In this document: positions 1-64,000 of the stretch, in pieces
How positions within the stretch are numbered: the stretch's first letter is position 1
How the letters are laid out: each line of letters starts with the position of its first letter
From: an uncultured Lachnospiraceae bacterium
GTDB taxonomy: Bacteria; Bacillota; Clostridia; Lachnospirales; Lachnospiraceae
Direction of reading: 5' to 3'
NCBI GenBank assembly: GCA_900316625.1
Contig: ONDO01000007.1
Location: forward strand, 24,028-88,027
Length of the DNA stretch: 64,000 bases
Made by a program: the position numbers and the translations under genes
The notes under the pieces: generated by a model
Seen by the model: only the letters and a program-made list of their open reading frames with translations
Database searches by the model: none
What the model was told of the DNA's origin: nothing

Positions 1-33
1 AATGTTTCACTGAATTAGAAGGGGAGAATGAAT

Positions 34-423
34 ATGAAACAGTTAGGTCAGGCACTTCTTGGTTTTGTGCTGGTAGTTATTGGATGCATTGTCTTTTTAA
101 TGAACATTCATGTATCAAGTTTTTCCTTTTTCTGGAGATATCGTAATGTGAATGTAGGTGCATTCCTTCTGATCCTTGTGGCTATTTCCTTTATTACCTT
201 GCTTGTGAAGTACAACAAGCTGACGGTAGGTGTTTTCTGGTCCTTGGTTGCTGTTTTCTTTATCACGATTATCCTGAGCCTGGACTTCTACATTACCTAT
301 CTCAGCGCATTTGAATTGGTGCTGATCATTGGTACGATCTGCGTAGGTATTGCACTTCTTCTGAAGAGCCTTGTATTTACCAAGGGGATGAAGGAAGAGG
401 ATAAGGATCCATATCTGAAATAA
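34..423 (+). CDS. Small four-helix membrane protein, unknown function
   Basis: A 129-residue hydrophobic protein with four predicted membrane helices, near residues 5-24, 42-58, 66-86 and 92-111. A charged tail (KGMKEEDKDPYLK) should lie in the cytoplasm. The ribosome site AGAAGGGGAG (17-26) is about 7 nt from the ATG at 34 but almost touches the ATG at 28, so I prefer 34. No catalytic or binding motif is visible and I do not recognise the family. The gene before it lies outside the window, so its operon is unknown. Confidence 0.6.
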   Translation: MKQLGQALLGFVLVVIGCIVFLMNIHVSSFSFFWRYRNVNVGAFLLILVAISFITLLVKYNKLTVGVFWSLVAVFFITIILSLDFYITYLSAFELVLIIGTICVGIALLLKSLVFTKGMKEEDKDPYLK

Positions 424-425
424 GG

Positions 426-443
426 AAGGCTACGTCCGGCCTT
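426..443 (+). terminator. Weak hairpin after first gene
   Basis: AAGGC (426-430) pairs with GCCTT (439-443) across an 8-nt loop just after the stop codon. The tail is ATTCGT rather than a run of T, so termination is only a possibility. Confidence 0.3.
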
Positions 444-506
444 ATTCGTAAAAATTATGGTTACAAGCGGCATGTCCGTTCATTTATTTTTCGAAAGAAG
501 CTATAT

Positions 507-2072
507 ATGTCTAAAATCACCTGTTACCGCGGTCATATCCGCAACTGGGAAGCATTGGCTTCCGAATTGAACATTGATGCTAAGTCTATGAGTCGTGAGG
601 CTCGCGAGGAAGCAATCCTTCTGGCTGCTTATGAAGCATGGCATGAGGACATGGGTAATCATCTTCACGGCATGTTTGCTCTTGCCATCGAAGACGGAGA
701 CAAGATCTTCGCCCTTCGTGACCAGTTTGGTACCAAGCCTTTCTACTACTACATCACTGAGGATGGAAAACTTCTCTACGGCACCTATATCAGAGACATT
801 CTGACCCAGCCCGGCTTCGAGAAGAAGCTGAACGAGAAGATGCTTCAGCTCTACTTAAGCCTTACCTATGTCGCCGGGGAAGAGACCTTCTTCGACGGCA
901 TCATGAAGCTGATGCCCGGACAGTTCATGATCTTCGAAAATGAAGAGCTTTACATCGAAGAGTACTGGTCCCCGGACTTCGCCCATCCCGATGAGATCGC
1001 AGAAGAGAAGGAGTCCCTAGAAGACTTCGCGGACGAGATCCACGAGACCATGCAGCAGATGTTCCGTGAAGTGAAGACTCCTGATGAGAAGGTGGAATCC
1101 TTCCTGTCCGGTGGTGTCGATTCCTCCTATGTCTTCGCTCTGTCGGATGCTGAGGAAGCAGATACCTGTGGTTATGAAGAAGCCAGATTCGATGAGTCTT
1201 ATCTGGCAGCCGAGACTGCGAAGAACCTGGGACGTAAGCTGAACAGACTCTGTGTAGAGCCGGAAGACTATTTCGCAGTTGTTCCTGATGTTATGCGTGA
1301 TATGGAGCAGCCTCTGGGCGATGCTTCTGCAATCGTATTCACCCTGGGATGCCGCGCGGCCGCAGAACATACGAAGATCTGCTACTCCGGAGAAGGCTCT
1401 GACGAGATGTTCGGTGGTTACAATATGTACCGCAATGCGGATCGCTATGGTGAGAATCTTCCCAGCTTCTATGTCGGCAATACCAATATCATGAAGGAAG
1501 ATATGAAGGAGAAGATCCTGAAGAATTATGATCCTTCTGTTCTTCCGATCCATCTTGCCAAGGATATCTATGAAGAGACCGAAGGCTATGACTATCTCTC
1601 CCAGATGCAGGAAGTAGATATCCGTATCTGGCTGGAAGGTGATATCTATCTCAATGTCGATAAGATGTCTACCGCAGCAGGCCTCGAGATCCGTATGCCC
1701 ATCACCGATACCAGAATGTTCGACATCGCAGCTCGTCTGCCCAGAGAATTCAAGGTAAATGAAGAGCAGAACAAGGTCGCTTTCCGTACGGCCGCTGCCA
1801 AGGTGCTTCCGGAAGAAGTTGCCTTCCGGAAGAAGTTAGGATTTATTGTTCCCATCCGTATCTGGATGGCAGATTCTAAGTATAACCAGGATGTCGTTCG
1901 CCTCTTCCACAGCGACATCGCTGAGAAGTTCTTCCATGTAGATGAGATCAACAAGATCTTCGATGCTTATGTAGGCGGAGATTCTGATCTCTGGAGACAG
2001 GTATGGACCATCTACACCTTCCTGGTATGGTATGAGATCTACTTTGTGAAGAATGAGATGCGCGAAGCATAA
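507..2072 (+). CDS. Asparagine synthetase-like protein lacking the glutaminase nucleophile
   Basis: A 521-residue protein of the AsnB family. The synthetase half is intact: PP-loop SGGVDSS at 201-207, then YSGEGSDEMFGGY and DKMSTAAGLEIRMP, as expected for ATP-dependent amidation of aspartate or a related acid. The N-terminal glutaminase half is shortened. The protein begins at the strand that reads VYNGEIYN in AsnB (here TCYRGHIRN), so the first 50-60 residues and the catalytic Cys that normally follow Met1 are absent. The frame stays open upstream to about 423 but has no ATG, GTG or TTG start that would restore them. It may use free ammonia or a separate amidotransferase, or act on another carboxylate. 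nrdG follows after 41 nt, probably in the same operon. Confidence 0.75.
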   Translation: MSKITCYRGHIRNWEALASELNIDAKSMSREAREEAILLAAYEAWHEDMGNHLHGMFALAIEDGDKIFALRDQFGTKPFYYYITEDGKLLYGTYIRDILTQPGFEKKLNEKMLQLYLSLTYVAGEETFFDGIMKLMPGQFMIFENEELYIEEYWSPDFAHPDEIAEEKESLEDFADEIHETMQQMFREVKTPDEKVESFLSGGVDSSYVFALSDAEEADTCGYEEARFDESYLAAETAKNLGRKLNRLCVEPEDYFAVVPDVMRDMEQPLGDASAIVFTLGCRAAAEHTKICYSGEGSDEMFGGYNMYRNADRYGENLPSFYVGNTNIMKEDMKEKILKNYDPSVLPIHLAKDIYEETEGYDYLSQMQEVDIRIWLEGDIYLNVDKMSTAAGLEIRMPITDTRMFDIAARLPREFKVNEEQNKVAFRTAAAKVLPEEVAFRKKLGFIVPIRIWMADSKYNQDVVRLFHSDIAEKFFHVDEINKIFDAYVGGDSDLWRQVWTIYTFLVWYEIYFVKNEMREA

Positions 2073-2113
2073 GACAACAGATATTCTTCCAGGAAGAATA
2101 GAAGGAGATATAT

Positions 2114-2626
2114 ATGAACTACGGCGCTATCAAATATTGTGATATCGCAAATGGTACCGGTGTTCGCACCAATCTCTTCGTTTCCGGTTGCACCCATCAT
2201 TGCAAGGGCTGCTTCCAGCCGGAGACCTGGGCTTTCGACTATGGCGAACCTTATACCCAGGAGATTGAAGATAAGATCATCGAGTCGCTCGAACCTGATT
2301 ACATTGAGGGTCTGACCATCCTAGGCGGCGAACCCATGGAACCTATCAATCAGGTTGAGATTGTAAAACTTATCAGAAGAGTTAAATCAGAACTTAATAA
2401 TAAATCTGTCTGGATCTATACCGGTTACACTTATGAAACAGACCTTGCAGATGCAAACGGCAAGGCCCACTGCAATGTAACGGATGAGATCTTAGATCTT
2501 GCGGATGTCTTAGTGGATGGAGAATTCGTGGAAGAACTGAAGGATATCAGCCTTCTCTTCAGAGGATCTTCCAACCAGAGAATCCTTAATCTGAAGGAAA
2601 TCAGAGGCCAATCCCGCAATGGTTAA
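2114..2626 (+). CDS. nrdG: Anaerobic ribonucleotide reductase activating protein
   Basis: A 170-residue radical SAM activase. The [4Fe-4S]-binding CTHHCKGC motif (CxxxCxxC, near residues 26-33) sits in the NrdG context, followed by LGGEPM, typical of the SAM-binding region. NrdG makes the glycyl radical on the class III ribonucleotide reductase NrdD, which produces deoxynucleotides without oxygen. A strong ribosome site (AGAAGGAGATATAT) precedes the ATG. Length and motifs are normal. Unusually, the gene before it is the AsnB-like protein rather than nrdD, and no nrdD lies in the window, so the partner must be elsewhere. Confidence 0.85.
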   Translation: MNYGAIKYCDIANGTGVRTNLFVSGCTHHCKGCFQPETWAFDYGEPYTQEIEDKIIESLEPDYIEGLTILGGEPMEPINQVEIVKLIRRVKSELNNKSVWIYTGYTYETDLADANGKAHCNVTDEILDLADVLVDGEFVEELKDISLLFRGSSNQRILNLKEIRGQSRNG

Positions 2627-2666
2627 GGTGCAGAGGATTATCTAGAGAATAGTTATAGCATTTTGG

Positions 2667-2695
2667 TTTCCAAGTGCTATAATAAGAGTTGGAAA
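2667..2695 (+). promoter_or_regulatory. Extended -10 promoter inside an inverted repeat
   Basis: TGC-TATAAT (TATAAT at 2678-2683) is an extended -10 promoter without a clear -35. It lies between TTTCCAA (2667-2673) and TTGGAAA (2689-2695), perfect inverted arms that would suit a repressor site. A third arm, TTTCCA at 2709-2714, can pair with TTGGAAA in the transcript. Confidence 0.5.
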
Positions 2696-2884
2696 TTCGG
2701 TAAAGGGGTTTCCAGGGGGAAGCGAAGTCGTGACCGGGGGACTAGAGTGTCACGGCTTCATGCACCGCCCTTGATCGATGAATGGCCTAAATGGGAAACA
2801 TTGTATACAAGACTTGAAATCCTGTTAGCGGATGGTAGAATAGGTATGACTTCGGTTAATGACCGGAAGTCAGGCCTTTTTTTG
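2690..2884 (+). ncRNA. Putative structured leader or small RNA upstream of pta
   Basis: A transcript starting near 2690 would be about 195 nt before the terminator at 2847-2884. It has a hairpin at 2691-2713 (GGAAA/TTTCC) and an 11-bp stem joining 2724-2734 to 2749-2759 with one G-U pair. The stem loop carries GGGGG, which could pair with CCGCCC at 2765-2770. A perfect 10-nt palindrome lies at 2801-2810. The CGAAGTC segment of the stem is also complementary to the GACTTCG of the terminator, so the two structures could compete. I do not recognise a known riboswitch consensus. It may be an attenuating leader of pta or a separate small RNA. Confidence 0.4.
2847..2884 (+). terminator. Intrinsic terminator upstream of pta
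   Basis: TGACTTC with GGT (2847-2856) pairs with ACC-GGAAGTCA (2862-2872), followed closely by seven T residues (2877-2883). It lies about 90 nt before the pta start, which suggests attenuation or the end of a small RNA. Confidence 0.7.
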
Positions 2885-2975
2885 TGGTTTATCCAGCAGA
2901 TATCTCTGCTGTTTGTAACAAATCTGTTCTGCTTTGGCAGTTCAGATGGATTGTGTATGAATAAGGAGAAAACAC

Positions 2976-3965
2976 ATGTCAGAATTCGGATTTGGCGCAA
3001 TGATCGACCAGCTGAAGAAGAACCCCAAGACCATCGTATTCACCGAGGGCGCAGATCCTCGTATCCAGGAAGCAGCATCCCGCCTTCTTGCAGCGAACTT
3101 CCTTAAGCCCATCCTCGTAGGCGACAGGGCTGAGATCGAAGCAGCAGCAGAAGAGAATGGTTACAACATCCGTGGTGCTGAGATCATCGATCCTAAGAAA
3201 TACGATCGTATGGATGAGATGGTAGACATGTTCTGCGAACTTCGTAAGTCTAAGGGTGTTACCCCTGAGCAGGCTCGTGAGACTCTTTCCGCAGCCAACT
3301 ACTTCGGTACCATGCTGGTAAAGATGGGTATTGCAGACGCACTTCTCGGTGGCGCAACCTATTCCACCGCTGATACCGTTCGCCCCGCACTTCAGCTCAT
3401 CAAGACCAAGCCCGGCAACAGCATCGTATCTTCCTGCTTCATCCTGGTACGTCCTTCCGCTACCGGTGAGAACGAAGTTCTTGCCATGGCCGACTGTGCA
3501 ATCAACATTCATCCGACGGAGGACGAGCTTGTTGAGATCGCTGGCGAGACCGCAGAGTGTGCTAAGAAGTTCGGTGTTGATCCTCAGATCGCATTCCTTT
3601 CCTACTCTACTCTTGGATCCGGTAAGGGCGAAGACGTTGATAAGGTCCGTAACGCTTGCGAGAAGGCAAAGGCTAAGTATCCTGAACTCTCCATTGATGG
3701 TGAGCTTCAGTTCGATGCAGCTGTATCCCCTCGTGTAGCAAAGACCAAGTGCCAGGGCAGCTCTGTTGCGGGCCATGCGAACACCTTCATCTTCCCTGAC
3801 ATCAACGCAGGTAACATCGGATACAAGATTGCTCAGCGTCTTGGTAACTTCGATGCATACGGCCCGATTCTTCTGGGTCTGAACGCATCCATCAACGATC
3901 TGTCCCGTGGATGCAACGCTCTGGAAGTTTACTCCATGGCGATCATCACCGCAGCTCTTGCATAA
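2976..3965 (+). CDS. pta: Phosphate acetyltransferase
   Basis: A 329-residue cytosolic enzyme of the short Pta class, converting acetyl-CoA and phosphate to acetyl phosphate and CoA in acetate fermentation. Family features include VFTEGADPRIQEAA near the N-terminus, PILVGDR, the SSCFILVRP block and the C-terminal NTFIFPDINAGNIGYKIAQRLG signature. The ribosome site AAGGAGAA (2963-2970) is 5 nt from the ATG. Acetate kinase usually follows pta in Clostridia, but the next gene here is a hydrolase, so ackA must lie elsewhere. Expression may depend on the structured, terminator-containing leader upstream. Confidence 0.93.
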   Translation: MSEFGFGAMIDQLKKNPKTIVFTEGADPRIQEAASRLLAANFLKPILVGDRAEIEAAAEENGYNIRGAEIIDPKKYDRMDEMVDMFCELRKSKGVTPEQARETLSAANYFGTMLVKMGIADALLGGATYSTADTVRPALQLIKTKPGNSIVSSCFILVRPSATGENEVLAMADCAINIHPTEDELVEIAGETAECAKKFGVDPQIAFLSYSTLGSGKGEDVDKVRNACEKAKAKYPELSIDGELQFDAAVSPRVAKTKCQGSSVAGHANTFIFPDINAGNIGYKIAQRLGNFDAYGPILLGLNASINDLSRGCNALEVYSMAIITAALA

Positions 3966-4084
3966 TTCCTTCGGAGATGTAAGGCCTGCCCTGTCGTAGG
4001 TTATACAATATAAGGCTACACATGCTCTCTTACAGGGGTGATATGCTACCCGTCAAGAGGACAGTGAATAATGAAAAAGTTTCG

Positions 4085-4114
4085 TACCGCCAGTCGTGTA
4101 ATCGGCTGGCGGTA
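4085..4114 (+). terminator. Probable terminator after pta
   Basis: TACCGCCAG (4085-4093) pairs perfectly with CTGGCGGTA (4106-4114) around a 12-nt loop, followed by TTCTTA. The rest of the 275-nt gap holds only a TATAAT at about 4192-4197, likely serving the next gene. Confidence 0.5.
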
Positions 4115-4240
4115 TTCTTATGCAGCCGCATAATAGCTCGATTTGATAAAATCATAAGGAAACCCAAATAGAAATATAAGTTTTGTTTTGATATAATATC
4201 ATCGTTCTGTTCTGCTCTATATTTTCCGAAGGAGTCACGA

Positions 4241-5338
4241 ATGCAGTTAGCATTAACGATTATTCTTAGTATTGTACTGATCATATGGCTGGTGGGATTT
4301 GTCTTCTCCCTTATATATATGAAGATGAGCTTCCGATCCTTTGAGATGGATCCGAATACCCTCCTCCCGAGAGACAGTTATTATCCTGATCTTGCGGTAC
4401 ATGAGACGACTTTCCTGTCAGAGGGAAATCGTCTGAAGGCTAAGATCTATGGCAAGGGTGACAAGGGACTTGTGATCTTCTCCCATGGAATCTGGTCCGG
4501 TCCGGAAGAGTACCTTATGCTGATTCGCTATCTGGTGGATCAGGGCTATACTGTTTTCGCTTATACCTATACTTCTTATAATGGCTCCGAAGGCAGCTGG
4601 GCCAAGGGGCTTCCCCAGTCCCCCAAGGATCTGGATGCAGCCCTTACTTATGTGGATAACTGCATTGCATTCCGTGGTATGAAGAGAATCCTTGTGGGCC
4701 ACTCCTGGGGTGGATACGCAACGACGGCAGGTCTTGCCTTCAATCATGATATTGTGGCCGCTGTCAGCATCTCCGGCTTCAATGATGTTATGGAGATTAC
4801 CATGGATGTGGCAAAACAGGTGGCGACCCCTTATGGCGCAGCCCTTCTGAAGCCCCATCTTCTCTTCCTGAATCGTCTCTTCTCTGGTAAGAATTGGAGA
4901 AGAACTGCAGTGGAAGGTATCAATCATGCCAATATTCCGGTTCTGCTTCTGCATGGCGCAGAAGATGATTTCATTAAGTACAAGGTAAGTTCGATTCCGG
5001 CACATTGGGATGAGATCACCAATCCCTATGTGGAAGAACTGAAGATCGATGTTCCTGGTAGAAGCGGACATAACAACTTCTTCGGTACAGAGGATGCCAA
5101 CAGCTATTCTGAAGAAGTGAACGGTGAGTGGAAGAAGCGCGAGAAGCAGATTCCCAAGCCCTTACGCATTGCCGAGAAGCAGGCTTACTATACGAAGATG
5201 GACAAGGACCGCGCGAATGTGATCAATGAGGACCTCTTCTCTCATGTGAGCGACTTCTTAGACCGCGCCCTTGCGGGCAAATGTAGTGCAGACCGTAGCG
5301 AAGCAGAACGCCGCTCGGTGATCACGAAGATGAGATGA
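4241..5338 (+). CDS. Membrane-anchored alpha/beta hydrolase
   Basis: 365 residues: one N-terminal membrane helix (about 3-26), then an alpha/beta-hydrolase domain. The nucleophile elbow is GHSWGG, an acid is likely in LLHGAEDDFI, and the histidine is in RSGHNNFF, giving a complete Ser-Asp-His triad. The oxyanion strand is VIFSHGIWSG. The anchor suggests it works at the membrane face. The substrate cannot be told; esterase, lipase or peptidase roles all fit. The ribosome site CGAAGGAG lies 6 nt before the ATG. recJ follows after about 130 nt. Confidence 0.75.
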   Translation: MQLALTIILSIVLIIWLVGFVFSLIYMKMSFRSFEMDPNTLLPRDSYYPDLAVHETTFLSEGNRLKAKIYGKGDKGLVIFSHGIWSGPEEYLMLIRYLVDQGYTVFAYTYTSYNGSEGSWAKGLPQSPKDLDAALTYVDNCIAFRGMKRILVGHSWGGYATTAGLAFNHDIVAAVSISGFNDVMEITMDVAKQVATPYGAALLKPHLLFLNRLFSGKNWRRTAVEGINHANIPVLLLHGAEDDFIKYKVSSIPAHWDEITNPYVEELKIDVPGRSGHNNFFGTEDANSYSEEVNGEWKKREKQIPKPLRIAEKQAYYTKMDKDRANVINEDLFSHVSDFLDRALAGKCSADRSEAERRSVITKMR

Positions 5339-5467
5339 GATACTCGGCATCACGTTATAAATTGCGGCGTGAAACCCGCAGGCCTGCCCGTGGAAGCAGT
5401 CAGTTCCATGAAAGATCGGATGCCGCTTGGCCTGTGGCATTCCGGGATGAATCTAAGGAGAGAATTG

Positions 5468-7240
5468 GTGAAGAAGGAACAGCGCTGGTTTATCAAGCAG
5501 AAGAAGGTCGATTTTCTTTCCATAGCAGAGAGACTTGGAGTGGACCCTCTTATCGTTCGTCTGATGACGAATCGTGATATCGAACCTGAAGATATGGAGT
5601 CCTACCTGCATCCGGTTCGGGAAGATCTTCATGATCCACATCTGTTACATGATGGTCAAAAGACTGCTGAATATCTTGCAGACGCCATCCATAGAGGGAA
5701 GAAGATCCGTGTGATCGGCGATTATGATATCGATGGTATTATGGCTACCTACATTCTGCACACTGCTCTTCTAAGGGTTGGGGCAGATGCTTCCTGGGCT
5801 ATTCCGGATCGTATCCGTGATGGCTATGGACTGAATCCTGTACTGGTGGAAGAAGCAAGAGCAGATGGGGTAGAAGTGATCCTTACCTGCGATAACGGTA
5901 TTGCAGCAGGAACTGCAATCCAGGTCGCAAGAGATGCGAAAATGACTGTTCTCGTAACGGATCATCATTCAATTCCCATGGAAGGAGAGGAAGAAGTTCT
6001 TCCGAATGCGCATGCGATTGTGAATCCCCATCTGAAGGATTGTCAGTACCCCTTTCCGGATCTCTGTGGTGCAGCGGTTGCCTGGAAGATCGTTTTCCTT
6101 CTCTATGAAGTCTGTGGCCTCGATGTGAATCTTGCCTGGGAGTACCTTGAGAATGCTGCTTTTGCCACCATTGGCGATGTGATGCCTCTGGTTGGCGAGA
6201 ATCGTGCCATTGTAAAACTTGGCTTAGAGTCTCTAAAGCGTACGGAGAATATAGGAATGCGTGCGCTCTTCGAAGAGACCAAGACCGAGATGGAGGCTGT
6301 GAATTCCTACCTCATCGGCTATGTATTAGGCCCCTGTATCAATGCATCCGGAAGAATCGCTTCAGCCAGGCTTGGTGTAGAACTCTTAGAGTGTAGTAAT
6401 CAGGCGGATGCGAAGTCGCTTGCGGTCGAACTGGTTAAACTGAACGAAGAACGCAAGGATATGACGAAGACAGGAACAGATCATGCGAGAAGCATGTCCG
6501 AAGAAGAGCCTTATGTGGGTGACAAGGTCCTTGTTCTCTATGAAGAAGGAATCTCAGAGTCTGTTGCCGGAATTGTGGCAGGACGGATTCGTGAGGAGAG
6601 CGGGAAACCAACCCTGGTTCTTACCAGGAGTGAGAACGATCCATGCATGGCCAAGGGAAGCGGCAGATCTATTCCGGCTTACTCCATGTTTGAACGACTG
6701 TCAGAGGCCAGAGATATCATGGATCATTTCGGAGGACATCCTATGGCGGCTGGTCTGACGCTGCCTATCGACAGGGTGGATCAGTTAAGACTCTTTTTGA
6801 ACGAACATTGTGGTCTTACAGAGGATGATCTGATGGAAGAGGTCATGATCGATGCGAATATGCCATTCTCATATGTGCAGCAGCATCCGAATGTGATCAG
6901 CGAACTTAATCTCTTAGAACCCTTCGGTAATGGGAATTCGAAGCCGCTTTTTGCTCAGAAGGGACTTAAGGTCCTTCGGATGAAGACCATCGGTAAGGAG
7001 GGACAGTACCTGAAGTTTACATTGGGAGCGGAAGACGGTTCTAAGGTGGATGCTCTATATTTCTCCGACGGAGAGGGCTTTAAGAAGGATCTGATGGACC
7101 GATTCGGTGAAGAAGAAGTGAAGAAGGCAGAATGGGGCAAACCCAACCGGATCGAGCTGATGATGACCTATTATCCTTCCATCAACGAGTATAACAATGT
7201 GCGCACCGTGCAGGTAATCATCAATGATTACAGATTCTGA
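5468..7240 (+). CDS. recJ: Single-stranded-DNA exonuclease RecJ
   Basis: A DHH-family 5'-3' single-strand DNA exonuclease used in recombination and repair. Metal-binding motifs are all present: GDYDIDGIMATYIL (motif I), CDNGIA (II) and VTDHH (III), then NPH and CGAAVAWK. The DHHA1-like and OB regions follow. I choose the GTG at 5468, because AAGGAG at 5455-5460 is 7 nt upstream and the protein then starts MKKEQRWF, normal for the family, giving 590 residues. An ATG at 5369 would add 33 unusual residues without a ribosome site. Confidence 0.9.
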   Translation: MKKEQRWFIKQKKVDFLSIAERLGVDPLIVRLMTNRDIEPEDMESYLHPVREDLHDPHLLHDGQKTAEYLADAIHRGKKIRVIGDYDIDGIMATYILHTALLRVGADASWAIPDRIRDGYGLNPVLVEEARADGVEVILTCDNGIAAGTAIQVARDAKMTVLVTDHHSIPMEGEEEVLPNAHAIVNPHLKDCQYPFPDLCGAAVAWKIVFLLYEVCGLDVNLAWEYLENAAFATIGDVMPLVGENRAIVKLGLESLKRTENIGMRALFEETKTEMEAVNSYLIGYVLGPCINASGRIASARLGVELLECSNQADAKSLAVELVKLNEERKDMTKTGTDHARSMSEEEPYVGDKVLVLYEEGISESVAGIVAGRIREESGKPTLVLTRSENDPCMAKGSGRSIPAYSMFERLSEARDIMDHFGGHPMAAGLTLPIDRVDQLRLFLNEHCGLTEDDLMEEVMIDANMPFSYVQQHPNVISELNLLEPFGNGNSKPLFAQKGLKVLRMKTIGKEGQYLKFTLGAEDGSKVDALYFSDGEGFKKDLMDRFGEEEVKKAEWGKPNRIELMMTYYPSINEYNNVRTVQVIINDYRF

Positions 7241-7268
7241 TTGCCTGTAGTCGGGGCACGAGTCACTC

Positions 7269-7297
7269 TTGCAGACAGAGGCAAGAAACAGTAAAAT
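7269..7297 (+). promoter_or_regulatory. Probable promoter of the chemoreceptor-like gene
   Basis: TTGCAG (7269-7274) and TAAAAT (7292-7297) with 17 nt between them, about 40 nt before the next start codon. Confidence 0.45.
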
Positions 7298-7338
7298 TTA
7301 TATGTTAAAAAGACTTAATTTCCTGGAAGGAGAATCTC

Positions 7339-8286
7339 TTGTTCGGCAAGAAGAAATCTCTAGAAAATGATGAAAAAGAACGCAGAGAAAACGCTGTTCG
7401 GCATGCGCTTGAGCTATCCGGAAGGACCTGCTCGGATCTTCTCTTAGATATTGATCAGGCTTCCATGCAGGCTTTCACCCACGGGGAAGAGCTGAAGAAG
7501 GCGGATGATTTCCGCAATCAGGCTGCAGCGGATCAGGAGAAGACCAAGGAGACTCTCCTTCGTGCGAGCGAGAAGACGGCTCTCTCTGGTGAGAGCCTGG
7601 AGCGTGAGCATGCGGCCCTGGAGTCGGCCAGTCAGGCTCTAAGGCAGGATAAGGATGCTGTGACAGAGATGATCGAGAATGGTCGTCATTCCACAGATAT
7701 CGCCAAGAATCTCTTCGCCTCGGCGGATTCTCTTAAGGATCGTGCTCATGCGATGACAGAGACCGTGGACCAGATGGAAGTGATGGGGAGGAACATGTCC
7801 GTTCTCGCTCTCAACAGTGCCATCGAGGCAGGACGTCTGGGCGCGGGGAGTGAGCGATATGTACAGGCTGCTGAGCAGGTTCGTAATTATGCAGAGCAGT
7901 ATGGCACGGCAGCTCGTGAGATCGGTGTGACACTGAAGGAACTAAACGAAGCCTTCGAGTCCCTGACGGAGACCTGCAAGAGGGTAACAGACCTGCAGAT
8001 GAAGAACAGTGTTCTTCTGGGCAAAACCCTGCAGAGACTGACGGATGATGAGAATGCTGCAAGGAAGGCAATCACATCTCGTGAGGACATGGAGACGATT
8101 GCTTCCCTTCGTGCAGAGATGGAAGAACTTCTGGCACTTCGGGAAGAGACATCTTCCTTACTCTCGAATCTGAAGGAAGAGATGGATAAGACCGGCGAGG
8201 GCCTCATGGAAGGTCGTAGCACCTGCCAGAATATGGAAGAGCGTGTGAAGAAACTTCAGGAGAGCCTGAAGGAGACAGCAGAATAA
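7339..8286 (+). CDS. Soluble methyl-accepting chemotaxis-like signalling protein
   Basis: 315 residues, almost entirely helical coiled coil. The stretch MSVLALNSAIEAGRLG and the following QAAEQVRNYAEQY match the hairpin tip of the chemoreceptor signalling domain (LLALNAAIEAARAG, VVAEEVRKLAE), where CheA and CheW bind. There is no membrane helix, HAMP or ligand domain, so it is cytosolic and its input is unknown. The start is TTG, with GGAAGGAG 6 nt upstream. No che or flagellar gene is in the window. The next hydrolase gene follows after 10 nt, so the two are probably co-transcribed. Confidence 0.7.
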   Translation: MFGKKKSLENDEKERRENAVRHALELSGRTCSDLLLDIDQASMQAFTHGEELKKADDFRNQAAADQEKTKETLLRASEKTALSGESLEREHAALESASQALRQDKDAVTEMIENGRHSTDIAKNLFASADSLKDRAHAMTETVDQMEVMGRNMSVLALNSAIEAGRLGAGSERYVQAAEQVRNYAEQYGTAAREIGVTLKELNEAFESLTETCKRVTDLQMKNSVLLGKTLQRLTDDENAARKAITSREDMETIASLRAEMEELLALREETSSLLSNLKEEMDKTGEGLMEGRSTCQNMEERVKKLQESLKETAE

Positions 8287-8296
8287 GGGGGATACT

Positions 8297-9247
8297 ATGG
8301 CAGTAAGAGAAGAGTATTATTATGAGTCTTCGGATGATCAGAAGACCAGAATCCATGCAGTGAAGTGGACACCGGAAGATGGTAAGATCCGTGGTGTATT
8401 ACAGATCTGTCACGGAATGCAGGAATATATCGATCGTTATCAGGAATTCGCTGAATTCATGACCTCTCAGGGATTCGCTGTCGTAGGACATGATCATATC
8501 GGTCATGGACAGTCTGTGGCTTCTCGTGAGGAACTTGGTATCATGCACACGGATCATCCTGCTGAGACCATGGTAGAGGATATCTTCAAGAACTTCCTGA
8601 TCAACAGAGAGCAGTATGCGAATGTTCCTTACTTCATTCTGGGTCATTCCATGGGCTCCTATCTTCTTCGTATGCTTCTGGTTCTGAAGGCAGAAGAACT
8701 GAAGGGTGTGAATGGTGCCATTATTATGGGTACCGGTACAGAAGATGATGGAACCATCAAGGCTGGTCGCATGGTCGTTAACATGGTAGGTGGCTTAAGA
8801 GGCTGGGATCATAAGTCCAAGTTCATTGCCAACCTCATGTTCTCCAAGCCTTATAAGCAGTATGATGTCACTGGCGCACATCCTGAGAACAGCTGGCTGT
8901 CGAAGAATGTAGAGAATGTCAAAGCCTATTATGCAAATCCTCTGGATAACTATATGTTCTCTGTGAATGGATATCGTGTGCTTCTTACAGCCACTCTTTT
9001 CGATAACCAGGTAGAGAATATTGCAAAGATGAACAAGGATATGCCCATCCTCTTCGTATCCGGAGACGGAGATCCGGTCGGTAACCTTGGTGTTGGCGTG
9101 AGAGAAGCGTATGTTCGTTTCGTTAAGAGTGGCATCAAAGATGTCTCCATGCATCTCTTCCATGGAGATCGTCATGAGATCTTAAATGAGACCGATCGTG
9201 AGCAGGTTCGTGCCTACATCATGGACTGGGTAGAGAAGCATATCTAA
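8297..9247 (+). CDS. Alpha/beta hydrolase, lysophospholipase/monoacylglycerol lipase-like
   Basis: 316 residues without signal or membrane segment. LQICHGMQEYIDRY, then GHDHIGHGQS and the nucleophile GHSMGSYLLR are typical of the Hydrolase_4/PldB group. The acid is in FVSGDGDPVG and the histidine in GDRHEILNE, completing the triad. It probably releases fatty acid from lysophospholipid or monoacylglycerol, an inference from family only. It begins 10 nt after the chemoreceptor-like gene, with AAGGGGG as ribosome site. It converges on the membrane-protein gene on the opposite strand. Confidence 0.78.
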   Translation: MAVREEYYYESSDDQKTRIHAVKWTPEDGKIRGVLQICHGMQEYIDRYQEFAEFMTSQGFAVVGHDHIGHGQSVASREELGIMHTDHPAETMVEDIFKNFLINREQYANVPYFILGHSMGSYLLRMLLVLKAEELKGVNGAIIMGTGTEDDGTIKAGRMVVNMVGGLRGWDHKSKFIANLMFSKPYKQYDVTGAHPENSWLSKNVENVKAYYANPLDNYMFSVNGYRVLLTATLFDNQVENIAKMNKDMPILFVSGDGDPVGNLGVGVREAYVRFVKSGIKDVSMHLFHGDRHEILNETDREQVRAYIMDWVEKHI

Positions 9248-9279
9248 GAGAATAAGATCTAAGAGAAGCTTATCTAAGA

Positions 9280-10320
9280 CTACACCTTACGACTGAGGAA
9301 GGCCCATATTTTCCGAAGGAAGATGAGATCTCCCTGACGGGCTTCGATCCGGCGACGGTTCTCTTCGGAGAAACCGACGTAGATGTTGTGGTTGGCTTCG
9401 GACAGATAGTCCATAATACCGTCGATGTCCGTCTTGGTGTTCTTAGGACAACGGATGTAGCGGTGACGCTCTGCATTGATATAGAGCGTATATGAGATGC
9501 TGAAGTGGTGCCAGAGAATCTTATGCAGGGTAGAGTACTTGTAGATCCAAAGGATGCGGTCGATGGGAACCAGAGCGACACCATCCTTGGTGGTTTCGAT
9601 GAAGTAGTGCTCAGTGATGAACATATCCTCGGTTGCTAACTGGGGCAGGGTGGCGAGTTCATCTTCTGCTTCTTCGAGAATCTCCTTGGGATTACCATAG
9701 ACACTGAGTCTTCGGATCGGGCGGGAGAATTCCGGCTTTATGATACTGATCGTTGAGATGAGAATCGTTACGACTGCCAGGGCGATGGAAATGAGAAGGA
9801 AGAAACGTAAGAAATCCGTCATCAGGCCATTGGCGTCACTCTCACTTAGCATATATGGGCTGACTGCATCGCGGATCCCGGCATCGTTCCAGGTGAGGTC
9901 GTGGGCCAGGTTGGTAAGAAGCATGTCCATAGCTTTGGAATCCCGGATGATGCGGTAGTCACCGGAAAGGCTCTCGATATAGCTAAGACCCATCTGAGAG
10001 GATCTGGGGGAGAGCAGGACGATAAAGCACTTACCTCCACGCATGGTGTAGTAATAGTAGCCTGTGGTGTTACCCAGGAAGTTTCTGGTATAGCCGGTGA
10101 AGTAGAGCTCTCGAAGATCTGCAGTCACGTACTTGATATTCTGATTGTACATGTTCTCCGGATCTACATCAGAAGTCATCTGCATGGGATGCAGGAGGCT
10201 TAAAATGGGGAAAAAAAAGGATAAAACAACAAGCCCTGCAAGAAAAATTAGTGCAGAGTTCCTCTTTCGTTTATAATAAGCTTGTATGCTTGATTTAATA
10301 TGATTATCATTCGGTGTCAT
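9280..10320 (-). CDS. Two-helix membrane protein, unknown function
   Basis: 346 residues with membrane helices near residues 22-42 and 170-192. The roughly 125-residue segment between them probably lies outside the cell; the remaining C-terminal part is probably cytosolic. The C-terminal part (ITEHYFIETTKDGVALVPIDRILWIYKY) looks like a small beta-rich PH-like fold. I recall similar Lachnospiraceae proteins under a DUF6709 label, but I am not sure of this. No catalytic motif is visible. It is divergent from nadE, its start being about 50 nt from nadE. Confidence 0.6.
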   Translation of the reverse strand: MTPNDNHIKSSIQAYYKRKRNSALIFLAGLVVLSFFFPILSLLHPMQMTSDVDPENMYNQNIKYVTADLRELYFTGYTRNFLGNTTGYYYYTMRGGKCFIVLLSPRSSQMGLSYIESLSGDYRIIRDSKAMDMLLTNLAHDLTWNDAGIRDAVSPYMLSESDANGLMTDFLRFFLLISIALAVVTILISTISIIKPEFSRPIRRLSVYGNPKEILEEAEDELATLPQLATEDMFITEHYFIETTKDGVALVPIDRILWIYKYSTLHKILWHHFSISYTLYINAERHRYIRCPKNTKTDIDGIMDYLSEANHNIYVGFSEENRRRIEARQGDLIFLRKIWAFLSRKV

Positions 10321-10372
10321 AGCAATAAGTATAGACCCGATTGTGATTTGTTGTAAAGGAAAGAGGAAGGAT

Positions 10373-12277
10373 ATGAGGGACGGTTTTTTAAGAGTCAGTG
10401 CCGTAACACCACATATGGCAGTTGCCTATGTACCTGCGAATGGAGAAGAAATCCGTGCACGTATGTTAGAGGCTGTTCAGGACGGGGCGAAGGTAGTTGT
10501 CTTCCCGGAATTATGCCTTACGGGATATACCTGTCATGATCTCTTCTTCCAGCAGACACTTCTGTCAGCTGCAGAGGAAGAATTAAAGAAGTGTGCCCAC
10601 CTTACGGAAGAACTCGACGGCATCTTCTTCTTGGGACTTCCCTATCGTTATAAAGGAAAACTCTACAATGTCGCAGCAGCCATAAACCGTGGCAGAATTC
10701 TGGGCCTGGTTCCGAAGACCAATCTGCCCAACTACCATGAATTCTATGAGAGAAGACAGTTCACACCCGGTTTCCGTACTCCTGTGGAAGTGGAGATTGC
10801 CGGGCAGAAGACGAAAATGGGCACGGACCTTATCTTCAAGTGTGACTGTGTGAAGGAACTTCGCATCGGTGTAGAGATCTGTGAGGATCTCTGGGTTCCT
10901 GATCCGCCCAGTGTCCGCCATGCTATGGCTGGTGCCAATGTGATCGTTAACCTGTCTGCATCCAATGAGATTACCGGCAAGGCAGATTATAGAAGAAGCC
11001 TTGTAACCGGCCAGTCCGCAAGACTCTACTGTGCTTATATCTATGCATCTGCCGGCATCGGAGAATCCACCCAGGATCTGGTCTTCTCCGGACATGATCT
11101 GATCGCAGAAGCAGGACGTCTTCGCGTAGAGAATCCCAGATACAGAGAGGGCATCATCTCTTCGGAGATCGATCTTGCAGCCCTGACTGCTTATCGCAGT
11201 CAGATGTCTACCTTCGATATCGAAGAAGAGGAAGAGGAGATTCTCTTCACTCTGAGCGAGGAGGAGACAAGGCTTACTTCTCCGGTGGATCCGGCACCCT
11301 TTGTTCCCCATGATGAGAAGAAGCTGTCCCAGCGTTGTTCTGAGATTCTTGATATTCAGGCCTATGGTCTGAGAAAACGCCTGCAGCATACCTATTCCAA
11401 GAAGGCTGTGATTGGCATCTCCGGAGGACTGGATTCCACCCTGGCACTTCTGGTTACCGCAAGAGCCTTCGATCTTCTGAATCTGGACCGTAGCGGTATT
11501 ATCGCTGTTACCATGCCAGGCTTTGGCACGACAGACCGTACCTATCAGAATGCGCTCTCTATGATCCGCTCTCTGAAGGCCACACTGAAGGAGGTGTCCA
11601 TTGTTCCGGCGGTAAATCAGCACTTCTCAGACATCGGTCAGGATCCGGAAAAGCACGATGTAACCTATGAGAATTCCCAGGCTCGTGAGAGAACCCAGAT
11701 TCTTATGGATATTGCGAATAAGGAAGGCGGCATGGTCATCGGTACCGGAGACCTGTCAGAACTTGCCTTGGGCTGGGCAACTTATAATGGAGATCATATG
11801 TCCATGTATGCAGTGAATGCCTCTGTCCCTAAGACTCTGGTTCGCTTTCTGGTTCGCCATGTTGCAGAGGAAGCGGATGCGGATCTGAAGAAGGTGCTCC
11901 TCGATGTATTAGATACACCGGTAAGCCCGGAACTTCTGCCTCCTAAGGATGGTGTGATCAGTCAGATCACAGAGGATCTGGTTGGACCTTACGAATTGCA
12001 TGACTTCTTCCTTTACTATGTGATGCGATTTGGCTTTCGTCCCAGGAAGATCTACCGCCTGGCACAGAATGCCTTTGAAGGTGCTTATGACAGGGAGACG
12101 ATCCTGAAGTGGATGAAGATATTCTATCGTCGATTCTTCAGCCAGCAGTTTAAGAGAAGCTGCCTGCCGGATGGGCCAAAGGTTGGTTCCGTTGCTCTGT
12201 CTCCACGTGGTGACTGGCGTATGCCTAGTGATGCAGTTTCTTCCATCTGGCAGAGAGAAGTAGAGGAACTGTCCTAA
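10373..12277 (+). CDS. nadE: Glutamine-dependent NAD+ synthetase
   Basis: About 634 residues; makes NAD+ from deamido-NAD+, ATP and glutamine. An N-terminal nitrilase-like glutaminase carries Glu in FPELCLTGY, Lys in VPKTNLPNY and the nucleophile Cys in GVEICEDLW. The C-terminal synthetase carries the PP-loop [13 protein letters not shown] and [12 protein letters not shown]. Ammonia is thus channelled from glutamine. I choose the ATG at 10373 behind GAGGAAGG; a GTG at 10343 has no ribosome site. It stands alone between a divergent membrane-protein gene and a strong terminator. Confidence 0.93.
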
Positions 12278-12310
12278 ACAGGAAGTCTGATCGCTGTAAG
12301 GATGCGAAAA

Positions 12311-12344
12311 AGGTCTGTGAAGAACTTCTTCACAGACCTTTCTT
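12311..12344. terminator. Bidirectional terminator between nadE and the PAP2-like gene
   Basis: A 13-bp perfect stem, AGGTCTGTGAAGA (12311-12323) with TCTTCACAGACCT (12327-12339), has a 3-nt loop. TTCTTA follows on the + strand and TTTTTC on the - strand, so it can end both converging transcripts. Confidence 0.85.
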
Positions 12345-12374
12345 AGATTATGTTTTACATTTCCCGAAGGGGTA

Positions 12375-13121
12375 TTAGGCTTCGCTGGATAGATTCTTGG
12401 CCTCCGGCGTGGAACTTAAGCTGACATCGGAATCGAACTTCCTTGCAGTACGGAAGATCCAGCCGTTAGCAGGACCGTAGGTGATGATTCCAACCACAAG
12501 CTGCAGTGCGATACCAGCCATGAGGTCAATAATGGAATGTTGCTTGATGAAGAGGGTGGCGAGAAGGATCAGAATCATGAGGATGAAGGAATTCCTTCTG
12601 GCTCTCTTATGGGTACGGAAGAACTCGGTCTGGCACATTCCCCAATGCATGCCGATGGAATCATAGACATGAATGCTGGGCAGGACATTGGTCGGTGTAT
12701 CTGTCATGTAGAGGAAAGCAACCAGTCGGGTGAAGATATTGTCTCTTGGCATTACCGTGGGTCGGATCGCAATGGCGTTGGGCCAGACGTAGGATACGAT
12801 AATGAAGAGGGTCATGCCGATGGCAAGATTCAGTCCTAAGGGATAATAATATCTTCCGTCCTTTTTGAAGATGGTATAGGCGATGCCATAGGTCAGATAT
12901 CCAAACCATGCCAGGTAGGGAAGAACGAAGATTTCGATAAAGGGAATCTTATCATCCAGTGAAGTGTTCAGATAATGGAAATTCGAGTCTGTGATGCATT
13001 CTGCCATATGGAAGAAGTAGAGATAGATGGGAATGTAGAGGAGCGTCAAAAAGCGCCATTTATGTTCACGCATAAATTGAAATAAGTACCGAATCTTAGA
13101 CATTTTAAAATACGCTTTCAT
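12375..13121 (-). CDS. PAP2-like (inositolphosphotransferase-type) membrane phosphatase
   Basis: 248 residues with about six membrane helices. The PAP2 catalytic signature is in its variant form: PSIHVYDSIG replaces the usual PSGH block, and KQHSIIDLMAGI supplies the second histidine and the aspartate. This form is typical of the PAP2_3/Aur1-like branch, which transfers or removes phosphate on lipid head groups at the membrane. The substrate is not evident; an undecaprenyl- or phospholipid-phosphate role is inference. No clear ribosome site precedes the ATG at 13121, and an internal ATG six codons later is an alternative. It stands alone, convergent with nadE. Confidence 0.7.
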   Translation of the reverse strand: MKAYFKMSKIRYLFQFMREHKWRFLTLLYIPIYLYFFHMAECITDSNFHYLNTSLDDKIPFIEIFVLPYLAWFGYLTYGIAYTIFKKDGRYYYPLGLNLAIGMTLFIIVSYVWPNAIAIRPTVMPRDNIFTRLVAFLYMTDTPTNVLPSIHVYDSIGMHWGMCQTEFFRTHKRARRNSFILMILILLATLFIKQHSIIDLMAGIALQLVVGIITYGPANGWIFRTARKFDSDVSLSSTPEAKNLSSEA

Positions 13122-13290
13122 AACAAAATTGTGCCCCGAATACTTTAGCAGAGCATCTATGGAAAGTAAATGGAAAACATGGTATATTTCATTATATATT
13201 CTTTTTTGAATTTTGCTAGATTCTGTTCAATTGCAGGGGGACAGGTTAAGGCGAATGTATGGATTGCTTACATAATAGCAGGGGGCAATG

Positions 13291-15267
13291 ATGAAGAAAA
13301 AATATACCGTGGGTGTAATGATCGGCAATATTCATACAGATCATCCGGGACGACTCTTCCGTACCATCTATAATGAGATGGAGAAGGTTGAGGATACGGA
13401 AGTCCATTATTATATTGGTACGGAGGCCGACAGTTTCCTCCGCGAGATATCAACGGCGGATTCTGACTTCGATTACCAGTACTATACCCTCTATGACTAT
13501 TCCAGTTTTCTGAATCTGGATCTTCTCATTGTTGCTTATGGTTCCATTCATATCTATCACAGCAAGGCGAGCCATGAGGATTTTCTGTCCAGATTCCCTG
13601 ATATTCCCATCATCTTCCTAGAGGAACCATCCCAGGGAGAAGAGAATGTCTATTCGATGATTGCAGATAATTATGGCGGTATGACCAAGTGTATCGAGCA
13701 TCTGATTACGGTTCATGCTTATCAGAATATCGTCTTTCTGGCAGGCCCCGAAGGTAATACAGACGCGGAAGAACGCCTGGAGGCGTATCGGGATACCATG
13801 CAGGCTTATGGTCTCGAAGTGACGGAAGAGATGGTAGAGCATGGGGATTATTCGGAGAATGTGGATGCCCAGGTTGAGAGGCTCCTGGAGAACAATCCGG
13901 ATATCGAAGCGATTGCAAGTGCTAATGATGAGATGACAGTTGCAATCTATAGAGTGCTGAAGAAGCATGGTCTTAAGGTGGGCGTCGATGTTGCCGTGAC
14001 AGGCTTTGATAACATGGAGATGGCAAGCTATTGCAAGCCTGCCCTTACCACGGTATGGCAGAATACTGATGCCATGGGTAAGAAGTGCTGCCAGATGGCA
14101 AGACAGATTCTCGAGGGAGAAGAGTGTACTTCCGGGAAACTGCCTGTGGAACTGATTATCAGGGGTTCCTGCGGATGTGCTTATAACTCCAAGAATCTCG
14201 TGAATTACGGTACCATGAACTCTTTGCAGAGCAGAGATGTTATCGATGTTGTCTCCAGTCTGCAGCAGGTACAGCATCAGTCCTGGGTTGCACCTCTTTT
14301 TGCAAGAACTCTGATACAATCCACGGGCAGCCGTAAGGAATTCTTCCATCAGGTGGGAAATCAGCTCAAGCAGCTTGGAACCCGTTCTTCTTATCTCTTC
14401 TTACTGAAGAAACCGAGGGAAGTGGAGAAGGATTCTCCTCTGCGAGCACCGCGGGGGCTATATCTTGTCATGTCTCAGATAGGAAGTAAGATCGAAACCT
14501 ATGAAGGCCATAAGGCGAAGAAGGTTTCCAGAGGCGGATTCGATCTGCTTTCGGGACAGGATGAGAATGCAAGACAGTATGTCTCTTTCCTTCTCTTTGA
14601 TGGTAAGGTTCAGTATGGTGTTCTGAAACTCGAGATTCGGGCAGAAGATGCATCCATCTATTACATGGTTGCCCTTCAGCTCGGAATCGCGATTCGATTC
14701 CTGGAGATGTCCGAGATACAGGAAGAGTATCGTTATGAACTCCAGAAGCAGAATGATCAGCTGGAATTCGCTGCAACCCATGATGTTCTGACCGGAATCC
14801 TCAATCGTCAGGGTGTCTTCCATGAGCTCGAATCCTTTGTGCGTCTACATCGCAAGGATAAGATGATAATCTTCATGGCAGATCTGGACCATCTGAAACA
14901 GATCAATGATACTTTTGGCCATAGCGGTGGTGATCAGGCCCTTCTCCAGGTGGCAAAGACGCTGACAGAGAAGCTTGGTAAGAAGGCAGTTGTAGGAAGA
15001 TTCGGTGGTGACGAATTCGCAGGAATTCTAGTCTCTAGTGGTAAGGATGCAATGCAAAAACTAGAGGATAGTATTCATGGCTCCTGTGAAGAGTTCAATG
15101 ATATCAGTGAGCTGCCCTTCTATGTGAACATCTCCCTGGGTTGTGTGGAATTCGAATTCAATGAGAATGTAGATTTTCAGGAACTCTTAAAAGAAGCAGA
15201 TGACAAGCTCTATGAAGCCAAGAAGAAGAGGAGAGCATCTGTGATCCGTGGAGAGATGAATGGATGA
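13291..15267 (+). CDS. Soluble LacI-type sensor fused to a GGDEF diguanylate cyclase
   Basis: About 658 residues. Residues 1-300 resemble the sugar-binding core of LacI/GalR regulators (VGVMIGNIHTDHPGR, then VTGFDNMEMASYCKPALTTV) but without a DNA-binding headpiece. A middle region of about 170 residues may be GAF-like. A GGDEF domain lies at about 490-650: THDVLTGILNRQG, ADLDHLKQINDTFGHSGGD and the active loop GRFGGDEF. There is no membrane helix, and no RxxD inhibitory site five residues before GGDEF. It would make cyclic di-GMP in response to a cytosolic small ligand. GGGGG lies 5 nt before the ATG at 13291 and 2 nt before one at 13288. Confidence 0.83.
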   Translation: MKKKYTVGVMIGNIHTDHPGRLFRTIYNEMEKVEDTEVHYYIGTEADSFLREISTADSDFDYQYYTLYDYSSFLNLDLLIVAYGSIHIYHSKASHEDFLSRFPDIPIIFLEEPSQGEENVYSMIADNYGGMTKCIEHLITVHAYQNIVFLAGPEGNTDAEERLEAYRDTMQAYGLEVTEEMVEHGDYSENVDAQVERLLENNPDIEAIASANDEMTVAIYRVLKKHGLKVGVDVAVTGFDNMEMASYCKPALTTVWQNTDAMGKKCCQMARQILEGEECTSGKLPVELIIRGSCGCAYNSKNLVNYGTMNSLQSRDVIDVVSSLQQVQHQSWVAPLFARTLIQSTGSRKEFFHQVGNQLKQLGTRSSYLFLLKKPREVEKDSPLRAPRGLYLVMSQIGSKIETYEGHKAKKVSRGGFDLLSGQDENARQYVSFLLFDGKVQYGVLKLEIRAEDASIYYMVALQLGIAIRFLEMSEIQEEYRYELQKQNDQLEFAATHDVLTGILNRQGVFHELESFVRLHRKDKMIIFMADLDHLKQINDTFGHSGGDQALLQVAKTLTEKLGKKAVVGRFGGDEFAGILVSSGKDAMQKLEDSIHGSCEEFNDISELPFYVNISLGCVEFEFNENVDFQELLKEADDKLYEAKKKRRASVIRGEMNG

Positions 15268-15274
15268 ATCTCGA

Positions 15275-15302
15275 TTGACAAGCATCAGTTCTTCTTTATA
15301 AT
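15275..15302 (+). promoter_or_regulatory. Promoter of the L,D-transpeptidase gene
   Basis: TTGACA (15275-15280), 16 nt, TATAAT (15297-15302). Both hexamers are perfect. The transcript would start about 55 nt before the gene. Confidence 0.8.
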
Positions 15303-15362
15303 AAGAAAGAATATGTAAATGGGGATTGGGGGGAAAGCAAGACACGCAGGAGGTGTCACTAA

Positions 15363-17000
15363 ATGAAGCTTTTTCGTAATAAAAAGACGGCAATACCTGT
15401 CGCTATTCTCATGGTAATCCTGTTGGCTTACTTGGCTGTTTCAATCTATTTCAAGAGTCATTTCTATTTCCGAAGCATGGTAAATGGAGTGGAAGCTTCC
15501 GGTCAGTCTGCGGCTACAGTAATGCAGGAACTGAAGGATAAAGAGAGAGAGTATTCCCTTACCATCACAGATGCGGATGGAAATGAAACTCTTGTGCTTC
15601 CGGATGATGTAAAACTCGATGTTCAGGACGCGAAGGCAGATCTCGACAAATTGATCGCTTCCCAGAGTGGTTTTGGATGGGTGGGGGCCCTTATAAAACC
15701 GGTTTCTTATGAGAGCAAGCTTCTTGTCTCTTATGATGAAGGCGCGCTTTTACAGGTGATGAGCAAACTTCCGGCAGTAACGAATACGGATATCACTCCG
15801 ACAAAAGATGCTAAGCTCGTATATGATGATCATGGCGCTAAGGTGGAACCTGAAGTCTATGGCAACGAAGTAGACTTAAAGGCACTGAAGAAGAACATGG
15901 GTGAGGCAATCACAAATATGACTCCGCGCCTTGATCTTACTGAGAGCAAGTCCTATGTTCAGCCTACTGTCTTCTCTGATGATGAAGCTTTAAATAAGAG
16001 TGTGGATGCTCTGAACGAGCAGATCTCCATGAATCTGACTTACGATATCGATGGTGATAAGGAAGTTGTCTCCAAGGAGACCATGGCTTCCTGGCTCAAG
16101 ACCGATAAGAAGGGCAATCTCTCCTATGATGAGGATGCAATCCGCAAATTCGTCTCTGAGATGGCAGAGAAGTACAATTCGGTAGGTAAGCCCATGACCA
16201 TTCACTCCGTGACCGGAAGTGATATCGAAGTTGGCGGCGGCTCTTATGGCTATAAGATCGATCAGGATGGCGAAGTAGAACAGTTGATGGAAGACCTCAA
16301 GGCCAAGAAGGATGTCTGCCGTGATTTCGTATATTCTCAGACGGCTTATGGCGGACGTAAGGGCCCTGGTAATCTCTACATCGAGGTTAACCGTACCGGT
16401 CAGCACTTCTGGGTCATCAAGAACGGCGAAGTTGTTCTGGAATCTCCGGTTGTTACCGGTAATCCGAATACCGGACATCAGACCCATTGCGGTACCTGGT
16501 ATATCCAGTTCAAGAAGTCTCCCTGTGTATTAAATGGTGTGAACGACGATGGCACTGAGTACCATACCAAGGTTTCTTATTGGATGCACTTCTTCAATGG
16601 AGAAGGCTTCCATGATGCAACCTGGCAGCCTAGCTTCGGTGGTAACTTCTACCTGACCCGTGGCTCCCATGGTTGTGTAAACCTGCCTCTTAGCGTCGCA
16701 GGTAAGCTCTATGACATTGTTGAACCGGGTGTTCCTGTATTCATTTACGACCTGCCCGGAACCGAAGATACTACCTACGATCCTCAGACTGCACAGGCTA
16801 TGATCGCTGCAATTGATCAGAATGCTCCTTATTTCGCAGCTCTGACCCCTGAGTCTTCTACCATGATGGCCCAGCTCTGGAGCCAGTGGAATGCACTGAC
16901 ACCCAACGCTCAGGGAATGGTAACCAATGCGCAGGCTCTGATTGATGCGCATAATGCAATGAATGCAATTCGTGCGGCAAATGGTATTCCGACGGATTGA
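15363..17000 (+). CDS. L,D-transpeptidase with peptidoglycan-binding domain
   Basis: 545 residues. An N-terminal membrane anchor (about 9-29) is followed by an extracellular region of about 300 residues resembling the PG-binding_4 repeats of YkuD-type proteins. The YkuD catalytic domain lies near 335-460 and has the signature SHGCVNLP with the active Cys. A low-complexity Ala/Gln-rich tail follows. Such enzymes make 3-3 cross-links in peptidoglycan or attach proteins to it. The promoter is strong and the gene appears to be a single-gene unit. hisC follows after 84 nt. Confidence 0.88.
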   Translation: MKLFRNKKTAIPVAILMVILLAYLAVSIYFKSHFYFRSMVNGVEASGQSAATVMQELKDKEREYSLTITDADGNETLVLPDDVKLDVQDAKADLDKLIASQSGFGWVGALIKPVSYESKLLVSYDEGALLQVMSKLPAVTNTDITPTKDAKLVYDDHGAKVEPEVYGNEVDLKALKKNMGEAITNMTPRLDLTESKSYVQPTVFSDDEALNKSVDALNEQISMNLTYDIDGDKEVVSKETMASWLKTDKKGNLSYDEDAIRKFVSEMAEKYNSVGKPMTIHSVTGSDIEVGGGSYGYKIDQDGEVEQLMEDLKAKKDVCRDFVYSQTAYGGRKGPGNLYIEVNRTGQHFWVIKNGEVVLESPVVTGNPNTGHQTHCGTWYIQFKKSPCVLNGVNDDGTEYHTKVSYWMHFFNGEGFHDATWQPSFGGNFYLTRGSHGCVNLPLSVAGKLYDIVEPGVPVFIYDLPGTEDTTYDPQTAQAMIAAIDQNAPYFAALTPESSTMMAQLWSQWNALTPNAQGMVTNAQALIDAHNAMNAIRAANGIPTD

Positions 17001-17084
17001 TCATAAGTAAGAGAAGTGGCATGCCTTTCTGCTCTTAAGCGGGAAGGCATTGCTTAAAACAGGGAAAAGAAAAAGGAAAAAGAA

Positions 17085-18158
17085 ATGGGAAACTGGGAAG
17101 AAAACATAAGACGGGTGACACCCTATGTCCCCGGAGAACAGCCGAAACGTAAGGACATTATCAAATTAAATACCAACGAGAATCCCTATCCTCCTGCACC
17201 GGGAGTAGAAGAGGCTCTCCGTTCTTTTGACGTGAAGGAACTGCGTAAGTATCCGGATCCGAAGATCACGGAACTTGCAGATGCCATTGCATCTTATTAT
17301 GAGATTGCACCGGAGAAGGTATTCGTAGGAATTGGTTCTGATGATGTTCTGGCAATGAGCTTCCTGACTTTCTTCAATTCGAAGAAGCCCATTCTCTTCC
17401 CGGATATCACATATTCCTTCTATGACGTCTGGGCGGATGAATTCCGGATTCCTTATGAGACCATTCCACTTACGGATGATTTCCATGTGAATATCGCGGA
17501 TTATCAGAAGGAGTGTGGCGGAATCGTTCTTCCCAATCCCAATGCGCCCACAGGTGTGACAGAGGGAAGAGATGCATACGAGCAGCTGGTGAAGGATCAT
17601 CCGGACTGTATTGTGATCATCGATGAAGCCTATGTTGATTTCGGCGCAGATTCCATGCTGCCTCTGATTGATAAGTATGATAACCTTCTCGTGGTGCAGA
17701 CCTTCTCGAAGAGCCGCGCCATGGCAGGAAGCCGCATCGGTTTTGCCATGGGTAACCCCAAGCTGATCTCTTATCTGTCGGATGTGAAGTATTCCTTTAA
17801 TTCCTATACCATGGATGCCATCACCATTCGCCTGGGAGCAGCAGCCATTTCGGATAAGGCATATTTCGAGGAAGGGCTTCGCAAACTTATGGCAACCCGA
17901 GAGTGGACGAAGAAGGAATTACGTCGGCTTGGCTTTACATTTGGCGATTCGAAGACCAACTTCATCTTCGCAAAACATGAGAAGATCAGTGCCAAGGAAC
18001 TCTTCATGGACCTGAGGGAAGAGGGTATCTTCGTACGTTACTTCGAGAAACCCAGAATCAGCGACTATCTTCGTATTACAATTGGTACGGATGAAGAGAT
18101 GAAGCGTTTCATCGAATTCACGGAAGGCTGGCTTATGAAGAAGGGTTGTCTCTCGTAA
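17085..18158 (+). CDS. hisC: Histidinol-phosphate aminotransferase
   Basis: 357 residues, fold-type I PLP enzyme that converts imidazole-acetol phosphate to histidinol phosphate in histidine synthesis. The N-terminal IIKLNTNENPYPP signature, PNAPTG, DEAYVDFG and the PLP-lysine motif FSKSRAMAGSRIGF are present. The Arg in DYLRITIG near the C-terminus binds the substrate carboxylate. No other his gene is nearby, so a broader aromatic aminotransferase role is possible but the motifs favour HisC. The exporter gene follows after 51 nt. Confidence 0.88.
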   Translation: MGNWEENIRRVTPYVPGEQPKRKDIIKLNTNENPYPPAPGVEEALRSFDVKELRKYPDPKITELADAIASYYEIAPEKVFVGIGSDDVLAMSFLTFFNSKKPILFPDITYSFYDVWADEFRIPYETIPLTDDFHVNIADYQKECGGIVLPNPNAPTGVTEGRDAYEQLVKDHPDCIVIIDEAYVDFGADSMLPLIDKYDNLLVVQTFSKSRAMAGSRIGFAMGNPKLISYLSDVKYSFNSYTMDAITIRLGAAAISDKAYFEEGLRKLMATREWTKKELRRLGFTFGDSKTNFIFAKHEKISAKELFMDLREEGIFVRYFEKPRISDYLRITIGTDEEMKRFIEFTEGWLMKKGCLS

Positions 18159-18209
18159 GAAGGAAAGCGTACAGCACTGAGAGATCAAAAGAATTGGTTA
18201 GGAGTTTTT

Positions 18210-18710
18210 ATGGACGTTATTGTACAGTGGTTTGCAAATGGTATTGGACAGTATGTTCCCGCAGAGCTGGTGGTATTCATCATCTCCCTTATGCCGCTCT
18301 TAGAGTGCAGAGGTGGTCTGATTGCTGCATCGCTCCTGCAGGTTCCTCTGCTTCGTGCGATTCCTATCTGCGTCATTGGTAATATCATTCCCATACCCTT
18401 TATTCTGCTCTTCATTAAGAAAATCTTCCACTGGATGCGTAGGTTCAAGATCTTCCGTCCCCTGGTAGATAAGTTGGAGGCACGCGCCATGAAGAAGTCC
18501 GGATCTGTATCGAATGCAGAATTCATGGGTCTGCTTCTCTTTGTCGGAGTTCCTCTTCCTGGAACCGGCGCATGGATGGGCTCTCTGGTTGCAGCTCTTC
18601 TGGAGATGGATACAAAGAAGGCGGTTGTTGCAGAGCTTCTGGGCGTCGCAATGGCAACCACCATTATCTCCATCCTCTTCTATGGACTGCTGGGCGCAGT
18701 CATGCACTAA
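18210..18710 (+). CDS. Small multidrug-export family membrane protein (COG2426)
   Basis: 166 residues with four or five membrane helices. ISLMPLLECRGGLIAA and LLFVGVPLPGTGAWMGSLVAALL are typical of the Sm_multidrug_ex (COG2426) family. The family name rests on weak evidence, so transport of drugs should not be assumed. The ribosome site TTAGGAG is 6 nt before the ATG. It is probably co-transcribed with hisC and with the small cysteine protein that follows 14 nt later. Confidence 0.75.
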   Translation: MDVIVQWFANGIGQYVPAELVVFIISLMPLLECRGGLIAASLLQVPLLRAIPICVIGNIIPIPFILLFIKKIFHWMRRFKIFRPLVDKLEARAMKKSGSVSNAEFMGLLLFVGVPLPGTGAWMGSLVAALLEMDTKKAVVAELLGVAMATTIISILFYGLLGAVMH

Positions 18711-18724
18711 GAGAGGTGAGCATC

Positions 18725-18919
18725 ATGTATGAGAAGAGAGAAGTGCAGGGGGATTGTAATACCTGCAATAACTTCGTCTACGATGAGGAAGATGAAGAAT
18801 ATTACTGTGAGATGGAGATGGATGAGGACGATTACGTTCGTCTGGTGACCGGCCACTATAAGGCTTGTCCTTATTACCAGTCGAATGATGAGTACCGCAT
18901 CGTAAGACATCAGATGTAG
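18725..18919 (+). CDS. Acidic 64-residue protein with a four-cysteine motif
   Basis: A small acidic protein with Cys residues in a CNTCNNFVYDEEDEEYYCE segment (CxxC, then a third Cys) and a fourth in the KACPYY segment, suggesting a small metal-binding fold. I recall this as a Lachnospiraceae family labelled DUF6472. AGAGAGGTGAG precedes the ATG, and a strong terminator follows 8 nt after the stop. Function is unknown. Confidence 0.7.
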   Translation: MYEKREVQGDCNTCNNFVYDEEDEEYYCEMEMDEDDYVRLVTGHYKACPYYQSNDEYRIVRHQM

Positions 18920-18927
18920 GAAGATCA

Positions 18928-18957
18928 GGAGCACGACAGAGGTCGTGCTCCTTTTTC
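18928..18957 (+). terminator. Intrinsic terminator after the hisC unit
   Basis: GGAGCACGAC (18928-18937) pairs perfectly with GTCGTGCTCC (18942-18951) around AGAG, followed by TTTTT. Confidence 0.93.
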
Positions 18958-18988
18958 GTATAGAGGATAATATATCTCAAACTTCCTG

Positions 18989-19017
18989 TTGACAAGAAAT
19001 CAGAATGCTCATATAAT
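18989..19017 (+). promoter_or_regulatory. Consensus promoter of the cysK unit
   Basis: TTGACA (18989-18994), exactly 17 nt, TATAAT (19012-19017). Transcription should start near 19024, leaving a leader of about 250 nt before cysK. Confidence 0.9.
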
Positions 19018-19035
19018 CACTTCGTAAGGTAAAAC

Positions 19036-19050
19036 CTAGTAACTTACTAG
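19036..19050 (+). promoter_or_regulatory. Perfect palindrome just downstream of the cysK promoter
   Basis: CTAGTAA-C-TTACTAG is a perfect 15-nt palindrome at about +12 to +27, a usual place for a repressor site. The Rrf2-family regulator gene downstream of cysK is the natural candidate to bind it, by inference. Confidence 0.5.
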
Positions 19051-19078
19051 AGTTATAGGGAAATAAAACGGAGGGCAT

Positions 19079-19147
19079 ATGAAAACTGAAAAATACGTAT
19101 TCCGATGTTGCCTGGATTCTTACCCTTTCTTCCGAGCCTGTAAGTAA
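19079..19147 (+). CDS. 22-residue cysteine-containing leader peptide before cysK
   Basis: A short reading frame in the cysK leader begins with ATG at 19079 and stops with TAA at 19145. GGAGGG is 3 nt upstream, the same arrangement used by clpP in this window. It encodes two adjacent cysteines (TGT TGC, codons 10-11) and a third (TGT, codon 21), one codon before the final Lys. Three of 22 residues are Cys, directly in front of cysteine synthase. It looks like a sensor of charged tRNA-Cys. No intrinsic terminator lies between it and cysK, so any control would work through ribosome position, Rho or translation. Confidence 0.5.
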   Translation: MKTEKYVFRCCLDSYPFFRACK

Positions 19148-19271
19148 AGGAAAAAAACAGGAAAAAGATATTAGAATCAAATACGAAATAAGGCTTTGGA
19201 TAGAAACAAAGGATAGAGATGAAATAGAATTGTTTTAGACACAGTAGATGTCTTAGAAAAGGATAATCATC

Positions 19272-20207
19272 ATGGCAAAATATGTTAACAGCACAATCGA
19301 ACTCATTGGAAATACTCCCCTTTTAAAGGCGGATCGTTATGCAGCAGCTGCAGGCGCAAGCGATGCAAATATCTTCGCTAAGCTTGAACTCTTCAATCCC
19401 GCTGGTTCCGTTAAGGATCGTATCGCTCTGAACATGATTGCTGATGCAGAGGAGAAGGGAATTCTGAAGCCTGGTGCAACCATCATCGAGCCGACTTCCG
19501 GTAACACTGGTATCGGTATTGCAGCAGTAGCTGCTGTTAAGGGCTATCATGCAATCCTTACTCTTCCGGACACCATGTCTGTTGAACGTAGAAACCTCCT
19601 GAAGGCTTACGGTGCTGAACTTGTTCTTACCGAAGGCGCTAAGGGAATGAAGGGTGCGATTGCTAAGGCAGAAGAGCTGAAGGAGTCCATCCCCGGTTCT
19701 GTTATCTTAGGCCAGTTCGACAATAAGGCGAACGCAGAAGCTCATTTCAAGACCACTGGTCCTGAGATCTTCGAGCAGACCGAAGGTAAGGTTGATTACT
19801 TCATTGCTGGTGTAGGTACCGGCGGAACGATTACCGGTGTTGGTCAGTACTTGAAGTCTAAGAACCCTAATGTTAAGATTATCGCTGTTGAGCCTGCAAA
19901 CAGCCCCGTACTCTCAAAGGGAACCGCAGGACCTCATAAGATTCAGGGTATCGGTGCCGGATTCGTTCCTGCAGTTCTTGATACCAAGATCTATGATGAA
20001 GTGATTACCATTGAGAACGAAGATGCATTCGAAGAAGGCAGACGCTTCGGTCATACCGAAGGCGCGCTGGTTGGTATCTCTTCCGGAGCAGCTCTGAAGG
20101 CGGCTACCATTATCGCTGCAAGAGAAGAAGCAAAGGGTAAGAATATCGTTGCTCTGCTTCCGGATTCCGGAGATCGTTACCTCTCCACCGCACTCTTCGC
20201 TGAATAA
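19272..20207 (+). CDS. cysK: Cysteine synthase (O-acetylserine sulfhydrylase)
   Basis: 311 residues, fold-type II PLP enzyme making cysteine from O-acetylserine and sulfide. The PLP lysine is in NPAGSVKDRIALNMI, the substrate loop is PTSGNTGIG, and the phosphate-binding loop is GVGTGGTITG. Length and motifs are normal for CysK. It lies 53 nt before an Rrf2-family regulator, recalling the CymR-CysK partnership of Bacillus and Staphylococcus, in which CysK modulates the repressor. Its long leader holds a consensus promoter, a palindrome and a cysteine-rich mini-gene. Confidence 0.93.
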   Translation: MAKYVNSTIELIGNTPLLKADRYAAAAGASDANIFAKLELFNPAGSVKDRIALNMIADAEEKGILKPGATIIEPTSGNTGIGIAAVAAVKGYHAILTLPDTMSVERRNLLKAYGAELVLTEGAKGMKGAIAKAEELKESIPGSVILGQFDNKANAEAHFKTTGPEIFEQTEGKVDYFIAGVGTGGTITGVGQYLKSKNPNVKIIAVEPANSPVLSKGTAGPHKIQGIGAGFVPAVLDTKIYDEVITIENEDAFEEGRRFGHTEGALVGISSGAALKAATIIAAREEAKGKNIVALLPDSGDRYLSTALFAE

Positions 20208-20260
20208 TTCAGAGGCACAAACTCTCTGAATGGGAAGATTATTGAATCAGGAGTTAATTA

Positions 20261-20695
20261 ATGAGGATTTCGACCAAGGGCAGATATGCCATGCAACTGA
20301 TGCTGGATCTGGCACGCTATAATACCGGTGAGCCGATCAGCCTGAAGGATATCTCGAAGAGACAGGAGATCTCTGAGAAGTATCTGGAACAGATTATCTC
20401 TCTTCTTAATAAGGGCGGATTTGTTCGTTCCGTGCGTGGAGCTCAGGGAGGATATCTTCTGAACAGAGATCCGAAAGACTATAAGGTAGGAGAAATCCTT
20501 CGTATTACAGAGGGTGACCTGGCTCCGGTAGCCTGCCTGGATCAGAATTCCATGGAATGCGAGAAGAGAACCGGTTGTGCAACCGTTCGCCTCTGGCAGA
20601 TGATCGATGACGCTGTAAGCTCTGTTGTGGATAAGGTAACCCTACAGGACCTTCTCGACTGGAGTGCAGATGCAGCGGATACTTATGTAATATAA
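20261..20695 (+). CDS. Rrf2-family transcription regulator (IscR/CymR-like)
   Basis: 144 residues. An N-terminal winged helix, starting MRISTKGRYAMQLMLDLA and including SEKYLEQIISLLNKGGFVRS, is typical of Rrf2 proteins. A cysteine triad follows near residues 92-106 (C-x7-C-x5-C within ACLDQNSMECEKRTGCATV), close to the C-x5-C-x5-C that holds a [2Fe-2S] cluster in IscR. B. subtilis CymR lacks such a triad. It may thus sense iron-sulfur status while sitting with cysK like CymR. The next unit, metY, has its own leader. A terminator follows at 20727. Confidence 0.85.
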   Translation: MRISTKGRYAMQLMLDLARYNTGEPISLKDISKRQEISEKYLEQIISLLNKGGFVRSVRGAQGGYLLNRDPKDYKVGEILRITEGDLAPVACLDQNSMECEKRTGCATVRLWQMIDDAVSSVVDKVTLQDLLDWSADAADTYVI

Positions 20696-20726
20696 ATAGA
20701 ATAAAAGTATGCCAATGTTTTTTATG

Positions 20727-20753
20727 GCCCCATCCGCGCGGATGGGGCTTTTC
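20727..20753 (+). terminator. Intrinsic terminator after the Rrf2 gene
   Basis: GCCCCATCC (20727-20735) pairs with GGATGGGGC (20740-20748) around GCGC, followed by TTTTC. Confidence 0.9.
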
Positions 20754-20775
20754 TTATTGCTTTCATGCAAAATAT

Positions 20776-20802
20776 TTGGCTATAAACATGTCCTATAGCC
20801 AA
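20776..20802 (+). promoter_or_regulatory. Perfect 9-9-9 inverted repeat upstream of metY
   Basis: TTGGCTATA (20776-20784) and TATAGCCAA (20794-20802) are perfect inverted arms separated by 9 nt, 27 nt in all. This length and symmetry suit a dimeric repressor such as an Rrf2 protein. No consensus promoter is obvious; GATAAGATA about 50 nt further on may supply a -10. Confidence 0.5.
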
Positions 20803-20904
20803 GATTAGTTTTCAAGTATTAGTCAAGAACCGAATTTTCCGATAAGATATGTCTTGTAAACAAGAGATGCGAAAGATCTCAGGCAGAGGAAGAGGAGAAG
20901 AGAC

Positions 20905-20982
20905 ATGAGAGTAGTACACAGTGACAACCGAATCTTCTTGTTCGACATCATGTGTCGAATGTGCAGCAAGAGCCGAATGTGA
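20905..20982 (+). CDS. 25-residue Met/Cys leader peptide before metY
   Basis: A short frame from ATG 20905 to TGA 20980 with a purine-rich AGAGGAGAAGAGAC in front. Its second half reads IMCRMCSKSRM: codons 16-25 hold three Met and two Cys (TGT and TGC), just before the stop. The downstream gene makes homocysteine or methionine from sulfide. A 9-bp hairpin begins 8 nt after the stop. It resembles an attenuation peptide that reads Cys or Met supply. The coding call rests on codon content, ribosome site and position only. Confidence 0.45.
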   Translation: MRVVHSDNRIFLFDIMCRMCSKSRM

Positions 20983-20989
20983 GACCTTC

Positions 20990-21011
20990 CTTCCGGGAAG
21001 CCTCCCGGAAG
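20990..21011 (+). promoter_or_regulatory. Stable hairpin between leader peptide and metY
   Basis: CTTCCGGGA (20990-20998) pairs perfectly with TCCCGGAAG (21003-21011), loop AGCC. No T-run follows, so it is not a usual terminator. It starts 8 nt after the leader stop codon, where a ribosome stalled near the stop would cover or press on it. Confidence 0.6.
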
Positions 21012-21048
21012 AGAAGATAAGATATAGAAAAAGAAAGAGGAAAATATT

Positions 21049-22347
21049 ATGGCACATCTTAATGAAAGAGCACTCAAGTTTGAAACAATCGCAATCCACG
21101 CAGGACAGGAAGCACCGGATCCCGCAACTGACGCAAGAGCAGTTCCCATCCATCTCTCTTCCTCCTACGTATTCCGTAACAGCCAGCATGCAGCTGATCG
21201 TTTTGGTCTCCGCGATGCAGGTAATATCTACGGAAGACTTACCAATCCTACCCAGGGCGTATTCGAAACCAGAATGGCAGCTCTTGAGGGTGGTGTAGCA
21301 GCTCTGGCAGTTGGCTCCGGTGCAGCAGCAGTAACCTACGCAATCGAAGCACTTGCAAAGGCTGGCGATCACGTAGTATCAGCTAAGAACATCTACGGTG
21401 GTACCTACAACCTTCTGAAGCACACTCTTACCGAGTATGGCATCAGCACCACTTTCGTAGATCCTGACGATCTGGATGCAGTTCAGGCAGCATTCCGGCC
21501 CAACACCAAGCTCCTCTTCATTGAGACTCTTGGTAACCCCAACTCTGAAGTAGTTGATATCGAAGCCTTGGCAAACCTTGCTCATAAGAACGGTGTACCC
21601 CTGGTAATCGACAGCACCTTCGCAACTCCTTACCTGGTTCGTCCCATTGAGTATGGCGCAGATATCGTAGTTCATTCCGCAACCAAGTTCATCGGTGGTC
21701 ATGGTACCGCAATCGGTGGAGTGATTATAGATGGTGGCAAGTTCGACTATGCTTCTTCCGACAAGTATCCTTGGCTCACTGAACCCAACGCATCTTACCA
21801 TGGTGTTTCCTTCGCAAAGGATACTGCACCTGCAGTTGTAGCTACCTATATCCGTGCAATCCTTCTTCGTGATACCGGAGCAACCCTCAGCCCTGTACAT
21901 GCATTCGTATTCCTTCAGGGTCTTGAAACTCTCTCTCTTCGTGTTGAGAGACAGGTTGAGAACGCAGTGAAGGTTGCAAAGTTCCTGAAAGAGCAGCCCC
22001 AGGTTGAGTCCGTATCTCATCCCGCTGTATCCGATGACCCCAGGCAGCAGGAACTCTACAAGAAGTACTATCCCAACGATGGTGGCTCCATCTTCACCTT
22101 CAATATCAAGGGTGATGCTAAGACCGCACAGAAGTTCATCGATAACCTCGAGCTCTTCTCCCTCTTAGCTAATGTAGCAGATGTTAAGTCTCTGGCTATC
22201 CATCCCGCATCCACCACGCATTCCGAGGATAACGAGGAAGAGCTGAAGGAGCAGGGTATCGCTCAGAACACCATCCGCCTCTCCATCGGCGCTGAGAATG
22301 CAGACGATATCATCGAAGATCTGAAGACTGCATTTGAAAACCTTTAA
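21049..22347 (+). CDS. metY: O-acetylhomoserine sulfhydrylase / homocysteine synthase
   Basis: 432 residues, Cys/Met-metabolism PLP family. It makes homocysteine from O-acetylhomoserine and sulfide. Hallmarks are ETIAIHAGQ at the N-terminus, YGRLTNPTQGVFE, ETLGNPNSEVVDI, and the PLP lysine in HSATKFIGGHGTAIGG. The length (about 430) and the insertion before NVADVKSLAIHPASTTH fit MetY rather than MetB. Together with cysK and the Rrf2 gene it forms a sulfide-assimilation block. Its 350-nt upstream region contains an inverted repeat, a leader peptide and a hairpin. Confidence 0.9.
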   Translation: MAHLNERALKFETIAIHAGQEAPDPATDARAVPIHLSSSYVFRNSQHAADRFGLRDAGNIYGRLTNPTQGVFETRMAALEGGVAALAVGSGAAAVTYAIEALAKAGDHVVSAKNIYGGTYNLLKHTLTEYGISTTFVDPDDLDAVQAAFRPNTKLLFIETLGNPNSEVVDIEALANLAHKNGVPLVIDSTFATPYLVRPIEYGADIVVHSATKFIGGHGTAIGGVIIDGGKFDYASSDKYPWLTEPNASYHGVSFAKDTAPAVVATYIRAILLRDTGATLSPVHAFVFLQGLETLSLRVERQVENAVKVAKFLKEQPQVESVSHPAVSDDPRQQELYKKYYPNDGGSIFTFNIKGDAKTAQKFIDNLELFSLLANVADVKSLAIHPASTTHSEDNEEELKEQGIAQNTIRLSIGAENADDIIEDLKTAFENL

Positions 22348-22426
22348 TTAATACCTTCCGAAAATAGTCATTTGACCTGCTGAGAGGCAGAAAACTCCTT
22401 TAACCAAAACCAATACACAATAGTAG

Positions 22427-22469
22427 AGAGCTGTGAAGAGAAGCCTAGGCGAATCTTTGCAGCTCTTTT
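22427..22469 (+). terminator. Terminator after metY
   Basis: AGAGCTG (22427-22433) pairs with CAGCTCT (22460-22466) and the stem extends inward with G-U and A-T pairs for about 13 bp. Then comes TTTTCC. The loop contains the palindrome GCCTAGGC. The rest of the 276-nt gap holds no feature I can support beyond a TATAAT near 22558. Confidence 0.6.
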
Positions 22470-22623
22470 CCTGCTCAGCGCATCTTCCAGGAGCAGCCTC
22501 CCCGAGCATCCTCCCTTTGCCCTTTCGCGCATCGCAAGGACTCTTGACGCATCATATATAATGGTGAGTGCAGTACCTGACTTAGATTCATGAATATGCC
22601 TGGGTAGCGCGCGAAGAATAAGA

Positions 22624-24063
22624 ATGGAAGAGGAGACATATCCTTTGAACATGAACCTGATTACAAGCATAGAATCCCTCGAAAATGAAGAACGTCCCCA
22701 TCTTGTGGTGGACATCCGTTCCGCGGAAGACTTCCATAAGGAGACCTACCCTAAGGCCAGGAATCTTCACTTTGAAGAATTCCCTTCGGATCCTGCGGAG
22801 ATTATGAAGACTCTGACCTCTCTTGCAGAAGTCACCATCGACAATATGATGTTTGAGGAGGACAGACCCGCCCGCGTGCCAGTCTATCTTCTCTGCTATA
22901 CCGGAGAACAGTCAGAGCGCATCGCTGAGAATCTGCAGAAGTACCATATCGAAGCATATTCCATCGAAGGCGGCTGGCAGTCCTACCTGAGACTGGAGAT
23001 GAAGCGTCTCTTGGATGGGGTTGCACCCAAGGCAGAAGAGAAGCATGAGGAAAACTTCCCCACAGCAGACAAGGTCACAGCAGCCGATCCCACAGCAGAC
23101 GACCCCACAGCAGACAAGCTCACAGCAGCCGACCTCACAGAAGAAGAACTTGAAGGTCTTAGTCATAAGCAGAAGAAATACCTTCGCATGTCTTATGCAG
23201 AGAAGGTCGAGCAGTCCATCCGCAAGAAGTTCAAGAAGACCATCTGGCGCAGATTCACCAAGGCGATCAAGGAATATGACCTGATCCAGCCGGGAGATAA
23301 GATTGCGGTCTGTGTCTCCGGTGGCAAGGACTCCATGCTCCTGGCCAAGCTCTTCCAGGAACTGTCCCGCCATGGCATTCAGAACTTCGAAGTGGTCTAT
23401 CTGGTCATGAATCCAGGGTATAACGACATCAATGCAAAGACCATCGAGCAGAACGCAAAGAAGCTCAATATCCCGATCACCGTCTTCCATACCTCCATCT
23501 ACGATATCGTCGCAGGCGATGCAGGGTATGACGGATCCGGATCTCCTTGTTATCTCTGTGCCCGCATGCGTCGCGGCTGGCTCTATCACAAGGCACAGGA
23601 ACTCGGCTGTAATAAGATCGCACTCGGTCATCACTTCGATGATGTCATCGAGACGACCCTGATGGGCATGCTCTATTCCGGACAGATCCAGACCATGATG
23701 CCCAAGCTGAAGTCCACCAATTTCCCTGGCATGGAACTGATCCGTCCCATGTATTACATCCGTGAACAAGACATCATCCACTGGAGAGATTACAATGACC
23801 TGCACTTCATCAACTGTGCCTGCCGTCTGACCGAATCCTGCGCAAGCTGCGGTGGTACCGAGCAGGGCAGTAAGAGAGCAGAAGTGAAGCGCCTGATCGC
23901 TTTCCTCGAGAAGAGGGATGCCATGGTTGGCATCAATCTCTTCCGTTCCATGCAAAATGTGGCAATGCCCATGATCCTGGGATATAAGACCGCTGATGGC
24001 GTGCATCACAGCTTCCTCGACAACTACGACGATGCGAAAGCATCGAAGGAGGGGGAAGAGTAG
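22624..24063 (+). CDS. Rhodanese-TtcA fusion, probable tRNA thiolation enzyme
   Basis: 479 residues. Residues 25-130 form a rhodanese domain (VVDIRSAEDFHKETYPKARN) with an active-site loop YLLCYTGEQSERIAENL. A charged linker at about 145-170 repeats TAD/TAAD units. Residues 190-470 match TtcA: PP-loop CVSGGKDSMLLAKL, CxxC in SPCYLCARMRRG, GHHFDDVIETTLMGMLY, and a third Cys in INCAC. TtcA makes 2-thiocytidine at tRNA position 32 using an iron-sulfur cluster. A fused rhodanese would deliver persulfide sulfur directly. The start is uncertain: the ATG at 22624 has no good ribosome site, while TTG 22645 has GAGGAG 9 nt upstream. Confidence 0.8.
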   Translation: MEEETYPLNMNLITSIESLENEERPHLVVDIRSAEDFHKETYPKARNLHFEEFPSDPAEIMKTLTSLAEVTIDNMMFEEDRPARVPVYLLCYTGEQSERIAENLQKYHIEAYSIEGGWQSYLRLEMKRLLDGVAPKAEEKHEENFPTADKVTAADPTADDPTADKLTAADLTEEELEGLSHKQKKYLRMSYAEKVEQSIRKKFKKTIWRRFTKAIKEYDLIQPGDKIAVCVSGGKDSMLLAKLFQELSRHGIQNFEVVYLVMNPGYNDINAKTIEQNAKKLNIPITVFHTSIYDIVAGDAGYDGSGSPCYLCARMRRGWLYHKAQELGCNKIALGHHFDDVIETTLMGMLYSGQIQTMMPKLKSTNFPGMELIRPMYYIREQDIIHWRDYNDLHFINCACRLTESCASCGGTEQGSKRAEVKRLIAFLEKRDAMVGINLFRSMQNVAMPMILGYKTADGVHHSFLDNYDDAKASKEGEE

Positions 24064-24144
24064 GTCTCGCTTTACATTTCCCGAGGGGAGAAGTTGCGAA
24101 TAATAGAAAAGGCCGTTATAATCAAGGATTGGAGGGCTTATGCC

Positions 24145-24762
24145 ATGGAGATTGAGAGGAAATTCCTGATTCCGGTCCTGCCTGTGGACCTGGAAGAATA
24201 TCCACATTACGGCATCGAACAGGGTTACCTGTCGACATCACCGGTTCTGCGCATTCGTGCGACGACCAAGCCGGTTCTCCCTACGGGAAATGTAGAGCGA
24301 ACCCGTAAGATTGCAGCCAAGCTGCCGTCGGACGTGAGTGTGAACGAAGATACCTATACGGTTGTGTATAAGTCGGGTGGCCTGATGGCACACATCGAAG
24401 AGACCATGCCTCTTACCAGGGAATCCTATGCCCATCTGAAAACCAAGGCAGACGGCAAGGTGATCGAGAAGGTTCGTTATGTGATCCCCTTAGAGGATGG
24501 ATATCGCATGGATGCTGACCGAAGAAGGGACGCAGGACTCCCTGCCCAGGATCCCATTGATCCGCCGGCCAAGGACCTGAGGATCGAGCTTGACCTCTTC
24601 CGGAATGTCGAAGAAGCAGATGGAAGCCTGCTTCAGATGGCTGAGGTGGAGTTCCCGACGGAAGAAGCAGCACTGCGCTTCATCGCACCGGACTGGTTTG
24701 GAAGAGAAGTGACGAACGATACCCGTTATCATAACAATACGATGAGCGAGCAGCTCTCGTAA
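24145..24762 (+). CDS. CYTH-domain (triphosphate tunnel) protein
   Basis: 205 residues beginning MEIERKFLIP, the ExExK signature of CYTH proteins. Further charged strands (VLRIRATTKP, VVYKSG, EKVRYVIP, LRIELDLF, MAEVEFPTEEAA) build the tunnel that binds triphosphate and metal. Members act as inorganic triphosphatases, thiamine triphosphatases or class IV adenylate cyclases; I cannot choose among them. The ATG at 24145 sits 8 nt after GGAGGG and restores the normal family start, so earlier starts are rejected. It lies between ttcA-like and DJ-1 genes in the same direction. Confidence 0.82.
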   Translation: MEIERKFLIPVLPVDLEEYPHYGIEQGYLSTSPVLRIRATTKPVLPTGNVERTRKIAAKLPSDVSVNEDTYTVVYKSGGLMAHIEETMPLTRESYAHLKTKADGKVIEKVRYVIPLEDGYRMDADRRRDAGLPAQDPIDPPAKDLRIELDLFRNVEEADGSLLQMAEVEFPTEEAALRFIAPDWFGREVTNDTRYHNNTMSEQLS

Positions 24763-24794
24763 GACAAGATGCAGACAAGAGAAAGGATATACAT

Positions 24795-25364
24795 ATGGCA
24801 AAGACAGCAATCTGTATTGCAGACGGCGTTGAAGAGATCGAAGCACTTACCGTTGTAGATCTTATGCGTCGTGCAAAACTTGATATTGATATGATCTCCG
24901 TTCAGAACAGAGGTCGTGCAATGGGTTCCCACCGCATTCAGTTCGAGTGCGACTATTGCCTGAAGGACATCGATCTGAATTCTTACGATGCCATCGTTCT
25001 CCCCGGAGGTCTCAAGGGCACAGAGAATCTCATGAATAATGTGAAGATCATTGATACCATTCAGACCTTCTTCGAGAAGGGAAAGCTGGTAGCAGCTATC
25101 TGCGCAGCACCTACCGTTCTTGGCAAGGCTGGCATATTAAGAGATAAGAAGGCAACCTGCTATCCCGGGATGGAGAATGGACTTCTGTCAGCGAAGGTAA
25201 GCTATGATCCCGTAGTGATCGATGGCAATATCATCACCAGCCGAGGCATGGGTACGGTCAATGACTTCGCCCTCGAGATCATCAGGTATCTCGCAGATGA
25301 GAACACGGCCAAGGAGATCGCGGATCGGGTGGTCTACAGCCATTTCGAACCCAGCGAAAGCTAA
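24795..25364 (+). CDS. DJ-1/PfpI family protein
   Basis: 189 residues of the ThiJ/DJ-1/YajL type. The nucleophile elbow is in VAAICAAPTVL, and the partner Glu is in GVEEIEA. The pattern VLPGGLKGTENL and NIITSRGMGTVNDFALEI is normal for the family. These proteins act as protein or nucleotide deglycases, or as chaperones and redox sensors; the exact job is not shown. The ribosome site GAAAGGAT is 6 nt before the ATG. It ends before the tig promoter. Confidence 0.85.
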   Translation: MAKTAICIADGVEEIEALTVVDLMRRAKLDIDMISVQNRGRAMGSHRIQFECDYCLKDIDLNSYDAIVLPGGLKGTENLMNNVKIIDTIQTFFEKGKLVAAICAAPTVLGKAGILRDKKATCYPGMENGLLSAKVSYDPVVIDGNIITSRGMGTVNDFALEIIRYLADENTAKEIADRVVYSHFEPSES

Positions 25365-25399
25365 GGATAATTTAAGAGAACTTTCATAAATCTATGACA

Positions 25400-25428
25400 T
25401 TGATTTAGAAAATTCCCTATGTTATAAT
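25400..25428 (+). promoter_or_regulatory. Promoter of tig-clpP-clpX
   Basis: TTGATT (25400-25405), 17 nt, TATAAT (25423-25428), about 65 nt before tig. Confidence 0.8.
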
Positions 25429-25500
25429 TCATGAATGTGTGTATGGGGCCGGGTGTGTCCTATATGAAACCCCAAATCCAAGGAGGAAATCAGTAAAACA

Positions 25501-26838
25501 ATGAGCGTACAGGTAGAAAAATTAGAACATAACATGGCAAAACTCACCGTTACGGTTGAGGCTTGTGCATTTGACAAGGCTATCGATCAGGCATACAACC
25601 GCGAGAAGAAGAACATTCAGATTCCCGGCTTCCGTAAGGGCAAGGCTCCCAGAAAGATGATCGAAGTTCATTACGGAAAAGAAGTGTTCTATGAAAGCGC
25701 TGCTAATATCCTGATTCAGGAAGAGTATCCTAAGGCTTATGATGAGTCCGGACTCGACATCGTATCTCAGCCTGAGATCAAGATTGTGACTCTTGAAGCC
25801 GGCAAGGATTTCGTCTTCACTGCAGAAGTAGCAGTTAAGCCTGAAGTGAAGCTTGGCAAGTATGAAGGCATCACCGTTACCAAGATCGACACCACCGTTT
25901 CTGACGAAGATGTTGATAAGGAAATCGAAGCTGAGAGAAACCGCAACGCACGTACCGTTAAGGTTGACCGCGCAGCTGAGCTGAAGGATACCGCTAACAT
26001 CAACTTCGAAGGATTCGTTGATGATAAGGCATTCGAAGGCGGCAAGGGTGAGAACTATGACCTCGTTCTTGGTTCTCACAGCTTCATCGATACTTTCGAA
26101 GATCAGCTCGTTGGCAAGTCTGCCGGCGATGATGTAGAAGTTAATGTTACTTTCCCTGAAGATTATCAGGCAAAGGAACTTGCTGGTAAGAAGGCACTCT
26201 TCAAGGTTCACCTTAACTCCGTAACCGCTAAGGAACTTCCTGAACTGAACGATGACTTCGCTCAGGATGTGTCTGAGTTTGAGACTCTCGATGAGTACAA
26301 GGCTGATGTTAAGGCTAAGCTCGAGAAGACCAAGGAAGAGACCGCACGTCGTACCAAGGAAGAAGAAGCAATCGCCAAGATCGTTGAGAAGTCTGCCATG
26401 GATATCCCTGAAGCAATGCTTCGTACCCAGGAAGACAACATGATCAATGAGATGGCACAGAATATGGCTCGCCAGGGTCTGTCCATGGATCAGTACTTCA
26501 AGTTCACCGGAACCACTCTTGAGCAGCTCCGTGAGCAGGTTCGTCCTGATGCTGAGAACCGCATCAAGAATTCTCTCGTTCTCGAAGCAATCGCCAAGGA
26601 ACAGAATTTCGAAATCACTGATGCTGACATCGATGAAGAGATCAAGAAGATGGCAGAGCAGTACAAGATGAAGTTTGAAGATCTGAACAAGAACGTTCGC
26701 GATTCCGATCGTGAGAGCATCCGTGAGGATCTCAAGATTCAGAAGGCAGTTGACTTCGTTATGGATAACGCAAAAGAGCGTGCCAAGGCTAAGAAGAAGG
26801 CTGCAGCTGATAAGGAAGAGTCCGATAAGGAGGACTGA
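25501..26838 (+). CDS. tig: Trigger factor chaperone
   Basis: 445 residues. The N-terminal ribosome-binding domain carries the GFRKGKAPRKMIE signature (near 40-52). The FKBP-like prolyl isomerase domain (about 160-240) contains INFEGFVDDKAFEGG and FEDQLVGKSAGD. The C-terminal helical arms end in a Lys/Glu-rich tail. It binds nascent chains at the ribosome exit tunnel. AAGGAGG lies 14 nt before the ATG, longer than usual. It heads tig-clpP-clpX, the usual order in many bacteria. Confidence 0.95.
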   Translation: MSVQVEKLEHNMAKLTVTVEACAFDKAIDQAYNREKKNIQIPGFRKGKAPRKMIEVHYGKEVFYESAANILIQEEYPKAYDESGLDIVSQPEIKIVTLEAGKDFVFTAEVAVKPEVKLGKYEGITVTKIDTTVSDEDVDKEIEAERNRNARTVKVDRAAELKDTANINFEGFVDDKAFEGGKGENYDLVLGSHSFIDTFEDQLVGKSAGDDVEVNVTFPEDYQAKELAGKKALFKVHLNSVTAKELPELNDDFAQDVSEFETLDEYKADVKAKLEKTKEETARRTKEEEAIAKIVEKSAMDIPEAMLRTQEDNMINEMAQNMARQGLSMDQYFKFTGTTLEQLREQVRPDAENRIKNSLVLEAIAKEQNFEITDADIDEEIKKMAEQYKMKFEDLNKNVRDSDRESIREDLKIQKAVDFVMDNAKERAKAKKKAAADKEESDKED

Positions 26839-26861
26839 TCTTCCGTTAGTTTGGAGGGCTT

Positions 26862-27452
26862 ATGGCAACAATTCCTTACGTAATTGAACAGAATTCCAGA
26901 GGAGAGCGGAGCTACGACCTGTACTCCCGCCTTCTCAAGGACAGAATTATCTTCCTGGGTGAAGAAGTTAACGAAACGACCGCACAGATCGTTATCGCAG
27001 AACTTCTCTTCCTGGAGTCTCAGGACCCTTCTAAGGATATTCACCTCTACATCAATTCCCCTGGTGGAATGGTAACAGCAGGTCTGGGTATCTATGACAC
27101 CATGCAGTATATCAAGTGTGATGTCTCCACAATCTGTGTCGGAATGGCAGCATCCATGGGTGCTTTCCTTCTCGCAGGTGGTACCAAGGGCAAGCGTTTT
27201 GCACTCCCCAATGCTGAGATTATGATTCATCAGCCTTCCGGTGGCACCAAAGGTCAGGCAACGGAGATTCAGATTGCCGCAGAGAATATTCTGAAGACCA
27301 AAGAGAAGCTGAACCGTATGCTTGCAGCAAATACCGGTCAGCCTTACGAAAAGGTTTGCCAGGATACGGAACGTGACCATTATATGGATGCAGAAGAGGC
27401 ACTGAATTACGGACTTGTTGATAGCATTATCACGAACCGTTCGGATAGCTGA
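26862..27452 (+). CDS. clpP: ATP-dependent Clp protease proteolytic subunit
   Basis: 196 residues. The catalytic Ser is in [11 protein letters not shown], His in IMIHQPSGG, and Asp in the DTERDHYM region. The YINSPGG motif of the handle region is present. It forms the 14-subunit barrel that degrades proteins fed by ClpX or ClpA/C. GGAGGG is 3 nt before the ATG. It follows tig by 23 nt and precedes clpX. Confidence 0.96.
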
Positions 27453-27495
27453 AGATAGGACTTAAGTTTGAAAGGGTAGCCTGAGGATGGTCTTT

Positions 27496-27521
27496 TGTAC
27501 AGGAATGATCTGTTCTGTACA
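27496..27521 (+). repeat. Inverted repeat between clpP and clpX
   Basis: TGTACAG (27496-27502) and CTGTACA (27515-27521), perfect arms around 12 nt. No T-run follows. It could be an operator or an mRNA hairpin tuning clpX. Confidence 0.35.
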
Positions 27522-27578
27522 GAGACTGAATCGGGATGCCCTTCTTCAACATATTGAAAAGAAAGTAAGAAGGTCATT

Positions 27579-28868
27579 ATGGCAAACAGAAAAGACAATG
27601 GAGTCCGCTGCAGTTTTTGCGGAAAGCCCGAATCTCAGGTTCGGAAGATCATTGCCGGCCCCAATGGGGTATTTATCTGCGACGAGTGTATTGAAATCTG
27701 CTCAGAGATAGTGGATGACGAATTCGGTCCTGATGAAGAAGATAGCCAGGAAGCAGATGAGTTCCAGATCAATCTGAAGAAACCGGAAGAACTGAAGTCC
27801 TTCCTCGATGATTATGTCATCGGTCAGGATGAAGCGAAGAAGGTTCTGTCTGTAGCGGTATATAATCACTATAAGAGAATTGTAAACAAGCAGCAGTCTG
27901 ATGTAGAACTTCAGAAGTCGAATGTTCTTCTCTTAGGACCTACCGGTTCCGGTAAGACTCTGCTCGCACAGACTCTGGCACGTCAGTTAGGCGTTCCTTT
28001 TGCAATTGCAGATGCAACTACCCTTACCGAAGCAGGATATGTCGGTGAAGACGTTGAGAACATCCTTCTCAAGCTGATCCAGGCTGCAGACTACAATATC
28101 AAGAAGGCTGAAGTTGGTATCATCTACATCGATGAGATCGATAAGATCACCAAGAAGTCCGAGAATGTCTCCATCACCCGTGATGTATCCGGTGAAGGCG
28201 TACAGCAGGCTCTTCTGAAGATCCTCGAGGGAACCAATGCATCCGTACCTCCTCAGGGCGGACGTAAGCATCCCCAGCAGGAACTGATCCAGATCAATAC
28301 CCAGAATATCCTCTTCATCTGTGGTGGAGCTTTCGAAGGACTCGATAAGATCATTGAGAATCGTACCGACAGCACCTCTATGGGCTTCGGAGCTGATGTG
28401 AAGACTCATGATGAGCGCAAGGTCGGAGAACTTCTCCGCCAGGTTCTCCCTCAGGACTTCATCAAGTTTGGCCTGATCCCCGAGTTCATCGGTCGTGTAC
28501 CTATTAACGTAGCCCTCGACGAACTGACCGAGGACGATATGGTTCGCATTCTGACAGAACCCAAGAACGCTCTTACCAAGCAGTACCGTGAGCTCTTCCG
28601 TATGGACGGTGTCGAGCTTAGCTTCAATGATGACGCTCTTCGTGAGATCGCAAAGAAGTCCATCGAGCGTAAGACCGGTGCAAGAGGCCTCCGTGCCATC
28701 GTCGAGAATGTCCTCATGGAGGATATGTACCATGTACCTTCCGACGAGAGCGTTAAGGAGATCCTGATTACTAAGGAGAAGGTTGATAGCAACCTGATCT
28801 TAGAGGATAAGTCTAAGGACACCGGGATCATCGGAATCGAGAAGAAGGGCAAGAAGAAATCTGCCTAA
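27579..28868 (+). CDS. clpX: ATP-dependent unfoldase ClpX
   Basis: 429 residues. An N-terminal zinc-binding domain holds four Cys (CSFCGKPES, then CDECIEIC). The AAA+ core has Walker [16 protein letters not shown] and Walker [11 protein letters not shown], with [10 protein letters not shown] and GFGAD following. The ClpP-docking loop falls near [10 protein letters not shown]. ClpX unfolds tagged proteins and passes them to ClpP, whose gene is just upstream. Length and motifs are normal. Confidence 0.96.
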
Positions 28869-28924
28869 GGAATATATACACCAGCCTTGTGAAGTTAATA
28901 CAAGACTGATGAAGAATCAGACGA

Positions 28925-28957
28925 GGGGGTGTGGACCATGTGTCCAGACTCCCTTTT
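28925..28957 (+). terminator. Terminator after clpX
   Basis: GGGGGTGTGGAC (28925-28936) pairs with GTCCAGACTCCC (28942-28953), with one G-U pair and one mismatch, followed by TTTT. Confidence 0.65.
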
Positions 28958-29022
28958 CTGCCAGGCGAAGGCTCTCTCGGGAAATGTAGAGCAGGGCGAT
29001 TCTTCCGCAGGAAAGGATGAAT

Positions 29023-29622
29023 ATGAGAGTAACAGAAGCTACCCTTGAAACCGTATGTGGTATCACAACGAAAAAATTACCCCGTAACACGGATCCGGAG
29101 ATTGCATTCTGCGGAAGATCGAATGTGGGAAAGTCCAGTCTGATCAACTCCCTCATGAATCGTAAGAATCTGGCCCGTACCTCGGCACAGCCCGGTAAGA
29201 CCCAGACCCTGAACTATTATAAGGTTAATGACTGCCTCTATCTGGTAGATCTTCCCGGATACGGTTATGCGAAGAATTCTCAGGCCAATCGTGATGCATG
29301 GGGTGTCATGATCCAGAAATATCTGACCGAGTCCGATATGCTGCGTTACGTCTTCGAACTTGTAGATATCCGTCATGACCCTTCGGCAGAAGACAAGCAG
29401 ATGTATGACTGGCTGGTATACCTCGGATTCGATCCCATCATCATCTGTACCAAAGCAGATAAGATCAAACCCAGAGAGATCGAGAAGCAGCTGAACCGCA
29501 TTCGCGAATGTCTGGGAGCAGAAGAAGACTGTATCATGGTTCCTTATTCTGCTATGACAGGTATGGGTAAGGATATTATGGAAGATTTTATGAGTCAGGT
29601 AGTGGAAAATGAAAAACGCTAA
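29023..29622 (+). CDS. ysxC: Ribosome biogenesis GTP-binding protein YsxC/EngB
   Basis: About 199 residues, EngB GTPase acting in assembly of the large ribosomal subunit. G1 is CGRSNVGKSSLINSL, switch I includes SAQPGKTQTLNYY, G3 is LVDLPGYGYA, and G4 is CTKADK. AGGAAAGG (29009-29016) is 6 nt before the ATG at 29023 but adjoins the ATG at 29017, so I prefer 29023. Its last 14 nt overlap znuA, so a housekeeping GTPase is translationally coupled to a metal transporter. Confidence 0.92.
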   Translation: MRVTEATLETVCGITTKKLPRNTDPEIAFCGRSNVGKSSLINSLMNRKNLARTSAQPGKTQTLNYYKVNDCLYLVDLPGYGYAKNSQANRDAWGVMIQKYLTESDMLRYVFELVDIRHDPSAEDKQMYDWLVYLGFDPIIICTKADKIKPREIEKQLNRIRECLGAEEDCIMVPYSAMTGMGKDIMEDFMSQVVENEKR

Positions 29623-30655
29623 AATGGCAAGAGAAAAGGCAGTCTTTGTCTTTCTGCTCTTAAGCTGTATTGCACTCTTCTTTCTGGGAAGTACAGCCAT
29701 TTATCTGAAGAGCACGAAGAGTGTATATTCCGCGGATGCAGAGAAGGAATCCTTCGTTATCACGGCATCCTTCTATCCCGTCTACATTGCAGCACTGAAT
29801 GTTGCCGGCGATATCGACGGTGTAGAGGTCAGAAATCTGACCCAGCCGCAGACAGGCTGTCTCCACGATTATCAGCTGACCACAGAAGACATGAAGGCCA
29901 TGGCAGATTCAGATGTCCTCCTGATCAATGGAGGTGGTATCGAGTCCTTTGTATCGAAGGTAGCCAAGACCTATCCCAAGCTCTCTATCATTAATCTCTC
30001 CGCATCCTTCGCGGAACTTCCGGAGGAAGACGAAGAAGAGGAGGATCACGATCACGAGGACGCTGCCCACGAGGACGCTGACCACGAGGACGCGGATCAC
30101 GATCACGATCATGATCATGGGGAGCAAAATTCCCACTTCTGGATGGATATCGATCTCTACAGGAAGGAAGTAGAGAGTATGGAGGAAGGCCTGTCTAAAA
30201 GAGATCCTGTCCATGCAGATCAGTACAAGAAGAATGCCGAAGCCTATCTTAAGAAGCTGGAGGCCCTGCAGAGCGAAGAAGCAGAACTTAAGGAAGCACT
30301 TTCAGGCAAAAAGGTCGTTGTCTTCCATGAGGCCTTTTTATATCTGGCGGAAGATCTAGATATGCAGGTTACGATGACCATGGATCTCGATGAAGAGCGC
30401 CAGGTCAGTGCCGGCGAGGTAAGACAGGTTCTTGATGCCCTTGCCCTAAGCGATGACAAGATCATCTTTGCCGAGAGGACCTATGGCGAAGAGATGGGAG
30501 ATCGTATGACGGAAGAAGCATCCGCCACGGTTATCTACTTAGACCCCCTGACCCGTCCCAAGGACGGACAGGAAAGCGAGCAGGATGGCTATCTTCTTGC
30601 TATGCAGGAGAACTTCGATCAGATTCGTACCACTCTTTTAGGGGCAGAAGAATAA
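29609..30655 (+). CDS. znuA: Zinc ABC transporter substrate-binding protein
   Basis: 348 residues. An N-terminal hydrophobic segment (about 11-34) is a signal or anchor; Cys20 within LLSC is not a convincing lipobox, since the hydrophobic run continues after it. Metal-ligand histidines lie in TGCLHDYQ, NSHFWMD and VFHEAFLYLAED. Between the first two is a very acidic, His-rich loop (about 138-170, repeating HED and DHDH), typical of zinc carriers. It captures zinc outside the cell and delivers it to ZnuBC. It overlaps ysxC by 14 nt. Confidence 0.88.
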   Translation: MKNAKMAREKAVFVFLLLSCIALFFLGSTAIYLKSTKSVYSADAEKESFVITASFYPVYIAALNVAGDIDGVEVRNLTQPQTGCLHDYQLTTEDMKAMADSDVLLINGGGIESFVSKVAKTYPKLSIINLSASFAELPEEDEEEEDHDHEDAAHEDADHEDADHDHDHDHGEQNSHFWMDIDLYRKEVESMEEGLSKRDPVHADQYKKNAEAYLKKLEALQSEEAELKEALSGKKVVVFHEAFLYLAEDLDMQVTMTMDLDEERQVSAGEVRQVLDALALSDDKIIFAERTYGEEMGDRMTEEASATVIYLDPLTRPKDGQESEQDGYLLAMQENFDQIRTTLLGAEE

Positions 30656-31578
30656 TGAAACAGGCACATATGAAAAAGTTAATAAAGCCCTGTGGATTCC
30701 ACTGCGTTAAGGTGAAGAACCTGGGCGTATCTTTTGGCAGCCAGCTAGTCTTGAAGGACGTAAATCTCCATGTGCATTGTGGCAGCATCTTAGCCGTGAT
30801 CGGACAGAACGGAGCCGGTAAGTCAACACTCATCCGGGCCATGCTCGATGAGGTTCCTCACACAGGTTCCATCGAGTTCAAGAACGTGGAAGACGGTGCC
30901 ATGCAGAAGATCCGGGTTGGATACGTTCCCCAGCACCTGAATATCGACAAGTCCACACCCATGGATGTCTATGACCTTATGGCATCCTTCCGCAGCAGAT
31001 TTCCGGTTTTTATAAAGTCCGGGAAGCTCCATGCAGAGATCATAGAAGCCCTCAAGGTCTTCCAGGCAGAGGATCTGATCGACCAGCCCCTTGGCTCCCT
31101 GTCCGGCGGCCAGCTACAGCGTGTCCTGCTGTCCCTGTCTGTTATGGATGATCCCGACCTTCTGCTCTTAGATGAACCCGTTTCCGGTGTGGATCAGAAT
31201 GGCCTCGACCTCTTCTATCAGAATATGGTCTATATCCGTGACCATTTCGATGTCGCTATCATCATCATCTCCCATGATCTGCAGTACGTTCGTAAGTACG
31301 CAGACGAGGTCATTCTCCTCGACCAGACGGTCCTTGCAGAAGGCAGCCCCGAGGATGTCTATGCCTCCGAAGCCTTCCGTAAGACCTTCGGCGACATCTC
31401 CATTCCAGGCCAGGAGTCCCCTTCGGAAATGCAGACCGGCGCGATCAAGATCACACATCGTTCTTCCCGCTCCCATCAGGCGGAGGGAGAATACACGGGA
31501 CTCTATCAGGGAAAACACAGGACAGAAGATATCAAGGAAACGACAAGGACAGCAGACGTAAGAGGAGGCAAATCATGA
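30655..31578 (+). CDS. znuC: Zinc ABC transporter ATP-binding protein
   Basis: 307 residues. Walker A is GQNGAGKST, the signature LSGGQLQRVLL, Walker B LLLLDEPVSGVD and the H-loop IIISHDLQYV. It hydrolyses ATP to drive ZnuB. The start codon overlaps the znuA stop (TAATG), and its end overlaps znuB by 4 nt, so the three subunits are translationally coupled. About 60 residues beyond the usual ATPase end are polar and of unknown role. Confidence 0.92.
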   Translation: MKQAHMKKLIKPCGFHCVKVKNLGVSFGSQLVLKDVNLHVHCGSILAVIGQNGAGKSTLIRAMLDEVPHTGSIEFKNVEDGAMQKIRVGYVPQHLNIDKSTPMDVYDLMASFRSRFPVFIKSGKLHAEIIEALKVFQAEDLIDQPLGSLSGGQLQRVLLSLSVMDDPDLLLLDEPVSGVDQNGLDLFYQNMVYIRDHFDVAIIIISHDLQYVRKYADEVILLDQTVLAEGSPEDVYASEAFRKTFGDISIPGQESPSEMQTGAIKITHRSSRSHQAEGEYTGLYQGKHRTEDIKETTRTADVRGGKS

Positions 31579-32378
31579 CGAGTCTCTTCGAATATAACTT
31601 CATGCGTCTGGCATTCGCAGCAATACTCATTATCACGCCGCTCCTTGGCATCTTAGGAACCATGGTGGTCCAGAAGAAGATGGCCTTCTTCTCGGATGCA
31701 CTCGGACATTCAGCCCTGACTGGTATCGCACTCGGCCTTCTCCTCGGCATTACAGGGCCTTCTCTTGCCATGTTACTCTATGGCCTGGTATTTGCCCTGC
31801 TCTTAAATGCAATCCAGAGACATAGCCTCTCCTCGACGGATACGGTCATCTCTGTATTCGCAAGCGGTAGTACGGCAATCGGTCTTGCAATCCTGAGTAA
31901 GGGAGGGAATATCTCTTCTTATTCAGCCCTTCTGATTGGAGATATCTTAAGCATTACAAGAAGCGAAGTGTTCTCACTTCTTGGAATCCTTCTTGTGACG
32001 GTTCTCTTCTGGTGTCTGTGTGCCAATCGTCTGGTAGCCATTTCGATTCACCCGACCATGGCAAGATCTGCGAATATCTCTGTGCGTCTCATGGAGAATG
32101 TGTTTTCCCTTCTGATTGCAGCTGTTGTTATGTTATCCATCCGCTGGGTAGGTATTCTCCTGATCAGCGCTCTTTTGATCATTCCGGCGGCATCCTCACG
32201 GAATATCTCCTGCAACATGAGAGAGTATCATGTCTATTCTCTGATCTTCTCCATGTTCAGTGGAGTAATCGGTCTTGTGACCTCTTATTACTCTAATGTG
32301 GCAACCGGTCCCATGATCGTAATTGTCGCTTCAATTATCTATTTTGCAACATATTTCTATGGTCGAAGGGTGAAGTGA
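31575..32378 (+). CDS. znuB: Zinc ABC transporter permease
   Basis: 267 residues with about eight membrane helices, ABC-3 family permease for zinc or manganese. The motif FFSDALGHSALTGIALG and the later ILLISALLIIPAASSRNIS are typical. The start ATG overlaps the znuC stop by 4 nt. It closes ysxC-znuABC. The acidic His-rich carrier supports zinc, but manganese cannot be ruled out from sequence alone. Confidence 0.9.
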   Translation: MTSLFEYNFMRLAFAAILIITPLLGILGTMVVQKKMAFFSDALGHSALTGIALGLLLGITGPSLAMLLYGLVFALLLNAIQRHSLSSTDTVISVFASGSTAIGLAILSKGGNISSYSALLIGDILSITRSEVFSLLGILLVTVLFWCLCANRLVAISIHPTMARSANISVRLMENVFSLLIAAVVMLSIRWVGILLISALLIIPAASSRNISCNMREYHVYSLIFSMFSGVIGLVTSYYSNVATGPMIVIVASIIYFATYFYGRRVK

Positions 32379-32407
32379 TAGATTATTGGAATTTGTTGAA
32401 AAAATGG

Positions 32408-32436
32408 TTGACGCAGGGTGGTCATTATAGTATATT
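32408..32436 (+). promoter_or_regulatory. Promoter of tRNA-Thr
   Basis: TTGACG (32408-32413), 17 nt, TATATT (32431-32436), about 40 nt before the tRNA. Confidence 0.75.
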
Positions 32437-32476
32437 AATCAAGTCGGTTGTGAGCAGCGCTTACAACGAAGGACAA

Positions 32477-32549
32477 GCTGCTGTGGCTCAGTTGGTAGAG
32501 CGTCGCCTTGGTAAGGCGGAGGTCACGAGTTCAAATCTCGTCAGCAGCT
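32477..32549 (+). tRNA. tRNA-Thr (GGT)
   Basis: Full cloverleaf of 73 nt. The acceptor GCTGCTG pairs with CAGCAGC, the D stem is GCTC/GAGC, and the anticodon loop TTGGTAA gives anticodon GGT (32510-32512). The T arm is ACGAG-TTCAAAT-CTCGT and the discriminator is T. CCA is not encoded. Confidence 0.96.
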
Positions 32550-32573
32550 TATTTTTATGCGCTATTATAAGGT

Positions 32574-32656
32574 AGAGCACCCGCCAAAATGATATGTACC
32601 CTCTTTACTGGACAAACCAGTAAGGAGAGTACATATCAAAAGGCGGGTGCTCTTTT
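32574..32656 (+). terminator. Very long near-perfect hairpin after tRNA-Thr
   Basis: About 80 nt fold into one hairpin. The outer arm AGAGCACCCGCC (32574-32585) pairs with GGCGGGTGCTCT (32642-32653). The inner arm TGATATGTAC pairs with GTACATATCA, and TTACTGG pairs with CCAGTAA around ACAAA. TTTT follows on the + strand. It probably ends the tRNA transcript but is far longer than a normal terminator. Confidence 0.7.
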
Positions 32657-32714
32657 GTTTGCATATCGAATGCTGCTTACCAGGCTATGTGGTATTTGAT
32701 CGAAGCCCGGAGAT

Positions 32715-34115
32715 TTACTTTCCGAGGGATAGGATATTGTTCTGGATGGTTACGGAACGAAGGTTCCGAAGAATTCGCGGCTGGCGGTAGAGATAGTAGA
32801 GGGTCATTAACAGGGAGATGGCAATCCAGCTGATGGGGTAGCACCAGAGGAGAAGGGTCAGGGAAGCAGTTCTCGGGACAACAAAGGTAACCCAGATGAT
32901 TCGGTAGATGCAGACCCCAAGCAGATTACTTATGGTTCCGAACATAACATCATTCTCAGCCCGGAGAGTAGCGGTAAGCACTTCATTTAGGACGAAAGTG
33001 ATATAGAAGGGACCGAGGATACGGGACATCTGTATGCCAATCTCTATGACTTCGGGGCTGTTGGTAAAGAGGCGGAGCAGAATGGGCGTGCCGAGAAGGA
33101 TGAAGCCGCTCATGACAACTGCGGCGAGGGACTGCATGAAGACCACCGTGCGTGTTCCCTTCTTGATGCGGTCCGTACGACCGGCACCGAAGTTCTGACC
33201 GATAAAGGTGGTGGTAGCGACACCGAAGGCCTGGTTGATCATCCACCAGAAGGCATCGAGCTTGCCGTAGGCGGTCCAGGCGGCAACCGTATTTACCCCC
33301 ATGGAATTTACAGAACCCTGTACCATCATGTTGGAGATACTGAACATGCTGTCTGCGATGGCGGTCGGAAGTCCGATCTTCAGGATGCGGAGCAGAGTTC
33401 TGGGGTTGATGTGCAGGCGGCGGATGCTAAGCTGCATGCCGGGCGTTCTTCTGGCCAGGAGGTAGGTAACCATGGCAGCGGAGAAGGCCTGACAGAGGTC
33501 TGTCGCGATGGCGGCACCCAGGATGCCCATATGAAGGATCATAACGAAGACAAGGTCTAAGACGATGTTCAGTCCGCAGCAGGCGATGAGGATGTAGAGG
33601 GGACGTTTGGAATCCCCGATCGCGCGGAGGATACCCGCTCCGATATTGTAGACCAGAGCGAAGACCAGGCCGCTCATGAGAACTCTGACGTAGAGCGTGG
33701 ACATCTCCATGAGGTCACCAGGGGTGCGAAGGAGAAGAAGGAAGGGGCGGGCCAGGAAGATGCAGATGATACCGAGCACAATTCCGCCGACGATGGCGAA
33801 GGTATAAGCGGTATGCAGGGCATCGTCGACCCGGTCTTCTTCACCGGCGCCATAATGTTGGGCGATGATGACGGTGGCTCCGGTTGCAAGTCCCATGAAG
33901 AAACTAAAAACGAAATTTAATATCTGACCAGAAGAGCCACCGACAGAGGCCAGAGCCTCTCGTCCGGCAAATTGTCCTACGACAGCAGCATCCACAGTGT
34001 TATAGAGCTGCTGGAAGAAGACGCCGATCAAAATGGGGAAGAAGAAGAGTAAAATCTGCTTCCAGATGACGCCTGTGGTGATTTCATTTTTTTTCGTATT
34101 CGTTACATTAGCCAT
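32715..34115 (-). CDS. MATE-family efflux transporter
   Basis: 466 residues with twelve predicted membrane helices in two similar halves, typical of NorM/DinF-like multidrug and toxin exporters driven by Na+ or H+. Helices in the N-terminal half (VDAAVVGQFAGREALASVG, FFMGLATGATVIIAQHYGAG) and the repeat VATTTFIGQNFGAGR in the C-terminal half are family signatures. The substrate is unknown. It lies downstream of pyk on the same strand, behind a probable terminator, so it may have its own promoter in the 110-nt gap. Confidence 0.88.
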   Translation of the reverse strand: MANVTNTKKNEITTGVIWKQILLFFFPILIGVFFQQLYNTVDAAVVGQFAGREALASVGGSSGQILNFVFSFFMGLATGATVIIAQHYGAGEEDRVDDALHTAYTFAIVGGIVLGIICIFLARPFLLLLRTPGDLMEMSTLYVRVLMSGLVFALVYNIGAGILRAIGDSKRPLYILIACCGLNIVLDLVFVMILHMGILGAAIATDLCQAFSAAMVTYLLARRTPGMQLSIRRLHINPRTLLRILKIGLPTAIADSMFSISNMMVQGSVNSMGVNTVAAWTAYGKLDAFWWMINQAFGVATTTFIGQNFGAGRTDRIKKGTRTVVFMQSLAAVVMSGFILLGTPILLRLFTNSPEVIEIGIQMSRILGPFYITFVLNEVLTATLRAENDVMFGTISNLLGVCIYRIIWVTFVVPRTASLTLLLWCYPISWIAISLLMTLYYLYRQPRILRNLRSVTIQNNILSLGK

Positions 34116-34141
34116 AATTGATACCTTGAGGATGTCGAGTA

Positions 34142-34173
34142 AAGCGGCCGCCCCACTGATGGGACGACCGCTT
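34142..34173 (-). terminator. Terminator after pyk
   Basis: Read on the - strand, AAGCGGTCGTCCCA pairs with TGGGGCGGCCGCTT around a 4-nt loop, followed by TACTC. The stem is strong and the T-run poor. Confidence 0.6.
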
Positions 34174-34225
34174 GAAAGTGTTGATTGTTATGTGAATAAT
34201 GCCTTACATTTACGAAGAAAGGCAA

Positions 34226-35656
34226 TTATGCCATGATGACGCGGATGAGGTTGGTGGTTCCGCTCATGCCGAGGGGAAGACCTGCGGTCAGGATGACCTG
34301 GTCGCCTTCGGATACGAGCTTGGCGTCCTTTGCGCACTGAACTGCGTGTGCGAAGAGGGCTTCAGCCTCGTCCTTTTCTTCGATGTGAACCGCGCTGACG
34401 CCCCAGCAGAGGGACATCTGTCTCCAAACCTTCTCCTTGGGGCATCCTGCAATGATAGGAGCGGAAGGACGATACTTGGATACCATGTGCGCGGTACGGC
34501 CGGACATGGTGACGGTCATGATCTCAGAAGCCTCGAGGTCAGCAGCCATCATGCATGCGGAATGGGATACAGCATCGGTGACATTGTCGTGACGGCTGAT
34601 CTTACGCTCACGAAGGCGGCTGGAGTAGTTGATATCCTGCTCGGTGCGACGTGCGATTCGGTCCATAACAGTAACAGCCTCGACAGGATATGCACCCATT
34701 GCGGTCTCGCCGGAGAGCATGATAGCGGAAGTACCGTCGTAGATCGCATTTGCAACGTCGGTAGCCTCAGCTCTGGTGGGGCGGGGATGAGAGATCATGG
34801 AATCAAGCATCTGGGTAGCAGTAATAACGATCTTACCAGCCTGATAGGTCTTCTTAATGATCATCTTCTGGAGAGCGGGAACCTCTTCAAGAGGAATCTC
34901 GACACCCATGTCACCACGGGCAACCATGATTCCGTCAGATGCGCGGATGATGGCATCGATGTTCTGGATACCCTGATTGTTCTCAATCTTGGAGATGATC
35001 TGAATCTGGTCTCCGCCGTACTCGTGGAGCAGGGAGCGGATCGCCTGAACGTCTTCTGCAGTACGAACGAAGGATGCTGCGATGAAGTCGAAGTCATGCT
35101 CAACGCCGAAGATGATGTCTTTTCTGTCCTTCGGAGAAATGTAGGGCATGCTGAGGTCTGCGTTCGGAACGTTAACACCCTTGCGATCGGAGATCTTACC
35201 ACCATTTAATACGGTGCAGTGGATATCGGTCTCATCTACGGATTCAACGACCATGTCAATCAGACCGTCATCGATCAGGATGTGGGTTCCCTTGGAAACG
35301 TCGTTGGGAAGGTTGTCATAGGAGATCTGAACCTGATGCTGGTCACCCATGATCTCTCTGGTGGTCAGAGTGAATTCCTGACCTTCCTCGAGAATAACCT
35401 TGCCTTCCTTGAAGAGGCAGAGACGAATCTCAGGTCCCTTGGTATCAAGCATTGCCGCGATGGGAGCCTGCATCTGTTCACGAACTTTCTTCAGAAGAGC
35501 GAGTCTGTCTTCCTGCTCCTTATGTTCACCATGTGAGAAATTAAAACGTCCTACATTCATGCCTGCATTGATGAGAGCGGTAAGGGTCTCTTCGCTGTCG
35601 GTAGATGGGCCGAGAGTACATACGATTTTTGTCTTTCTGAGATAATTCTTTTCCAT
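34226..35656 (-). CDS. pyk: Pyruvate kinase
   Basis: 476 residues. It carries the barrel motifs RKTKIVCTLGPS, GRFNFSHGEH, AAMLDTKGPEIR, IISKIENNQG (catalytic Lys), VARGDMGVEIP and ATQMLDSM. It converts phosphoenolpyruvate and ADP to pyruvate and ATP in glycolysis. The length lacks the extra C-terminal PEP-utiliser domain found in Bacillus Pyk. A strong AGAAAGGTATT ribosome site lies just before the start. Confidence 0.95.
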   Translation of the reverse strand: MEKNYLRKTKIVCTLGPSTDSEETLTALINAGMNVGRFNFSHGEHKEQEDRLALLKKVREQMQAPIAAMLDTKGPEIRLCLFKEGKVILEEGQEFTLTTREIMGDQHQVQISYDNLPNDVSKGTHILIDDGLIDMVVESVDETDIHCTVLNGGKISDRKGVNVPNADLSMPYISPKDRKDIIFGVEHDFDFIAASFVRTAEDVQAIRSLLHEYGGDQIQIISKIENNQGIQNIDAIIRASDGIMVARGDMGVEIPLEEVPALQKMIIKKTYQAGKIVITATQMLDSMISHPRPTRAEATDVANAIYDGTSAIMLSGETAMGAYPVEAVTVMDRIARRTEQDINYSSRLRERKISRHDNVTDAVSHSACMMAADLEASEIMTVTMSGRTAHMVSKYRPSAPIIAGCPKEKVWRQMSLCWGVSAVHIEEKDEAEALFAHAVQCAKDAKLVSEGDQVILTAGLPLGMSGTTNLIRVIMA

Positions 35657-35711
35657 GAAAAATACCTTTCTTTTTCATCCCTTTCGCCGGTATTCCGTCC
35701 GGAAGGTTTCA

Positions 35712-35741
35712 ATTTTACCTACTTATTTAATATGCACTCAA
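35712..35741 (-). promoter_or_regulatory. Probable pyk promoter
   Basis: On the - strand, TTGAGT (35741-35736), 18 nt, TAAAAT (35717-35712), about 60 nt before the pyk start. Confidence 0.5.
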
Positions 35742-35848
35742 ATAATAGCATGGATTTTGCTCTTTGGATATAAGAAAATAGCAACAGAAAAGTTACTGGT
35801 ATGGATAGGATATTATACAAGGGAGCCAAAGAAATAAAGGAATCTGAC

Positions 35849-36013
35849 ATGACACTATGCTTTGTGGTATGTCCACGGAGATCTGTAAGAAGTGCTATGT
35901 GGAAGAAGAGGGGGATGTGGCCAAGGAGAAGATTCGGAAGGGGCCGGAAGGGACAAGACGATGAGGAAGGGATGTGGACAAGGAGAAGATTCGGAAAGGG
36001 CCGGAAGGGATAA
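35849..36013 (+). CDS. Possible small basic repeat protein
   Basis: A 54-codon frame with AAAGGA 8 nt before its ATG. It encodes a Cys-containing start and then two copies of a 19-residue unit beginning GMWPRRRFGRGRKG, very rich in Arg, Lys and Gly. The coding DNA is the 57-nt tandem repeat array. Another frame is also open through the repeats, so it may not be a gene. No homologue is known to me. Confidence 0.25.
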   Translation: MTLCFVVCPRRSVRSAMWKKRGMWPRRRFGRGRKGQDDEEGMWTRRRFGKGRKG

Positions 36014-36043
36014 GAGGATGACGAAGGGATGTGGCCAAGGAGA
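35912..36043 (+). repeat. 57-nt tandem repeats, two full copies and a partial third
   Basis: Units begin GGGATGTGG at 35912, 35969 and 36026, exactly 57 nt apart. The first two differ at only a few positions and the third stops after about 18 nt. The unit is purine-rich (GGAGAAG, GGAAGGG). It lies in the 650-nt gap between the divergent pyk and hflX genes. Confidence 0.9.
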
Positions 36044-36129
36044 GATAGAGAACATAGGCGGGGAAGTAAAATTAGGATATAATCAGGTAAGAAGAGAAAA
36101 AATTGATCCGGAAATCCTTCTATAGGGGG

Positions 36130-36290
36130 CTTCGGATCAGGTCCGAACAGTTCATAGCAGGATGGCCTCGGATCAGATCCGAACAGTTCATAGCAGGATG
36201 GCTTCGGATCAGGTCCGAACAGTTCATAGCAGGATGGCTTCGGATCAGGTCCGAACAGTTCTTAGCAGGATGGCCTCGGATCGGACAGGA
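36130..36290 (+). repeat. 36-nt tandem repeats with embedded palindromes, upstream of hflX
   Basis: Four full units (36130, 36166, 36202, 36238) and a partial fifth (36274). Each holds a palindrome centred on TCGGATCAGGTCCGA; unit 2 is perfect (TCGGATC-A-GATCCGA). Each unit also ends in AGCAGGATGG, giving ATGs in frame with hflX every 36 nt (36162, 36198, 36234, 36270). There are no spacers, so it is not a CRISPR array. Read through, each unit would encode a 12-residue peptide MASDQxRTVxSR. Confidence 0.92.
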
Positions 36291-36308
36291 ATTAGAATCT
36301 GGTTTTAT

Positions 36309-37577
36309 ATGGCACATGAGAAGAAAGAACGCCTGGTCTTAATCGCGGTTGATTATGGTCAGGATTATAGCCCAAAGAGATCTCTGGATGAACTTGCCCT
36401 CTTAGTTGAGACGGCGGGTGCCCAGGCAATTGAAAAGGTCGTGCAGAAGATGGATTCTCCTTCTCCGGCAACCTATCTGGGAAGCGGTAAAGTCGAGGAA
36501 CTTAAGTGGTTCCTGGAGGGAGAAGAGGCGGATGGTATCGTTGCAGATGATGAACTTAGTCCTGCCCAGATGAGAAATCTAGGTGAGATTCTCGATACCA
36601 AGGTGCTTGACCGTACCAGCGTGATTCTGGATATTTTCGCTCAGCACGCTAGAAGCAATGAAGGTAAGATCCAGGTAGAGATGGCACAGTTAGAATATCG
36701 TAATATCCTTTTGTCTGGTTCTTCCGGTATGCGCCTCTCCAGACAGGGTGGTGGTATCGGAAGCAGAGGGCCTGGTGAAACCCAGCTGGAGACAGACCGT
36801 CGTGTGATTCGCTCTCGTATGGCAACACTTCGTCGTTCCATCAAGGAGATGGAGAAGAACAGAGAGATAGCCAGGAAGATGCGCACCAGAAATGTACTTC
36901 CGGTCGTTGCCATTGTCGGCTATACCAATGCGGGCAAGTCGACCCTTCTCAATCACATAACGGACAGCAGTGTCTTAGAAGAGAACAAGCTCTTTGCAAC
37001 CTTAGACCCGACGACGAGAAGTGGAATTCTTCCGGATGGACAGAAACTTCTCTTTACAGATACGGTTGGTTTCATCCATAAACTGCCGCATCACCTGGTA
37101 AAGGCCTTCCATTCGACCCTGGAGGAAGCAGCTTATGCAGATGTCATTCTTCATGTGGTGGATTCGGCAGACCCGGAGATCGATATGCATATGCAGGTGG
37201 TCTATGACACCTTAGAAGAACTGAAGATCAGTGGCAAGCCGATGATCACCGTCTTTAATAAGTCAGATCTTCTGCAGACAGCCACGGGAGGAAAGAGAGA
37301 TCCCCATGCTCAGGAAGTAGTTCGTGTCAGTGCACTGACAGGGCAAGGCATGGAGGAATTATATGCTGTTTTAAGTAAGACCCTGAAGGAACTTCGTGTC
37401 TATATCGACCGGGTGATTCCCTATGCCCAAGGAACCCTGGTCAGCAGAATCCATGAGCAGGGGCAGATCGTATCAGAAGAATACGAAGAGGCTGGCGTCC
37501 ATATCAAGGCTTATGTGCCGGCAGCACTTGCTCCTGGAGACGAGAAAAGGGATGCCTTTTCGGATTTGAGAAGATAG
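36309..37577 (+). CDS. hflX: Ribosome-associated GTPase HflX
   Basis: About 422 residues. The N-terminal HflX domain has TYLGSGKVEEL and LSPAQMRNLGE, followed by SRQGGGIGSRGPGETQLE, the family signature. The GTPase domain has G1 VGYTNAGKSTLLN, switch TLDPTTRSGI, G3 FTDTVGFI and G4 VFNKSDLL. HflX splits stalled or stress-dormant 70S ribosomes. I choose the ATG at 36309 (MAHEKKERLVLIAVDYG), matching other HflX starts. Its ribosome site is weak, and four in-frame ATGs in the repeats upstream could extend the protein by 13-49 residues. Confidence 0.92.
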   Translation: MAHEKKERLVLIAVDYGQDYSPKRSLDELALLVETAGAQAIEKVVQKMDSPSPATYLGSGKVEELKWFLEGEEADGIVADDELSPAQMRNLGEILDTKVLDRTSVILDIFAQHARSNEGKIQVEMAQLEYRNILLSGSSGMRLSRQGGGIGSRGPGETQLETDRRVIRSRMATLRRSIKEMEKNREIARKMRTRNVLPVVAIVGYTNAGKSTLLNHITDSSVLEENKLFATLDPTTRSGILPDGQKLLFTDTVGFIHKLPHHLVKAFHSTLEEAAYADVILHVVDSADPEIDMHMQVVYDTLEELKISGKPMITVFNKSDLLQTATGGKRDPHAQEVVRVSALTGQGMEELYAVLSKTLKELRVYIDRVIPYAQGTLVSRIHEQGQIVSEEYEEAGVHIKAYVPAALAPGDEKRDAFSDLRR

Positions 37578-37714
37578 TTAAAAATTATTTTCATCATCTG
37601 CAACAAAATGAAATGATGAGTTGTATAGAAAGTAGAGAGGGAGCAAAAGTGACTTGCTTCTCCCGAGACAGGTGAGGAAAGTATAAGAAAAAGAGAGATA
37701 TAAGGAGGAGAGCT

Positions 37715-39061
37715 ATGAAAAAGAGAGTATTGTCCTTCCTGCTTGCAGCAGCGGTTGCAGGAAGCATCTTCGCAGCATGTGGATCATCCGGATCGAAGTC
37801 GGCATCCTATGATACTGCAACCTCAGAGAGTGCAGCATCGGCCTATGGTGATTATTATGTGGATGAAGAATCAAATGGTACTTCTTATGAAGCAGAAGAT
37901 GGGGTGGAAGCTAAGAACTCAGATAATGCTGGTTTATCTAACTTAAGGAGTGAAGAAGCCAAAGATGCTTCGGATGGAGGAGAGAGTGAACAGACCTCAA
38001 GTGCGAGTGACACCTTCACTTCACAGAAACTGGTCTATCGCGGCAGTGTTACCCTGCAGTCCATGGAATACGACAAATGTGTGAAGGCAATTAACGATGC
38101 AGTTAAGAATGCCGGAGGATTTGTCGAGTATCAGAACGAATCGAACAATAATTATCGCTGGTACTACGCCGAAGAACAGAGCATGGATGACCGTATGCTG
38201 AACATTACGGTTCGAATTCCTTCTGCCAGGTATGAAGACTTCATCCAGGGTCTGTCAGAGTACGGAAAGGTGATGGACCAGAGCAAGAATGTAGAGAACA
38301 TCACCAGGGAGTATCATTCGAATGAAGCGCAGATTGCAGCACTGAAGAAGGAACAGGAACGTCTGCTTCAGATGATGGATAAGGCAGAGACCATGGAAGA
38401 CATGATTAAGGTCGAAAGCCGTCTGTCAGAGGTTGAGAGCAATCTGAATCAGTATGAAAGCCAAAAGAGCAGTATGGATCTCGATGTGATGTATTCATCT
38501 GTTACGATCTCTGTAGAAGAAGTATCGAAGCTTTCGCCTTCGGAGAAGGAAGAAGGAACCTTCCTCTATCGTCTGAAGAAGGCCTTTAAGGGTGGCTGGT
38601 CCGGTCTCATTACTTTCTTCCAGAATATCCTGATCGGCTTCCTCTATATCCTGCCACTCGGATCTGTATTCGCCCTGATCCTTGTTCTTGTCATCAGGAT
38701 GGTAAAGAAACACAATAAAAAACGCCTGCAGAAACTGCAGGCGAGGGCTAAGTCCTGTGTAGCTACTCCGCATCCAGGAATGGCACAGGCTCCGGTACAG
38801 AACCCGCATCCGGGAATGGCACAGGCTCCGGTACAGAACCCAAATCCAGGAATGGCACAGGCTCCGGTCCAGAACCCAAATCCGGGAATGGCACAGGCTC
38901 CGGTACAGAACCCGAATCCAGGAATGGCACAGGCTCCGGTACAGAATCCGAATCCAGGAATGGCACAGAATCTTACGAATTCTGTACCAGCTGCTCCTGT
39001 AGGAGAAGAGAAGAAGACTGCATCAGAAGATTCGACAGAGAAGACTTCTGAGAAGCATTAA
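37715..39061 (+). CDS. DUF4349 lipoprotein with repeat-rich C-terminal tail
   Basis: 448 residues. A lipoprotein signal ends in FAAC (Cys22). A Ser/Glu-rich linker leads to a DUF4349 domain (about 105-275), including LVYRGSVTLQSMEYDKCVKA and a coiled coil (TREYHSNEAQIAALKKEQER). One membrane helix (about 305-330) follows. After a basic stop-transfer stretch comes a tail of about five copies of a 12-residue unit (NPxPGMAQAPVQ). DUF4349 proteins are envelope proteins of unknown function. The last 89 nt overlap the transglycosylase gene on the other strand. Confidence 0.8.
   Translation: MKKRVLSFLLAAAVAGSIFAACGSSGSKSASYDTATSESAASAYGDYYVDEESNGTSYEAEDGVEAKNSDNAGLSNLRSEEAKDASDGGESEQTSSASDTFTSQKLVYRGSVTLQSMEYDKCVKAINDAVKNAGGFVEYQNESNNNYRWYYAEEQSMDDRMLNITVRIPSARYEDFIQGLSEYGKVMDQSKNVENITREYHSNEAQIAALKKEQERLLQMMDKAETMEDMIKVESRLSEVESNLNQYESQKSSMDLDVMYSSVTISVEEVSKLSPSEKEEGTFLYRLKKAFKGGWSGLITFFQNILIGFLYILPLGSVFALILVLVIRMVKKHNKKRLQKLQARAKSCVATPHPGMAQAPVQNPHPGMAQAPVQNPNPGMAQAPVQNPNPGMAQAPVQNPNPGMAQAPVQNPNPGMAQNLTNSVPAAPVGEEKKTASEDSTEKTSEKH
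38768..38969 (+). repeat. 36-nt coding tandem repeats in the lipoprotein tail
   Basis: Units of 36 nt start at 38768, 38804, 38840, 38876 and 38912, with a partial sixth at 38948. They differ by a few substitutions (CCGCAT/CCAAAT/CCGAAT; CCAGGA/CCGGGA). Each encodes 12 residues rich in Pro, Gln and Gly. The frame is kept, so copy number can change without frameshift. Confidence 0.92.
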
Positions 39062-39797
39062 GATCAGCACTTGCGGTGCCGGTTGCGGAACCCTTGGTCG
39101 AATGATACTGAGTAATCAGGCTGGCCACGGTGGAAGCAGCCGGCATTTTCTGTGTGCTGCCGCTGTCCGTAACATAGCCTCTTGCGTAGTAGGAGAGAAC
39201 CTTGGGAATGTGGTTCTGGGTCTCTGTGTAAGGAGGAATGCCGTCATACTTGGCAACCGCTCCGCAACCGGCAGAGTAAGCAGCAAGAGCAAGAGAGACA
39301 TTACCCTTATACTTCTCTATATTCCGGGAGAGAAGCTTGGCACCTGCCATAATGTTCTGATAGGGGTCATAGGAATTCGTGACGCCGAGCCCGGCAGCGG
39401 TTCCAGGCATAAGTTGCATAACGCCGACGGCACCGGCAGAACTAACGCTAGATGTATTGAAGTTGGATTCCTGTTTTGCCATAGCGATGAGCAGACCTTC
39501 GTCTACACCATAGGTCTCAGCTGCTTCGCGGAAGATAGGCTCGAGGGAAGCGGGAACCTGGATGGGTTCCTGTTCTGTGGCTCCGTTGTCCTTCAGAATC
39601 TGGCGGATGGAAGACAGCTCATTTGCAGCACCGCCGGCATTGATCTGATCCAGCTTCTGATCGAGTGTATTCTGGAACTGGGATGTGGTGTCCGTAGTTT
39701 CTGTCGTGGCATTCGTCTGATTATGGACTTCCGTAGAAGTAATTGTTTCAGTATAAATGGGCGATAGCTGATCGCCGGCAAGGATTGTGATCTTCAA
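38973..39797 (-). CDS. Lytic transglycosylase (SLT domain) without signal peptide
   Basis: 274 residues. The SLT domain (about 85-200) holds the catalytic Glu in AMAKQESNFNTSSVS, the motif GAVGVMQLMPGTA, and ALAAYSAGCGAV. Such enzymes cleave peptidoglycan between N-acetylmuramic acid and N-acetylglucosamine. There is no signal peptide: the N-terminus is polar and Thr-rich, so export by another route or a cytosolic location must be assumed. The start is TTG (39797) with a weak AGAGAGA site. The last 30 residues are read from DNA antisense to the DUF4349 gene. Confidence 0.78.
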   Translation of the reverse strand: MKITILAGDQLSPIYTETITSTEVHNQTNATTETTDTTSQFQNTLDQKLDQINAGGAANELSSIRQILKDNGATEQEPIQVPASLEPIFREAAETYGVDEGLLIAMAKQESNFNTSSVSSAGAVGVMQLMPGTAAGLGVTNSYDPYQNIMAGAKLLSRNIEKYKGNVSLALAAYSAGCGAVAKYDGIPPYTETQNHIPKVLSYYARGYVTDSGSTQKMPAASTVASLITQYHSTKGSATGTASADLNASQKSSLSNLLMQSSSLLLQEQLVQNS

Positions 39798-39826
39798 TGG
39801 ATTAATCTCTCTTTTCGATTCAAATA

Positions 39827-40513
39827 TTACATTGCCAGAATGGCACCAAGAAGGCTCGAAGTTCCGAGTCTGTCAGCACCTGCCTGAAGTAAGGATCTTG
39901 CTTCATCGACGGTGTGGATACCGCCGGCAGCCTTGATCTTCACATTGGGTCCGATATGCTTGGCAAAGAGTTCGATGTCTTCTACCTTGGCACCATGAGA
40001 TCCGAAACCGGTGGAAGTCTTGATGTAATCACAGCCTGCTTCGGTAACGAGTTCACAGAGCCTGATCTTCTCATCTTCTGTGAGATCACAGGTTTCTACG
40101 ATGACTTTCAGGATAGCTCCTGTCGTTGTCTTACGGAGTTCCTTCAGTTCTGCAAGAATGGCTCTGTAGTTACCGTCCTTTACATCGTTACGATTGATGA
40201 CGGTATCAATCTCTGTTGCACCACGCTGCATGGCATCCTTCGCTTCGGAGACTTTGATGTCTCGTGTGGTATACCCATTTGGAAATCCGACGACAGTGCA
40301 GATGGTAAGTTCCGGCCAGGTCGCATGCACACGGCTGATGCGGGAGGGTGGAATACATACTGACGCGGTGTGATAAGCGAGTGCTTCTTCACAGAGTGTC
40401 TGATAATCTTCCCAAACGGCGGTCGGGGAGAGAAGGGTGTGATCAATTCTGCTGATCAGGGCAGCCTGCTCTTCATTTACAGGCAGAGGGACGAAACCTG
40501 GTGTAAAACTCAT
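39827..40513 (-). CDS. deoC: Deoxyribose-phosphate aldolase
   Basis: 228 residues, class I aldolase cleaving deoxyribose 5-phosphate to glyceraldehyde 3-phosphate and acetaldehyde in deoxynucleoside breakdown. Motifs are RIDHTLLSP, VVGFPNG, EIDTVINRNDVKDG, LKVIVETC and the Schiff-base region YIKTSTGF, then KAAGGIHT. An extended -10 (TGC-TATAAT, 40556-40551 on the - strand) precedes it, back to back with the asp23 promoter. The transglycosylase follows 29 nt after its stop on the same strand. Confidence 0.92.
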   Translation of the reverse strand: MSFTPGFVPLPVNEEQAALISRIDHTLLSPTAVWEDYQTLCEEALAYHTASVCIPPSRISRVHATWPELTICTVVGFPNGYTTRDIKVSEAKDAMQRGATEIDTVINRNDVKDGNYRAILAELKELRKTTTGAILKVIVETCDLTEDEKIRLCELVTEAGCDYIKTSTGFGSHGAKVEDIELFAKHIGPNVKIKAAGGIHTVDEARSLLQAGADRLGTSSLLGAILAM

Positions 40514-40550
40514 GACAAGATCCTCTTTCTTTTGCTTAACTTGATTTCTT

Positions 40551-40556
40551 ATTATA
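40551..40556 (-). promoter_or_regulatory. Extended -10 of deoC
   Basis: TATAAT preceded by TGC on the - strand, without a good -35. Start of transcription falls about 30 nt before deoC. Confidence 0.5.
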
Positions 40557-40581
40557 GCATATTCTTAACTGTCTAAATCTT

Positions 40582-40610
40582 TTGTATGAGAGTTTTACCT
40601 ATGCTATAAT
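40582..40610 (+). promoter_or_regulatory. Promoter of the asp23-recN cluster
   Basis: TTGTAT (40582-40587), 17 nt, TGC-TATAAT (hexamer 40605-40610). It is divergent from the deoC promoter and mirrors its extended -10. Confidence 0.75.
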
Positions 40611-40669
40611 GTAGGCAAACTGTTTGAAACCGTTAATGTCGGGTAATCCGACACATGGAGGATAAAAAA

Positions 40670-41035
40670 ATGGCAGAAAAGAATTACCAGATCCAGGATG
40701 GCGTTGATGTAAGCGAGCACGTACTTGCTACAATTGCAGGTCTTGCTGCTGCAGAAGTAGAAGGTGTTGCAGTCCTGAACGGCGGTCTGACAAGCAATAT
40801 GATCGCTAAGGCACCCAAGTCCCGCCTTGCGAAAGCAGTTCGGGTCATCAACAACGAAGATAATACCCTGACCGTTCAGACGATCATCGTTGTTAAGTAT
40901 GGTTATACCATTATCGATGTATCTACCCAGGTACAGGAGAAGGTTAAGAATGCGATTGAGAACATGACCGAGCTCACGGTTCGTTCCGTTGATGTCAAGG
41001 TTTCGAACGTCAGCGTTCCCAACAGAGCAGAGTAA
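40670..41035 (+). CDS. Asp23/Gls24-family envelope stress protein
   Basis: 121 residues, DUF322/Asp23 family (YloU/YqhY type). QIQDGVDVSEHVLATIAGLAA, then VVKYGYTIIDVSTQVQEKVKNAIE are typical. These small proteins associate with the membrane or with fatty-acid synthesis control (YqhY). GGAGG is 9 nt before the ATG at 40670, so I reject the ATG at 40655. Sitting before nusB, as YqhY does in Bacillus, it heads the long cluster. Confidence 0.88.
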   Translation: MAEKNYQIQDGVDVSEHVLATIAGLAAAEVEGVAVLNGGLTSNMIAKAPKSRLAKAVRVINNEDNTLTVQTIIVVKYGYTIIDVSTQVQEKVKNAIENMTELTVRSVDVKVSNVSVPNRAE

Positions 41036-41056
41036 TCTAAGTAAGGAAAAGTGAAA

Positions 41057-41461
41057 ATGACAAGAAGAAAAATCCGCGAAGAGATTTTTAAGGCCCTGTT
41101 TCAGGCAGAATTCCATTCTGAAGAAGAGATGCCTGAGCAGGTAGACCGCTTTATCGAAGATGAGGAACCTCCCATCATCGATAAGGAGGAGAGAGATTAC
41201 ATCGCAGAGAAAACGAATGCGATTCTCGAGAAGATTGTCGAGATCGATAAGGAACTGAACAGAGTGGCAGAAGGCTGGACAACAGCTCGTATGCCCAAGG
41301 TTGATCTGACCCTTCTTCGTCTGGCACTCTATGAGATTCGCTACGAAGAACTTCCTGCCGGTGTAGCCATCAATGAAGCGGTAGAACTTGCCAAGAAGTA
41401 TGGAAGCGACAACTCTTCTTCCTTTATCAACGGTGTACTCGGACGTATTGTCCGCGAATAA
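41057..41461 (+). CDS. nusB: Transcription antitermination factor NusB
   Basis: 134 residues, all-helical. MTRRKIREEIFKALFQ and the C-terminal LRLALYEIRYEELPAGVAINEAVELAKKYG are family signatures. With NusE it binds boxA in rRNA leaders to promote antitermination. AAGGAAA is 7 nt before the ATG at 41057, so this start is better than the GTG at 41051. It is 21 nt after asp23. Confidence 0.93.
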   Translation: MTRRKIREEIFKALFQAEFHSEEEMPEQVDRFIEDEEPPIIDKEERDYIAEKTNAILEKIVEIDKELNRVAEGWTTARMPKVDLTLLRLALYEIRYEELPAGVAINEAVELAKKYGSDNSSSFINGVLGRIVRE

Positions 41462-41476
41462 ACCAGAGGTATCAGG

Positions 41477-42808
41477 ATGAAAGAGCGGAGGGCATATAGT
41501 GTCCTGGAGGTGAATCATTACATTCACTCCCTGCTTTTGGATGAACCTTTCCTTCAGCGCCTCTACGTCGAAGGAGAAGTGTCGAATGTGAAGTATCATA
41601 CTTCGGGGCATATCTATTTTACACTGAAGGATGATGATGCTCAGATCTCTGCAGTGATGTGGAGGTCCTCGGTTGCGAGAGGACTTCCGGATCGAATTGT
41701 GAATGGTGACAAGGTGTATGTGACCGGTAAGATCGATTCCTGGGAGAAGAGCGGGGGCTACCAGCTGGTTGCAAGCCGGATCGAGAAGGCGGGACAGGGT
41801 GTTCTCTATCAGCGCTATGAGGCGATGAAGAGAGAATTCGAAGAGATGGGAATGTTTGATGCATCCTATAAGAAGCCCCTTCCTAAGTATCCGAAGAAGG
41901 TCGGAATTATTACGGCCCAGACCGGAGCTGCAGTGCGTGATATCATTCGTGTCGGTACCAGAAGAAACCCCTATGTGCAGTTTGTTCTCTACCCGGCTCT
42001 GGTGCAGGGAGAGGGAGCAGCAGAATCTGTCGTTCGAGGTATCGAGACGATGGATGCACAAGATTACGACGTTCTGATCGTCGGTCGAGGCGGTGGTTCC
42101 ATTGAGGAACTCTGGGCCTTTAATGAGGAGATTGTTGCAAGAGCAATTTTCGCCTGCAATACTCCCATTATCTCAGCCGTTGGTCATGAAGTTGATTTTA
42201 CAATTGCTGACTTTGTCGCAGACAAGAGAGCAGCGACCCCTTCGGAAGCTGCAGAACTTGCAGTACCTCTCTATACAGATATGGAGGGCAGGCTGCAGGA
42301 TCTCTATGGTCGTCTGCAGAAGAATATGACCGTGGAACTGAATCGTTTGGCTCTACGTTTACAGAAGAGTCGCAGTATCCTTCTCTCCCACAGTCCGGAG
42401 AAGGTCCTTGCAGACCGCAGACAGTATGCAGTGACCCTGGAGGAGAGACTGGAGAATCGTATGAGTTCGGCTCTCCTTCGTGCGAGACACCGGGTGGACC
42501 CCATGGAGGAACGGATGTCGCGCAGCCTGACAGGGAAACTCGACCAATCCAGGCACAGACTGAGCGTGAACGCGGTCCGGCTCGATGGATTGTCTCCTCT
42601 GAAGAAGTTCCAGGCAGGATATGCATATCCTACGGATGAGAATGGGCAGAATATCTCTTCCGTTCGCCAGGTAAAGCAGGGAGATAAGATTCGGATCCGT
42701 CTTATGGATGGTCGAATCGAGAGCAGGGTCGAGGACGCTGTAATAGAAGATTCTGAGGAAAAATATGGAAAAAAAGAAAGAAGAATTAACGCTGGAAGAA
42801 GCTTTTAA
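41477..42808 (+). CDS. xseA: Exonuclease VII large subunit
   Basis: 443 residues. An N-terminal OB-fold (GEVSNVKYHTSGHIYFTLKD) binds single-stranded DNA. The catalytic core carries QTGAAVRDIIRVGTRRNP and GRGGGSIEELWAFN, then the VGHEVDFTIADFVADKRAATPS block. The remainder is coiled coil where XseB binds. It degrades single-stranded DNA to oligonucleotides. It overlaps xseB by 44 nt, which couples their translation. Confidence 0.93.
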   Translation: MKERRAYSVLEVNHYIHSLLLDEPFLQRLYVEGEVSNVKYHTSGHIYFTLKDDDAQISAVMWRSSVARGLPDRIVNGDKVYVTGKIDSWEKSGGYQLVASRIEKAGQGVLYQRYEAMKREFEEMGMFDASYKKPLPKYPKKVGIITAQTGAAVRDIIRVGTRRNPYVQFVLYPALVQGEGAAESVVRGIETMDAQDYDVLIVGRGGGSIEELWAFNEEIVARAIFACNTPIISAVGHEVDFTIADFVADKRAATPSEAAELAVPLYTDMEGRLQDLYGRLQKNMTVELNRLALRLQKSRSILLSHSPEKVLADRRQYAVTLEERLENRMSSALLRARHRVDPMEERMSRSLTGKLDQSRHRLSVNAVRLDGLSPLKKFQAGYAYPTDENGQNISSVRQVKQGDKIRIRLMDGRIESRVEDAVIEDSEEKYGKKERRINAGRSF

Positions 42809-42995
42809 CAAGCTCGAGACAGTGATCTCCAAGATGGAAAATGAGGATGTTCCCCTGGAAGAATCTTTCCAGCTCTATAGTGAAGGAATGGGACTCTTCA
42901 AAGACGTAAATGATCGTATCGATCGTGTCGAGAAGCAGGTGCAGAAGATGCAGGCTGATGGAAGCCTGGTACCCATGCCTCCTGTCGGTGAATAA
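42765..42995 (+). CDS. xseB: Exonuclease VII small subunit
   Basis: 76 residues, helical hairpin. LTLEEAFNKLETVISKMEN and LEESFQLYSEGMGLFK are the family signature. Several copies wrap the XseA coiled coil. The start lies 44 nt inside xseA, so the two subunits are made in a fixed ratio by coupling. Confidence 0.92.
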   Translation: MEKKKEELTLEEAFNKLETVISKMENEDVPLEESFQLYSEGMGLFKDVNDRIDRVEKQVQKMQADGSLVPMPPVGE

Positions 42996-43026
42996 TGAGA
43001 TAAGGTAATAGAATTAGAGGGCAATC

Positions 43027-43920
43027 ATGGATATCCAGAAAGAATTTGAATATCGTGCAACAGATGTAGAACGTATCCTGGTCAAGTATCTCCCCAAGGA
43101 ATCCGGCTATCAGAAGACTGTTTTCGAAGCGATGAATTACAGCCTGATGGTTGGTGGTAAGAGACTGCGCCCTATTCTGATGGAGGAGACCTTTAAGCTC
43201 TTCGGCGGCACTACGAAAGCCATCGAACCTTTCATGGCAGCCATCGAGATGATTCACAATTATTCTCTGGTTCACGATGATCTTCCGGAGATGGATAATG
43301 ATATGCTGCGCCGCGGTAATCCGACGACGCACGCTAAGTTCGGCCAGGCCATGGGCGTTCTCGCCGGAGATGCTCTCCTTAACTATGCTTTCGAGACGGC
43401 ACTTACCGCTTTCGATGTGGAGACAGAGCACCCGGAGCGCGTTGTAGCTGCCATGAAGGTACTTGCTCATAAGGCAGGTGTCTATGGCATGATCGGTGGC
43501 CAGGTTGTAGATGTGGAAGAAGAGAAGCAGAATGGTATCTCCCATAACCGCATCGATTTTGTCTATGAACATAAGACCGGTGCTCTGATCGAGGCCTCCA
43601 TGATGATCGGTGCGATCCTTGCAGGCGCAGATGAAGAACATGTCAAGATTATGGAAGAAGTTGGTTCGAAGATTGGACTGGCTTTCCAGATCCAGGATGA
43701 CATCTTAGATGTCGAAGGCGATGAGAAGGTCCTTGGTAAGGAAGTTGGACAGGATGCAAGAAACTGCAAGGTAACTTATGTCCTCTTCGAAGGAATGGAG
43801 AAGTCGAAGAGAGACGTCATCGACCTCTCCGACGAGGCTCTCTCCAAGCTTCTCTCTCTGTCTTATGAGAACCGCTTCCTGACAAAATTACTTGAATTCC
43901 TGGTACATCGGGAGAAATAA
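43027..43920 (+). CDS. ispA: Polyprenyl (farnesyl/geranyl) diphosphate synthase
   Basis: 297 residues, trans-prenyl transferase. The first Asp-rich motif is HDDLPEMDND and the second is QIQDDILDVEGD. GGKRLRPIL binds the isoprenyl diphosphate. It joins isopentenyl diphosphate units to make farnesyl diphosphate, feeding undecaprenyl carriers. It is next to dxs, the first enzyme of the same isoprenoid pathway, with 7 nt between the genes. Confidence 0.92.
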   Translation: MDIQKEFEYRATDVERILVKYLPKESGYQKTVFEAMNYSLMVGGKRLRPILMEETFKLFGGTTKAIEPFMAAIEMIHNYSLVHDDLPEMDNDMLRRGNPTTHAKFGQAMGVLAGDALLNYAFETALTAFDVETEHPERVVAAMKVLAHKAGVYGMIGGQVVDVEEEKQNGISHNRIDFVYEHKTGALIEASMMIGAILAGADEEHVKIMEEVGSKIGLAFQIQDDILDVEGDEKVLGKEVGQDARNCKVTYVLFEGMEKSKRDVIDLSDEALSKLLSLSYENRFLTKLLEFLVHREK

Positions 43921-43927
43921 GATATAC

Positions 43928-45802
43928 ATGGTATTAGATAAGATCAAACAACCGAATGACATCAAGAAGCTCTCGCCAGAGGAATTAGAGACGCTCTCTA
44001 AGGAGATCCGTCAGTTCATGATCACCTCTCTCTCTAAGACGGGTGGTCATCTTGCGTCCAATCTCGGTTCTGTAGAACTAACCATGGCACTGCATATGGT
44101 TATGGATCTGCCCAAGGACAAGATCGTATGGGATGTTGGACATCAGTCCTATACCCACAAGATTCTGACCGGAAGAAAAGATGGCTTTAAGACCCTGCGT
44201 TCTTATGGTGGTATGAGTGGTTTCCCGAAACCAGACGAGTCACCCTGTGACGCTTTTGGTTCCGGTCATAGTTCTACCTCCATCTCTGCCGGCCTGGGAC
44301 TCGCGTGGGCCAGGGAAATCAAGGGCGAATCCTATAAGGTGGTGTCGGTCATCGGAGATGGTGCCCTGACCGGAGGTATGGCCCTCGAGGCCCTGAACAA
44401 TGCCTCCGCCATAAAGCAGAACTTCGTGATCATTCTGAATGATAATAATATGTCCATCTCTAAGAATGTCGGTGGTATGTCCACGCAGCTGGCCAAGCTT
44501 CGTACCAATACCGGTTATACCGGTCTGAAGGAGGAAGTGACCCAGTCCTTAGAGAAGATTCCGGTTTACGGCGATAAGATCGTTGCCAGAATCCGTCGTA
44601 CCAAGAGTGGCATCAAGCAGCTCTTCATTCCCGGTATGCTCTTTGAAGAGATGGGAATCATGTATATGGGTCCGGTAGACGGTCATGATATCGAAGCGAT
44701 GATCAAGCTCTTTAACAGTGCTTTCGCCTTCCCGGGTCCTGTTCTCGTACATGTTATTACACATAAGGGAAAGGGCTATCGTCCGGCCGAGTTACATCCG
44801 TCCAGATTCCATGGTACCCAGCCCTTTGATCTGGCAACCGGCATTCCCCTGAAGAAGAAGTGCCCCGGTTATACAGATATATTCTCAACGGTAATGCGTA
44901 AGAGCGGAGATAAGTATCCGGATCTTGTCGGCATTACAGCGGCAATGGAAGATGGTACGGGCCTGCATCGATATCACAACATGTTCCCGGACCGATTCTT
45001 CGATGTCGGCATTGCGGAAGAGCATGCGGTGACCTTCGCAGCCGGACTTGCCAAGGCAGGACTGACACCTGTATTCGCAGTCTATTCTTCCTTCCTGCAG
45101 AGAGCTTATGACCAGATCCTGCATGATGTAGCCTTACAGAAACTGCACGTGATCTTCGCGGTAGATCGTGCCGGAATCGTCGGAGAAGATGGAGATACCC
45201 ATCAGGGCATCTTCGATCTGTCCTACCTTACGACCATTCCCAATCTTGCAGTGCTTGCCCCCAAGAATAAGTGGGAACTCGCAGATATGCTGAAATTCGC
45301 CTTCTCTTATGATGGCCCCATTGCGATCCGTTACCCGAAGGGAGCAGCATCGGTGCGTTACAGACTCCATCGTGCACCCATTGAACTCGGTAAGTCCGAG
45401 GAACTTGAAGCTGGAGAAGGAATTCTTCTCTATGCCATTGGTTCTATGGTGGATGTGGCAGAAAAGGTGAGAAGAGAGCTCTTAGTCTACGGCATTCATG
45501 TTACCGTAACCAATGCCAGATTCGCTGCACCCCTGGATAAGAAGTATCTTCTGGATGCGGCGAGGAAATATGATCTGATTGTTACCATGGAAGAAAACGT
45601 GCGCTCCGGAGGATTCGGAGAACGCGTGGAAGATCTTCTGAATGAGGCTGGATTCCAGGGCAGGACCATGATCGTCTCCCTGCCGGATGCTTTCATTCCG
45701 CATGGTGGAAGGAATCTTCTGCTTGCAGAGAATGGCCTGGATGCGGTGACCATCTGTGACCGAATTCGTCGCTATGTAGAAGAGCAAAGAGGTAGAGATT
45801 AA
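43928..45802 (+). CDS. dxs: 1-Deoxy-D-xylulose-5-phosphate synthase
   Basis: 624 residues, thiamine diphosphate enzyme joining pyruvate and glyceraldehyde 3-phosphate, the first step of the MEP pathway. The TPP motif is GDGALTGGMALEALNNA; DVGHQSYTHKILTGR and GSGHSSTSISAGLGLA bind substrate, and DVGIAEEHAVTFAAGLA contains the catalytic Glu. I choose the ATG at 43928 (MVLDKIKQPNDIKKL). Its stop overlaps the tlyA start (TAATG). Confidence 0.95.
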   Translation: MVLDKIKQPNDIKKLSPEELETLSKEIRQFMITSLSKTGGHLASNLGSVELTMALHMVMDLPKDKIVWDVGHQSYTHKILTGRKDGFKTLRSYGGMSGFPKPDESPCDAFGSGHSSTSISAGLGLAWAREIKGESYKVVSVIGDGALTGGMALEALNNASAIKQNFVIILNDNNMSISKNVGGMSTQLAKLRTNTGYTGLKEEVTQSLEKIPVYGDKIVARIRRTKSGIKQLFIPGMLFEEMGIMYMGPVDGHDIEAMIKLFNSAFAFPGPVLVHVITHKGKGYRPAELHPSRFHGTQPFDLATGIPLKKKCPGYTDIFSTVMRKSGDKYPDLVGITAAMEDGTGLHRYHNMFPDRFFDVGIAEEHAVTFAAGLAKAGLTPVFAVYSSFLQRAYDQILHDVALQKLHVIFAVDRAGIVGEDGDTHQGIFDLSYLTTIPNLAVLAPKNKWELADMLKFAFSYDGPIAIRYPKGAASVRYRLHRAPIELGKSEELEAGEGILLYAIGSMVDVAEKVRRELLVYGIHVTVTNARFAAPLDKKYLLDAARKYDLIVTMEENVRSGGFGERVEDLLNEAGFQGRTMIVSLPDAFIPHGGRNLLLAENGLDAVTICDRIRRYVEEQRGRD

Positions 45803-46620
45803 TGAAAGAACGCCTGGATATTCTCCTTGTGAATAATGGTTTTGCACCATCCCGGGAGAAGGCCAAGATCATGATAATGGAAGGCAATGTCTTCGTGGAT
45901 GGGAATCGCGAGGATAAGGCCGGCATGAAGTTCAACACGGATGCTGATATCGAAGTGCACGGAAAGCCTATGCCTTATGTCAGCCGTGGTGGTTTTAAGT
46001 TAGAGCGCGCTATGCAGACCTTCCCGATTACTTTGGATGGTCTCGTATGCATGGACATCGGCGCATCCACTGGTGGATTTACCGACTGCATGCTGCAGAA
46101 TGGTGCATCCAAGGTATTCTCTGTCGACGTAGGCTACGGCCAGTTCGCCTGGAAGCTCCGTCAGGACCCCAGGGTGGTCTGCATGGAGAAGACCAATATC
46201 CGCTATGTCACACCGACGGATATCGGATGCTTCCTTGATTTCGCATCCTGCGATGTGTCCTTCATTTCTCTGACCAAGATCTTAGTACCGGTGCACGAAC
46301 TCTTAAAGGACGGTGCACACATGGTATGCCTGATCAAGCCCCAGTTCGAGGCAGGTAAGGAGAGAGTTGGCAAGAAGGGCGTCGTTCGTGATCCAGCGGT
46401 TCATGAAGACGTCATCGAGATGGTTTGGAAGTTCTCAGAAGAGAATGGATATAAGGTCTTAGGACTGGATCACAGCCCGATTAAGGGACCGGAGGGGAAT
46501 ATCGAATATCTGATTTATCTGGAGAAGTGTGGAGCAGATGAGGCTCCCGGGGAAGAAGAGAAAGGAGACAGCGGACTGATTCACGAGATCGTATCTCGTG
46601 CCCACCAGACGCTGGACTAG
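45802..46620 (+). CDS. tlyA: TlyA-family rRNA methyltransferase
   Basis: 272 residues. An N-terminal S4 RNA-binding domain (ERLDILLVNNGFAPSREKAK) precedes an FtsJ-type methyltransferase. The SAM site is CMDIGASTGGFTDCML, with the catalytic Lys in SRGGFKLE and later Asp/Lys (CDVSFISL, IKPQFEAG). Such proteins 2'-O-methylate 16S and/or 23S rRNA; the haemolysin name is historical. It is coupled to dxs through TAATG. Confidence 0.9.
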   Translation: MKERLDILLVNNGFAPSREKAKIMIMEGNVFVDGNREDKAGMKFNTDADIEVHGKPMPYVSRGGFKLERAMQTFPITLDGLVCMDIGASTGGFTDCMLQNGASKVFSVDVGYGQFAWKLRQDPRVVCMEKTNIRYVTPTDIGCFLDFASCDVSFISLTKILVPVHELLKDGAHMVCLIKPQFEAGKERVGKKGVVRDPAVHEDVIEMVWKFSEENGYKVLGLDHSPIKGPEGNIEYLIYLEKCGADEAPGEEEKGDSGLIHEIVSRAHQTLD

Positions 46621-46624
46621 ACTA

Positions 46625-47482
46625 TTGAAGAAGTTCTTCATCGTGACAAGAAGACAGGATGATAGAAATATGGAGCTGATCCATTCTCTGGAGAGCTGGA
46701 TCAGAGAACTCAAGGGTTCCTGCTCCTCTTTCGTGCTGCCGCAGGGGAATGACCGGCCGGAGAATATCCCGGTTCCGGAGGGTACCGAGTGTATCATTAC
46801 CGTTGGTGGCGATGGAACCCTGGTTCGTACAGCCTACGGAACTCTGGGGAAGAATATTCCGCTTCTTGGCGTGAATATGGGACATCTGGGTTACCTGTGT
46901 GATCTGGATGAGACTACAGTACACGATGCTGTGGGTCGTCTGATTCGTGATGATTACGAATTAGAAGAGAGAATGATGTTAGAGGGAGTGAAGCTGGACA
47001 GCAATCGAACAGCGAAGGAGATGGAGTATATCTCTGCTCTAAATGATGTGGTAATTGCGAGCGCGAATCCTATGGATCTGATCTCCCTTACCGTATATAT
47101 CAATGGAGCGTCCCTTTATACATATAGCTGTGATGGCATGATCTTCTCTACACCGACCGGTTCTACGGCATACAACCTGTCTGCCGGGGGCCCGATCGTT
47201 GATCCGAAGAATCAGGTCATTCTGCTGACACCACTTAACCCGCACACTCTGAACAGTCGTCCTATTGTACTCGATGCGCATGACGAGATTATGGTGAAAC
47301 TAAGCCCAAGACATCATGATGTAGAGGAGGAAGCCTGTGTTTCCTTCGATGGCAGCTTAGGATTCAAGATTGGGAGAGAAGAACGGATCGTGATACGACG
47401 TTCTAAGAATGTGACCAGGATGGTAGGTCTTACGAGGATGAACTTCCTCGAGAGAATCAGTCTGAAATTACAGGAGAGATAA
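46625..47482 (+). CDS. nadK: NAD kinase
   Basis: About 285 residues. Motifs are TVGGDGTLVRTA, LGVNMGHLGYL and SCDGMIFSTPTGSTAYNLSAGGPI. It phosphorylates NAD+ to NADP+. I favour TTG at 46625, which gives a normal start (KKFFIVTRR) 4 nt after the tlyA stop; a GTG at 46598 overlapping tlyA would add nine residues. Neither has a strong ribosome site, so translation is probably coupled to tlyA. argR begins 1 nt after its stop. Confidence 0.9.
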   Translation: MKKFFIVTRRQDDRNMELIHSLESWIRELKGSCSSFVLPQGNDRPENIPVPEGTECIITVGGDGTLVRTAYGTLGKNIPLLGVNMGHLGYLCDLDETTVHDAVGRLIRDDYELEERMMLEGVKLDSNRTAKEMEYISALNDVVIASANPMDLISLTVYINGASLYTYSCDGMIFSTPTGSTAYNLSAGGPIVDPKNQVILLTPLNPHTLNSRPIVLDAHDEIMVKLSPRHHDVEEEACVSFDGSLGFKIGREERIVIRRSKNVTRMVGLTRMNFLERISLKLQER

Positions 47483-47483
47483 G

Positions 47484-47942
47484 ATGTCGGAATCAAAAAC
47501 CCAGAGACAGAACAAGATCCTCGAACTGATCCTAAAAGAAGAGATCGGAACACAGGAGGAACTGACCGATCAGTTGCGTCGTGCCGGATTCAGTGCAACA
47601 CAGGCAACCATCTCCCGCGACATTCGCGAGATGAAGCTTACCAAGGTGGCTATGTCGGATGGAAACCTCCGTTATGTTGCTTACCGCGAGAGTGGTCAGG
47701 ATCTGACCGAAAAGTACACGAGCATCTTCCGTGAAGGATTCTTATCCATGGATAGTGCTGAGAATATCCTTGTTGTGAAGACCGTAGCAGGTATGGCCAT
47801 GGCAGTAGCTGCAGCGCTCGATAACATGGATTACCCTGAGATCGTTGGCTCCATTGCCGGCGATGACACGATTATGTGTGCTGTTCGTTCCCTGGAGGAT
47901 ACGGCAGCAGTAATGAACCGACTTCGTAAGATTGTAGAATAA
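47484..47942 (+). CDS. argR: Arginine repressor ArgR
   Basis: 152 residues. An N-terminal winged helix (EEIGTQEELTDQLRRAGFSATQATISRDIREMKLTK region) binds ARG boxes, and the C-terminal domain (VVKTVAGMAMAVAAALD, AGDDTIMCAVRS) forms the arginine-binding hexamer. It represses arginine synthesis, of which argH is in this window. GAGAGATAAG precedes the ATG. The last codons and the stop are duplicated in tandem right after the gene. Confidence 0.93.
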   Translation: MSESKTQRQNKILELILKEEIGTQEELTDQLRRAGFSATQATISRDIREMKLTKVAMSDGNLRYVAYRESGQDLTEKYTSIFREGFLSMDSAENILVVKTVAGMAMAVAAALDNMDYPEIVGSIAGDDTIMCAVRSLEDTAAVMNRLRKIVE

Positions 47943-47965
47943 CAATAAGATTGTAGAATAACAAT
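47928..47965 (+). repeat. 19-nt exact tandem duplication over the argR stop
   Basis: AAGATTGTAGAATAACAAT occurs at 47928-47946 and again at 47947-47965. The first copy contains the final codons and TAA stop of argR. Confidence 0.95.
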
Positions 47966-48019
47966 AGGTAAGTATAGATGCCGTCTTGTGCGTAGACGGA
48001 CAGAGAGACCAGGTAGTAT

Positions 48020-49708
48020 ATGCTAATTCGTCTTACAGTTGAAAATCTGGCACTGATCGAGCGGGAAGAGATCGAACTTACGGAGGGACTGAATGTCCTG
48101 ACCGGTGAAACCGGTGCAGGTAAGTCCATCCTCCTCGGAGCACTCGGTCTTGCCCTCGGCGGAAAGGCACAGAAGGATATCATCCGTGACCCTGCAAGGG
48201 ATGCCTTTGTAGAAGCTGTTTTCTCTGCAGATAATCCCGCTGTGGTAGAGGCCCTTCGTCTGCTTGATGTTGAAGTCTATGATGACCAGGTGATCCTCTC
48301 CCGCAGGATCGGTGAGACTAGATCATCGGCCAAGATTAACGGAGAGAGTGTACCTTCTCCCAAGCTTCAGAAGGTTGGAGAAGTTCTGATCGATATCTAT
48401 GGTCAGCATGAACATCAGTCCCTCCTGAAGAAGAAAAAACACATGGAGCTTCTGGATCGTTTTGCAAAGGATGCTCTAGGTGATAAGAAGAAGGAACTAA
48501 GCAGGCTCTACCGCGAATGGGTGGAGAAGACCAGGGAACTCGAAGAAGCCAACATGGATTCTTCCGACCGTATCAGAGAAGCTTCCTTCCTGGAGCAGGA
48601 GATCAGTGAGATCAGGGATGCAAATCTTCGCCCCGGAGAAGATCAGGAAGTAGAAGATCATTTCCGCCGCATGAAGAACAGCGAGAAGATTGCATCAGCA
48701 CTGAATGCTGCATATGAGCTGACGGGGGGAGACCAGGCAGCGTCTGATCTGATAGGTTCTGCTCTCCATGAAGTGTCTTCCGTGGAAGAATATGATGAAG
48801 AGAATCTGTCCGGTATGAGAAGCCTGCTCTCTGATTGCGATGGCCTCATCTCGGACTTCAATCGCGAACTCCGCGCATACATTGACCAGATGGAATTCGA
48901 TGAAGAAGAATTCCGTACGACAGAGTCCAGACTCGACCTCCTTAATACCCTGAAATCCCGTTATGGCAATACCATTGAAGCCGTCCAGGAAGCCCTTCAG
49001 AAGAAGGAAGAACGTCTAAGCAAACTGCAGGATTACGATGGTTACTTAGAGAGACTGCGTGAAGAAGTGAAGGCAGCAGAAGAGAGACTGCTTTACATTT
49101 CCAGAGAGGTATCGCAGATTCGTGCCGATCAGGCCAAGGTCCTGACCCGGGCGGTAAGCGATGCCCTAAGAGACCTGAATTTCCTCGATGTTCGCTTCGA
49201 GATGGAACTTCTGCCCATGGATCACTTCACGGCAGATGGTATGGATGATGGCCAGTTCATGATCTCTACTAACCCCGGAGAACCCATTCGTCCTCTGATG
49301 GATACGGCATCCGGTGGTGAATTATCCCGCATTATGCTCGCGATAAAGACCGTCCTCGCAGAAGAGGACTCCATCGATACCCTGATTTTCGACGAGATCG
49401 ACTCCGGAATCAGCGGACGTACCGCCCAGATGGTATCCGAGAAGCTCGCCGAACTTGCCCGCAAGCATCAGGTTATCTGCATCTCCCACCTGCCGCAGAT
49501 TGCGTCGATGGCAGATGCACATTTCCTCGTCGAGAAATGTGTAACAGACGGAAGCACCCTGTCTTCCATCCACATGCTCGATCCTCTAAGTCGGGTATCG
49601 GAACTTGCGAGAATGCTCGGCGGAAGCGAGATCACGGACGCTGTACGCATGAATGCAGAAGAGATGCTTGCCCTCGCAGATAAGAGAAAGGCAAGCAAAA
49701 TGAAATAG
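48020..49708 (+). CDS. recN: DNA repair protein RecN
   Basis: 562 residues, SMC-like. Walker A is TGETGAGKSILLGAL, followed by coiled-coil arms (about 150-370), the signature TASGGELSRIMLAIK and Walker B TLIFDEIDSGISG. RecN gathers at double-strand breaks and helps bring ends together. It closes the cluster, as in many Bacillota, where argR-recN is a usual pair. Confidence 0.94.
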   Translation: MLIRLTVENLALIEREEIELTEGLNVLTGETGAGKSILLGALGLALGGKAQKDIIRDPARDAFVEAVFSADNPAVVEALRLLDVEVYDDQVILSRRIGETRSSAKINGESVPSPKLQKVGEVLIDIYGQHEHQSLLKKKKHMELLDRFAKDALGDKKKELSRLYREWVEKTRELEEANMDSSDRIREASFLEQEISEIRDANLRPGEDQEVEDHFRRMKNSEKIASALNAAYELTGGDQAASDLIGSALHEVSSVEEYDEENLSGMRSLLSDCDGLISDFNRELRAYIDQMEFDEEEFRTTESRLDLLNTLKSRYGNTIEAVQEALQKKEERLSKLQDYDGYLERLREEVKAAEERLLYISREVSQIRADQAKVLTRAVSDALRDLNFLDVRFEMELLPMDHFTADGMDDGQFMISTNPGEPIRPLMDTASGGELSRIMLAIKTVLAEEDSIDTLIFDEIDSGISGRTAQMVSEKLAELARKHQVICISHLPQIASMADAHFLVEKCVTDGSTLSSIHMLDPLSRVSELARMLGGSEITDAVRMNAEEMLALADKRKASKMK

Positions 49709-49776
49709 GTTATTGTTACTTCATTTGCTTTATTTTCAGTCGTTGTATCGGTATTTGAAGAAGGGGGAATCTTCTT

Positions 49777-51351
49777 ATGGCAAAGCAGCCTGTTACAAAA
49801 GGTATTGAAAAAACAACCAGTATAAAGAAAGAGGAGAAGTTCATCAAGATTCCTGCCATAGATGAACTGCGTCAGGTATGTTCTGTCCGCGCAATGGAAC
49901 TCTATGGGAAGAAGTTCCCGGAGATTGTGGAAGCCAGAATGGACCGGGAACTCGATATGATCGATGAGCAGGGGACGGCCGACTTCTATCTGTCGGCACG
50001 TGAACTCTCCATATCAGCGAGAAAGCAGACCATACCGCTCTGTTTCCGTGGTCCCATTACCGGATCACTGGTCTCCTTCCTGGCACAGATCGCTTATATC
50101 AATCCGCTGCCTCCGCATTATTACTGCCCCAACTGTAATAGTTCGGACTTCCCGAGGAATCTTCAGAAGAGCCTGCATTGTGGTCTGGATCTGCCGGACA
50201 GAGTCTGCCCGGTCTGTGGTAAGCCCATGCGTAAGGATGGTTATGATCTTCCGGTGGAGATCGCTTTTGGAGCCAGAGGAGAGCATATGCCGGTTCTCTC
50301 TCTTGAGACTATTCCGGACTTCTTCACCAAGGCCATGCCGGAAGGTTACGAGAAGGAATATGATGAATTCGCTATCCTTGATTCCGATGTGATCGAAGGA
50401 GATGAGGAAGCGGATCGTTACTTTACGGAGAAAGAAGAGTCCCTTCTATTAGACCAGATGGAAGATAATCTGTATCATTCCATCGGTTGTACGGAACCGA
50501 ATATGCGTAAGGTACATATCGTAAAGAAGGGAGAGAAGAATGAACTGGTCCGCATCCTCTGCGTTCTTAGTCCGAATCTGGAATTCCTCTATTCTCTCAT
50601 GAAAGTGACACATATTGATCCTAGATTTGCTTTCTTCGGTGATCCTAAGACATTCGGCCTCTTCAAGGGAAGCGATTCCGTTGGACTCCCCAAGGATGTG
50701 CTAGGTTACAGCTATGGAACACTGGGGGTTCCCATCTATTCCTCGCCGAAACTTGAATCCCTACTTAATAATGTGACTCTGAACCGCTTTTCCGACCTGA
50801 TTCGTATGACCGGTCTATTCCTGGGTACCGGAACCTGGATTGAAAATGGTGATTACCTCCTGAGGGAGAAGATTGCATCTTATGATGACCTGATTGCCTC
50901 AAGGGATGATCTCTTCGAATGCCTGATGCGGCATGAATACACAGCAGAGCATGCCATCGATGTGTGCAAAGTGGTATGGAATGGCCATCATCTGACGGAG
51001 GCCATGGAGCAGGAGATGGAGATGAGGGGGATCCCTGATTTCGCTATCGAGTCCATCAAGTGCATCCGCACCCTCTATTCCAGGGCTCAGATTATCTATC
51101 AGAATGGTGTGGCATGGCAGGCTGCCTGGTATAAGACCTATTACCCCAGAGAATTCTATCGCACCTTCTTTGAGGTCTTTGCGACAGAAGAACAGATGCA
51201 GAATATCCGCAGGGGAAGACAGTATATAGAGGCCCTGCTTGATGAGACGGATCCGGATACCCTGAGGGATCTGGGAAAACCCAGCCGTCCGGAATACCGT
51301 ATCTATCTGACAGCGAGAGAGATGTATCTTAGAAATTATACGCTCATGTGA
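49777..51351 (+). CDS. PolC-derived protein lacking polymerase active site
   Basis: 524 residues that align by eye with the C-terminal half of PolC, the Gram-positive replicative polymerase. Residues 60-120 match the palm entry (FRGPITGSLVS) and INPLPPHYYCPNC; four Cys (117, 120, 144, 147) keep the zinc knuckle. Where PolC has its catalytic VPDIDLNFSGE, this protein has MPVLSLETIPD (171-181), so both Asp are lost. Residues 290-345 retain the DP/FG and GTLGVP region, and 350-465 match the SGLSHGT to HHPLLYY stretch (here TGLFLGTGTW, YYPREFY). There is no PHP or exonuclease domain. It cannot polymerise; a clamp-, DNA- or partner-binding role is inference. Confidence 0.75.
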   Translation: MAKQPVTKGIEKTTSIKKEEKFIKIPAIDELRQVCSVRAMELYGKKFPEIVEARMDRELDMIDEQGTADFYLSARELSISARKQTIPLCFRGPITGSLVSFLAQIAYINPLPPHYYCPNCNSSDFPRNLQKSLHCGLDLPDRVCPVCGKPMRKDGYDLPVEIAFGARGEHMPVLSLETIPDFFTKAMPEGYEKEYDEFAILDSDVIEGDEEADRYFTEKEESLLLDQMEDNLYHSIGCTEPNMRKVHIVKKGEKNELVRILCVLSPNLEFLYSLMKVTHIDPRFAFFGDPKTFGLFKGSDSVGLPKDVLGYSYGTLGVPIYSSPKLESLLNNVTLNRFSDLIRMTGLFLGTGTWIENGDYLLREKIASYDDLIASRDDLFECLMRHEYTAEHAIDVCKVVWNGHHLTEAMEQEMEMRGIPDFAIESIKCIRTLYSRAQIIYQNGVAWQAAWYKTYYPREFYRTFFEVFATEEQMQNIRRGRQYIEALLDETDPDTLRDLGKPSRPEYRIYLTAREMYLRNYTLM

Positions 51352-51427
51352 GAATGCTTTTGTGATGCAGCAAGGTGTGCTATCATGAAAAGCAACCAAG
51401 CTTATGTAACAGAATGGATGTTTATCA

Positions 51428-52399
51428 ATGCGAGAAGAAGAGTACTTAAAGCAGAATGCGATCATTAAGGAGGCAATCCACGCTGATCGCGAGGACCATA
51501 ATAAGGATAACTATGCGAAGGTGATCGGATCTGTCGGAGCAAGAATGCATGCTGACTCTTCCTTCCTCGTTCCTGTGGAATTCCGTAAGGGTGAGAAGGA
51601 ATCTATGCTGATCCGGATCCTGAATGGACAGGATGGCAGGAAGGCATTAGGTGTCTTCACCGATGGAGAAGAAGCGAAGAAGAAGAATCCCACTGACCTC
51701 TATGCAATGCCCATTGCAGAGATTCTCTCTTATTTCCTCGAAAATGAAGAGCTTGATGCAGTTCTGATCAATCCTTGGGGAGAGCCCTTCCCTCTGGTTC
51801 GTGAAGCGGTAAAGAATCTTCTTGATTATGAGAATAAGGTTTGCATGCCTTATAAGGGAATCAAGGTGAATATCGGAGATATCACCAATCTTTCATGCTC
51901 CGCGATCGTTAATTCCGCGGATCCTCTTTTTGCCGAGGGCGATGGTGTGGATCATGCCATCTATCAGAAGGCCGGTAACGACCTGATGAAGCTGCTTGAT
52001 TTGATCGGATCCTGTAAGATGGCAGAAGTGAAACTGACACCTGCCTTCAATCTTCCCCAGCGCTTCATCATGCATACCGTAGGACCGGTTTGGTCTGGCG
52101 ATGATGAAGAGAAGGATTGTGAGAATCTGAAGGCTTGTTATACCAACTGCCTGAATGAAGCGAAGAAGCATAAGCTTCGTTCGATCGCTTTCCCTGCAAT
52201 CTCCTGTGGTGCGTCCGGCTTCCCGATGGAACTCGGTGCCAAGGTTGCTGTAGAGGCTGTCCTCGAGTGGCTGACGAAGGAGAAGGACTATGCAATCACC
52301 GTTATCTTCGATCTGGTGGATCAGGCCAGCGCGGATGCTTATGTAGCTGTTCTTCCCAAAGCAGGGGATAGGGACAGCGTCGTAGCCCCTAGCAAATAG
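51428..52399 (+). CDS. SseB-like N-terminal domain fused to macrodomain
   Basis: 323 residues. Residues 1-135 resemble SseB (VIGSVGARMHADSSFLVPVEF, LGVFTDGEEA, AVLINPWGEPFPL). Residues 140-305 are a macrodomain: KVNIGDITNLSCSAIVNSAD, GDGVDHAIYQKAG and the phosphate loop PAISCGASGFP. Macrodomains bind ADP-ribose and often remove it from proteins, so a role in reversing ADP-ribosylation is possible. No ADP-ribosyltransferase is visible nearby. No strong ribosome site precedes the ATG. Confidence 0.8.
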   Translation: MREEEYLKQNAIIKEAIHADREDHNKDNYAKVIGSVGARMHADSSFLVPVEFRKGEKESMLIRILNGQDGRKALGVFTDGEEAKKKNPTDLYAMPIAEILSYFLENEELDAVLINPWGEPFPLVREAVKNLLDYENKVCMPYKGIKVNIGDITNLSCSAIVNSADPLFAEGDGVDHAIYQKAGNDLMKLLDLIGSCKMAEVKLTPAFNLPQRFIMHTVGPVWSGDDEEKDCENLKACYTNCLNEAKKHKLRSIAFPAISCGASGFPMELGAKVAVEAVLEWLTKEKDYAITVIFDLVDQASADAYVAVLPKAGDRDSVVAPSK

Positions 52400-52442
52400 T
52401 TCTTGCAATAATCACAGCGGTTTAATATAATTACCGTTGCGT

Positions 52443-52515
52443 GCTTCAATAGCTCAGTTGGTAGAGCACTTCACTCGTAATGAAGGGGTCGCCGGTTCAA
52501 GTCCGGCTTGAAGCT
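52443..52515 (+). tRNA. tRNA-Thr (CGT)
   Basis: Complete 73-nt cloverleaf. The acceptor GCTTCAA pairs with TTGAAGC, the anticodon stem CTTCA/TGAAG encloses the loop CTCGTAA (anticodon CGT), and the T arm is GCCGG-TTCAAGT-CCGGC. CCA is not encoded. It is the second threonine isoacceptor in the window. Confidence 0.96.
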
Positions 52516-52519
52516 CTTA

Positions 52520-52549
52520 TCCCTTGGGACATGTCCTGGGGGATTTTTT
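52520..52549 (+). terminator. Terminator after tRNA-Thr (CGT)
   Basis: TCCC with TTGGGAC pairs with GTCC-TGG-GGGA, including G-U pairs, followed by TTTTTT. The next 220 nt (52550-52769) are AT-rich and show nothing else I can support. Confidence 0.7.
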
Positions 52550-52769
52550 ATTGAATAAGAACAATTGCTTATCTTTTATTATCTATTCTGTGTTACGTTT
52601 CTTTTGCTACAGGGCTGTATTTATAAATAGTTTCTAATTTTTATGATTCCTTAATTTTTAGCATGGATTCTTTAGAAAAGCTTTCGTATTGCTTAATGGT
52701 ATTTCTATCCCCGGGATGCTAACCTACTTTCGTACTACAGATCTATGGTCACGAAGAGAGGGGGACCAC

Positions 52770-53654
52770 ATGAATTACGAGGAATTTAAAGCAAAGGTTT
52801 TAGACAGACTGAAGGAGGATTTTCCCGAGGGGGAGATTGTTGTTCGAAAGGTACTGAAGAACAATGATCAGTGTATGGAGGCACTGACCATCCGGGAAGG
52901 TGATGACAATATCTCGCCAACCCTTTATCTGGATCAGATCTATCCGGCAGTGGAAGCGGGACAGGAGTTCGAGGAAGCCTATTTGAATCTGAAGGAGGCC
53001 TATCGGCAGAACCGGGTAGAGGGGAGTGTTGATGTCTCATTTATAGAAGATTATCAAAATGTGAAAGACAATGTTATCTACGATCTCGTTAGTCTTGACA
53101 AGAATATGAAACTCTTAGAGGATGTCCCCTATGATACCTACCTGGATCTGGCCATCGTCTATCGTGTTCTTCTCAAGATTAATGATAAGGGAGGCTCCAC
53201 CATGCTGATCCATAACGAGCATCTGAAGATGTGGGGAATCTGTCAGGAAGAACTAAGGAAGGATGCCATTAAGAACACACCTCATCTTCTGCCTCCGGTG
53301 ATTGAGAATCTGAGTAATCTTTTGATGGGTATGGCAGAAGATATGGGACAGGGTGATGCAGAACTTCCTGAACTTCCTATGTATGTTCTTACGAATGAAA
53401 CCCATATGAATGGAGCAGGCTGCATTCTCTATCACGATGTCCTTAAGGATTTTGCAGATGAGATGGAAGAAGATCTCTACATTCTGCCATCATCGATCCA
53501 TGAGGTTCTCCTGGTGCCGGCGTCGGTTGGAACGGACCTGTCTGCCTTGTCAGAACTGGTGGAGGAAGTGAATGATAAAGAAGTGGAAGATGCCGAGATT
53601 CTCTCTGGCCATGCCTACTTCTATTCGAGACAGAAGGGACAGGTTTTATCTTAA
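52770..53654 (+). CDS. DUF5688 family protein
   Basis: 294 residues. MNYEEFKAKVLDRLKEDFPEG and the conserved ISPTLYLDQIYPAVEAGQEFEEA identify the DUF5688 family, common in Lachnospiraceae and of unknown function. The later ELPMYVLTNETHMNGAGCILY and LYILPSSIHEVLLVP fit the family. I choose ATG 52770 behind GAGAGGGGG; earlier starts have no ribosome site. There is no signal or membrane segment. Confidence 0.8.
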   Translation: MNYEEFKAKVLDRLKEDFPEGEIVVRKVLKNNDQCMEALTIREGDDNISPTLYLDQIYPAVEAGQEFEEAYLNLKEAYRQNRVEGSVDVSFIEDYQNVKDNVIYDLVSLDKNMKLLEDVPYDTYLDLAIVYRVLLKINDKGGSTMLIHNEHLKMWGICQEELRKDAIKNTPHLLPPVIENLSNLLMGMAEDMGQGDAELPELPMYVLTNETHMNGAGCILYHDVLKDFADEMEEDLYILPSSIHEVLLVPASVGTDLSALSELVEEVNDKEVEDAEILSGHAYFYSRQKGQVLS

Positions 53655-53700
53655 GAGAGAATTGCTCCATTCCATAATCGAAAATCGAAGATGTCTTAAC

Positions 53701-53729
53701 TTGAGTCAGATAGTGAATCTTGCTATAAT
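53701..53729 (+). promoter_or_regulatory. Promoter upstream of the small membrane protein and queH
   Basis: TTGAGT (53701-53706), 17 nt, TGC-TATAAT (hexamer 53724-53729), about 35 nt before the next start. Confidence 0.75.
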
Positions 53730-53770
53730 ATCAGTGCTTTGGCATTAAGAATAAGTTAGGAGATTTTGAC

Positions 53771-54115
53771 ATGACACAAGAAGTGAATTTCCGGAATAAG
53801 AAGTCGATCCTTGAAATCCTTAGAAAGGGTCGTATGCCCTACCTGTGTGCAGGAATCTACGCAGCACTCGTACTTGCCATGATTCTTGTCAGTGTCCTTG
53901 TATTAAAGGTAGCTATCGTACCTGTTTGCGTGATTGCAGTGCTTGAGGCAGTTCTCTTCGTTCTTCTGAAGAAGACACCCATCTATGTGCATGTTATTCT
54001 TGCAATCGTTCAGCTTGCTGTTGGTATGAAGGTTGGACTGATCGTATTTATGATTCTGATGGTGATTCTCTATGTGGGTGCTATGCTGCTTAGCATGGTT
54101 TTGAAGAGAGACTGA
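53771..54115 (+). CDS. Small membrane protein, unknown function
   Basis: 114 residues with three or four helices (about 22-46, 50-67, 70-88 and 90-110) and a basic N-terminus. No motif is recognised. TTAGGAG precedes the ATG. It is 5 nt before queH and shares its promoter. Confidence 0.6.
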   Translation: MTQEVNFRNKKSILEILRKGRMPYLCAGIYAALVLAMILVSVLVLKVAIVPVCVIAVLEAVLFVLLKKTPIYVHVILAIVQLAVGMKVGLIVFMILMVILYVGAMLLSMVLKRD

Positions 54116-54120
54116 TCCAT

Positions 54121-54774
54121 ATGATTCGTCGGAACTATCAGCGAGAGCTGGATGAAATCCTTCGGAATATTGAGGACGGACAGGCTGTGCCGAGGCTTCT
54201 TCTGCACAGCTGCTGTGCTCCTTGCAGCAGTTATGTTTTGGAATACTTATCCGAGTATTTTCACATAACTGACTTTTTTTATAATCCCAACATCTCTCCG
54301 GAGAAGGAATATCGTCATCGTGTGGAAGAGATGAAGCGCCTGATTCAGGAACTTCCCATGAAGCATCCTGTGGATTTCGTGGAAGGCCCTTATGAGCCGG
54401 CTCGCTACTATGACGAGGTGAAGGGATTAGAAGAAGAGCCCGAAGGTGGAGCCCGCTGCGAAGTATGCTTTCGCATGCGCCTCGAAGAAGCAGCGAAGAT
54501 TGCTGCTGAAGGAGGCTTTGACTATTTCACTACAACACTTACCATCAGCCCCATGAAGGATCCGGTATTACTGAATACCATTGGGGAAGAGATGGGTGAG
54601 CGATACGGAGTAAAGTACTTGGATTCTGAATTCCGTAAGAAGAATGGGTATAAGAGGTCAATCGAACTCTCCAGGGAGTATGATCTCTACCGACAGGATT
54701 TCTGTGGCTGCATCTTTTCTAAGCAGGAAGCAGAGAGAAGAAGAGAAAAAGAGAAAGAAAAAGAGAAACAGTAA
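54121..54774 (+). CDS. queH: Epoxyqueuosine reductase QueH
   Basis: 217 residues, DUF208 family. Cys motifs HSCCAPCSSYVLEYL at the N-terminus, RCEVCFRMRLEEAA in the middle and DFCGCIFS near the end carry the iron-sulfur cluster and catalytic metal. It performs the last step of queuosine formation in tRNA, reducing epoxyqueuosine. The C-terminal tail is a run of Arg/Lys/Glu codons. It precedes argH by 29 nt. Confidence 0.9.
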   Translation: MIRRNYQRELDEILRNIEDGQAVPRLLLHSCCAPCSSYVLEYLSEYFHITDFFYNPNISPEKEYRHRVEEMKRLIQELPMKHPVDFVEGPYEPARYYDEVKGLEEEPEGGARCEVCFRMRLEEAAKIAAEGGFDYFTTTLTISPMKDPVLLNTIGEEMGERYGVKYLDSEFRKKNGYKRSIELSREYDLYRQDFCGCIFSKQEAERRREKEKEKEKQ

Positions 54775-54803
54775 GATTTTAAGAAGAAAGACAGGAGATT
54801 GTA

Positions 54804-56204
54804 ATGGCACAGTTATGGGGTGGCAGATTTCAAAAAGCAACGGATGAGAAAGTGTATGCTTTCAATGCCAGTATTGGATTCGATCAACGTTTATTCCATG
54901 AGGACCTGCGTGGCAGCAGAGCGCATGTAAAGATGCTTGCAAAGCAGGGAATCTTAACGGAAGAGGAGCGGGATCAGATTCTTGTCGGACTCGATGGTAT
55001 CGAGAAGGACGTAGAAGAGGGAAAGCTTCTCATTACCTCCCAGTATGAAGATGTGCATTCTTTCGTAGAAGCGAACCTGATTGACCGGATTGGAGATGTC
55101 GGCAAGAAGCTCCACACCGGAAGATCGAGAAATGATCAGGTGGCACTGGATATGAGACTCTTTACCAGAAGTCGTGTGGAAGGAACGGACGGCTACTTAA
55201 GAGAGCTTCTTATTACCATCCAGAAGATAATGAAGGAGAACACCGATACCATTATGCCGGGATTTACCCATCTGCAGAAGGCTCAGCCGGTTTCTCTTGC
55301 ACATCATATGGGTGCATATTTTGAGATGTTTAAGCGGGATCGTCTTCGTATGGCGGATATTCGTGAGAGAATGAATTACTGTCCTTTAGGTTCCGGCGCA
55401 CTGGCTGGCACAACCTATCCTCTGGATCGTAACTTCACGGCAGAAGAACTCGGCTTTGATGGCCCGACAGCGAATTCCATGGATGGCGTCAGTGACAGAG
55501 ATTATCTGATTGAATATCTGTCCGCCTTGTCTATCATCATGATGCATCTGTCGAGATTCTCAGAAGAAGTCATCCTCTGGAATTCGAATGAGTACCAGTT
55601 TGTCGAGATCGACGATGCCTTCTCGACCGGATCTTCCATTATGCCTCAGAAGAAGAACCCCGATATCGCAGAACTTGTACGCGGTAAGACCGGAAGAGTC
55701 TATGGCGCGCTTATGTCGCTGCTTACCACGATGAAGGGGATTCCTCTTGCCTACAATAAGGATATGCAGGAAGATAAGGAGATGTCTTTCGATGCTATGG
55801 ATACTGTAGATCAGTGCCTGGATCTCTTTAATGGCATGCTTTCCACGATTACCTTTAAGAAGGATCGTATGAGAGACAGTGCAAGACATGGTTTTACCAA
55901 TGCAACGGATGCAGCAGATTACCTGGTGAAGCATGGGGTTCCCTTCCGTGATGCACATGGAATCGTGGGACAGATCGTGCTCTATGGTATTGAAGAGCAT
56001 AAGCCCATCGATGATATGTCTCTGGAGGAACTACACCGTTTCAGCCCTGTTTTCGAAGAGGATATCTATACCGCAATCTCCATGGAGACCTGTGTGGATA
56101 CCAGAAATACTGTTGGTGCACCCGGAAGAGAAGCCATGGCAGATGAGATTGAGAAGAACGAGCTCTATCTCATGCATGCTCCTGTATTAGGTCAATCTAT
56201 GTGA
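54804..56204 (+). CDS. argH: Argininosuccinate lyase
   Basis: 466 residues, fumarase/aspartase superfamily. LWGGRFQKATDEKVYAFNAS is the family start, HTGRSRNDQVALDMRL contains the substrate site, and the catalytic loop is GSSIMPQKKNPDIAEL. It cleaves argininosuccinate to arginine and fumarate. No other arginine gene is adjacent; argR lies 7 kb away. CAGGAGATTGTA precedes the ATG. Confidence 0.95.
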   Translation: MAQLWGGRFQKATDEKVYAFNASIGFDQRLFHEDLRGSRAHVKMLAKQGILTEEERDQILVGLDGIEKDVEEGKLLITSQYEDVHSFVEANLIDRIGDVGKKLHTGRSRNDQVALDMRLFTRSRVEGTDGYLRELLITIQKIMKENTDTIMPGFTHLQKAQPVSLAHHMGAYFEMFKRDRLRMADIRERMNYCPLGSGALAGTTYPLDRNFTAEELGFDGPTANSMDGVSDRDYLIEYLSALSIIMMHLSRFSEEVILWNSNEYQFVEIDDAFSTGSSIMPQKKNPDIAELVRGKTGRVYGALMSLLTTMKGIPLAYNKDMQEDKEMSFDAMDTVDQCLDLFNGMLSTITFKKDRMRDSARHGFTNATDAADYLVKHGVPFRDAHGIVGQIVLYGIEEHKPIDDMSLEELHRFSPVFEEDIYTAISMETCVDTRNTVGAPGREAMADEIEKNELYLMHAPVLGQSM

Positions 56205-56304
56205 CATATCGCTTTACCCTTTGAAAGTAACTAATGAGAAGAGGCAATTTGGCATCTTTTTTGGTAGTTTTCTATGAAAAAGAAATTACGCCTTGCTTTT
56301 TGGG

Positions 56305-56333
56305 ACGTAAACTTCTATGATATAGCACATAAA
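56305..56333 (+). promoter_or_regulatory. Possible asd promoter
   Basis: TTGCTT, 17 nt, TATGAT, near 56294-56322, in the 190-nt gap before asd. The -35 is weak; position is approximate. Confidence 0.3.
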
Positions 56334-56394
56334 GACACTTGTCCGCCACACAAAGACAGTGACGAGGACATGCAGGAATAGGAGAAAGAAGAAA

Positions 56395-57483
56395 ATGACG
56401 GAAAAATTAAGAGTTGGTATTCTGGGTGCCACCGGAATGGTTGGACAGAGATTCATTGCATTGTTAGAGAATCATCCCTGGTTCGAAGTAACGACAGTTG
56501 CAGCAAGTCCTTCTTCCGCAGGCAAGACTTATGCAGAGGCCGTAGAAGGCAGATGGAAGATGGATACTCCCATTCCTGAAGCTGTTAAGTCCCTCGTTAT
56601 GAAGAACGTCAACGAAGTTGAAGAAGTTGCAGCTGATGTAGACTTCGTCTTCTCCGCTGTGAATATGTCTAAGGATGAGATCAAGGCAATCGAGGAAGCT
56701 TACGCAAAGGCTGAGTGCCCGGTTGTATCGAATAACAGCGCACATCGCTGGACTCCCGATGTACCTATGGTAGTTCCTGAAGTGAATCCGGATCATATCA
56801 AGGTTATTGAGGATCAGAAGAAGAGACTTGGAACCAAGAGAGGTTTCATCGCGGTAAAGCCGAACTGCTCCATCCAGTCTTACAGCCCTGCAATCACCGC
56901 ATGGCTTGAGTTTGAACCTTATGAAGCAGTTGTCTCCACCTACCAGGCAATCTCTGGTGCAGGTAAGACCTTCAAGGATTGGCCGGAGATGGAAGGTAAT
57001 ATCATCCCCTTCATCTCCGGTGAGGAAGAGAAGTCAGAGCTCGAGCCCCTTCGTATCTGGGGTAAGGTTGAGGACGGCAAGATCGTTCCCGCCGACTTCA
57101 TCAAGATTACTGCTCAGTGCATCCGTGTTCCGATTCTCTATGGACACACAGCTACCTGCTTCATCAACTTCAGGAAGAAGCCGACCAAAGAACAGCTGAT
57201 CCAGAAGTTACGTGAATTCAAGGGCGCTCCTCAGGAACTCGATCTCCCGAGTGCTCCCAAGCATTTCATCCAGTACTTAGAAGACGATAATCGTCCTCAG
57301 GTACAGCTTGATGTGAACTACGAAAACGGTATGGGTGTTTCCATCGGTCGTCTGAGAGAAGATTCTCTCTTCGATTACAAGTTCGTAGGTCTCTCCCATA
57401 ACACCATTCGTGGTGCAGCAGGCGGTGGAGTTCTCTGTGCTGAACTTCTTACTGCAAAGGGCTATATCAGCAAGAAGAACTAA
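56395..57483 (+). CDS. asd: Aspartate-semialdehyde dehydrogenase
   Basis: 362 residues, of the archaeal/fungal-like class. The NADP site is VGILGATGMVGQRFI, the active Cys is in VKPNCSIQSYSPA, and GHTATCFINF contains the partner His. It reduces aspartyl phosphate to aspartate semialdehyde, feeding lysine, threonine and methionine. I choose ATG 56395 behind AGGAGAAAG; an upstream start would add 12 basic residues. Confidence 0.93.
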   Translation: MTEKLRVGILGATGMVGQRFIALLENHPWFEVTTVAASPSSAGKTYAEAVEGRWKMDTPIPEAVKSLVMKNVNEVEEVAADVDFVFSAVNMSKDEIKAIEEAYAKAECPVVSNNSAHRWTPDVPMVVPEVNPDHIKVIEDQKKRLGTKRGFIAVKPNCSIQSYSPAITAWLEFEPYEAVVSTYQAISGAGKTFKDWPEMEGNIIPFISGEEEKSELEPLRIWGKVEDGKIVPADFIKITAQCIRVPILYGHTATCFINFRKKPTKEQLIQKLREFKGAPQELDLPSAPKHFIQYLEDDNRPQVQLDVNYENGMGVSIGRLREDSLFDYKFVGLSHNTIRGAAGGGVLCAELLTAKGYISKKN

Positions 57484-57506
57484 CGAATTCGTAACTTTAT
57501 TATATG

Positions 57507-57548
57507 AAACCGTTCCTAAAACTATTCTTTAGGAACGGTTTTATTTAA
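57507..57548 (+). terminator. Terminator after asd
   Basis: AAACCGTTCCTAAA (57507-57520) pairs perfectly with TTTAGGAACGGTTT (57528-57541), followed by TATTT. Confidence 0.93.
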
Positions 57549-57698
57549 TTTATATTAAACTTTCTTGCAATGCTCTTTTGACGACAATATAATAGAAGAG
57601 CATGTGATGATATACGATGGTTTTCGTATATTTCCATTATTATCGGAAATAACCGGTAGGGTGCCGGTATGGATTTATTTTTAGAGGGGAATGGAGCA

Positions 57699-59063
57699 AT
57701 GAAAGTCGTCAGAAGCACAGAGAGAAAGCAGTTAGAGAAGCTTTACCTGGAGAATGGGAATCGCTTCCTGCTCCTGTATGGAACTGCCTATACGATGAAG
57801 GAGAGCCTGTTATCGGACTTCCTTTCGGATAAGGACTATTTCTATTACAGAAGCAGAAATGTCTCACCGGAGGAACAGAAGAGGGTCTTCCTGGAGAGCA
57901 TTGGAAAGCGTTTTGACTGTGATCTTAAGGATGCAGACTATGCGAAAGCCCTGGGACAGATCAGGAAGGCAGAAGGAAAGCATTTCGTTCTGGTGCTGGA
58001 TGAATTCCAGTATTTCCTCCGCAAGGATCAGGAGATCATGAAGGCACTGTCTGACCTTAAGGCTGGAAAACTGACCTCCTGCCCTGTCATGATCGTTCTT
58101 GCAGCATCTTCCCTGGCATGGACTGTGCGCGATTTCGACGAAGCTGCCGGGAAAGCAGTCGCAGCAATTGACGAGAGAATTAAGCTGAGTGACGTATCCT
58201 TCCTGGATGTTGTCCGAGCTTTCCCGCATTATTCTGTAGCGGATGCGGTTCGTACCTATGGAATCTTAGGTGGCGTTCCCGCATATCTGGATGCCTGGAG
58301 CGAGAGAGTGTCCGTTAAGGAAAATGTCATTCGTACCATGCTGACTCCGGATGGTCTGCTCTATCGTGCGGCAGAACATTATCTTACCGACGAACTTCGT
58401 GAACTGGGTGTCTACAATACCATCTTAGCATCCATGGCACGCGGTAATGAGAAACTGAATGATCTCTATCAGGATACGGGATATTCTCGTGCCAAGATCA
58501 GTGTCTATCTGAAGAATCTCTCTGAGTTCGATGCCATCACCAAAGTGGTTTCCTTTGAGACCGGCGGCTGGGACAATGCGAAGAAGGGAATCTATCGCAT
58601 CTCGAACCATTTCCTTCGCTTCTGGTTTACATTTATCTATCCAAACCTGTCAGAACTCGCGCTTATGACACCGGGGCGGTTCTATGACAGATTCATCGCT
58701 CCCGGTCTGGGAGCATATCTGCGTCCGACCTTCTCTTCGGTCTGCACAGAGTACTTAGAACTTATGAACCTGGTAGGCAAGACGCCAATCAAGCTGGTCC
58801 GTATGGGTACCTGGATCGGAAAGCAGGGCACCATTGATATCGTGGGTCAGAACGAGATTCGTGAGAACATCGTTGCTGTATGCAACTGGGACGATAAGCT
58901 TCTTACTTATGAGAGATACGAGCTCCTCCTCGAAAATATGGAGCAGGCCCGTATTAAGGCAAAGGTTATCTACCTCTTCTCTGCGACAGAGTTTGATTCC
59001 CGTCTTAAGATGTTAGAGAAGGAAGACTCCCATATCGTTCTTGTCGACATGAAGGAATTGTAA
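57699..59063 (+). CDS. Degenerate AAA-ATPase/DUF234 protein
   Basis: About 454 residues of the archaeal-type ATPase family. Where relatives have a Walker A of the GRRRVGKT type, this protein has YGTAYTMKES, so nucleotide binding is doubtful. Walker B remains (VLVLDEFQYFL). After a winged helix (YSRAKISVYLKNLSEFDAI) comes the DUF234 nuclease-like domain (about 320-454). Its usual E-x-K is replaced in ENIVAVCNWDD. Both enzymatic sites thus look lost. The start is uncertain: ATG 57699 has AGAGGGG, ATG 57669 adds ten residues. topB follows after 21 nt. Confidence 0.72.
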   Translation: MKVVRSTERKQLEKLYLENGNRFLLLYGTAYTMKESLLSDFLSDKDYFYYRSRNVSPEEQKRVFLESIGKRFDCDLKDADYAKALGQIRKAEGKHFVLVLDEFQYFLRKDQEIMKALSDLKAGKLTSCPVMIVLAASSLAWTVRDFDEAAGKAVAAIDERIKLSDVSFLDVVRAFPHYSVADAVRTYGILGGVPAYLDAWSERVSVKENVIRTMLTPDGLLYRAAEHYLTDELRELGVYNTILASMARGNEKLNDLYQDTGYSRAKISVYLKNLSEFDAITKVVSFETGGWDNAKKGIYRISNHFLRFWFTFIYPNLSELALMTPGRFYDRFIAPGLGAYLRPTFSSVCTEYLELMNLVGKTPIKLVRMGTWIGKQGTIDIVGQNEIRENIVAVCNWDDKLLTYERYELLLENMEQARIKAKVIYLFSATEFDSRLKMLEKEDSHIVLVDMKEL

Positions 59064-59084
59064 TTATTAAAGGAATTTTTAATT

Positions 59085-61313
59085 ATGGGCAAAAGCCTTT
59101 TTATTGCTGAGAAGCCCAGTGTTGCGAGAACTTTTGCTGAGCTTTTCAAAGAGACAATGCAGAATCACGATGGTTATGTGGAGAGTAAGTCCATCGTCGT
59201 GACCTGGTGCGTCGGCCATCTGGTTGGTTTGGATGAACCGGATGCTTATGGCGAACAGTATAAGAAGTGGCGTCTGGATACCCTGCCACTTTTTCCGACG
59301 GAATGGAAGTATCGCGTTCTTCCGTCTACCCAGAAACAATTTAATATCGTCTGTGGGCTGCTGAATCGTGAAGATGTAGACAAGATCTATGTCTGCACTG
59401 ACTCGGGACGTGAAGGAGAATACATCTATCGTCTGGTACGTCAGGAAGCCAAGGTGCATGACAAGCAGGAACTCCGTGTCTGGATCGATTCGCAGACAGA
59501 AGATGAGATGAAGAGGGGAATCCGCGAAGCGAAGGATATCAAGGAATATGATAATCTGGCTGCCTCTGCCTACCTGAGAGCGCAGGAAGACTGGCTCATG
59601 GGTATGAACTTCTCCAGACTTCTGAGTCTGAAGTATGGCAATGCGATGGCTGGTTTCCTGCATGAGAGATACAGCGTTATTGCCGTAGGCCGTGTTATGA
59701 CCTGCGTTCTCGGTATGGTCGTAGACCGCGAGAGACAGATCCGTGAGTTCGTGAAGACGCCCTTCTATCGTGTGGTGTCGGAGATTGGAACCAAAGAGAA
59801 TGGCCTCGTTGCAGAATGGAAGGCAGTCAAGGGCTCCCGCTACTTCGAGTCGCCTCTTCTCTATAAGGAGAACGGTTTCAGTAAGGAAGAAGATGCCAGG
59901 AAGCTGATCGATGAAGTTGTTGCATCCCAGGCAGCAGGAGAGGTCCTTCCTGAAGGAAGTACAGTTCCTGAAGTAAGCCTGGATGAGAATAAGAACCTGA
60001 ACCGGTCACTGACCGGTAAGGTACTGTCCGTACAGAGAAAGACAGAGAAGAAGAATCCGCCTCTGCTCTATAATCTGGCAGAACTTCAGAATGACTGTTC
60101 CAAACTCTTCAAGATTAGCCCGGATGAAACTCTGAATGTTATCCAGGAACTCTATGAGAAGAAGCTGGTTACCTATCCCAGAACGGATGCACCGGTTCTC
60201 TCAACTGCAGTTGCCAAGGAGATTGATAAGAATATCCGTGGTCTTAAGAATGTCGGTCTCGTAAAGCCAATCGTAGATCACATCCTCGATAAGGAACTCT
60301 ATAAGGGAATCGAGAAGACCAAGTATACGGATGACGCGAAGATTACGGACCATTATGCGGTAATTCCGACCGGACAGGGACTGAATGCTGTTCGGAACCT
60401 GGGTCCGACCCAGGTTCATGTCTATGAGATTATCGTTCGTAGATTCTTATCCATCTTCCTGCCCCCGGCAGAGTATACGAAGCTTACGATGACGGTTGAG
60501 ATGGGTGGAGAACAGTTCTTCGCCAGCGGCCGTTATCTTGATAAACCAGGTTACTTATCGGCTATGAATTATTCCTTCACCAAGAGGGATATGACAAAGC
60601 CTGCCAGTGAGAATGGACAGAAGCCCAAGGACGAACCGGAAGAAGAGAATACTTCCGGAGATGAGGAAGAGTCTGATAGTGCAACCGCCCGTGAGATTCT
60701 CTCTTCCCTTAAGAAGGGTGATGCTATCCGTTTTGACCGGATCGGAATCCGAGAAGGTGAGACCTCGCCTCCGAAGAGATTCAATTCTGGTTCCCTCATT
60801 CTTGCGATGAAGAATGGTGGACAGATGATCGAAGATGAAGAACTTCGTGCCCAGATCAAGGATTGTGGTATCGGTACTTCTGCAACCAGAGCTGGTATCC
60901 TGCAGAAGTTAGTTGAGAAGAAATATCTGGCACTGAATTCGAAGACACAGATTGTAACGCCTATGTTATCCGGCGAGATTATCTATGACATCGTTAAGGC
61001 ATCGATCAGTTCTCTCCTGAATCCTGAGCTTACAGCAAGCTGGGAGAAGGGACTTGAGCTTGTTGCCCAGGGCAGGATCACATCCGATGACTACATGAAC
61101 AAGATGGAAGATTATATTAGAGTTCACATCGACAGAGTCATGAAGTACGGAAGATCGGATGGTTTGCAGAAGGTATTCCGTAAGAATGCGGTCTATTATG
61201 AGAAGGAACTGAATGCCCGAATTGCCCATGCGAAGAAAGCGGCGGCAGCGGGACAGAAGGCGGCTGGTAAGAAGAGCCCGGCGAAGAAGAGCAGTAAGAA
61301 GGCAGAGGAATAA
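59085..61313 (+). CDS. topB: DNA topoisomerase III
   Basis: 742 residues, type IA topoisomerase. The Toprim domain begins SLFIAEKPSVARTFAELF and holds CTDSGREGEYIYR. The active Tyr is in KKLVTYPRTDAPVLS, with ITDHYAVIPTGQG following. It relaxes and decatenates DNA through single-strand passage. The C-terminal tail is Lys/Ala-rich, as often seen for DNA contact. Neighbouring 61315 gene starts 1 nt after its stop. Confidence 0.93.
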   Translation: MGKSLFIAEKPSVARTFAELFKETMQNHDGYVESKSIVVTWCVGHLVGLDEPDAYGEQYKKWRLDTLPLFPTEWKYRVLPSTQKQFNIVCGLLNREDVDKIYVCTDSGREGEYIYRLVRQEAKVHDKQELRVWIDSQTEDEMKRGIREAKDIKEYDNLAASAYLRAQEDWLMGMNFSRLLSLKYGNAMAGFLHERYSVIAVGRVMTCVLGMVVDRERQIREFVKTPFYRVVSEIGTKENGLVAEWKAVKGSRYFESPLLYKENGFSKEEDARKLIDEVVASQAAGEVLPEGSTVPEVSLDENKNLNRSLTGKVLSVQRKTEKKNPPLLYNLAELQNDCSKLFKISPDETLNVIQELYEKKLVTYPRTDAPVLSTAVAKEIDKNIRGLKNVGLVKPIVDHILDKELYKGIEKTKYTDDAKITDHYAVIPTGQGLNAVRNLGPTQVHVYEIIVRRFLSIFLPPAEYTKLTMTVEMGGEQFFASGRYLDKPGYLSAMNYSFTKRDMTKPASENGQKPKDEPEEENTSGDEEESDSATAREILSSLKKGDAIRFDRIGIREGETSPPKRFNSGSLILAMKNGGQMIEDEELRAQIKDCGIGTSATRAGILQKLVEKKYLALNSKTQIVTPMLSGEIIYDIVKASISSLLNPELTASWEKGLELVAQGRITSDDYMNKMEDYIRVHIDRVMKYGRSDGLQKVFRKNAVYYEKELNARIAHAKKAAAAGQKAAGKKSPAKKSSKKAEE

Positions 61314-61314
61314 T

Positions 61315-61998
61315 ATGGAAAATTGTAAGATTAAGAACATGTACAGCTTGGAAGAAACCCTGGCAGCAGAGCTTCTTGCTTCGAAGACCTATCCCTGGGA
61401 AGCACTTCCTGAAATCGGAGCATTCATTAAGAAACTTGGACCGACTCTGGATCCTGAGGTGTATGAGAAGAGAGATGATCTCGGTGAGGATATCTGGATT
61501 GCAAAATCAGCTCTGGTTTTCGATTCTGCATACATCCATGGACCAGCAATCATCGGTGAGAATACTGAGGTTCGCCAGTGCGCTTTCATTCGTGGCAATG
61601 CACTCGTTGGTAATGACTGTGTTGTAGGTAACTCCACAGAACTGAAGAATGTTATCCTCTTCAACCATGTACAGGTTCCCCATTATAACTATGTTGGAGA
61701 TTCGATTCTTGGTTTCTGGTCCCATATGGGTGCTGGTTCCATTACTTCCAATGTGAAGTCTGATAAGACTCTTGTCGTTGTTAAGGATCGTGCATCAGGA
61801 GAAGAGATTGAGACCGGACTCAAGAAGTTCGGAGCAATGCTGGGTGACTATGTTGAAGTTGGATGTAATTCCGTACTGAATCCCGGCACTGTTCTCTGCG
61901 GAGATGACAATGTTTATCCTACTTCCTGTGTTCGTGGTGTGGTTCCTCCTCATCACATATGGAAGGACAAGGATCACCTTGTGGAGAAGCAGAAGTAA
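61315..61998 (+). CDS. Left-handed beta-helix (hexapeptide) protein, GlmU C-terminal-like
   Basis: 227 residues. After a short helical part (about 1-60), hexapeptide repeats form a left-handed beta-helix (IWIAKSALVFDSAYIHGPAI, EVRQCAFIRGNALVGNDCVV). GAGSITSNVKSD resembles the acyl-CoA site of GlmU. The uridylyltransferase half of GlmU is missing. Such proteins are often labelled UDP-GlcNAc pyrophosphorylase; acetyl- or acyltransferase to a sugar nucleotide is more likely from the fold. It starts 1 nt after topB. Confidence 0.75.
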   Translation: MENCKIKNMYSLEETLAAELLASKTYPWEALPEIGAFIKKLGPTLDPEVYEKRDDLGEDIWIAKSALVFDSAYIHGPAIIGENTEVRQCAFIRGNALVGNDCVVGNSTELKNVILFNHVQVPHYNYVGDSILGFWSHMGAGSITSNVKSDKTLVVVKDRASGEEIETGLKKFGAMLGDYVEVGCNSVLNPGTVLCGDDNVYPTSCVRGVVPPHHIWKDKDHLVEKQK

Positions 61999-62089
61999 GA
62001 TAGGCCCTTCATTTGCGAAGCAGAATCTCAAGCGATGGATAAATGCATGCAATCCTAACGTAAATTTTTTAACAGGCAATAGGATTTTT

Positions 62090-62120
62090 AAAGGGAAACT
62101 CTTGTGGGTTTCTCTTTTTT
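62090..62120 (+). terminator. Terminator after the beta-helix gene
   Basis: AAAGGGAAAC (62090-62099) pairs with GTTTCTCTTT (62108-62117), one G-U pair, followed by TTT. Confidence 0.75.
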
Positions 62121-62200
62121 ATGCAATAATCTTTGCGTATGTGGCGAATGGCGTTGTTAAGAATTGACGACGACTTTCGTATGGCAGAAAGGAGTCAATA

Positions 62201-62893
62201 ATGAAGTACACAGCAGAAGTTGAAAAAATGTGTCCTATCAATAAGGGCGCAAAGCATGAACCTGCTCCCATCCCTGAAGAGGGCAAGTGGGTACACGCTA
62301 AGCAGATTGAAGATATTTCCGGATTTACTCACGGTGTAGGCTGGTGCGCACCTCAGCAGGGTGCCTGCAAGCTTTCCCTTAATGTTAAGAATGGTATCAT
62401 CGAAGAAGCACTCGTTGAGACGATCGGATGCTCCGGTATGACCCATTCCGCAGCAATGGCAGCTGAGATCCTCCAGGGCAAGACCATTCTCGAGGCTCTG
62501 AACACTGACCTTGTTTGTGATGCAATCAACACCGCTATGAGAGAGCTCTTCCTTCAGATCGTTTACGGACGTACTCAGTCCGCATTCTCTGATGATGGAC
62601 TTTCCGTTGGTGCTGGTCTTGAAGATCTTGGTAAGGGGCTTCGTTCTCAGGTTGGTACCATGTACGGCACCAAGGCTAAGGGCGTTCGTTACCTTGAGAT
62701 GACCGAAGGTTACGTTACGGATATGGCACTTGATGCTGACAACAACGTAATCGGTTACAAGTATGTCTCCCTCGGCAAGATGACCGACTTCATCAAGAAG
62801 GGTGATGATCCTAACACCGCTTGGGAAAAGGCAAAAGGTCAGTATGGCCGCATCGATGATGCTGTTAAGTTCATCGATCCTCGTAAAGAGTGA
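62201..62893 (+). CDS. NifU/IscU-like iron-sulfur scaffold protein
   Basis: 230 residues. IscU-like motifs are GWCAPQQGACKLSLNV (Cys49, Cys56) and ETIGCSGMTHSAAMAAEILQGKT (Cys77), then Cys106. These fit an iron-sulfur cluster scaffold. The C-terminal half is not IscU and has no motif I recognise. It lies 21 nt before the GGGtGRT gene, a usual pair in anaerobes, so the two likely share a function. AAAGGAG precedes the ATG. Confidence 0.78.
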   Translation: MKYTAEVEKMCPINKGAKHEPAPIPEEGKWVHAKQIEDISGFTHGVGWCAPQQGACKLSLNVKNGIIEEALVETIGCSGMTHSAAMAAEILQGKTILEALNTDLVCDAINTAMRELFLQIVYGRTQSAFSDDGLSVGAGLEDLGKGLRSQVGTMYGTKAKGVRYLEMTEGYVTDMALDADNNVIGYKYVSLGKMTDFIKKGDDPNTAWEKAKGQYGRIDDAVKFIDPRKE

Positions 62894-62914
62894 TAGGGAA
62901 AGGAGAGACGAATC

Positions 62915-63925
62915 ATGGCATTATTTGAAAACTACGAAGCAAGAATTGCTCAGATCAACGCAGCTCTGAACGCTGTTGGTATCAAAGATATTGAAGAAGC
63001 AGAGAAGATCACCAAGGACGCTGGCCTCGATGTATATCATCAGGTAGAAGGTATCCAGGGTATCTGCTTCGAGAACGCTAAGTGGGCTTACACTGTAGGC
63101 GCTGCAATCGCTATCAAGAAGGGTTGCCGTAAGGCATCTGACGCAGCAGCAGCAATCGGTGAAGGTCTTCAGAGCTTCTGCATCCCCGGTTCCGTTGCAG
63201 ACCATCGTAAGGTAGGTCTTGGCCATGGTAACCTTGGTAAGATGCTTCTCGAGGAAGAGACCGAGTGTTTCGCATTCCTCGCTGGACATGAGTCCTTCGC
63301 AGCAGCTGAAGGTGCAATCGGTATTGCTAACAACGCAAATAAGGTTCGCCAGAAGCCCCTTCGCGTAATCCTTAACGGTCTTGGTAAGGACGCAGCACAG
63401 ATCATCTCCCGTATCAACGGATTCACCTTCGTTGAGACTCAGTATGACTACAAGGCTGCTAAGCTTAACATCCTTTCTGAGACTGCTTACTCCAATGGCC
63501 CTCGTGCAAAGGTTAAGTGCTACGGCGCTGACGATGTACAGGAAGGTGTTGCAATCATGTGGAAGGAGAACGTTGGTGTTTCCATTACCGGTAACTCCAC
63601 CAACCCTACCCGTTTCCAGCATCCTGTAGCTGGTACCTACAAGAAGGAACGTATTGAAGCAGGTCAGCCTTACTTCTCCGTTGCTTCCGGCGGTGGTACC
63701 GGACGTACCCTTCATCCCGATAACATGGCAGCAGGTCCTGCTTCCTACGGTATGACTGATACTCTTGGACGTATGCATTCCGATGCACAGTTCGCAGGTT
63801 CCTCTTCCGTACCCGCTCACGTTGAGATGATGGGTCTGATCGGAATGGGTAACAACCCCATGGTTGGTGCTACTGTTGCAGTTGCTGTATCTGTTGAGGA
63901 AGCAGCAAAGGCTGGTAAGTTCTAA
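62915..63925 (+). CDS. GGGtGRT protein
   Basis: 336 residues. The family-defining motif ASGGGTGRTLHPDN lies near 267-280, and FAGSSSVPAHVEMMGLIGMG follows. The protein is Gly/Ala-rich and lacks signal or membrane segments. Function is unknown. Its tight spacing after the NifU-like gene and shared terminator imply joint work, perhaps in iron-sulfur or metal handling (inference). A strong AAAGGAGAG ribosome site precedes the ATG. Confidence 0.88.
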   Translation: MALFENYEARIAQINAALNAVGIKDIEEAEKITKDAGLDVYHQVEGIQGICFENAKWAYTVGAAIAIKKGCRKASDAAAAIGEGLQSFCIPGSVADHRKVGLGHGNLGKMLLEEETECFAFLAGHESFAAAEGAIGIANNANKVRQKPLRVILNGLGKDAAQIISRINGFTFVETQYDYKAAKLNILSETAYSNGPRAKVKCYGADDVQEGVAIMWKENVGVSITGNSTNPTRFQHPVAGTYKKERIEAGQPYFSVASGGGTGRTLHPDNMAAGPASYGMTDTLGRMHSDAQFAGSSSVPAHVEMMGLIGMGNNPMVGATVAVAVSVEEAAKAGKF

Positions 63926-63957
63926 GTATATCTCTTAGTTCATAACGAACAGATTTC

Positions 63958-64000
63958 AAGGCTTGTCAAAGGTTCTAAGGAATCTTTGGCAAGCCTTTTT
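63958..64000 (+). terminator. Terminator after GGGtGRT gene
   Basis: AAGGCTTGTCAAAG (63958-63971) pairs with CTTTGGCAAGCCTT (63984-63997), one G-U pair, then TTT to the window end. Confidence 0.85.

Follow-up and report, generated by a model that had tools for sequence, protein, structure and literature searches.

PolC (G. kaustophilus, 3F2B; E. faecium, 9QPC) is the closest described relative of the protein reported here, which comes from an uncultured Lachnospiraceae bacterium and which we term mini-PolC. The palm-N block, the four-cysteine zinc knuckle and the fingers of PolC have homologous counterparts in the mini-PolC; the NTD/OB region, the PHP and Exo domains, the second palm half, the catalytic aspartates, the C-terminal HhH region and the clamp motif do not. 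An E. faecium PolC carrying D972A and D974A had no polymerase activity, according to the available portion of the report (PMC12592400). In the accessible parts of a 2013 survey of the C family, the three catalytic aspartates are described as absolutely conserved, PHP and (HhH)2 as nearly universal, and PolCs without Exo as restricted to Clostridia and Negativicutes, plus one additional Thermotogae copy (PMC3919608). By the same text, an intact active site was required and fragments without one were removed, so that dead members of the C family would have gone unseen there.

Members with an inactive polymerase have been described in the Y and X families (PMC12926913). In its available text this source mentions no C-family member whose polymerase site is inactive, and it discarded sequences that were truncated or strongly diverged before its trees were built. 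According to excerpts of the cited sources, ImuB resembles the mini-PolC as a non-catalytic relative of polymerases with a partner role (PMC3919608, PMC12926913), but it belongs to another polymerase family and is predicted to act via the beta clamp (PMC11791113), whereas the PolC clamp motif is absent here. PolX1 is similar in that the polymerase site is lost in some family members; unlike the mini-PolC, which has no PHP, it retains PHP nuclease function (excerpts of PMC12926913). The open-access literature searched, in part as excerpts, yielded no description of a dead polymerase of the C family, nor did we find a name in print for the accessory short PolCs of Lachnospiraceae described below.

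The mini-PolC gene and its lost active site

The mini-PolC gene lies in the window, by which we mean the entire 64,000-nucleotide stretch of DNA that was analysed. Its parts and its surroundings are as follows.

48020..49708, + strand: recN (named by eye), ending 68 nt 5' of the mini-PolC gene
49760..49769, + strand: likely ribosome binding site, purine-rich gaagggggaa, read directly, 7 nt 5' of the ATG
49777..51351, + strand: mini-PolC gene, 524 aa, without catalytic Asp; ATG start, no internal stop
49840..50094, + strand: PolC palm-N block, residues 22–106 (Pfam DNA_pol3_alpha match 30–112)
50095..50262, + strand: zinc-knuckle segment, residues 107–162, Cys 117/120/144/147; both copies retain 12 of the 16 PolC-invariant residues
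50287..50307, + strand: MPVLSLE in place of the PolC catalytic DxD motif, the Asp pair being replaced by Val173 and Ser175
50308..50589, + strand: remnant of the second palm half, residues 178–271, without HPGG; third Asp replaced by Leu261
50590..51345, + strand: fingers block, residues 272–523, its end corresponding to PolC model position 1359 of 1445
51428..52399, + strand: SseB N-terminal plus macro-domain protein, 76 nt 3' of the mini-PolC gene; same neighbour in the second species
52519..52544, + strand: terminator-like hairpin 3' of the macro gene (weak: 7 in the region against 4.0 expected)

The PolC model NF001688 matched the protein in two stretches (E 2e-79, 267.6 bits) and TIGR01405 did so at E 5e-74, while DnaE models reached E 4e-6 or weaker. 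PDB chain 3f2b (G. kaustophilus PolC) was matched by query residues 22–181 and 272–497 (E 6.5e-56), and profile-profile comparison with two PolC cores returned a probability of 100 over 470 columns at 29% identity. Homology to the PolC core is thereby evident, and it falls into two blocks, approximately residues 22–186 and 272–523. Pfam detected DNA_pol3_alpha (4.8e-12) and, below the cut-off, the finger domain (3.5e-4). The zinc knuckle (CPNC/CPVC) contains the four cysteines of PolC, and the score of 267.6 bits does not reach the NCBIfam equivalog cut-off of 873 for PolC.

The host genome assembly (1.93 Mb, 52 contigs, 83.65% complete) holds a DnaE frame of 1186 aa and, at a separate place, a full-length PolC frame of 1519 aa, to which the two blocks of the mini-PolC are 37% and 28% identical. 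A mis-split host polC is ruled out by this separate gene, chance similarity by the E-value against NF001688, and an assembly artefact by the identical gene order in a second assembly, ONDV01000024.1.

The PolC motif EPDIDLNF corresponds to MPVLSLET in the window protein and to DCLCLETI in its ortholog from a second species (see below), and the third-Asp motif LKLDILG reads VRILCVL and VRFTCVT, respectively. All three catalytic Asp are thus lost in both orthologs, and HPGG is absent. The motifs GSRGS, VRKG and FPKAHA, which we take to serve dNTP or primer contact, are altered in both copies. Neither a PHP nor an exonuclease family came up among the Pfam and NCBIfam models, the homology beginning after PHP. 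With a match that reaches only to model position 1359 of 1445, the protein lacks both the HhH region and the QLSLF clamp motif; in agreement, no Q[LIVM][ST]LF motif occurs in the last 60 residues.

The retained regions have not been kept evenly. Invariant columns were taken from 38 ordinary PolC rows, some of them cut by locus ends; one row (G028) stops inside the fingers, so that nothing past that point was eligible as an invariant column. Of the 150 invariant columns so defined, 125 fall within residues 28–523 of the window mini-PolC. Both mini-PolCs keep 11/27 in palm-N, 12/16 in the zinc segment, 1/42 in residues 163–275, and 7/20 and 5/20 in the first and second part of the fingers, where 8/20 and 12/20 are lost in both copies. 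Given these losses in the fingers, retention of the PolC fold is putative. With a net charge of −18 and a pI of 5.2 the protein is acidic, and we had considered this an argument against DNA binding; it was dropped since the host PolC is likewise acidic (net −54 over 1519 aa, pI 5.4), and net charge is no argument either way.

Most of what the original prediction had read from the letters is borne out by these data: the intact frame of 524 codons, the relation to PolC that a profile search was to reveal, the replacement of the Asp pair by MPVLSLE, to which the loss of the third Asp and of HPGG can now be added, and the absence of PHP and exonuclease domains. Its description of a match to the C-terminal half of PolC holds for the homology and the zinc knuckle; the word half does not, as the match stops short of the PolC C-terminus and the second palm half is lost. 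Because this C-family relative lacks features that belong to an active PolC, we call it a pseudo-polymerase, and that it is one within the C family is near-certain.

Conservation in the recN-macro slot

A 526-aa ortholog with 43% identity is found in a second species of the same genus (G001), likewise between recN and the SseB-macro gene, its start overlapping the recN stop by 4 nt. The same ORF occurs in ONDV01000024.1, from an uncultured Lachnospiraceae bacterium, isolate RUG211, in which RUG stands for rumen genome. The slot in G002, G004, G005 and G006 is occupied by a Crp/Fnr-like frame (by eye; the G005 stretch is without recN), and in G003, G007 and G008 the recN match and the macro match are only 105–223 bases apart.

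Identity at the three codon positions between the two species was used as a measure of selection, and seven genes were compared. For the mini-PolC it amounts to 57/63/32% at positions 1/2/3 over 503 aligned codons, with no stops in either copy; the corresponding values are 61/71/33 for recN and 61/69/36 for the macro gene. At the protein level the mini-PolC ranks lowest of the seven (43%), followed by the macro protein (45%), recN (54%), nadK (56%), polC (66%), dxs (69%) and argR (72%). As its third positions are saturated, a protein identity this high requires selection, and the mini-PolC is shown to be under purifying selection in two species. A neutral relic is at odds with the saturated third positions, the better kept positions 1 and 2 and the lack of stops. 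The original prediction had proposed selection for a non-catalytic role and a search among relatives for the same truncated gene after recN; the shared slot and the codon positions agree with it, and the only same-slot relative found, one ortholog, is also without the Asp pair whose presence in relatives would have spoken against it.

Spacing and the one terminator-like hairpin after the macro gene suggest that the mini-PolC is transcribed together with recN and the macro gene; no terminator-like hairpin was listed on the + strand between the recN stop and the macro start. Two patterns for LexA-like sites were tried. Allowing one mismatch, 26 sites were found against 22.6 expected, one of them inside recN; with the stricter pattern there were 3 where 9.5 would be expected, and none of these lay near recN. 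An SOS response or joint damage induction of recN and mini-PolC is therefore unsupported, there being no LexA-like signal above chance. No ImuB-type cassette was seen by eye among the neighbours of the mini-PolC.

Accessory relatives, distribution and origin

With a two-sequence profile (E 1e-50), the mini-PolC was found in two of the nine genomes of the genus, in at least 3 of 397 genomes of the family (the two just mentioned and G411), and in at least 1 of 392 of the order, the host's own only. A three-sequence profile (1e-68) matched at least 12 of 391 genomes of the class, 11 of which, all besides the host, contributed frames of at least 1255 aa. In the family, order and class surveys the first three candidates per genome were scored, so the counts are floors, and the samples overlap. 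At the thresholds used, no window-type gene was detected outside its own genus in the sampled genera; these thresholds were chosen so as to leave out full-length PolC, and the genus genomes are 79–96% complete, and minis may be missed. A single-sequence search of genome contigs with the mini-PolC gave no loci.

A scan of the family with the G745 protein as query, in which the first two candidates per genome were scored, matched 310 of 338 genomes; among the matches listed, nearly all were frames of full PolC size and one was a new accessory short protein (G361), in whose genus one of five genomes matched; the scan also brought up a second frame, of 1059 aa, in G112. Viral contigs yielded no loci with either the mini-PolC or the PolC-core profile, and five loci at 21–22% identity with the accessory short-PolC profile. 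By tblastn the mini-PolC hit 22 phage and 19 plasmid records; nine phage and plasmid records were examined, seven with frames of at least 1237 aa and two with shorter ones. One of the two, from a Lactococcus plasmid, has 865 aa and keeps the Asp. The other is a divergent PolC-like protein of 917 aa, annotated as hypothetical, on a Cetobacterium plasmid (NZ_CP143322.1:1-12371, 3768–6512); simple patterns found neither the Asp motif nor HPGG in it, for which it may be too divergent, and it may have either an altered active site or mere pattern-level divergence. PADLOC assigned no defence family to the mini-PolC or the macro protein.

Among 48 genomes of the genus of G411, 17 matched at 1e-60, and short PolC-like frames occurred only in G411 (556 aa) and G745 (846 aa), all other rows having at least 1465 aa. 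The accessory short PolCs of G745 (842 aa), G361 (837 aa) and G411 (555 aa) resemble the window protein in the absence of OB and Exo and in their C-terminal end, which lies at PolC model positions 1357–1359 in these three and in both mini-PolCs. The window protein ends just past the EMxxR motif and has neither OB nor Exo, the features by which the accessory lineage was defined. The accessory short PolCs differ in their active sites. The PHP-Pol3 protein of G745, adjoined by a WYL regulator (Pfam), keeps all three Asp. That of G361 (L121, G361:C18:1-14000, 5376–7889) has the same PHP-Pol3 layout with a PHP-like N-terminus and contains EPDFNINV and LKVNILS, with the first Asp kept and Asn in place of the other two; KptA-like and WYL-like genes were noticed nearby (both by eye). 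The G411 protein is trimmed like the window gene, but it has SCIDVNF, in which the first Asp is lost and the second kept, and no third Asp, and it stands in a replication-gene cluster. This cluster of trimmed replication-protein relatives (L059, G411:C14:112000-130000, 6444–13907) comprises a DnaE of 399 aa, two DnaA AAA+ pieces, a DnaB N+C fusion of 121 aa, the mini-PolC and a PcfJ-like protein; a tyrosine-recombinase-like gene is found near it (by eye).

Further PolC-like proteins were observed in other genomes. G012 has a second PolC-like gene (L036, G012:C57, 2112–4889) for a protein of 925 aa with a PHP motif and an exonuclease-like match; it keeps the Asp motifs, is without the zinc-knuckle segment and ends earlier at its C-terminus, and the gene after it gives a weak PafC-HTH match below the cut-off. 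G112 carries an extra PolC of 1057 aa (L122, G112:C9:55000-70000, 6071–9244), apparently without exonuclease (by eye), which groups with the PolC of plasmid pCY186 (support 100/99) and has a WYL-like gene near it (by eye). A 289-aa protein of G029 (L035, G029:C6:35000-42023, 4508–5377) shares the zinc-knuckle stretch of PolC only, with 37% identity over residues 81–152 of the window mini-PolC, and is possibly a separate reuse of the zinc knuckle.

Trimming of this kind is also seen in DnaE. On plasmid pCY186 of Butyrivibrio proteoclasticus B316, BPR_RS19035 (480 aa, annotated as hypothetical; L072, NC_014390.1:105000-145000, 23181–24623) is a cut-down DnaE without intact active site; the plasmid replisome genes around it comprise dnaB, dnaX, a full PolC and a DnaA/Hda-family gene. 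It has 34% identity over 370 columns to the DnaE piece of G411, and both are without PHP, have lost one Asp of the pair, show an in-frame loss across the third Asp and end after the fingers. Their likeness to the mini-PolC lies in this cut pattern; they differ from it in being of the DnaE type, in keeping one Asp of the pair and in their plasmid or cluster setting. In 12 chosen genomes a short DnaE frame was found only in G411, and none in the window's genome.

For the origin of the mini-PolC, trees were calculated with IQ-TREE on 375 columns of PolC-like proteins. The first tree left out 4 of 50 PolC-like ORFs (three shorter duplicate loci and the Cetobacterium protein), the second 4 of 48 rows (one Lactococcus plasmid, two phage rows and G028). 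In the first, the two mini-PolCs grouped with G411, G745 and the 925-aa protein of G012 (support 95/94) and not with the PolC of their own genus; in the second, with G361 added, they lay in an accessory clade (97/94), five of whose six members end at positions 1357–1359. The mini-PolC branches are very long. Descent from an accessory short-PolC lineage that would have lost catalytic residues repeatedly is moderately supported by these sequence comparisons, and it is favoured because the C-terminal end is shared, though not by the G012 protein. The same present-day protein might instead have arisen by duplication of the genus's own polC, an alternative we hold to be somewhat less likely than not: trees forcing the mini-PolCs together with the genus PolC are not rejected by the AU test (p-AU 0.283 for the first tree, 0.294 and 0.222 for the second), but the best trees place them in the accessory clade, and three of the four clade members from other genera have the C-terminal end in common, G012 ending earlier. 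The term paralogue in the original prediction is accordingly right about kinship with PolC and may be too narrow, in view of the accessory-lineage support of 97/94 and of p-AU values of 0.22–0.29 for the alternative.

Possible roles of the mini-PolC

The mini-PolC is probably used for something other than DNA synthesis. In the reading we prefer, to which as a whole we give a probability of about 0.43, the pseudo-polymerase is a non-catalytic scaffold that binds a partner. A PolC-type protein, trimmed to palm-N, zinc knuckle and fingers and with its catalytic palm half erased, may act as a scaffold or regulator. Through the face formed by zinc knuckle and fingers it would contact a protein of the replication and repair machinery, perhaps in the replisome or in RecN-linked repair. 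A scaffold or regulator fits best because neither the active site nor the clamp motif is left and the zinc knuckle is the best kept part, and a protein is preferred as partner over dNTP or a primer end because the motifs that serve these in PolC are altered. The position of recN 5' and of the macro gene 3' suggests a link to DNA repair. Of the partners named in the original prediction, the clamp is disfavoured by the absence of the QLSLF-bearing C-terminal region, with which the known PolC motif is gone, and DNA binding in the manner of PolC appears less likely with GSRGS, VRKG and FPKAHA altered. The lack of a LexA-like signal, the residues lost from the fingers and the different contents of the slot in the seven remaining genus genomes count against the scaffold reading. 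So do presence in two of nine genus genomes, the lowest conservation of seven genes and the long branches.

These last three observations would equally be expected of a recent relic of a duplicated polC that is still undisrupted. This explanation is largely refuted and deserves hardly any credence, as saturated third positions at 43% protein identity, the absence of stops, the same slot in both species and the selective retention of the zinc knuckle all contradict it. If the retained palm-N/fingers homology were instead to serve contacts of the PolC kind, the dead protein could be a dominant-negative brake that, in competition with the active enzyme, docks on primer-template DNA or on the partners of PolC, for instance to make forks pause during RecN-dependent repair. 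Its place beside recN in both species is compatible with this, as is the PHP-Pol3 layout of G361 with its Asp-to-Asn changes, which is what a non-catalysing binder would be expected to show, and acidity is no objection with a host PolC that is acidic too. The altered GSRGS, VRKG and FPKAHA motifs, the lost HPGG and the missing HhH/clamp region speak against such docking, and we consider a brake unlikely. Still less likely, in our judgement, is a decoy or guard, a look-alike that titrates or senses mobile-element or phage proteins attacking the host replisome. The company of the G411 mini-PolC (a mini-DnaE, two DnaA AAA+ pieces and a DnaB N+C fusion), the patchy distribution, and the regulators near accessory PolCs (WYL in G745, WYL-like by eye in G361 and G112, a weak PafC-HTH in G012) would suit it, but PADLOC gave no match, and the window copy sits in a housekeeping operon slot rather than in an island.

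Returning to the non-catalytic scaffold, a wider proposal, which we put forward tentatively, would be that Lachnospiraceae hold a class of C-family pseudo-polymerases drawn from both the PolC and the DnaE lines and cut down to palm-N/thumb and fingers, whose members may be non-catalytic regulators or decoys of the replisome; in the window lineage the recN operon would have taken up such a module, which would there assist in repair. Bench tests of the idea are within reach, since a related DnaE piece is present in a named strain, Butyrivibrio proteoclasticus B316, on its complete plasmid pCY186. A dead member that is maintained by selection means that the core of a replicative polymerase can have a separable, non-catalytic function.
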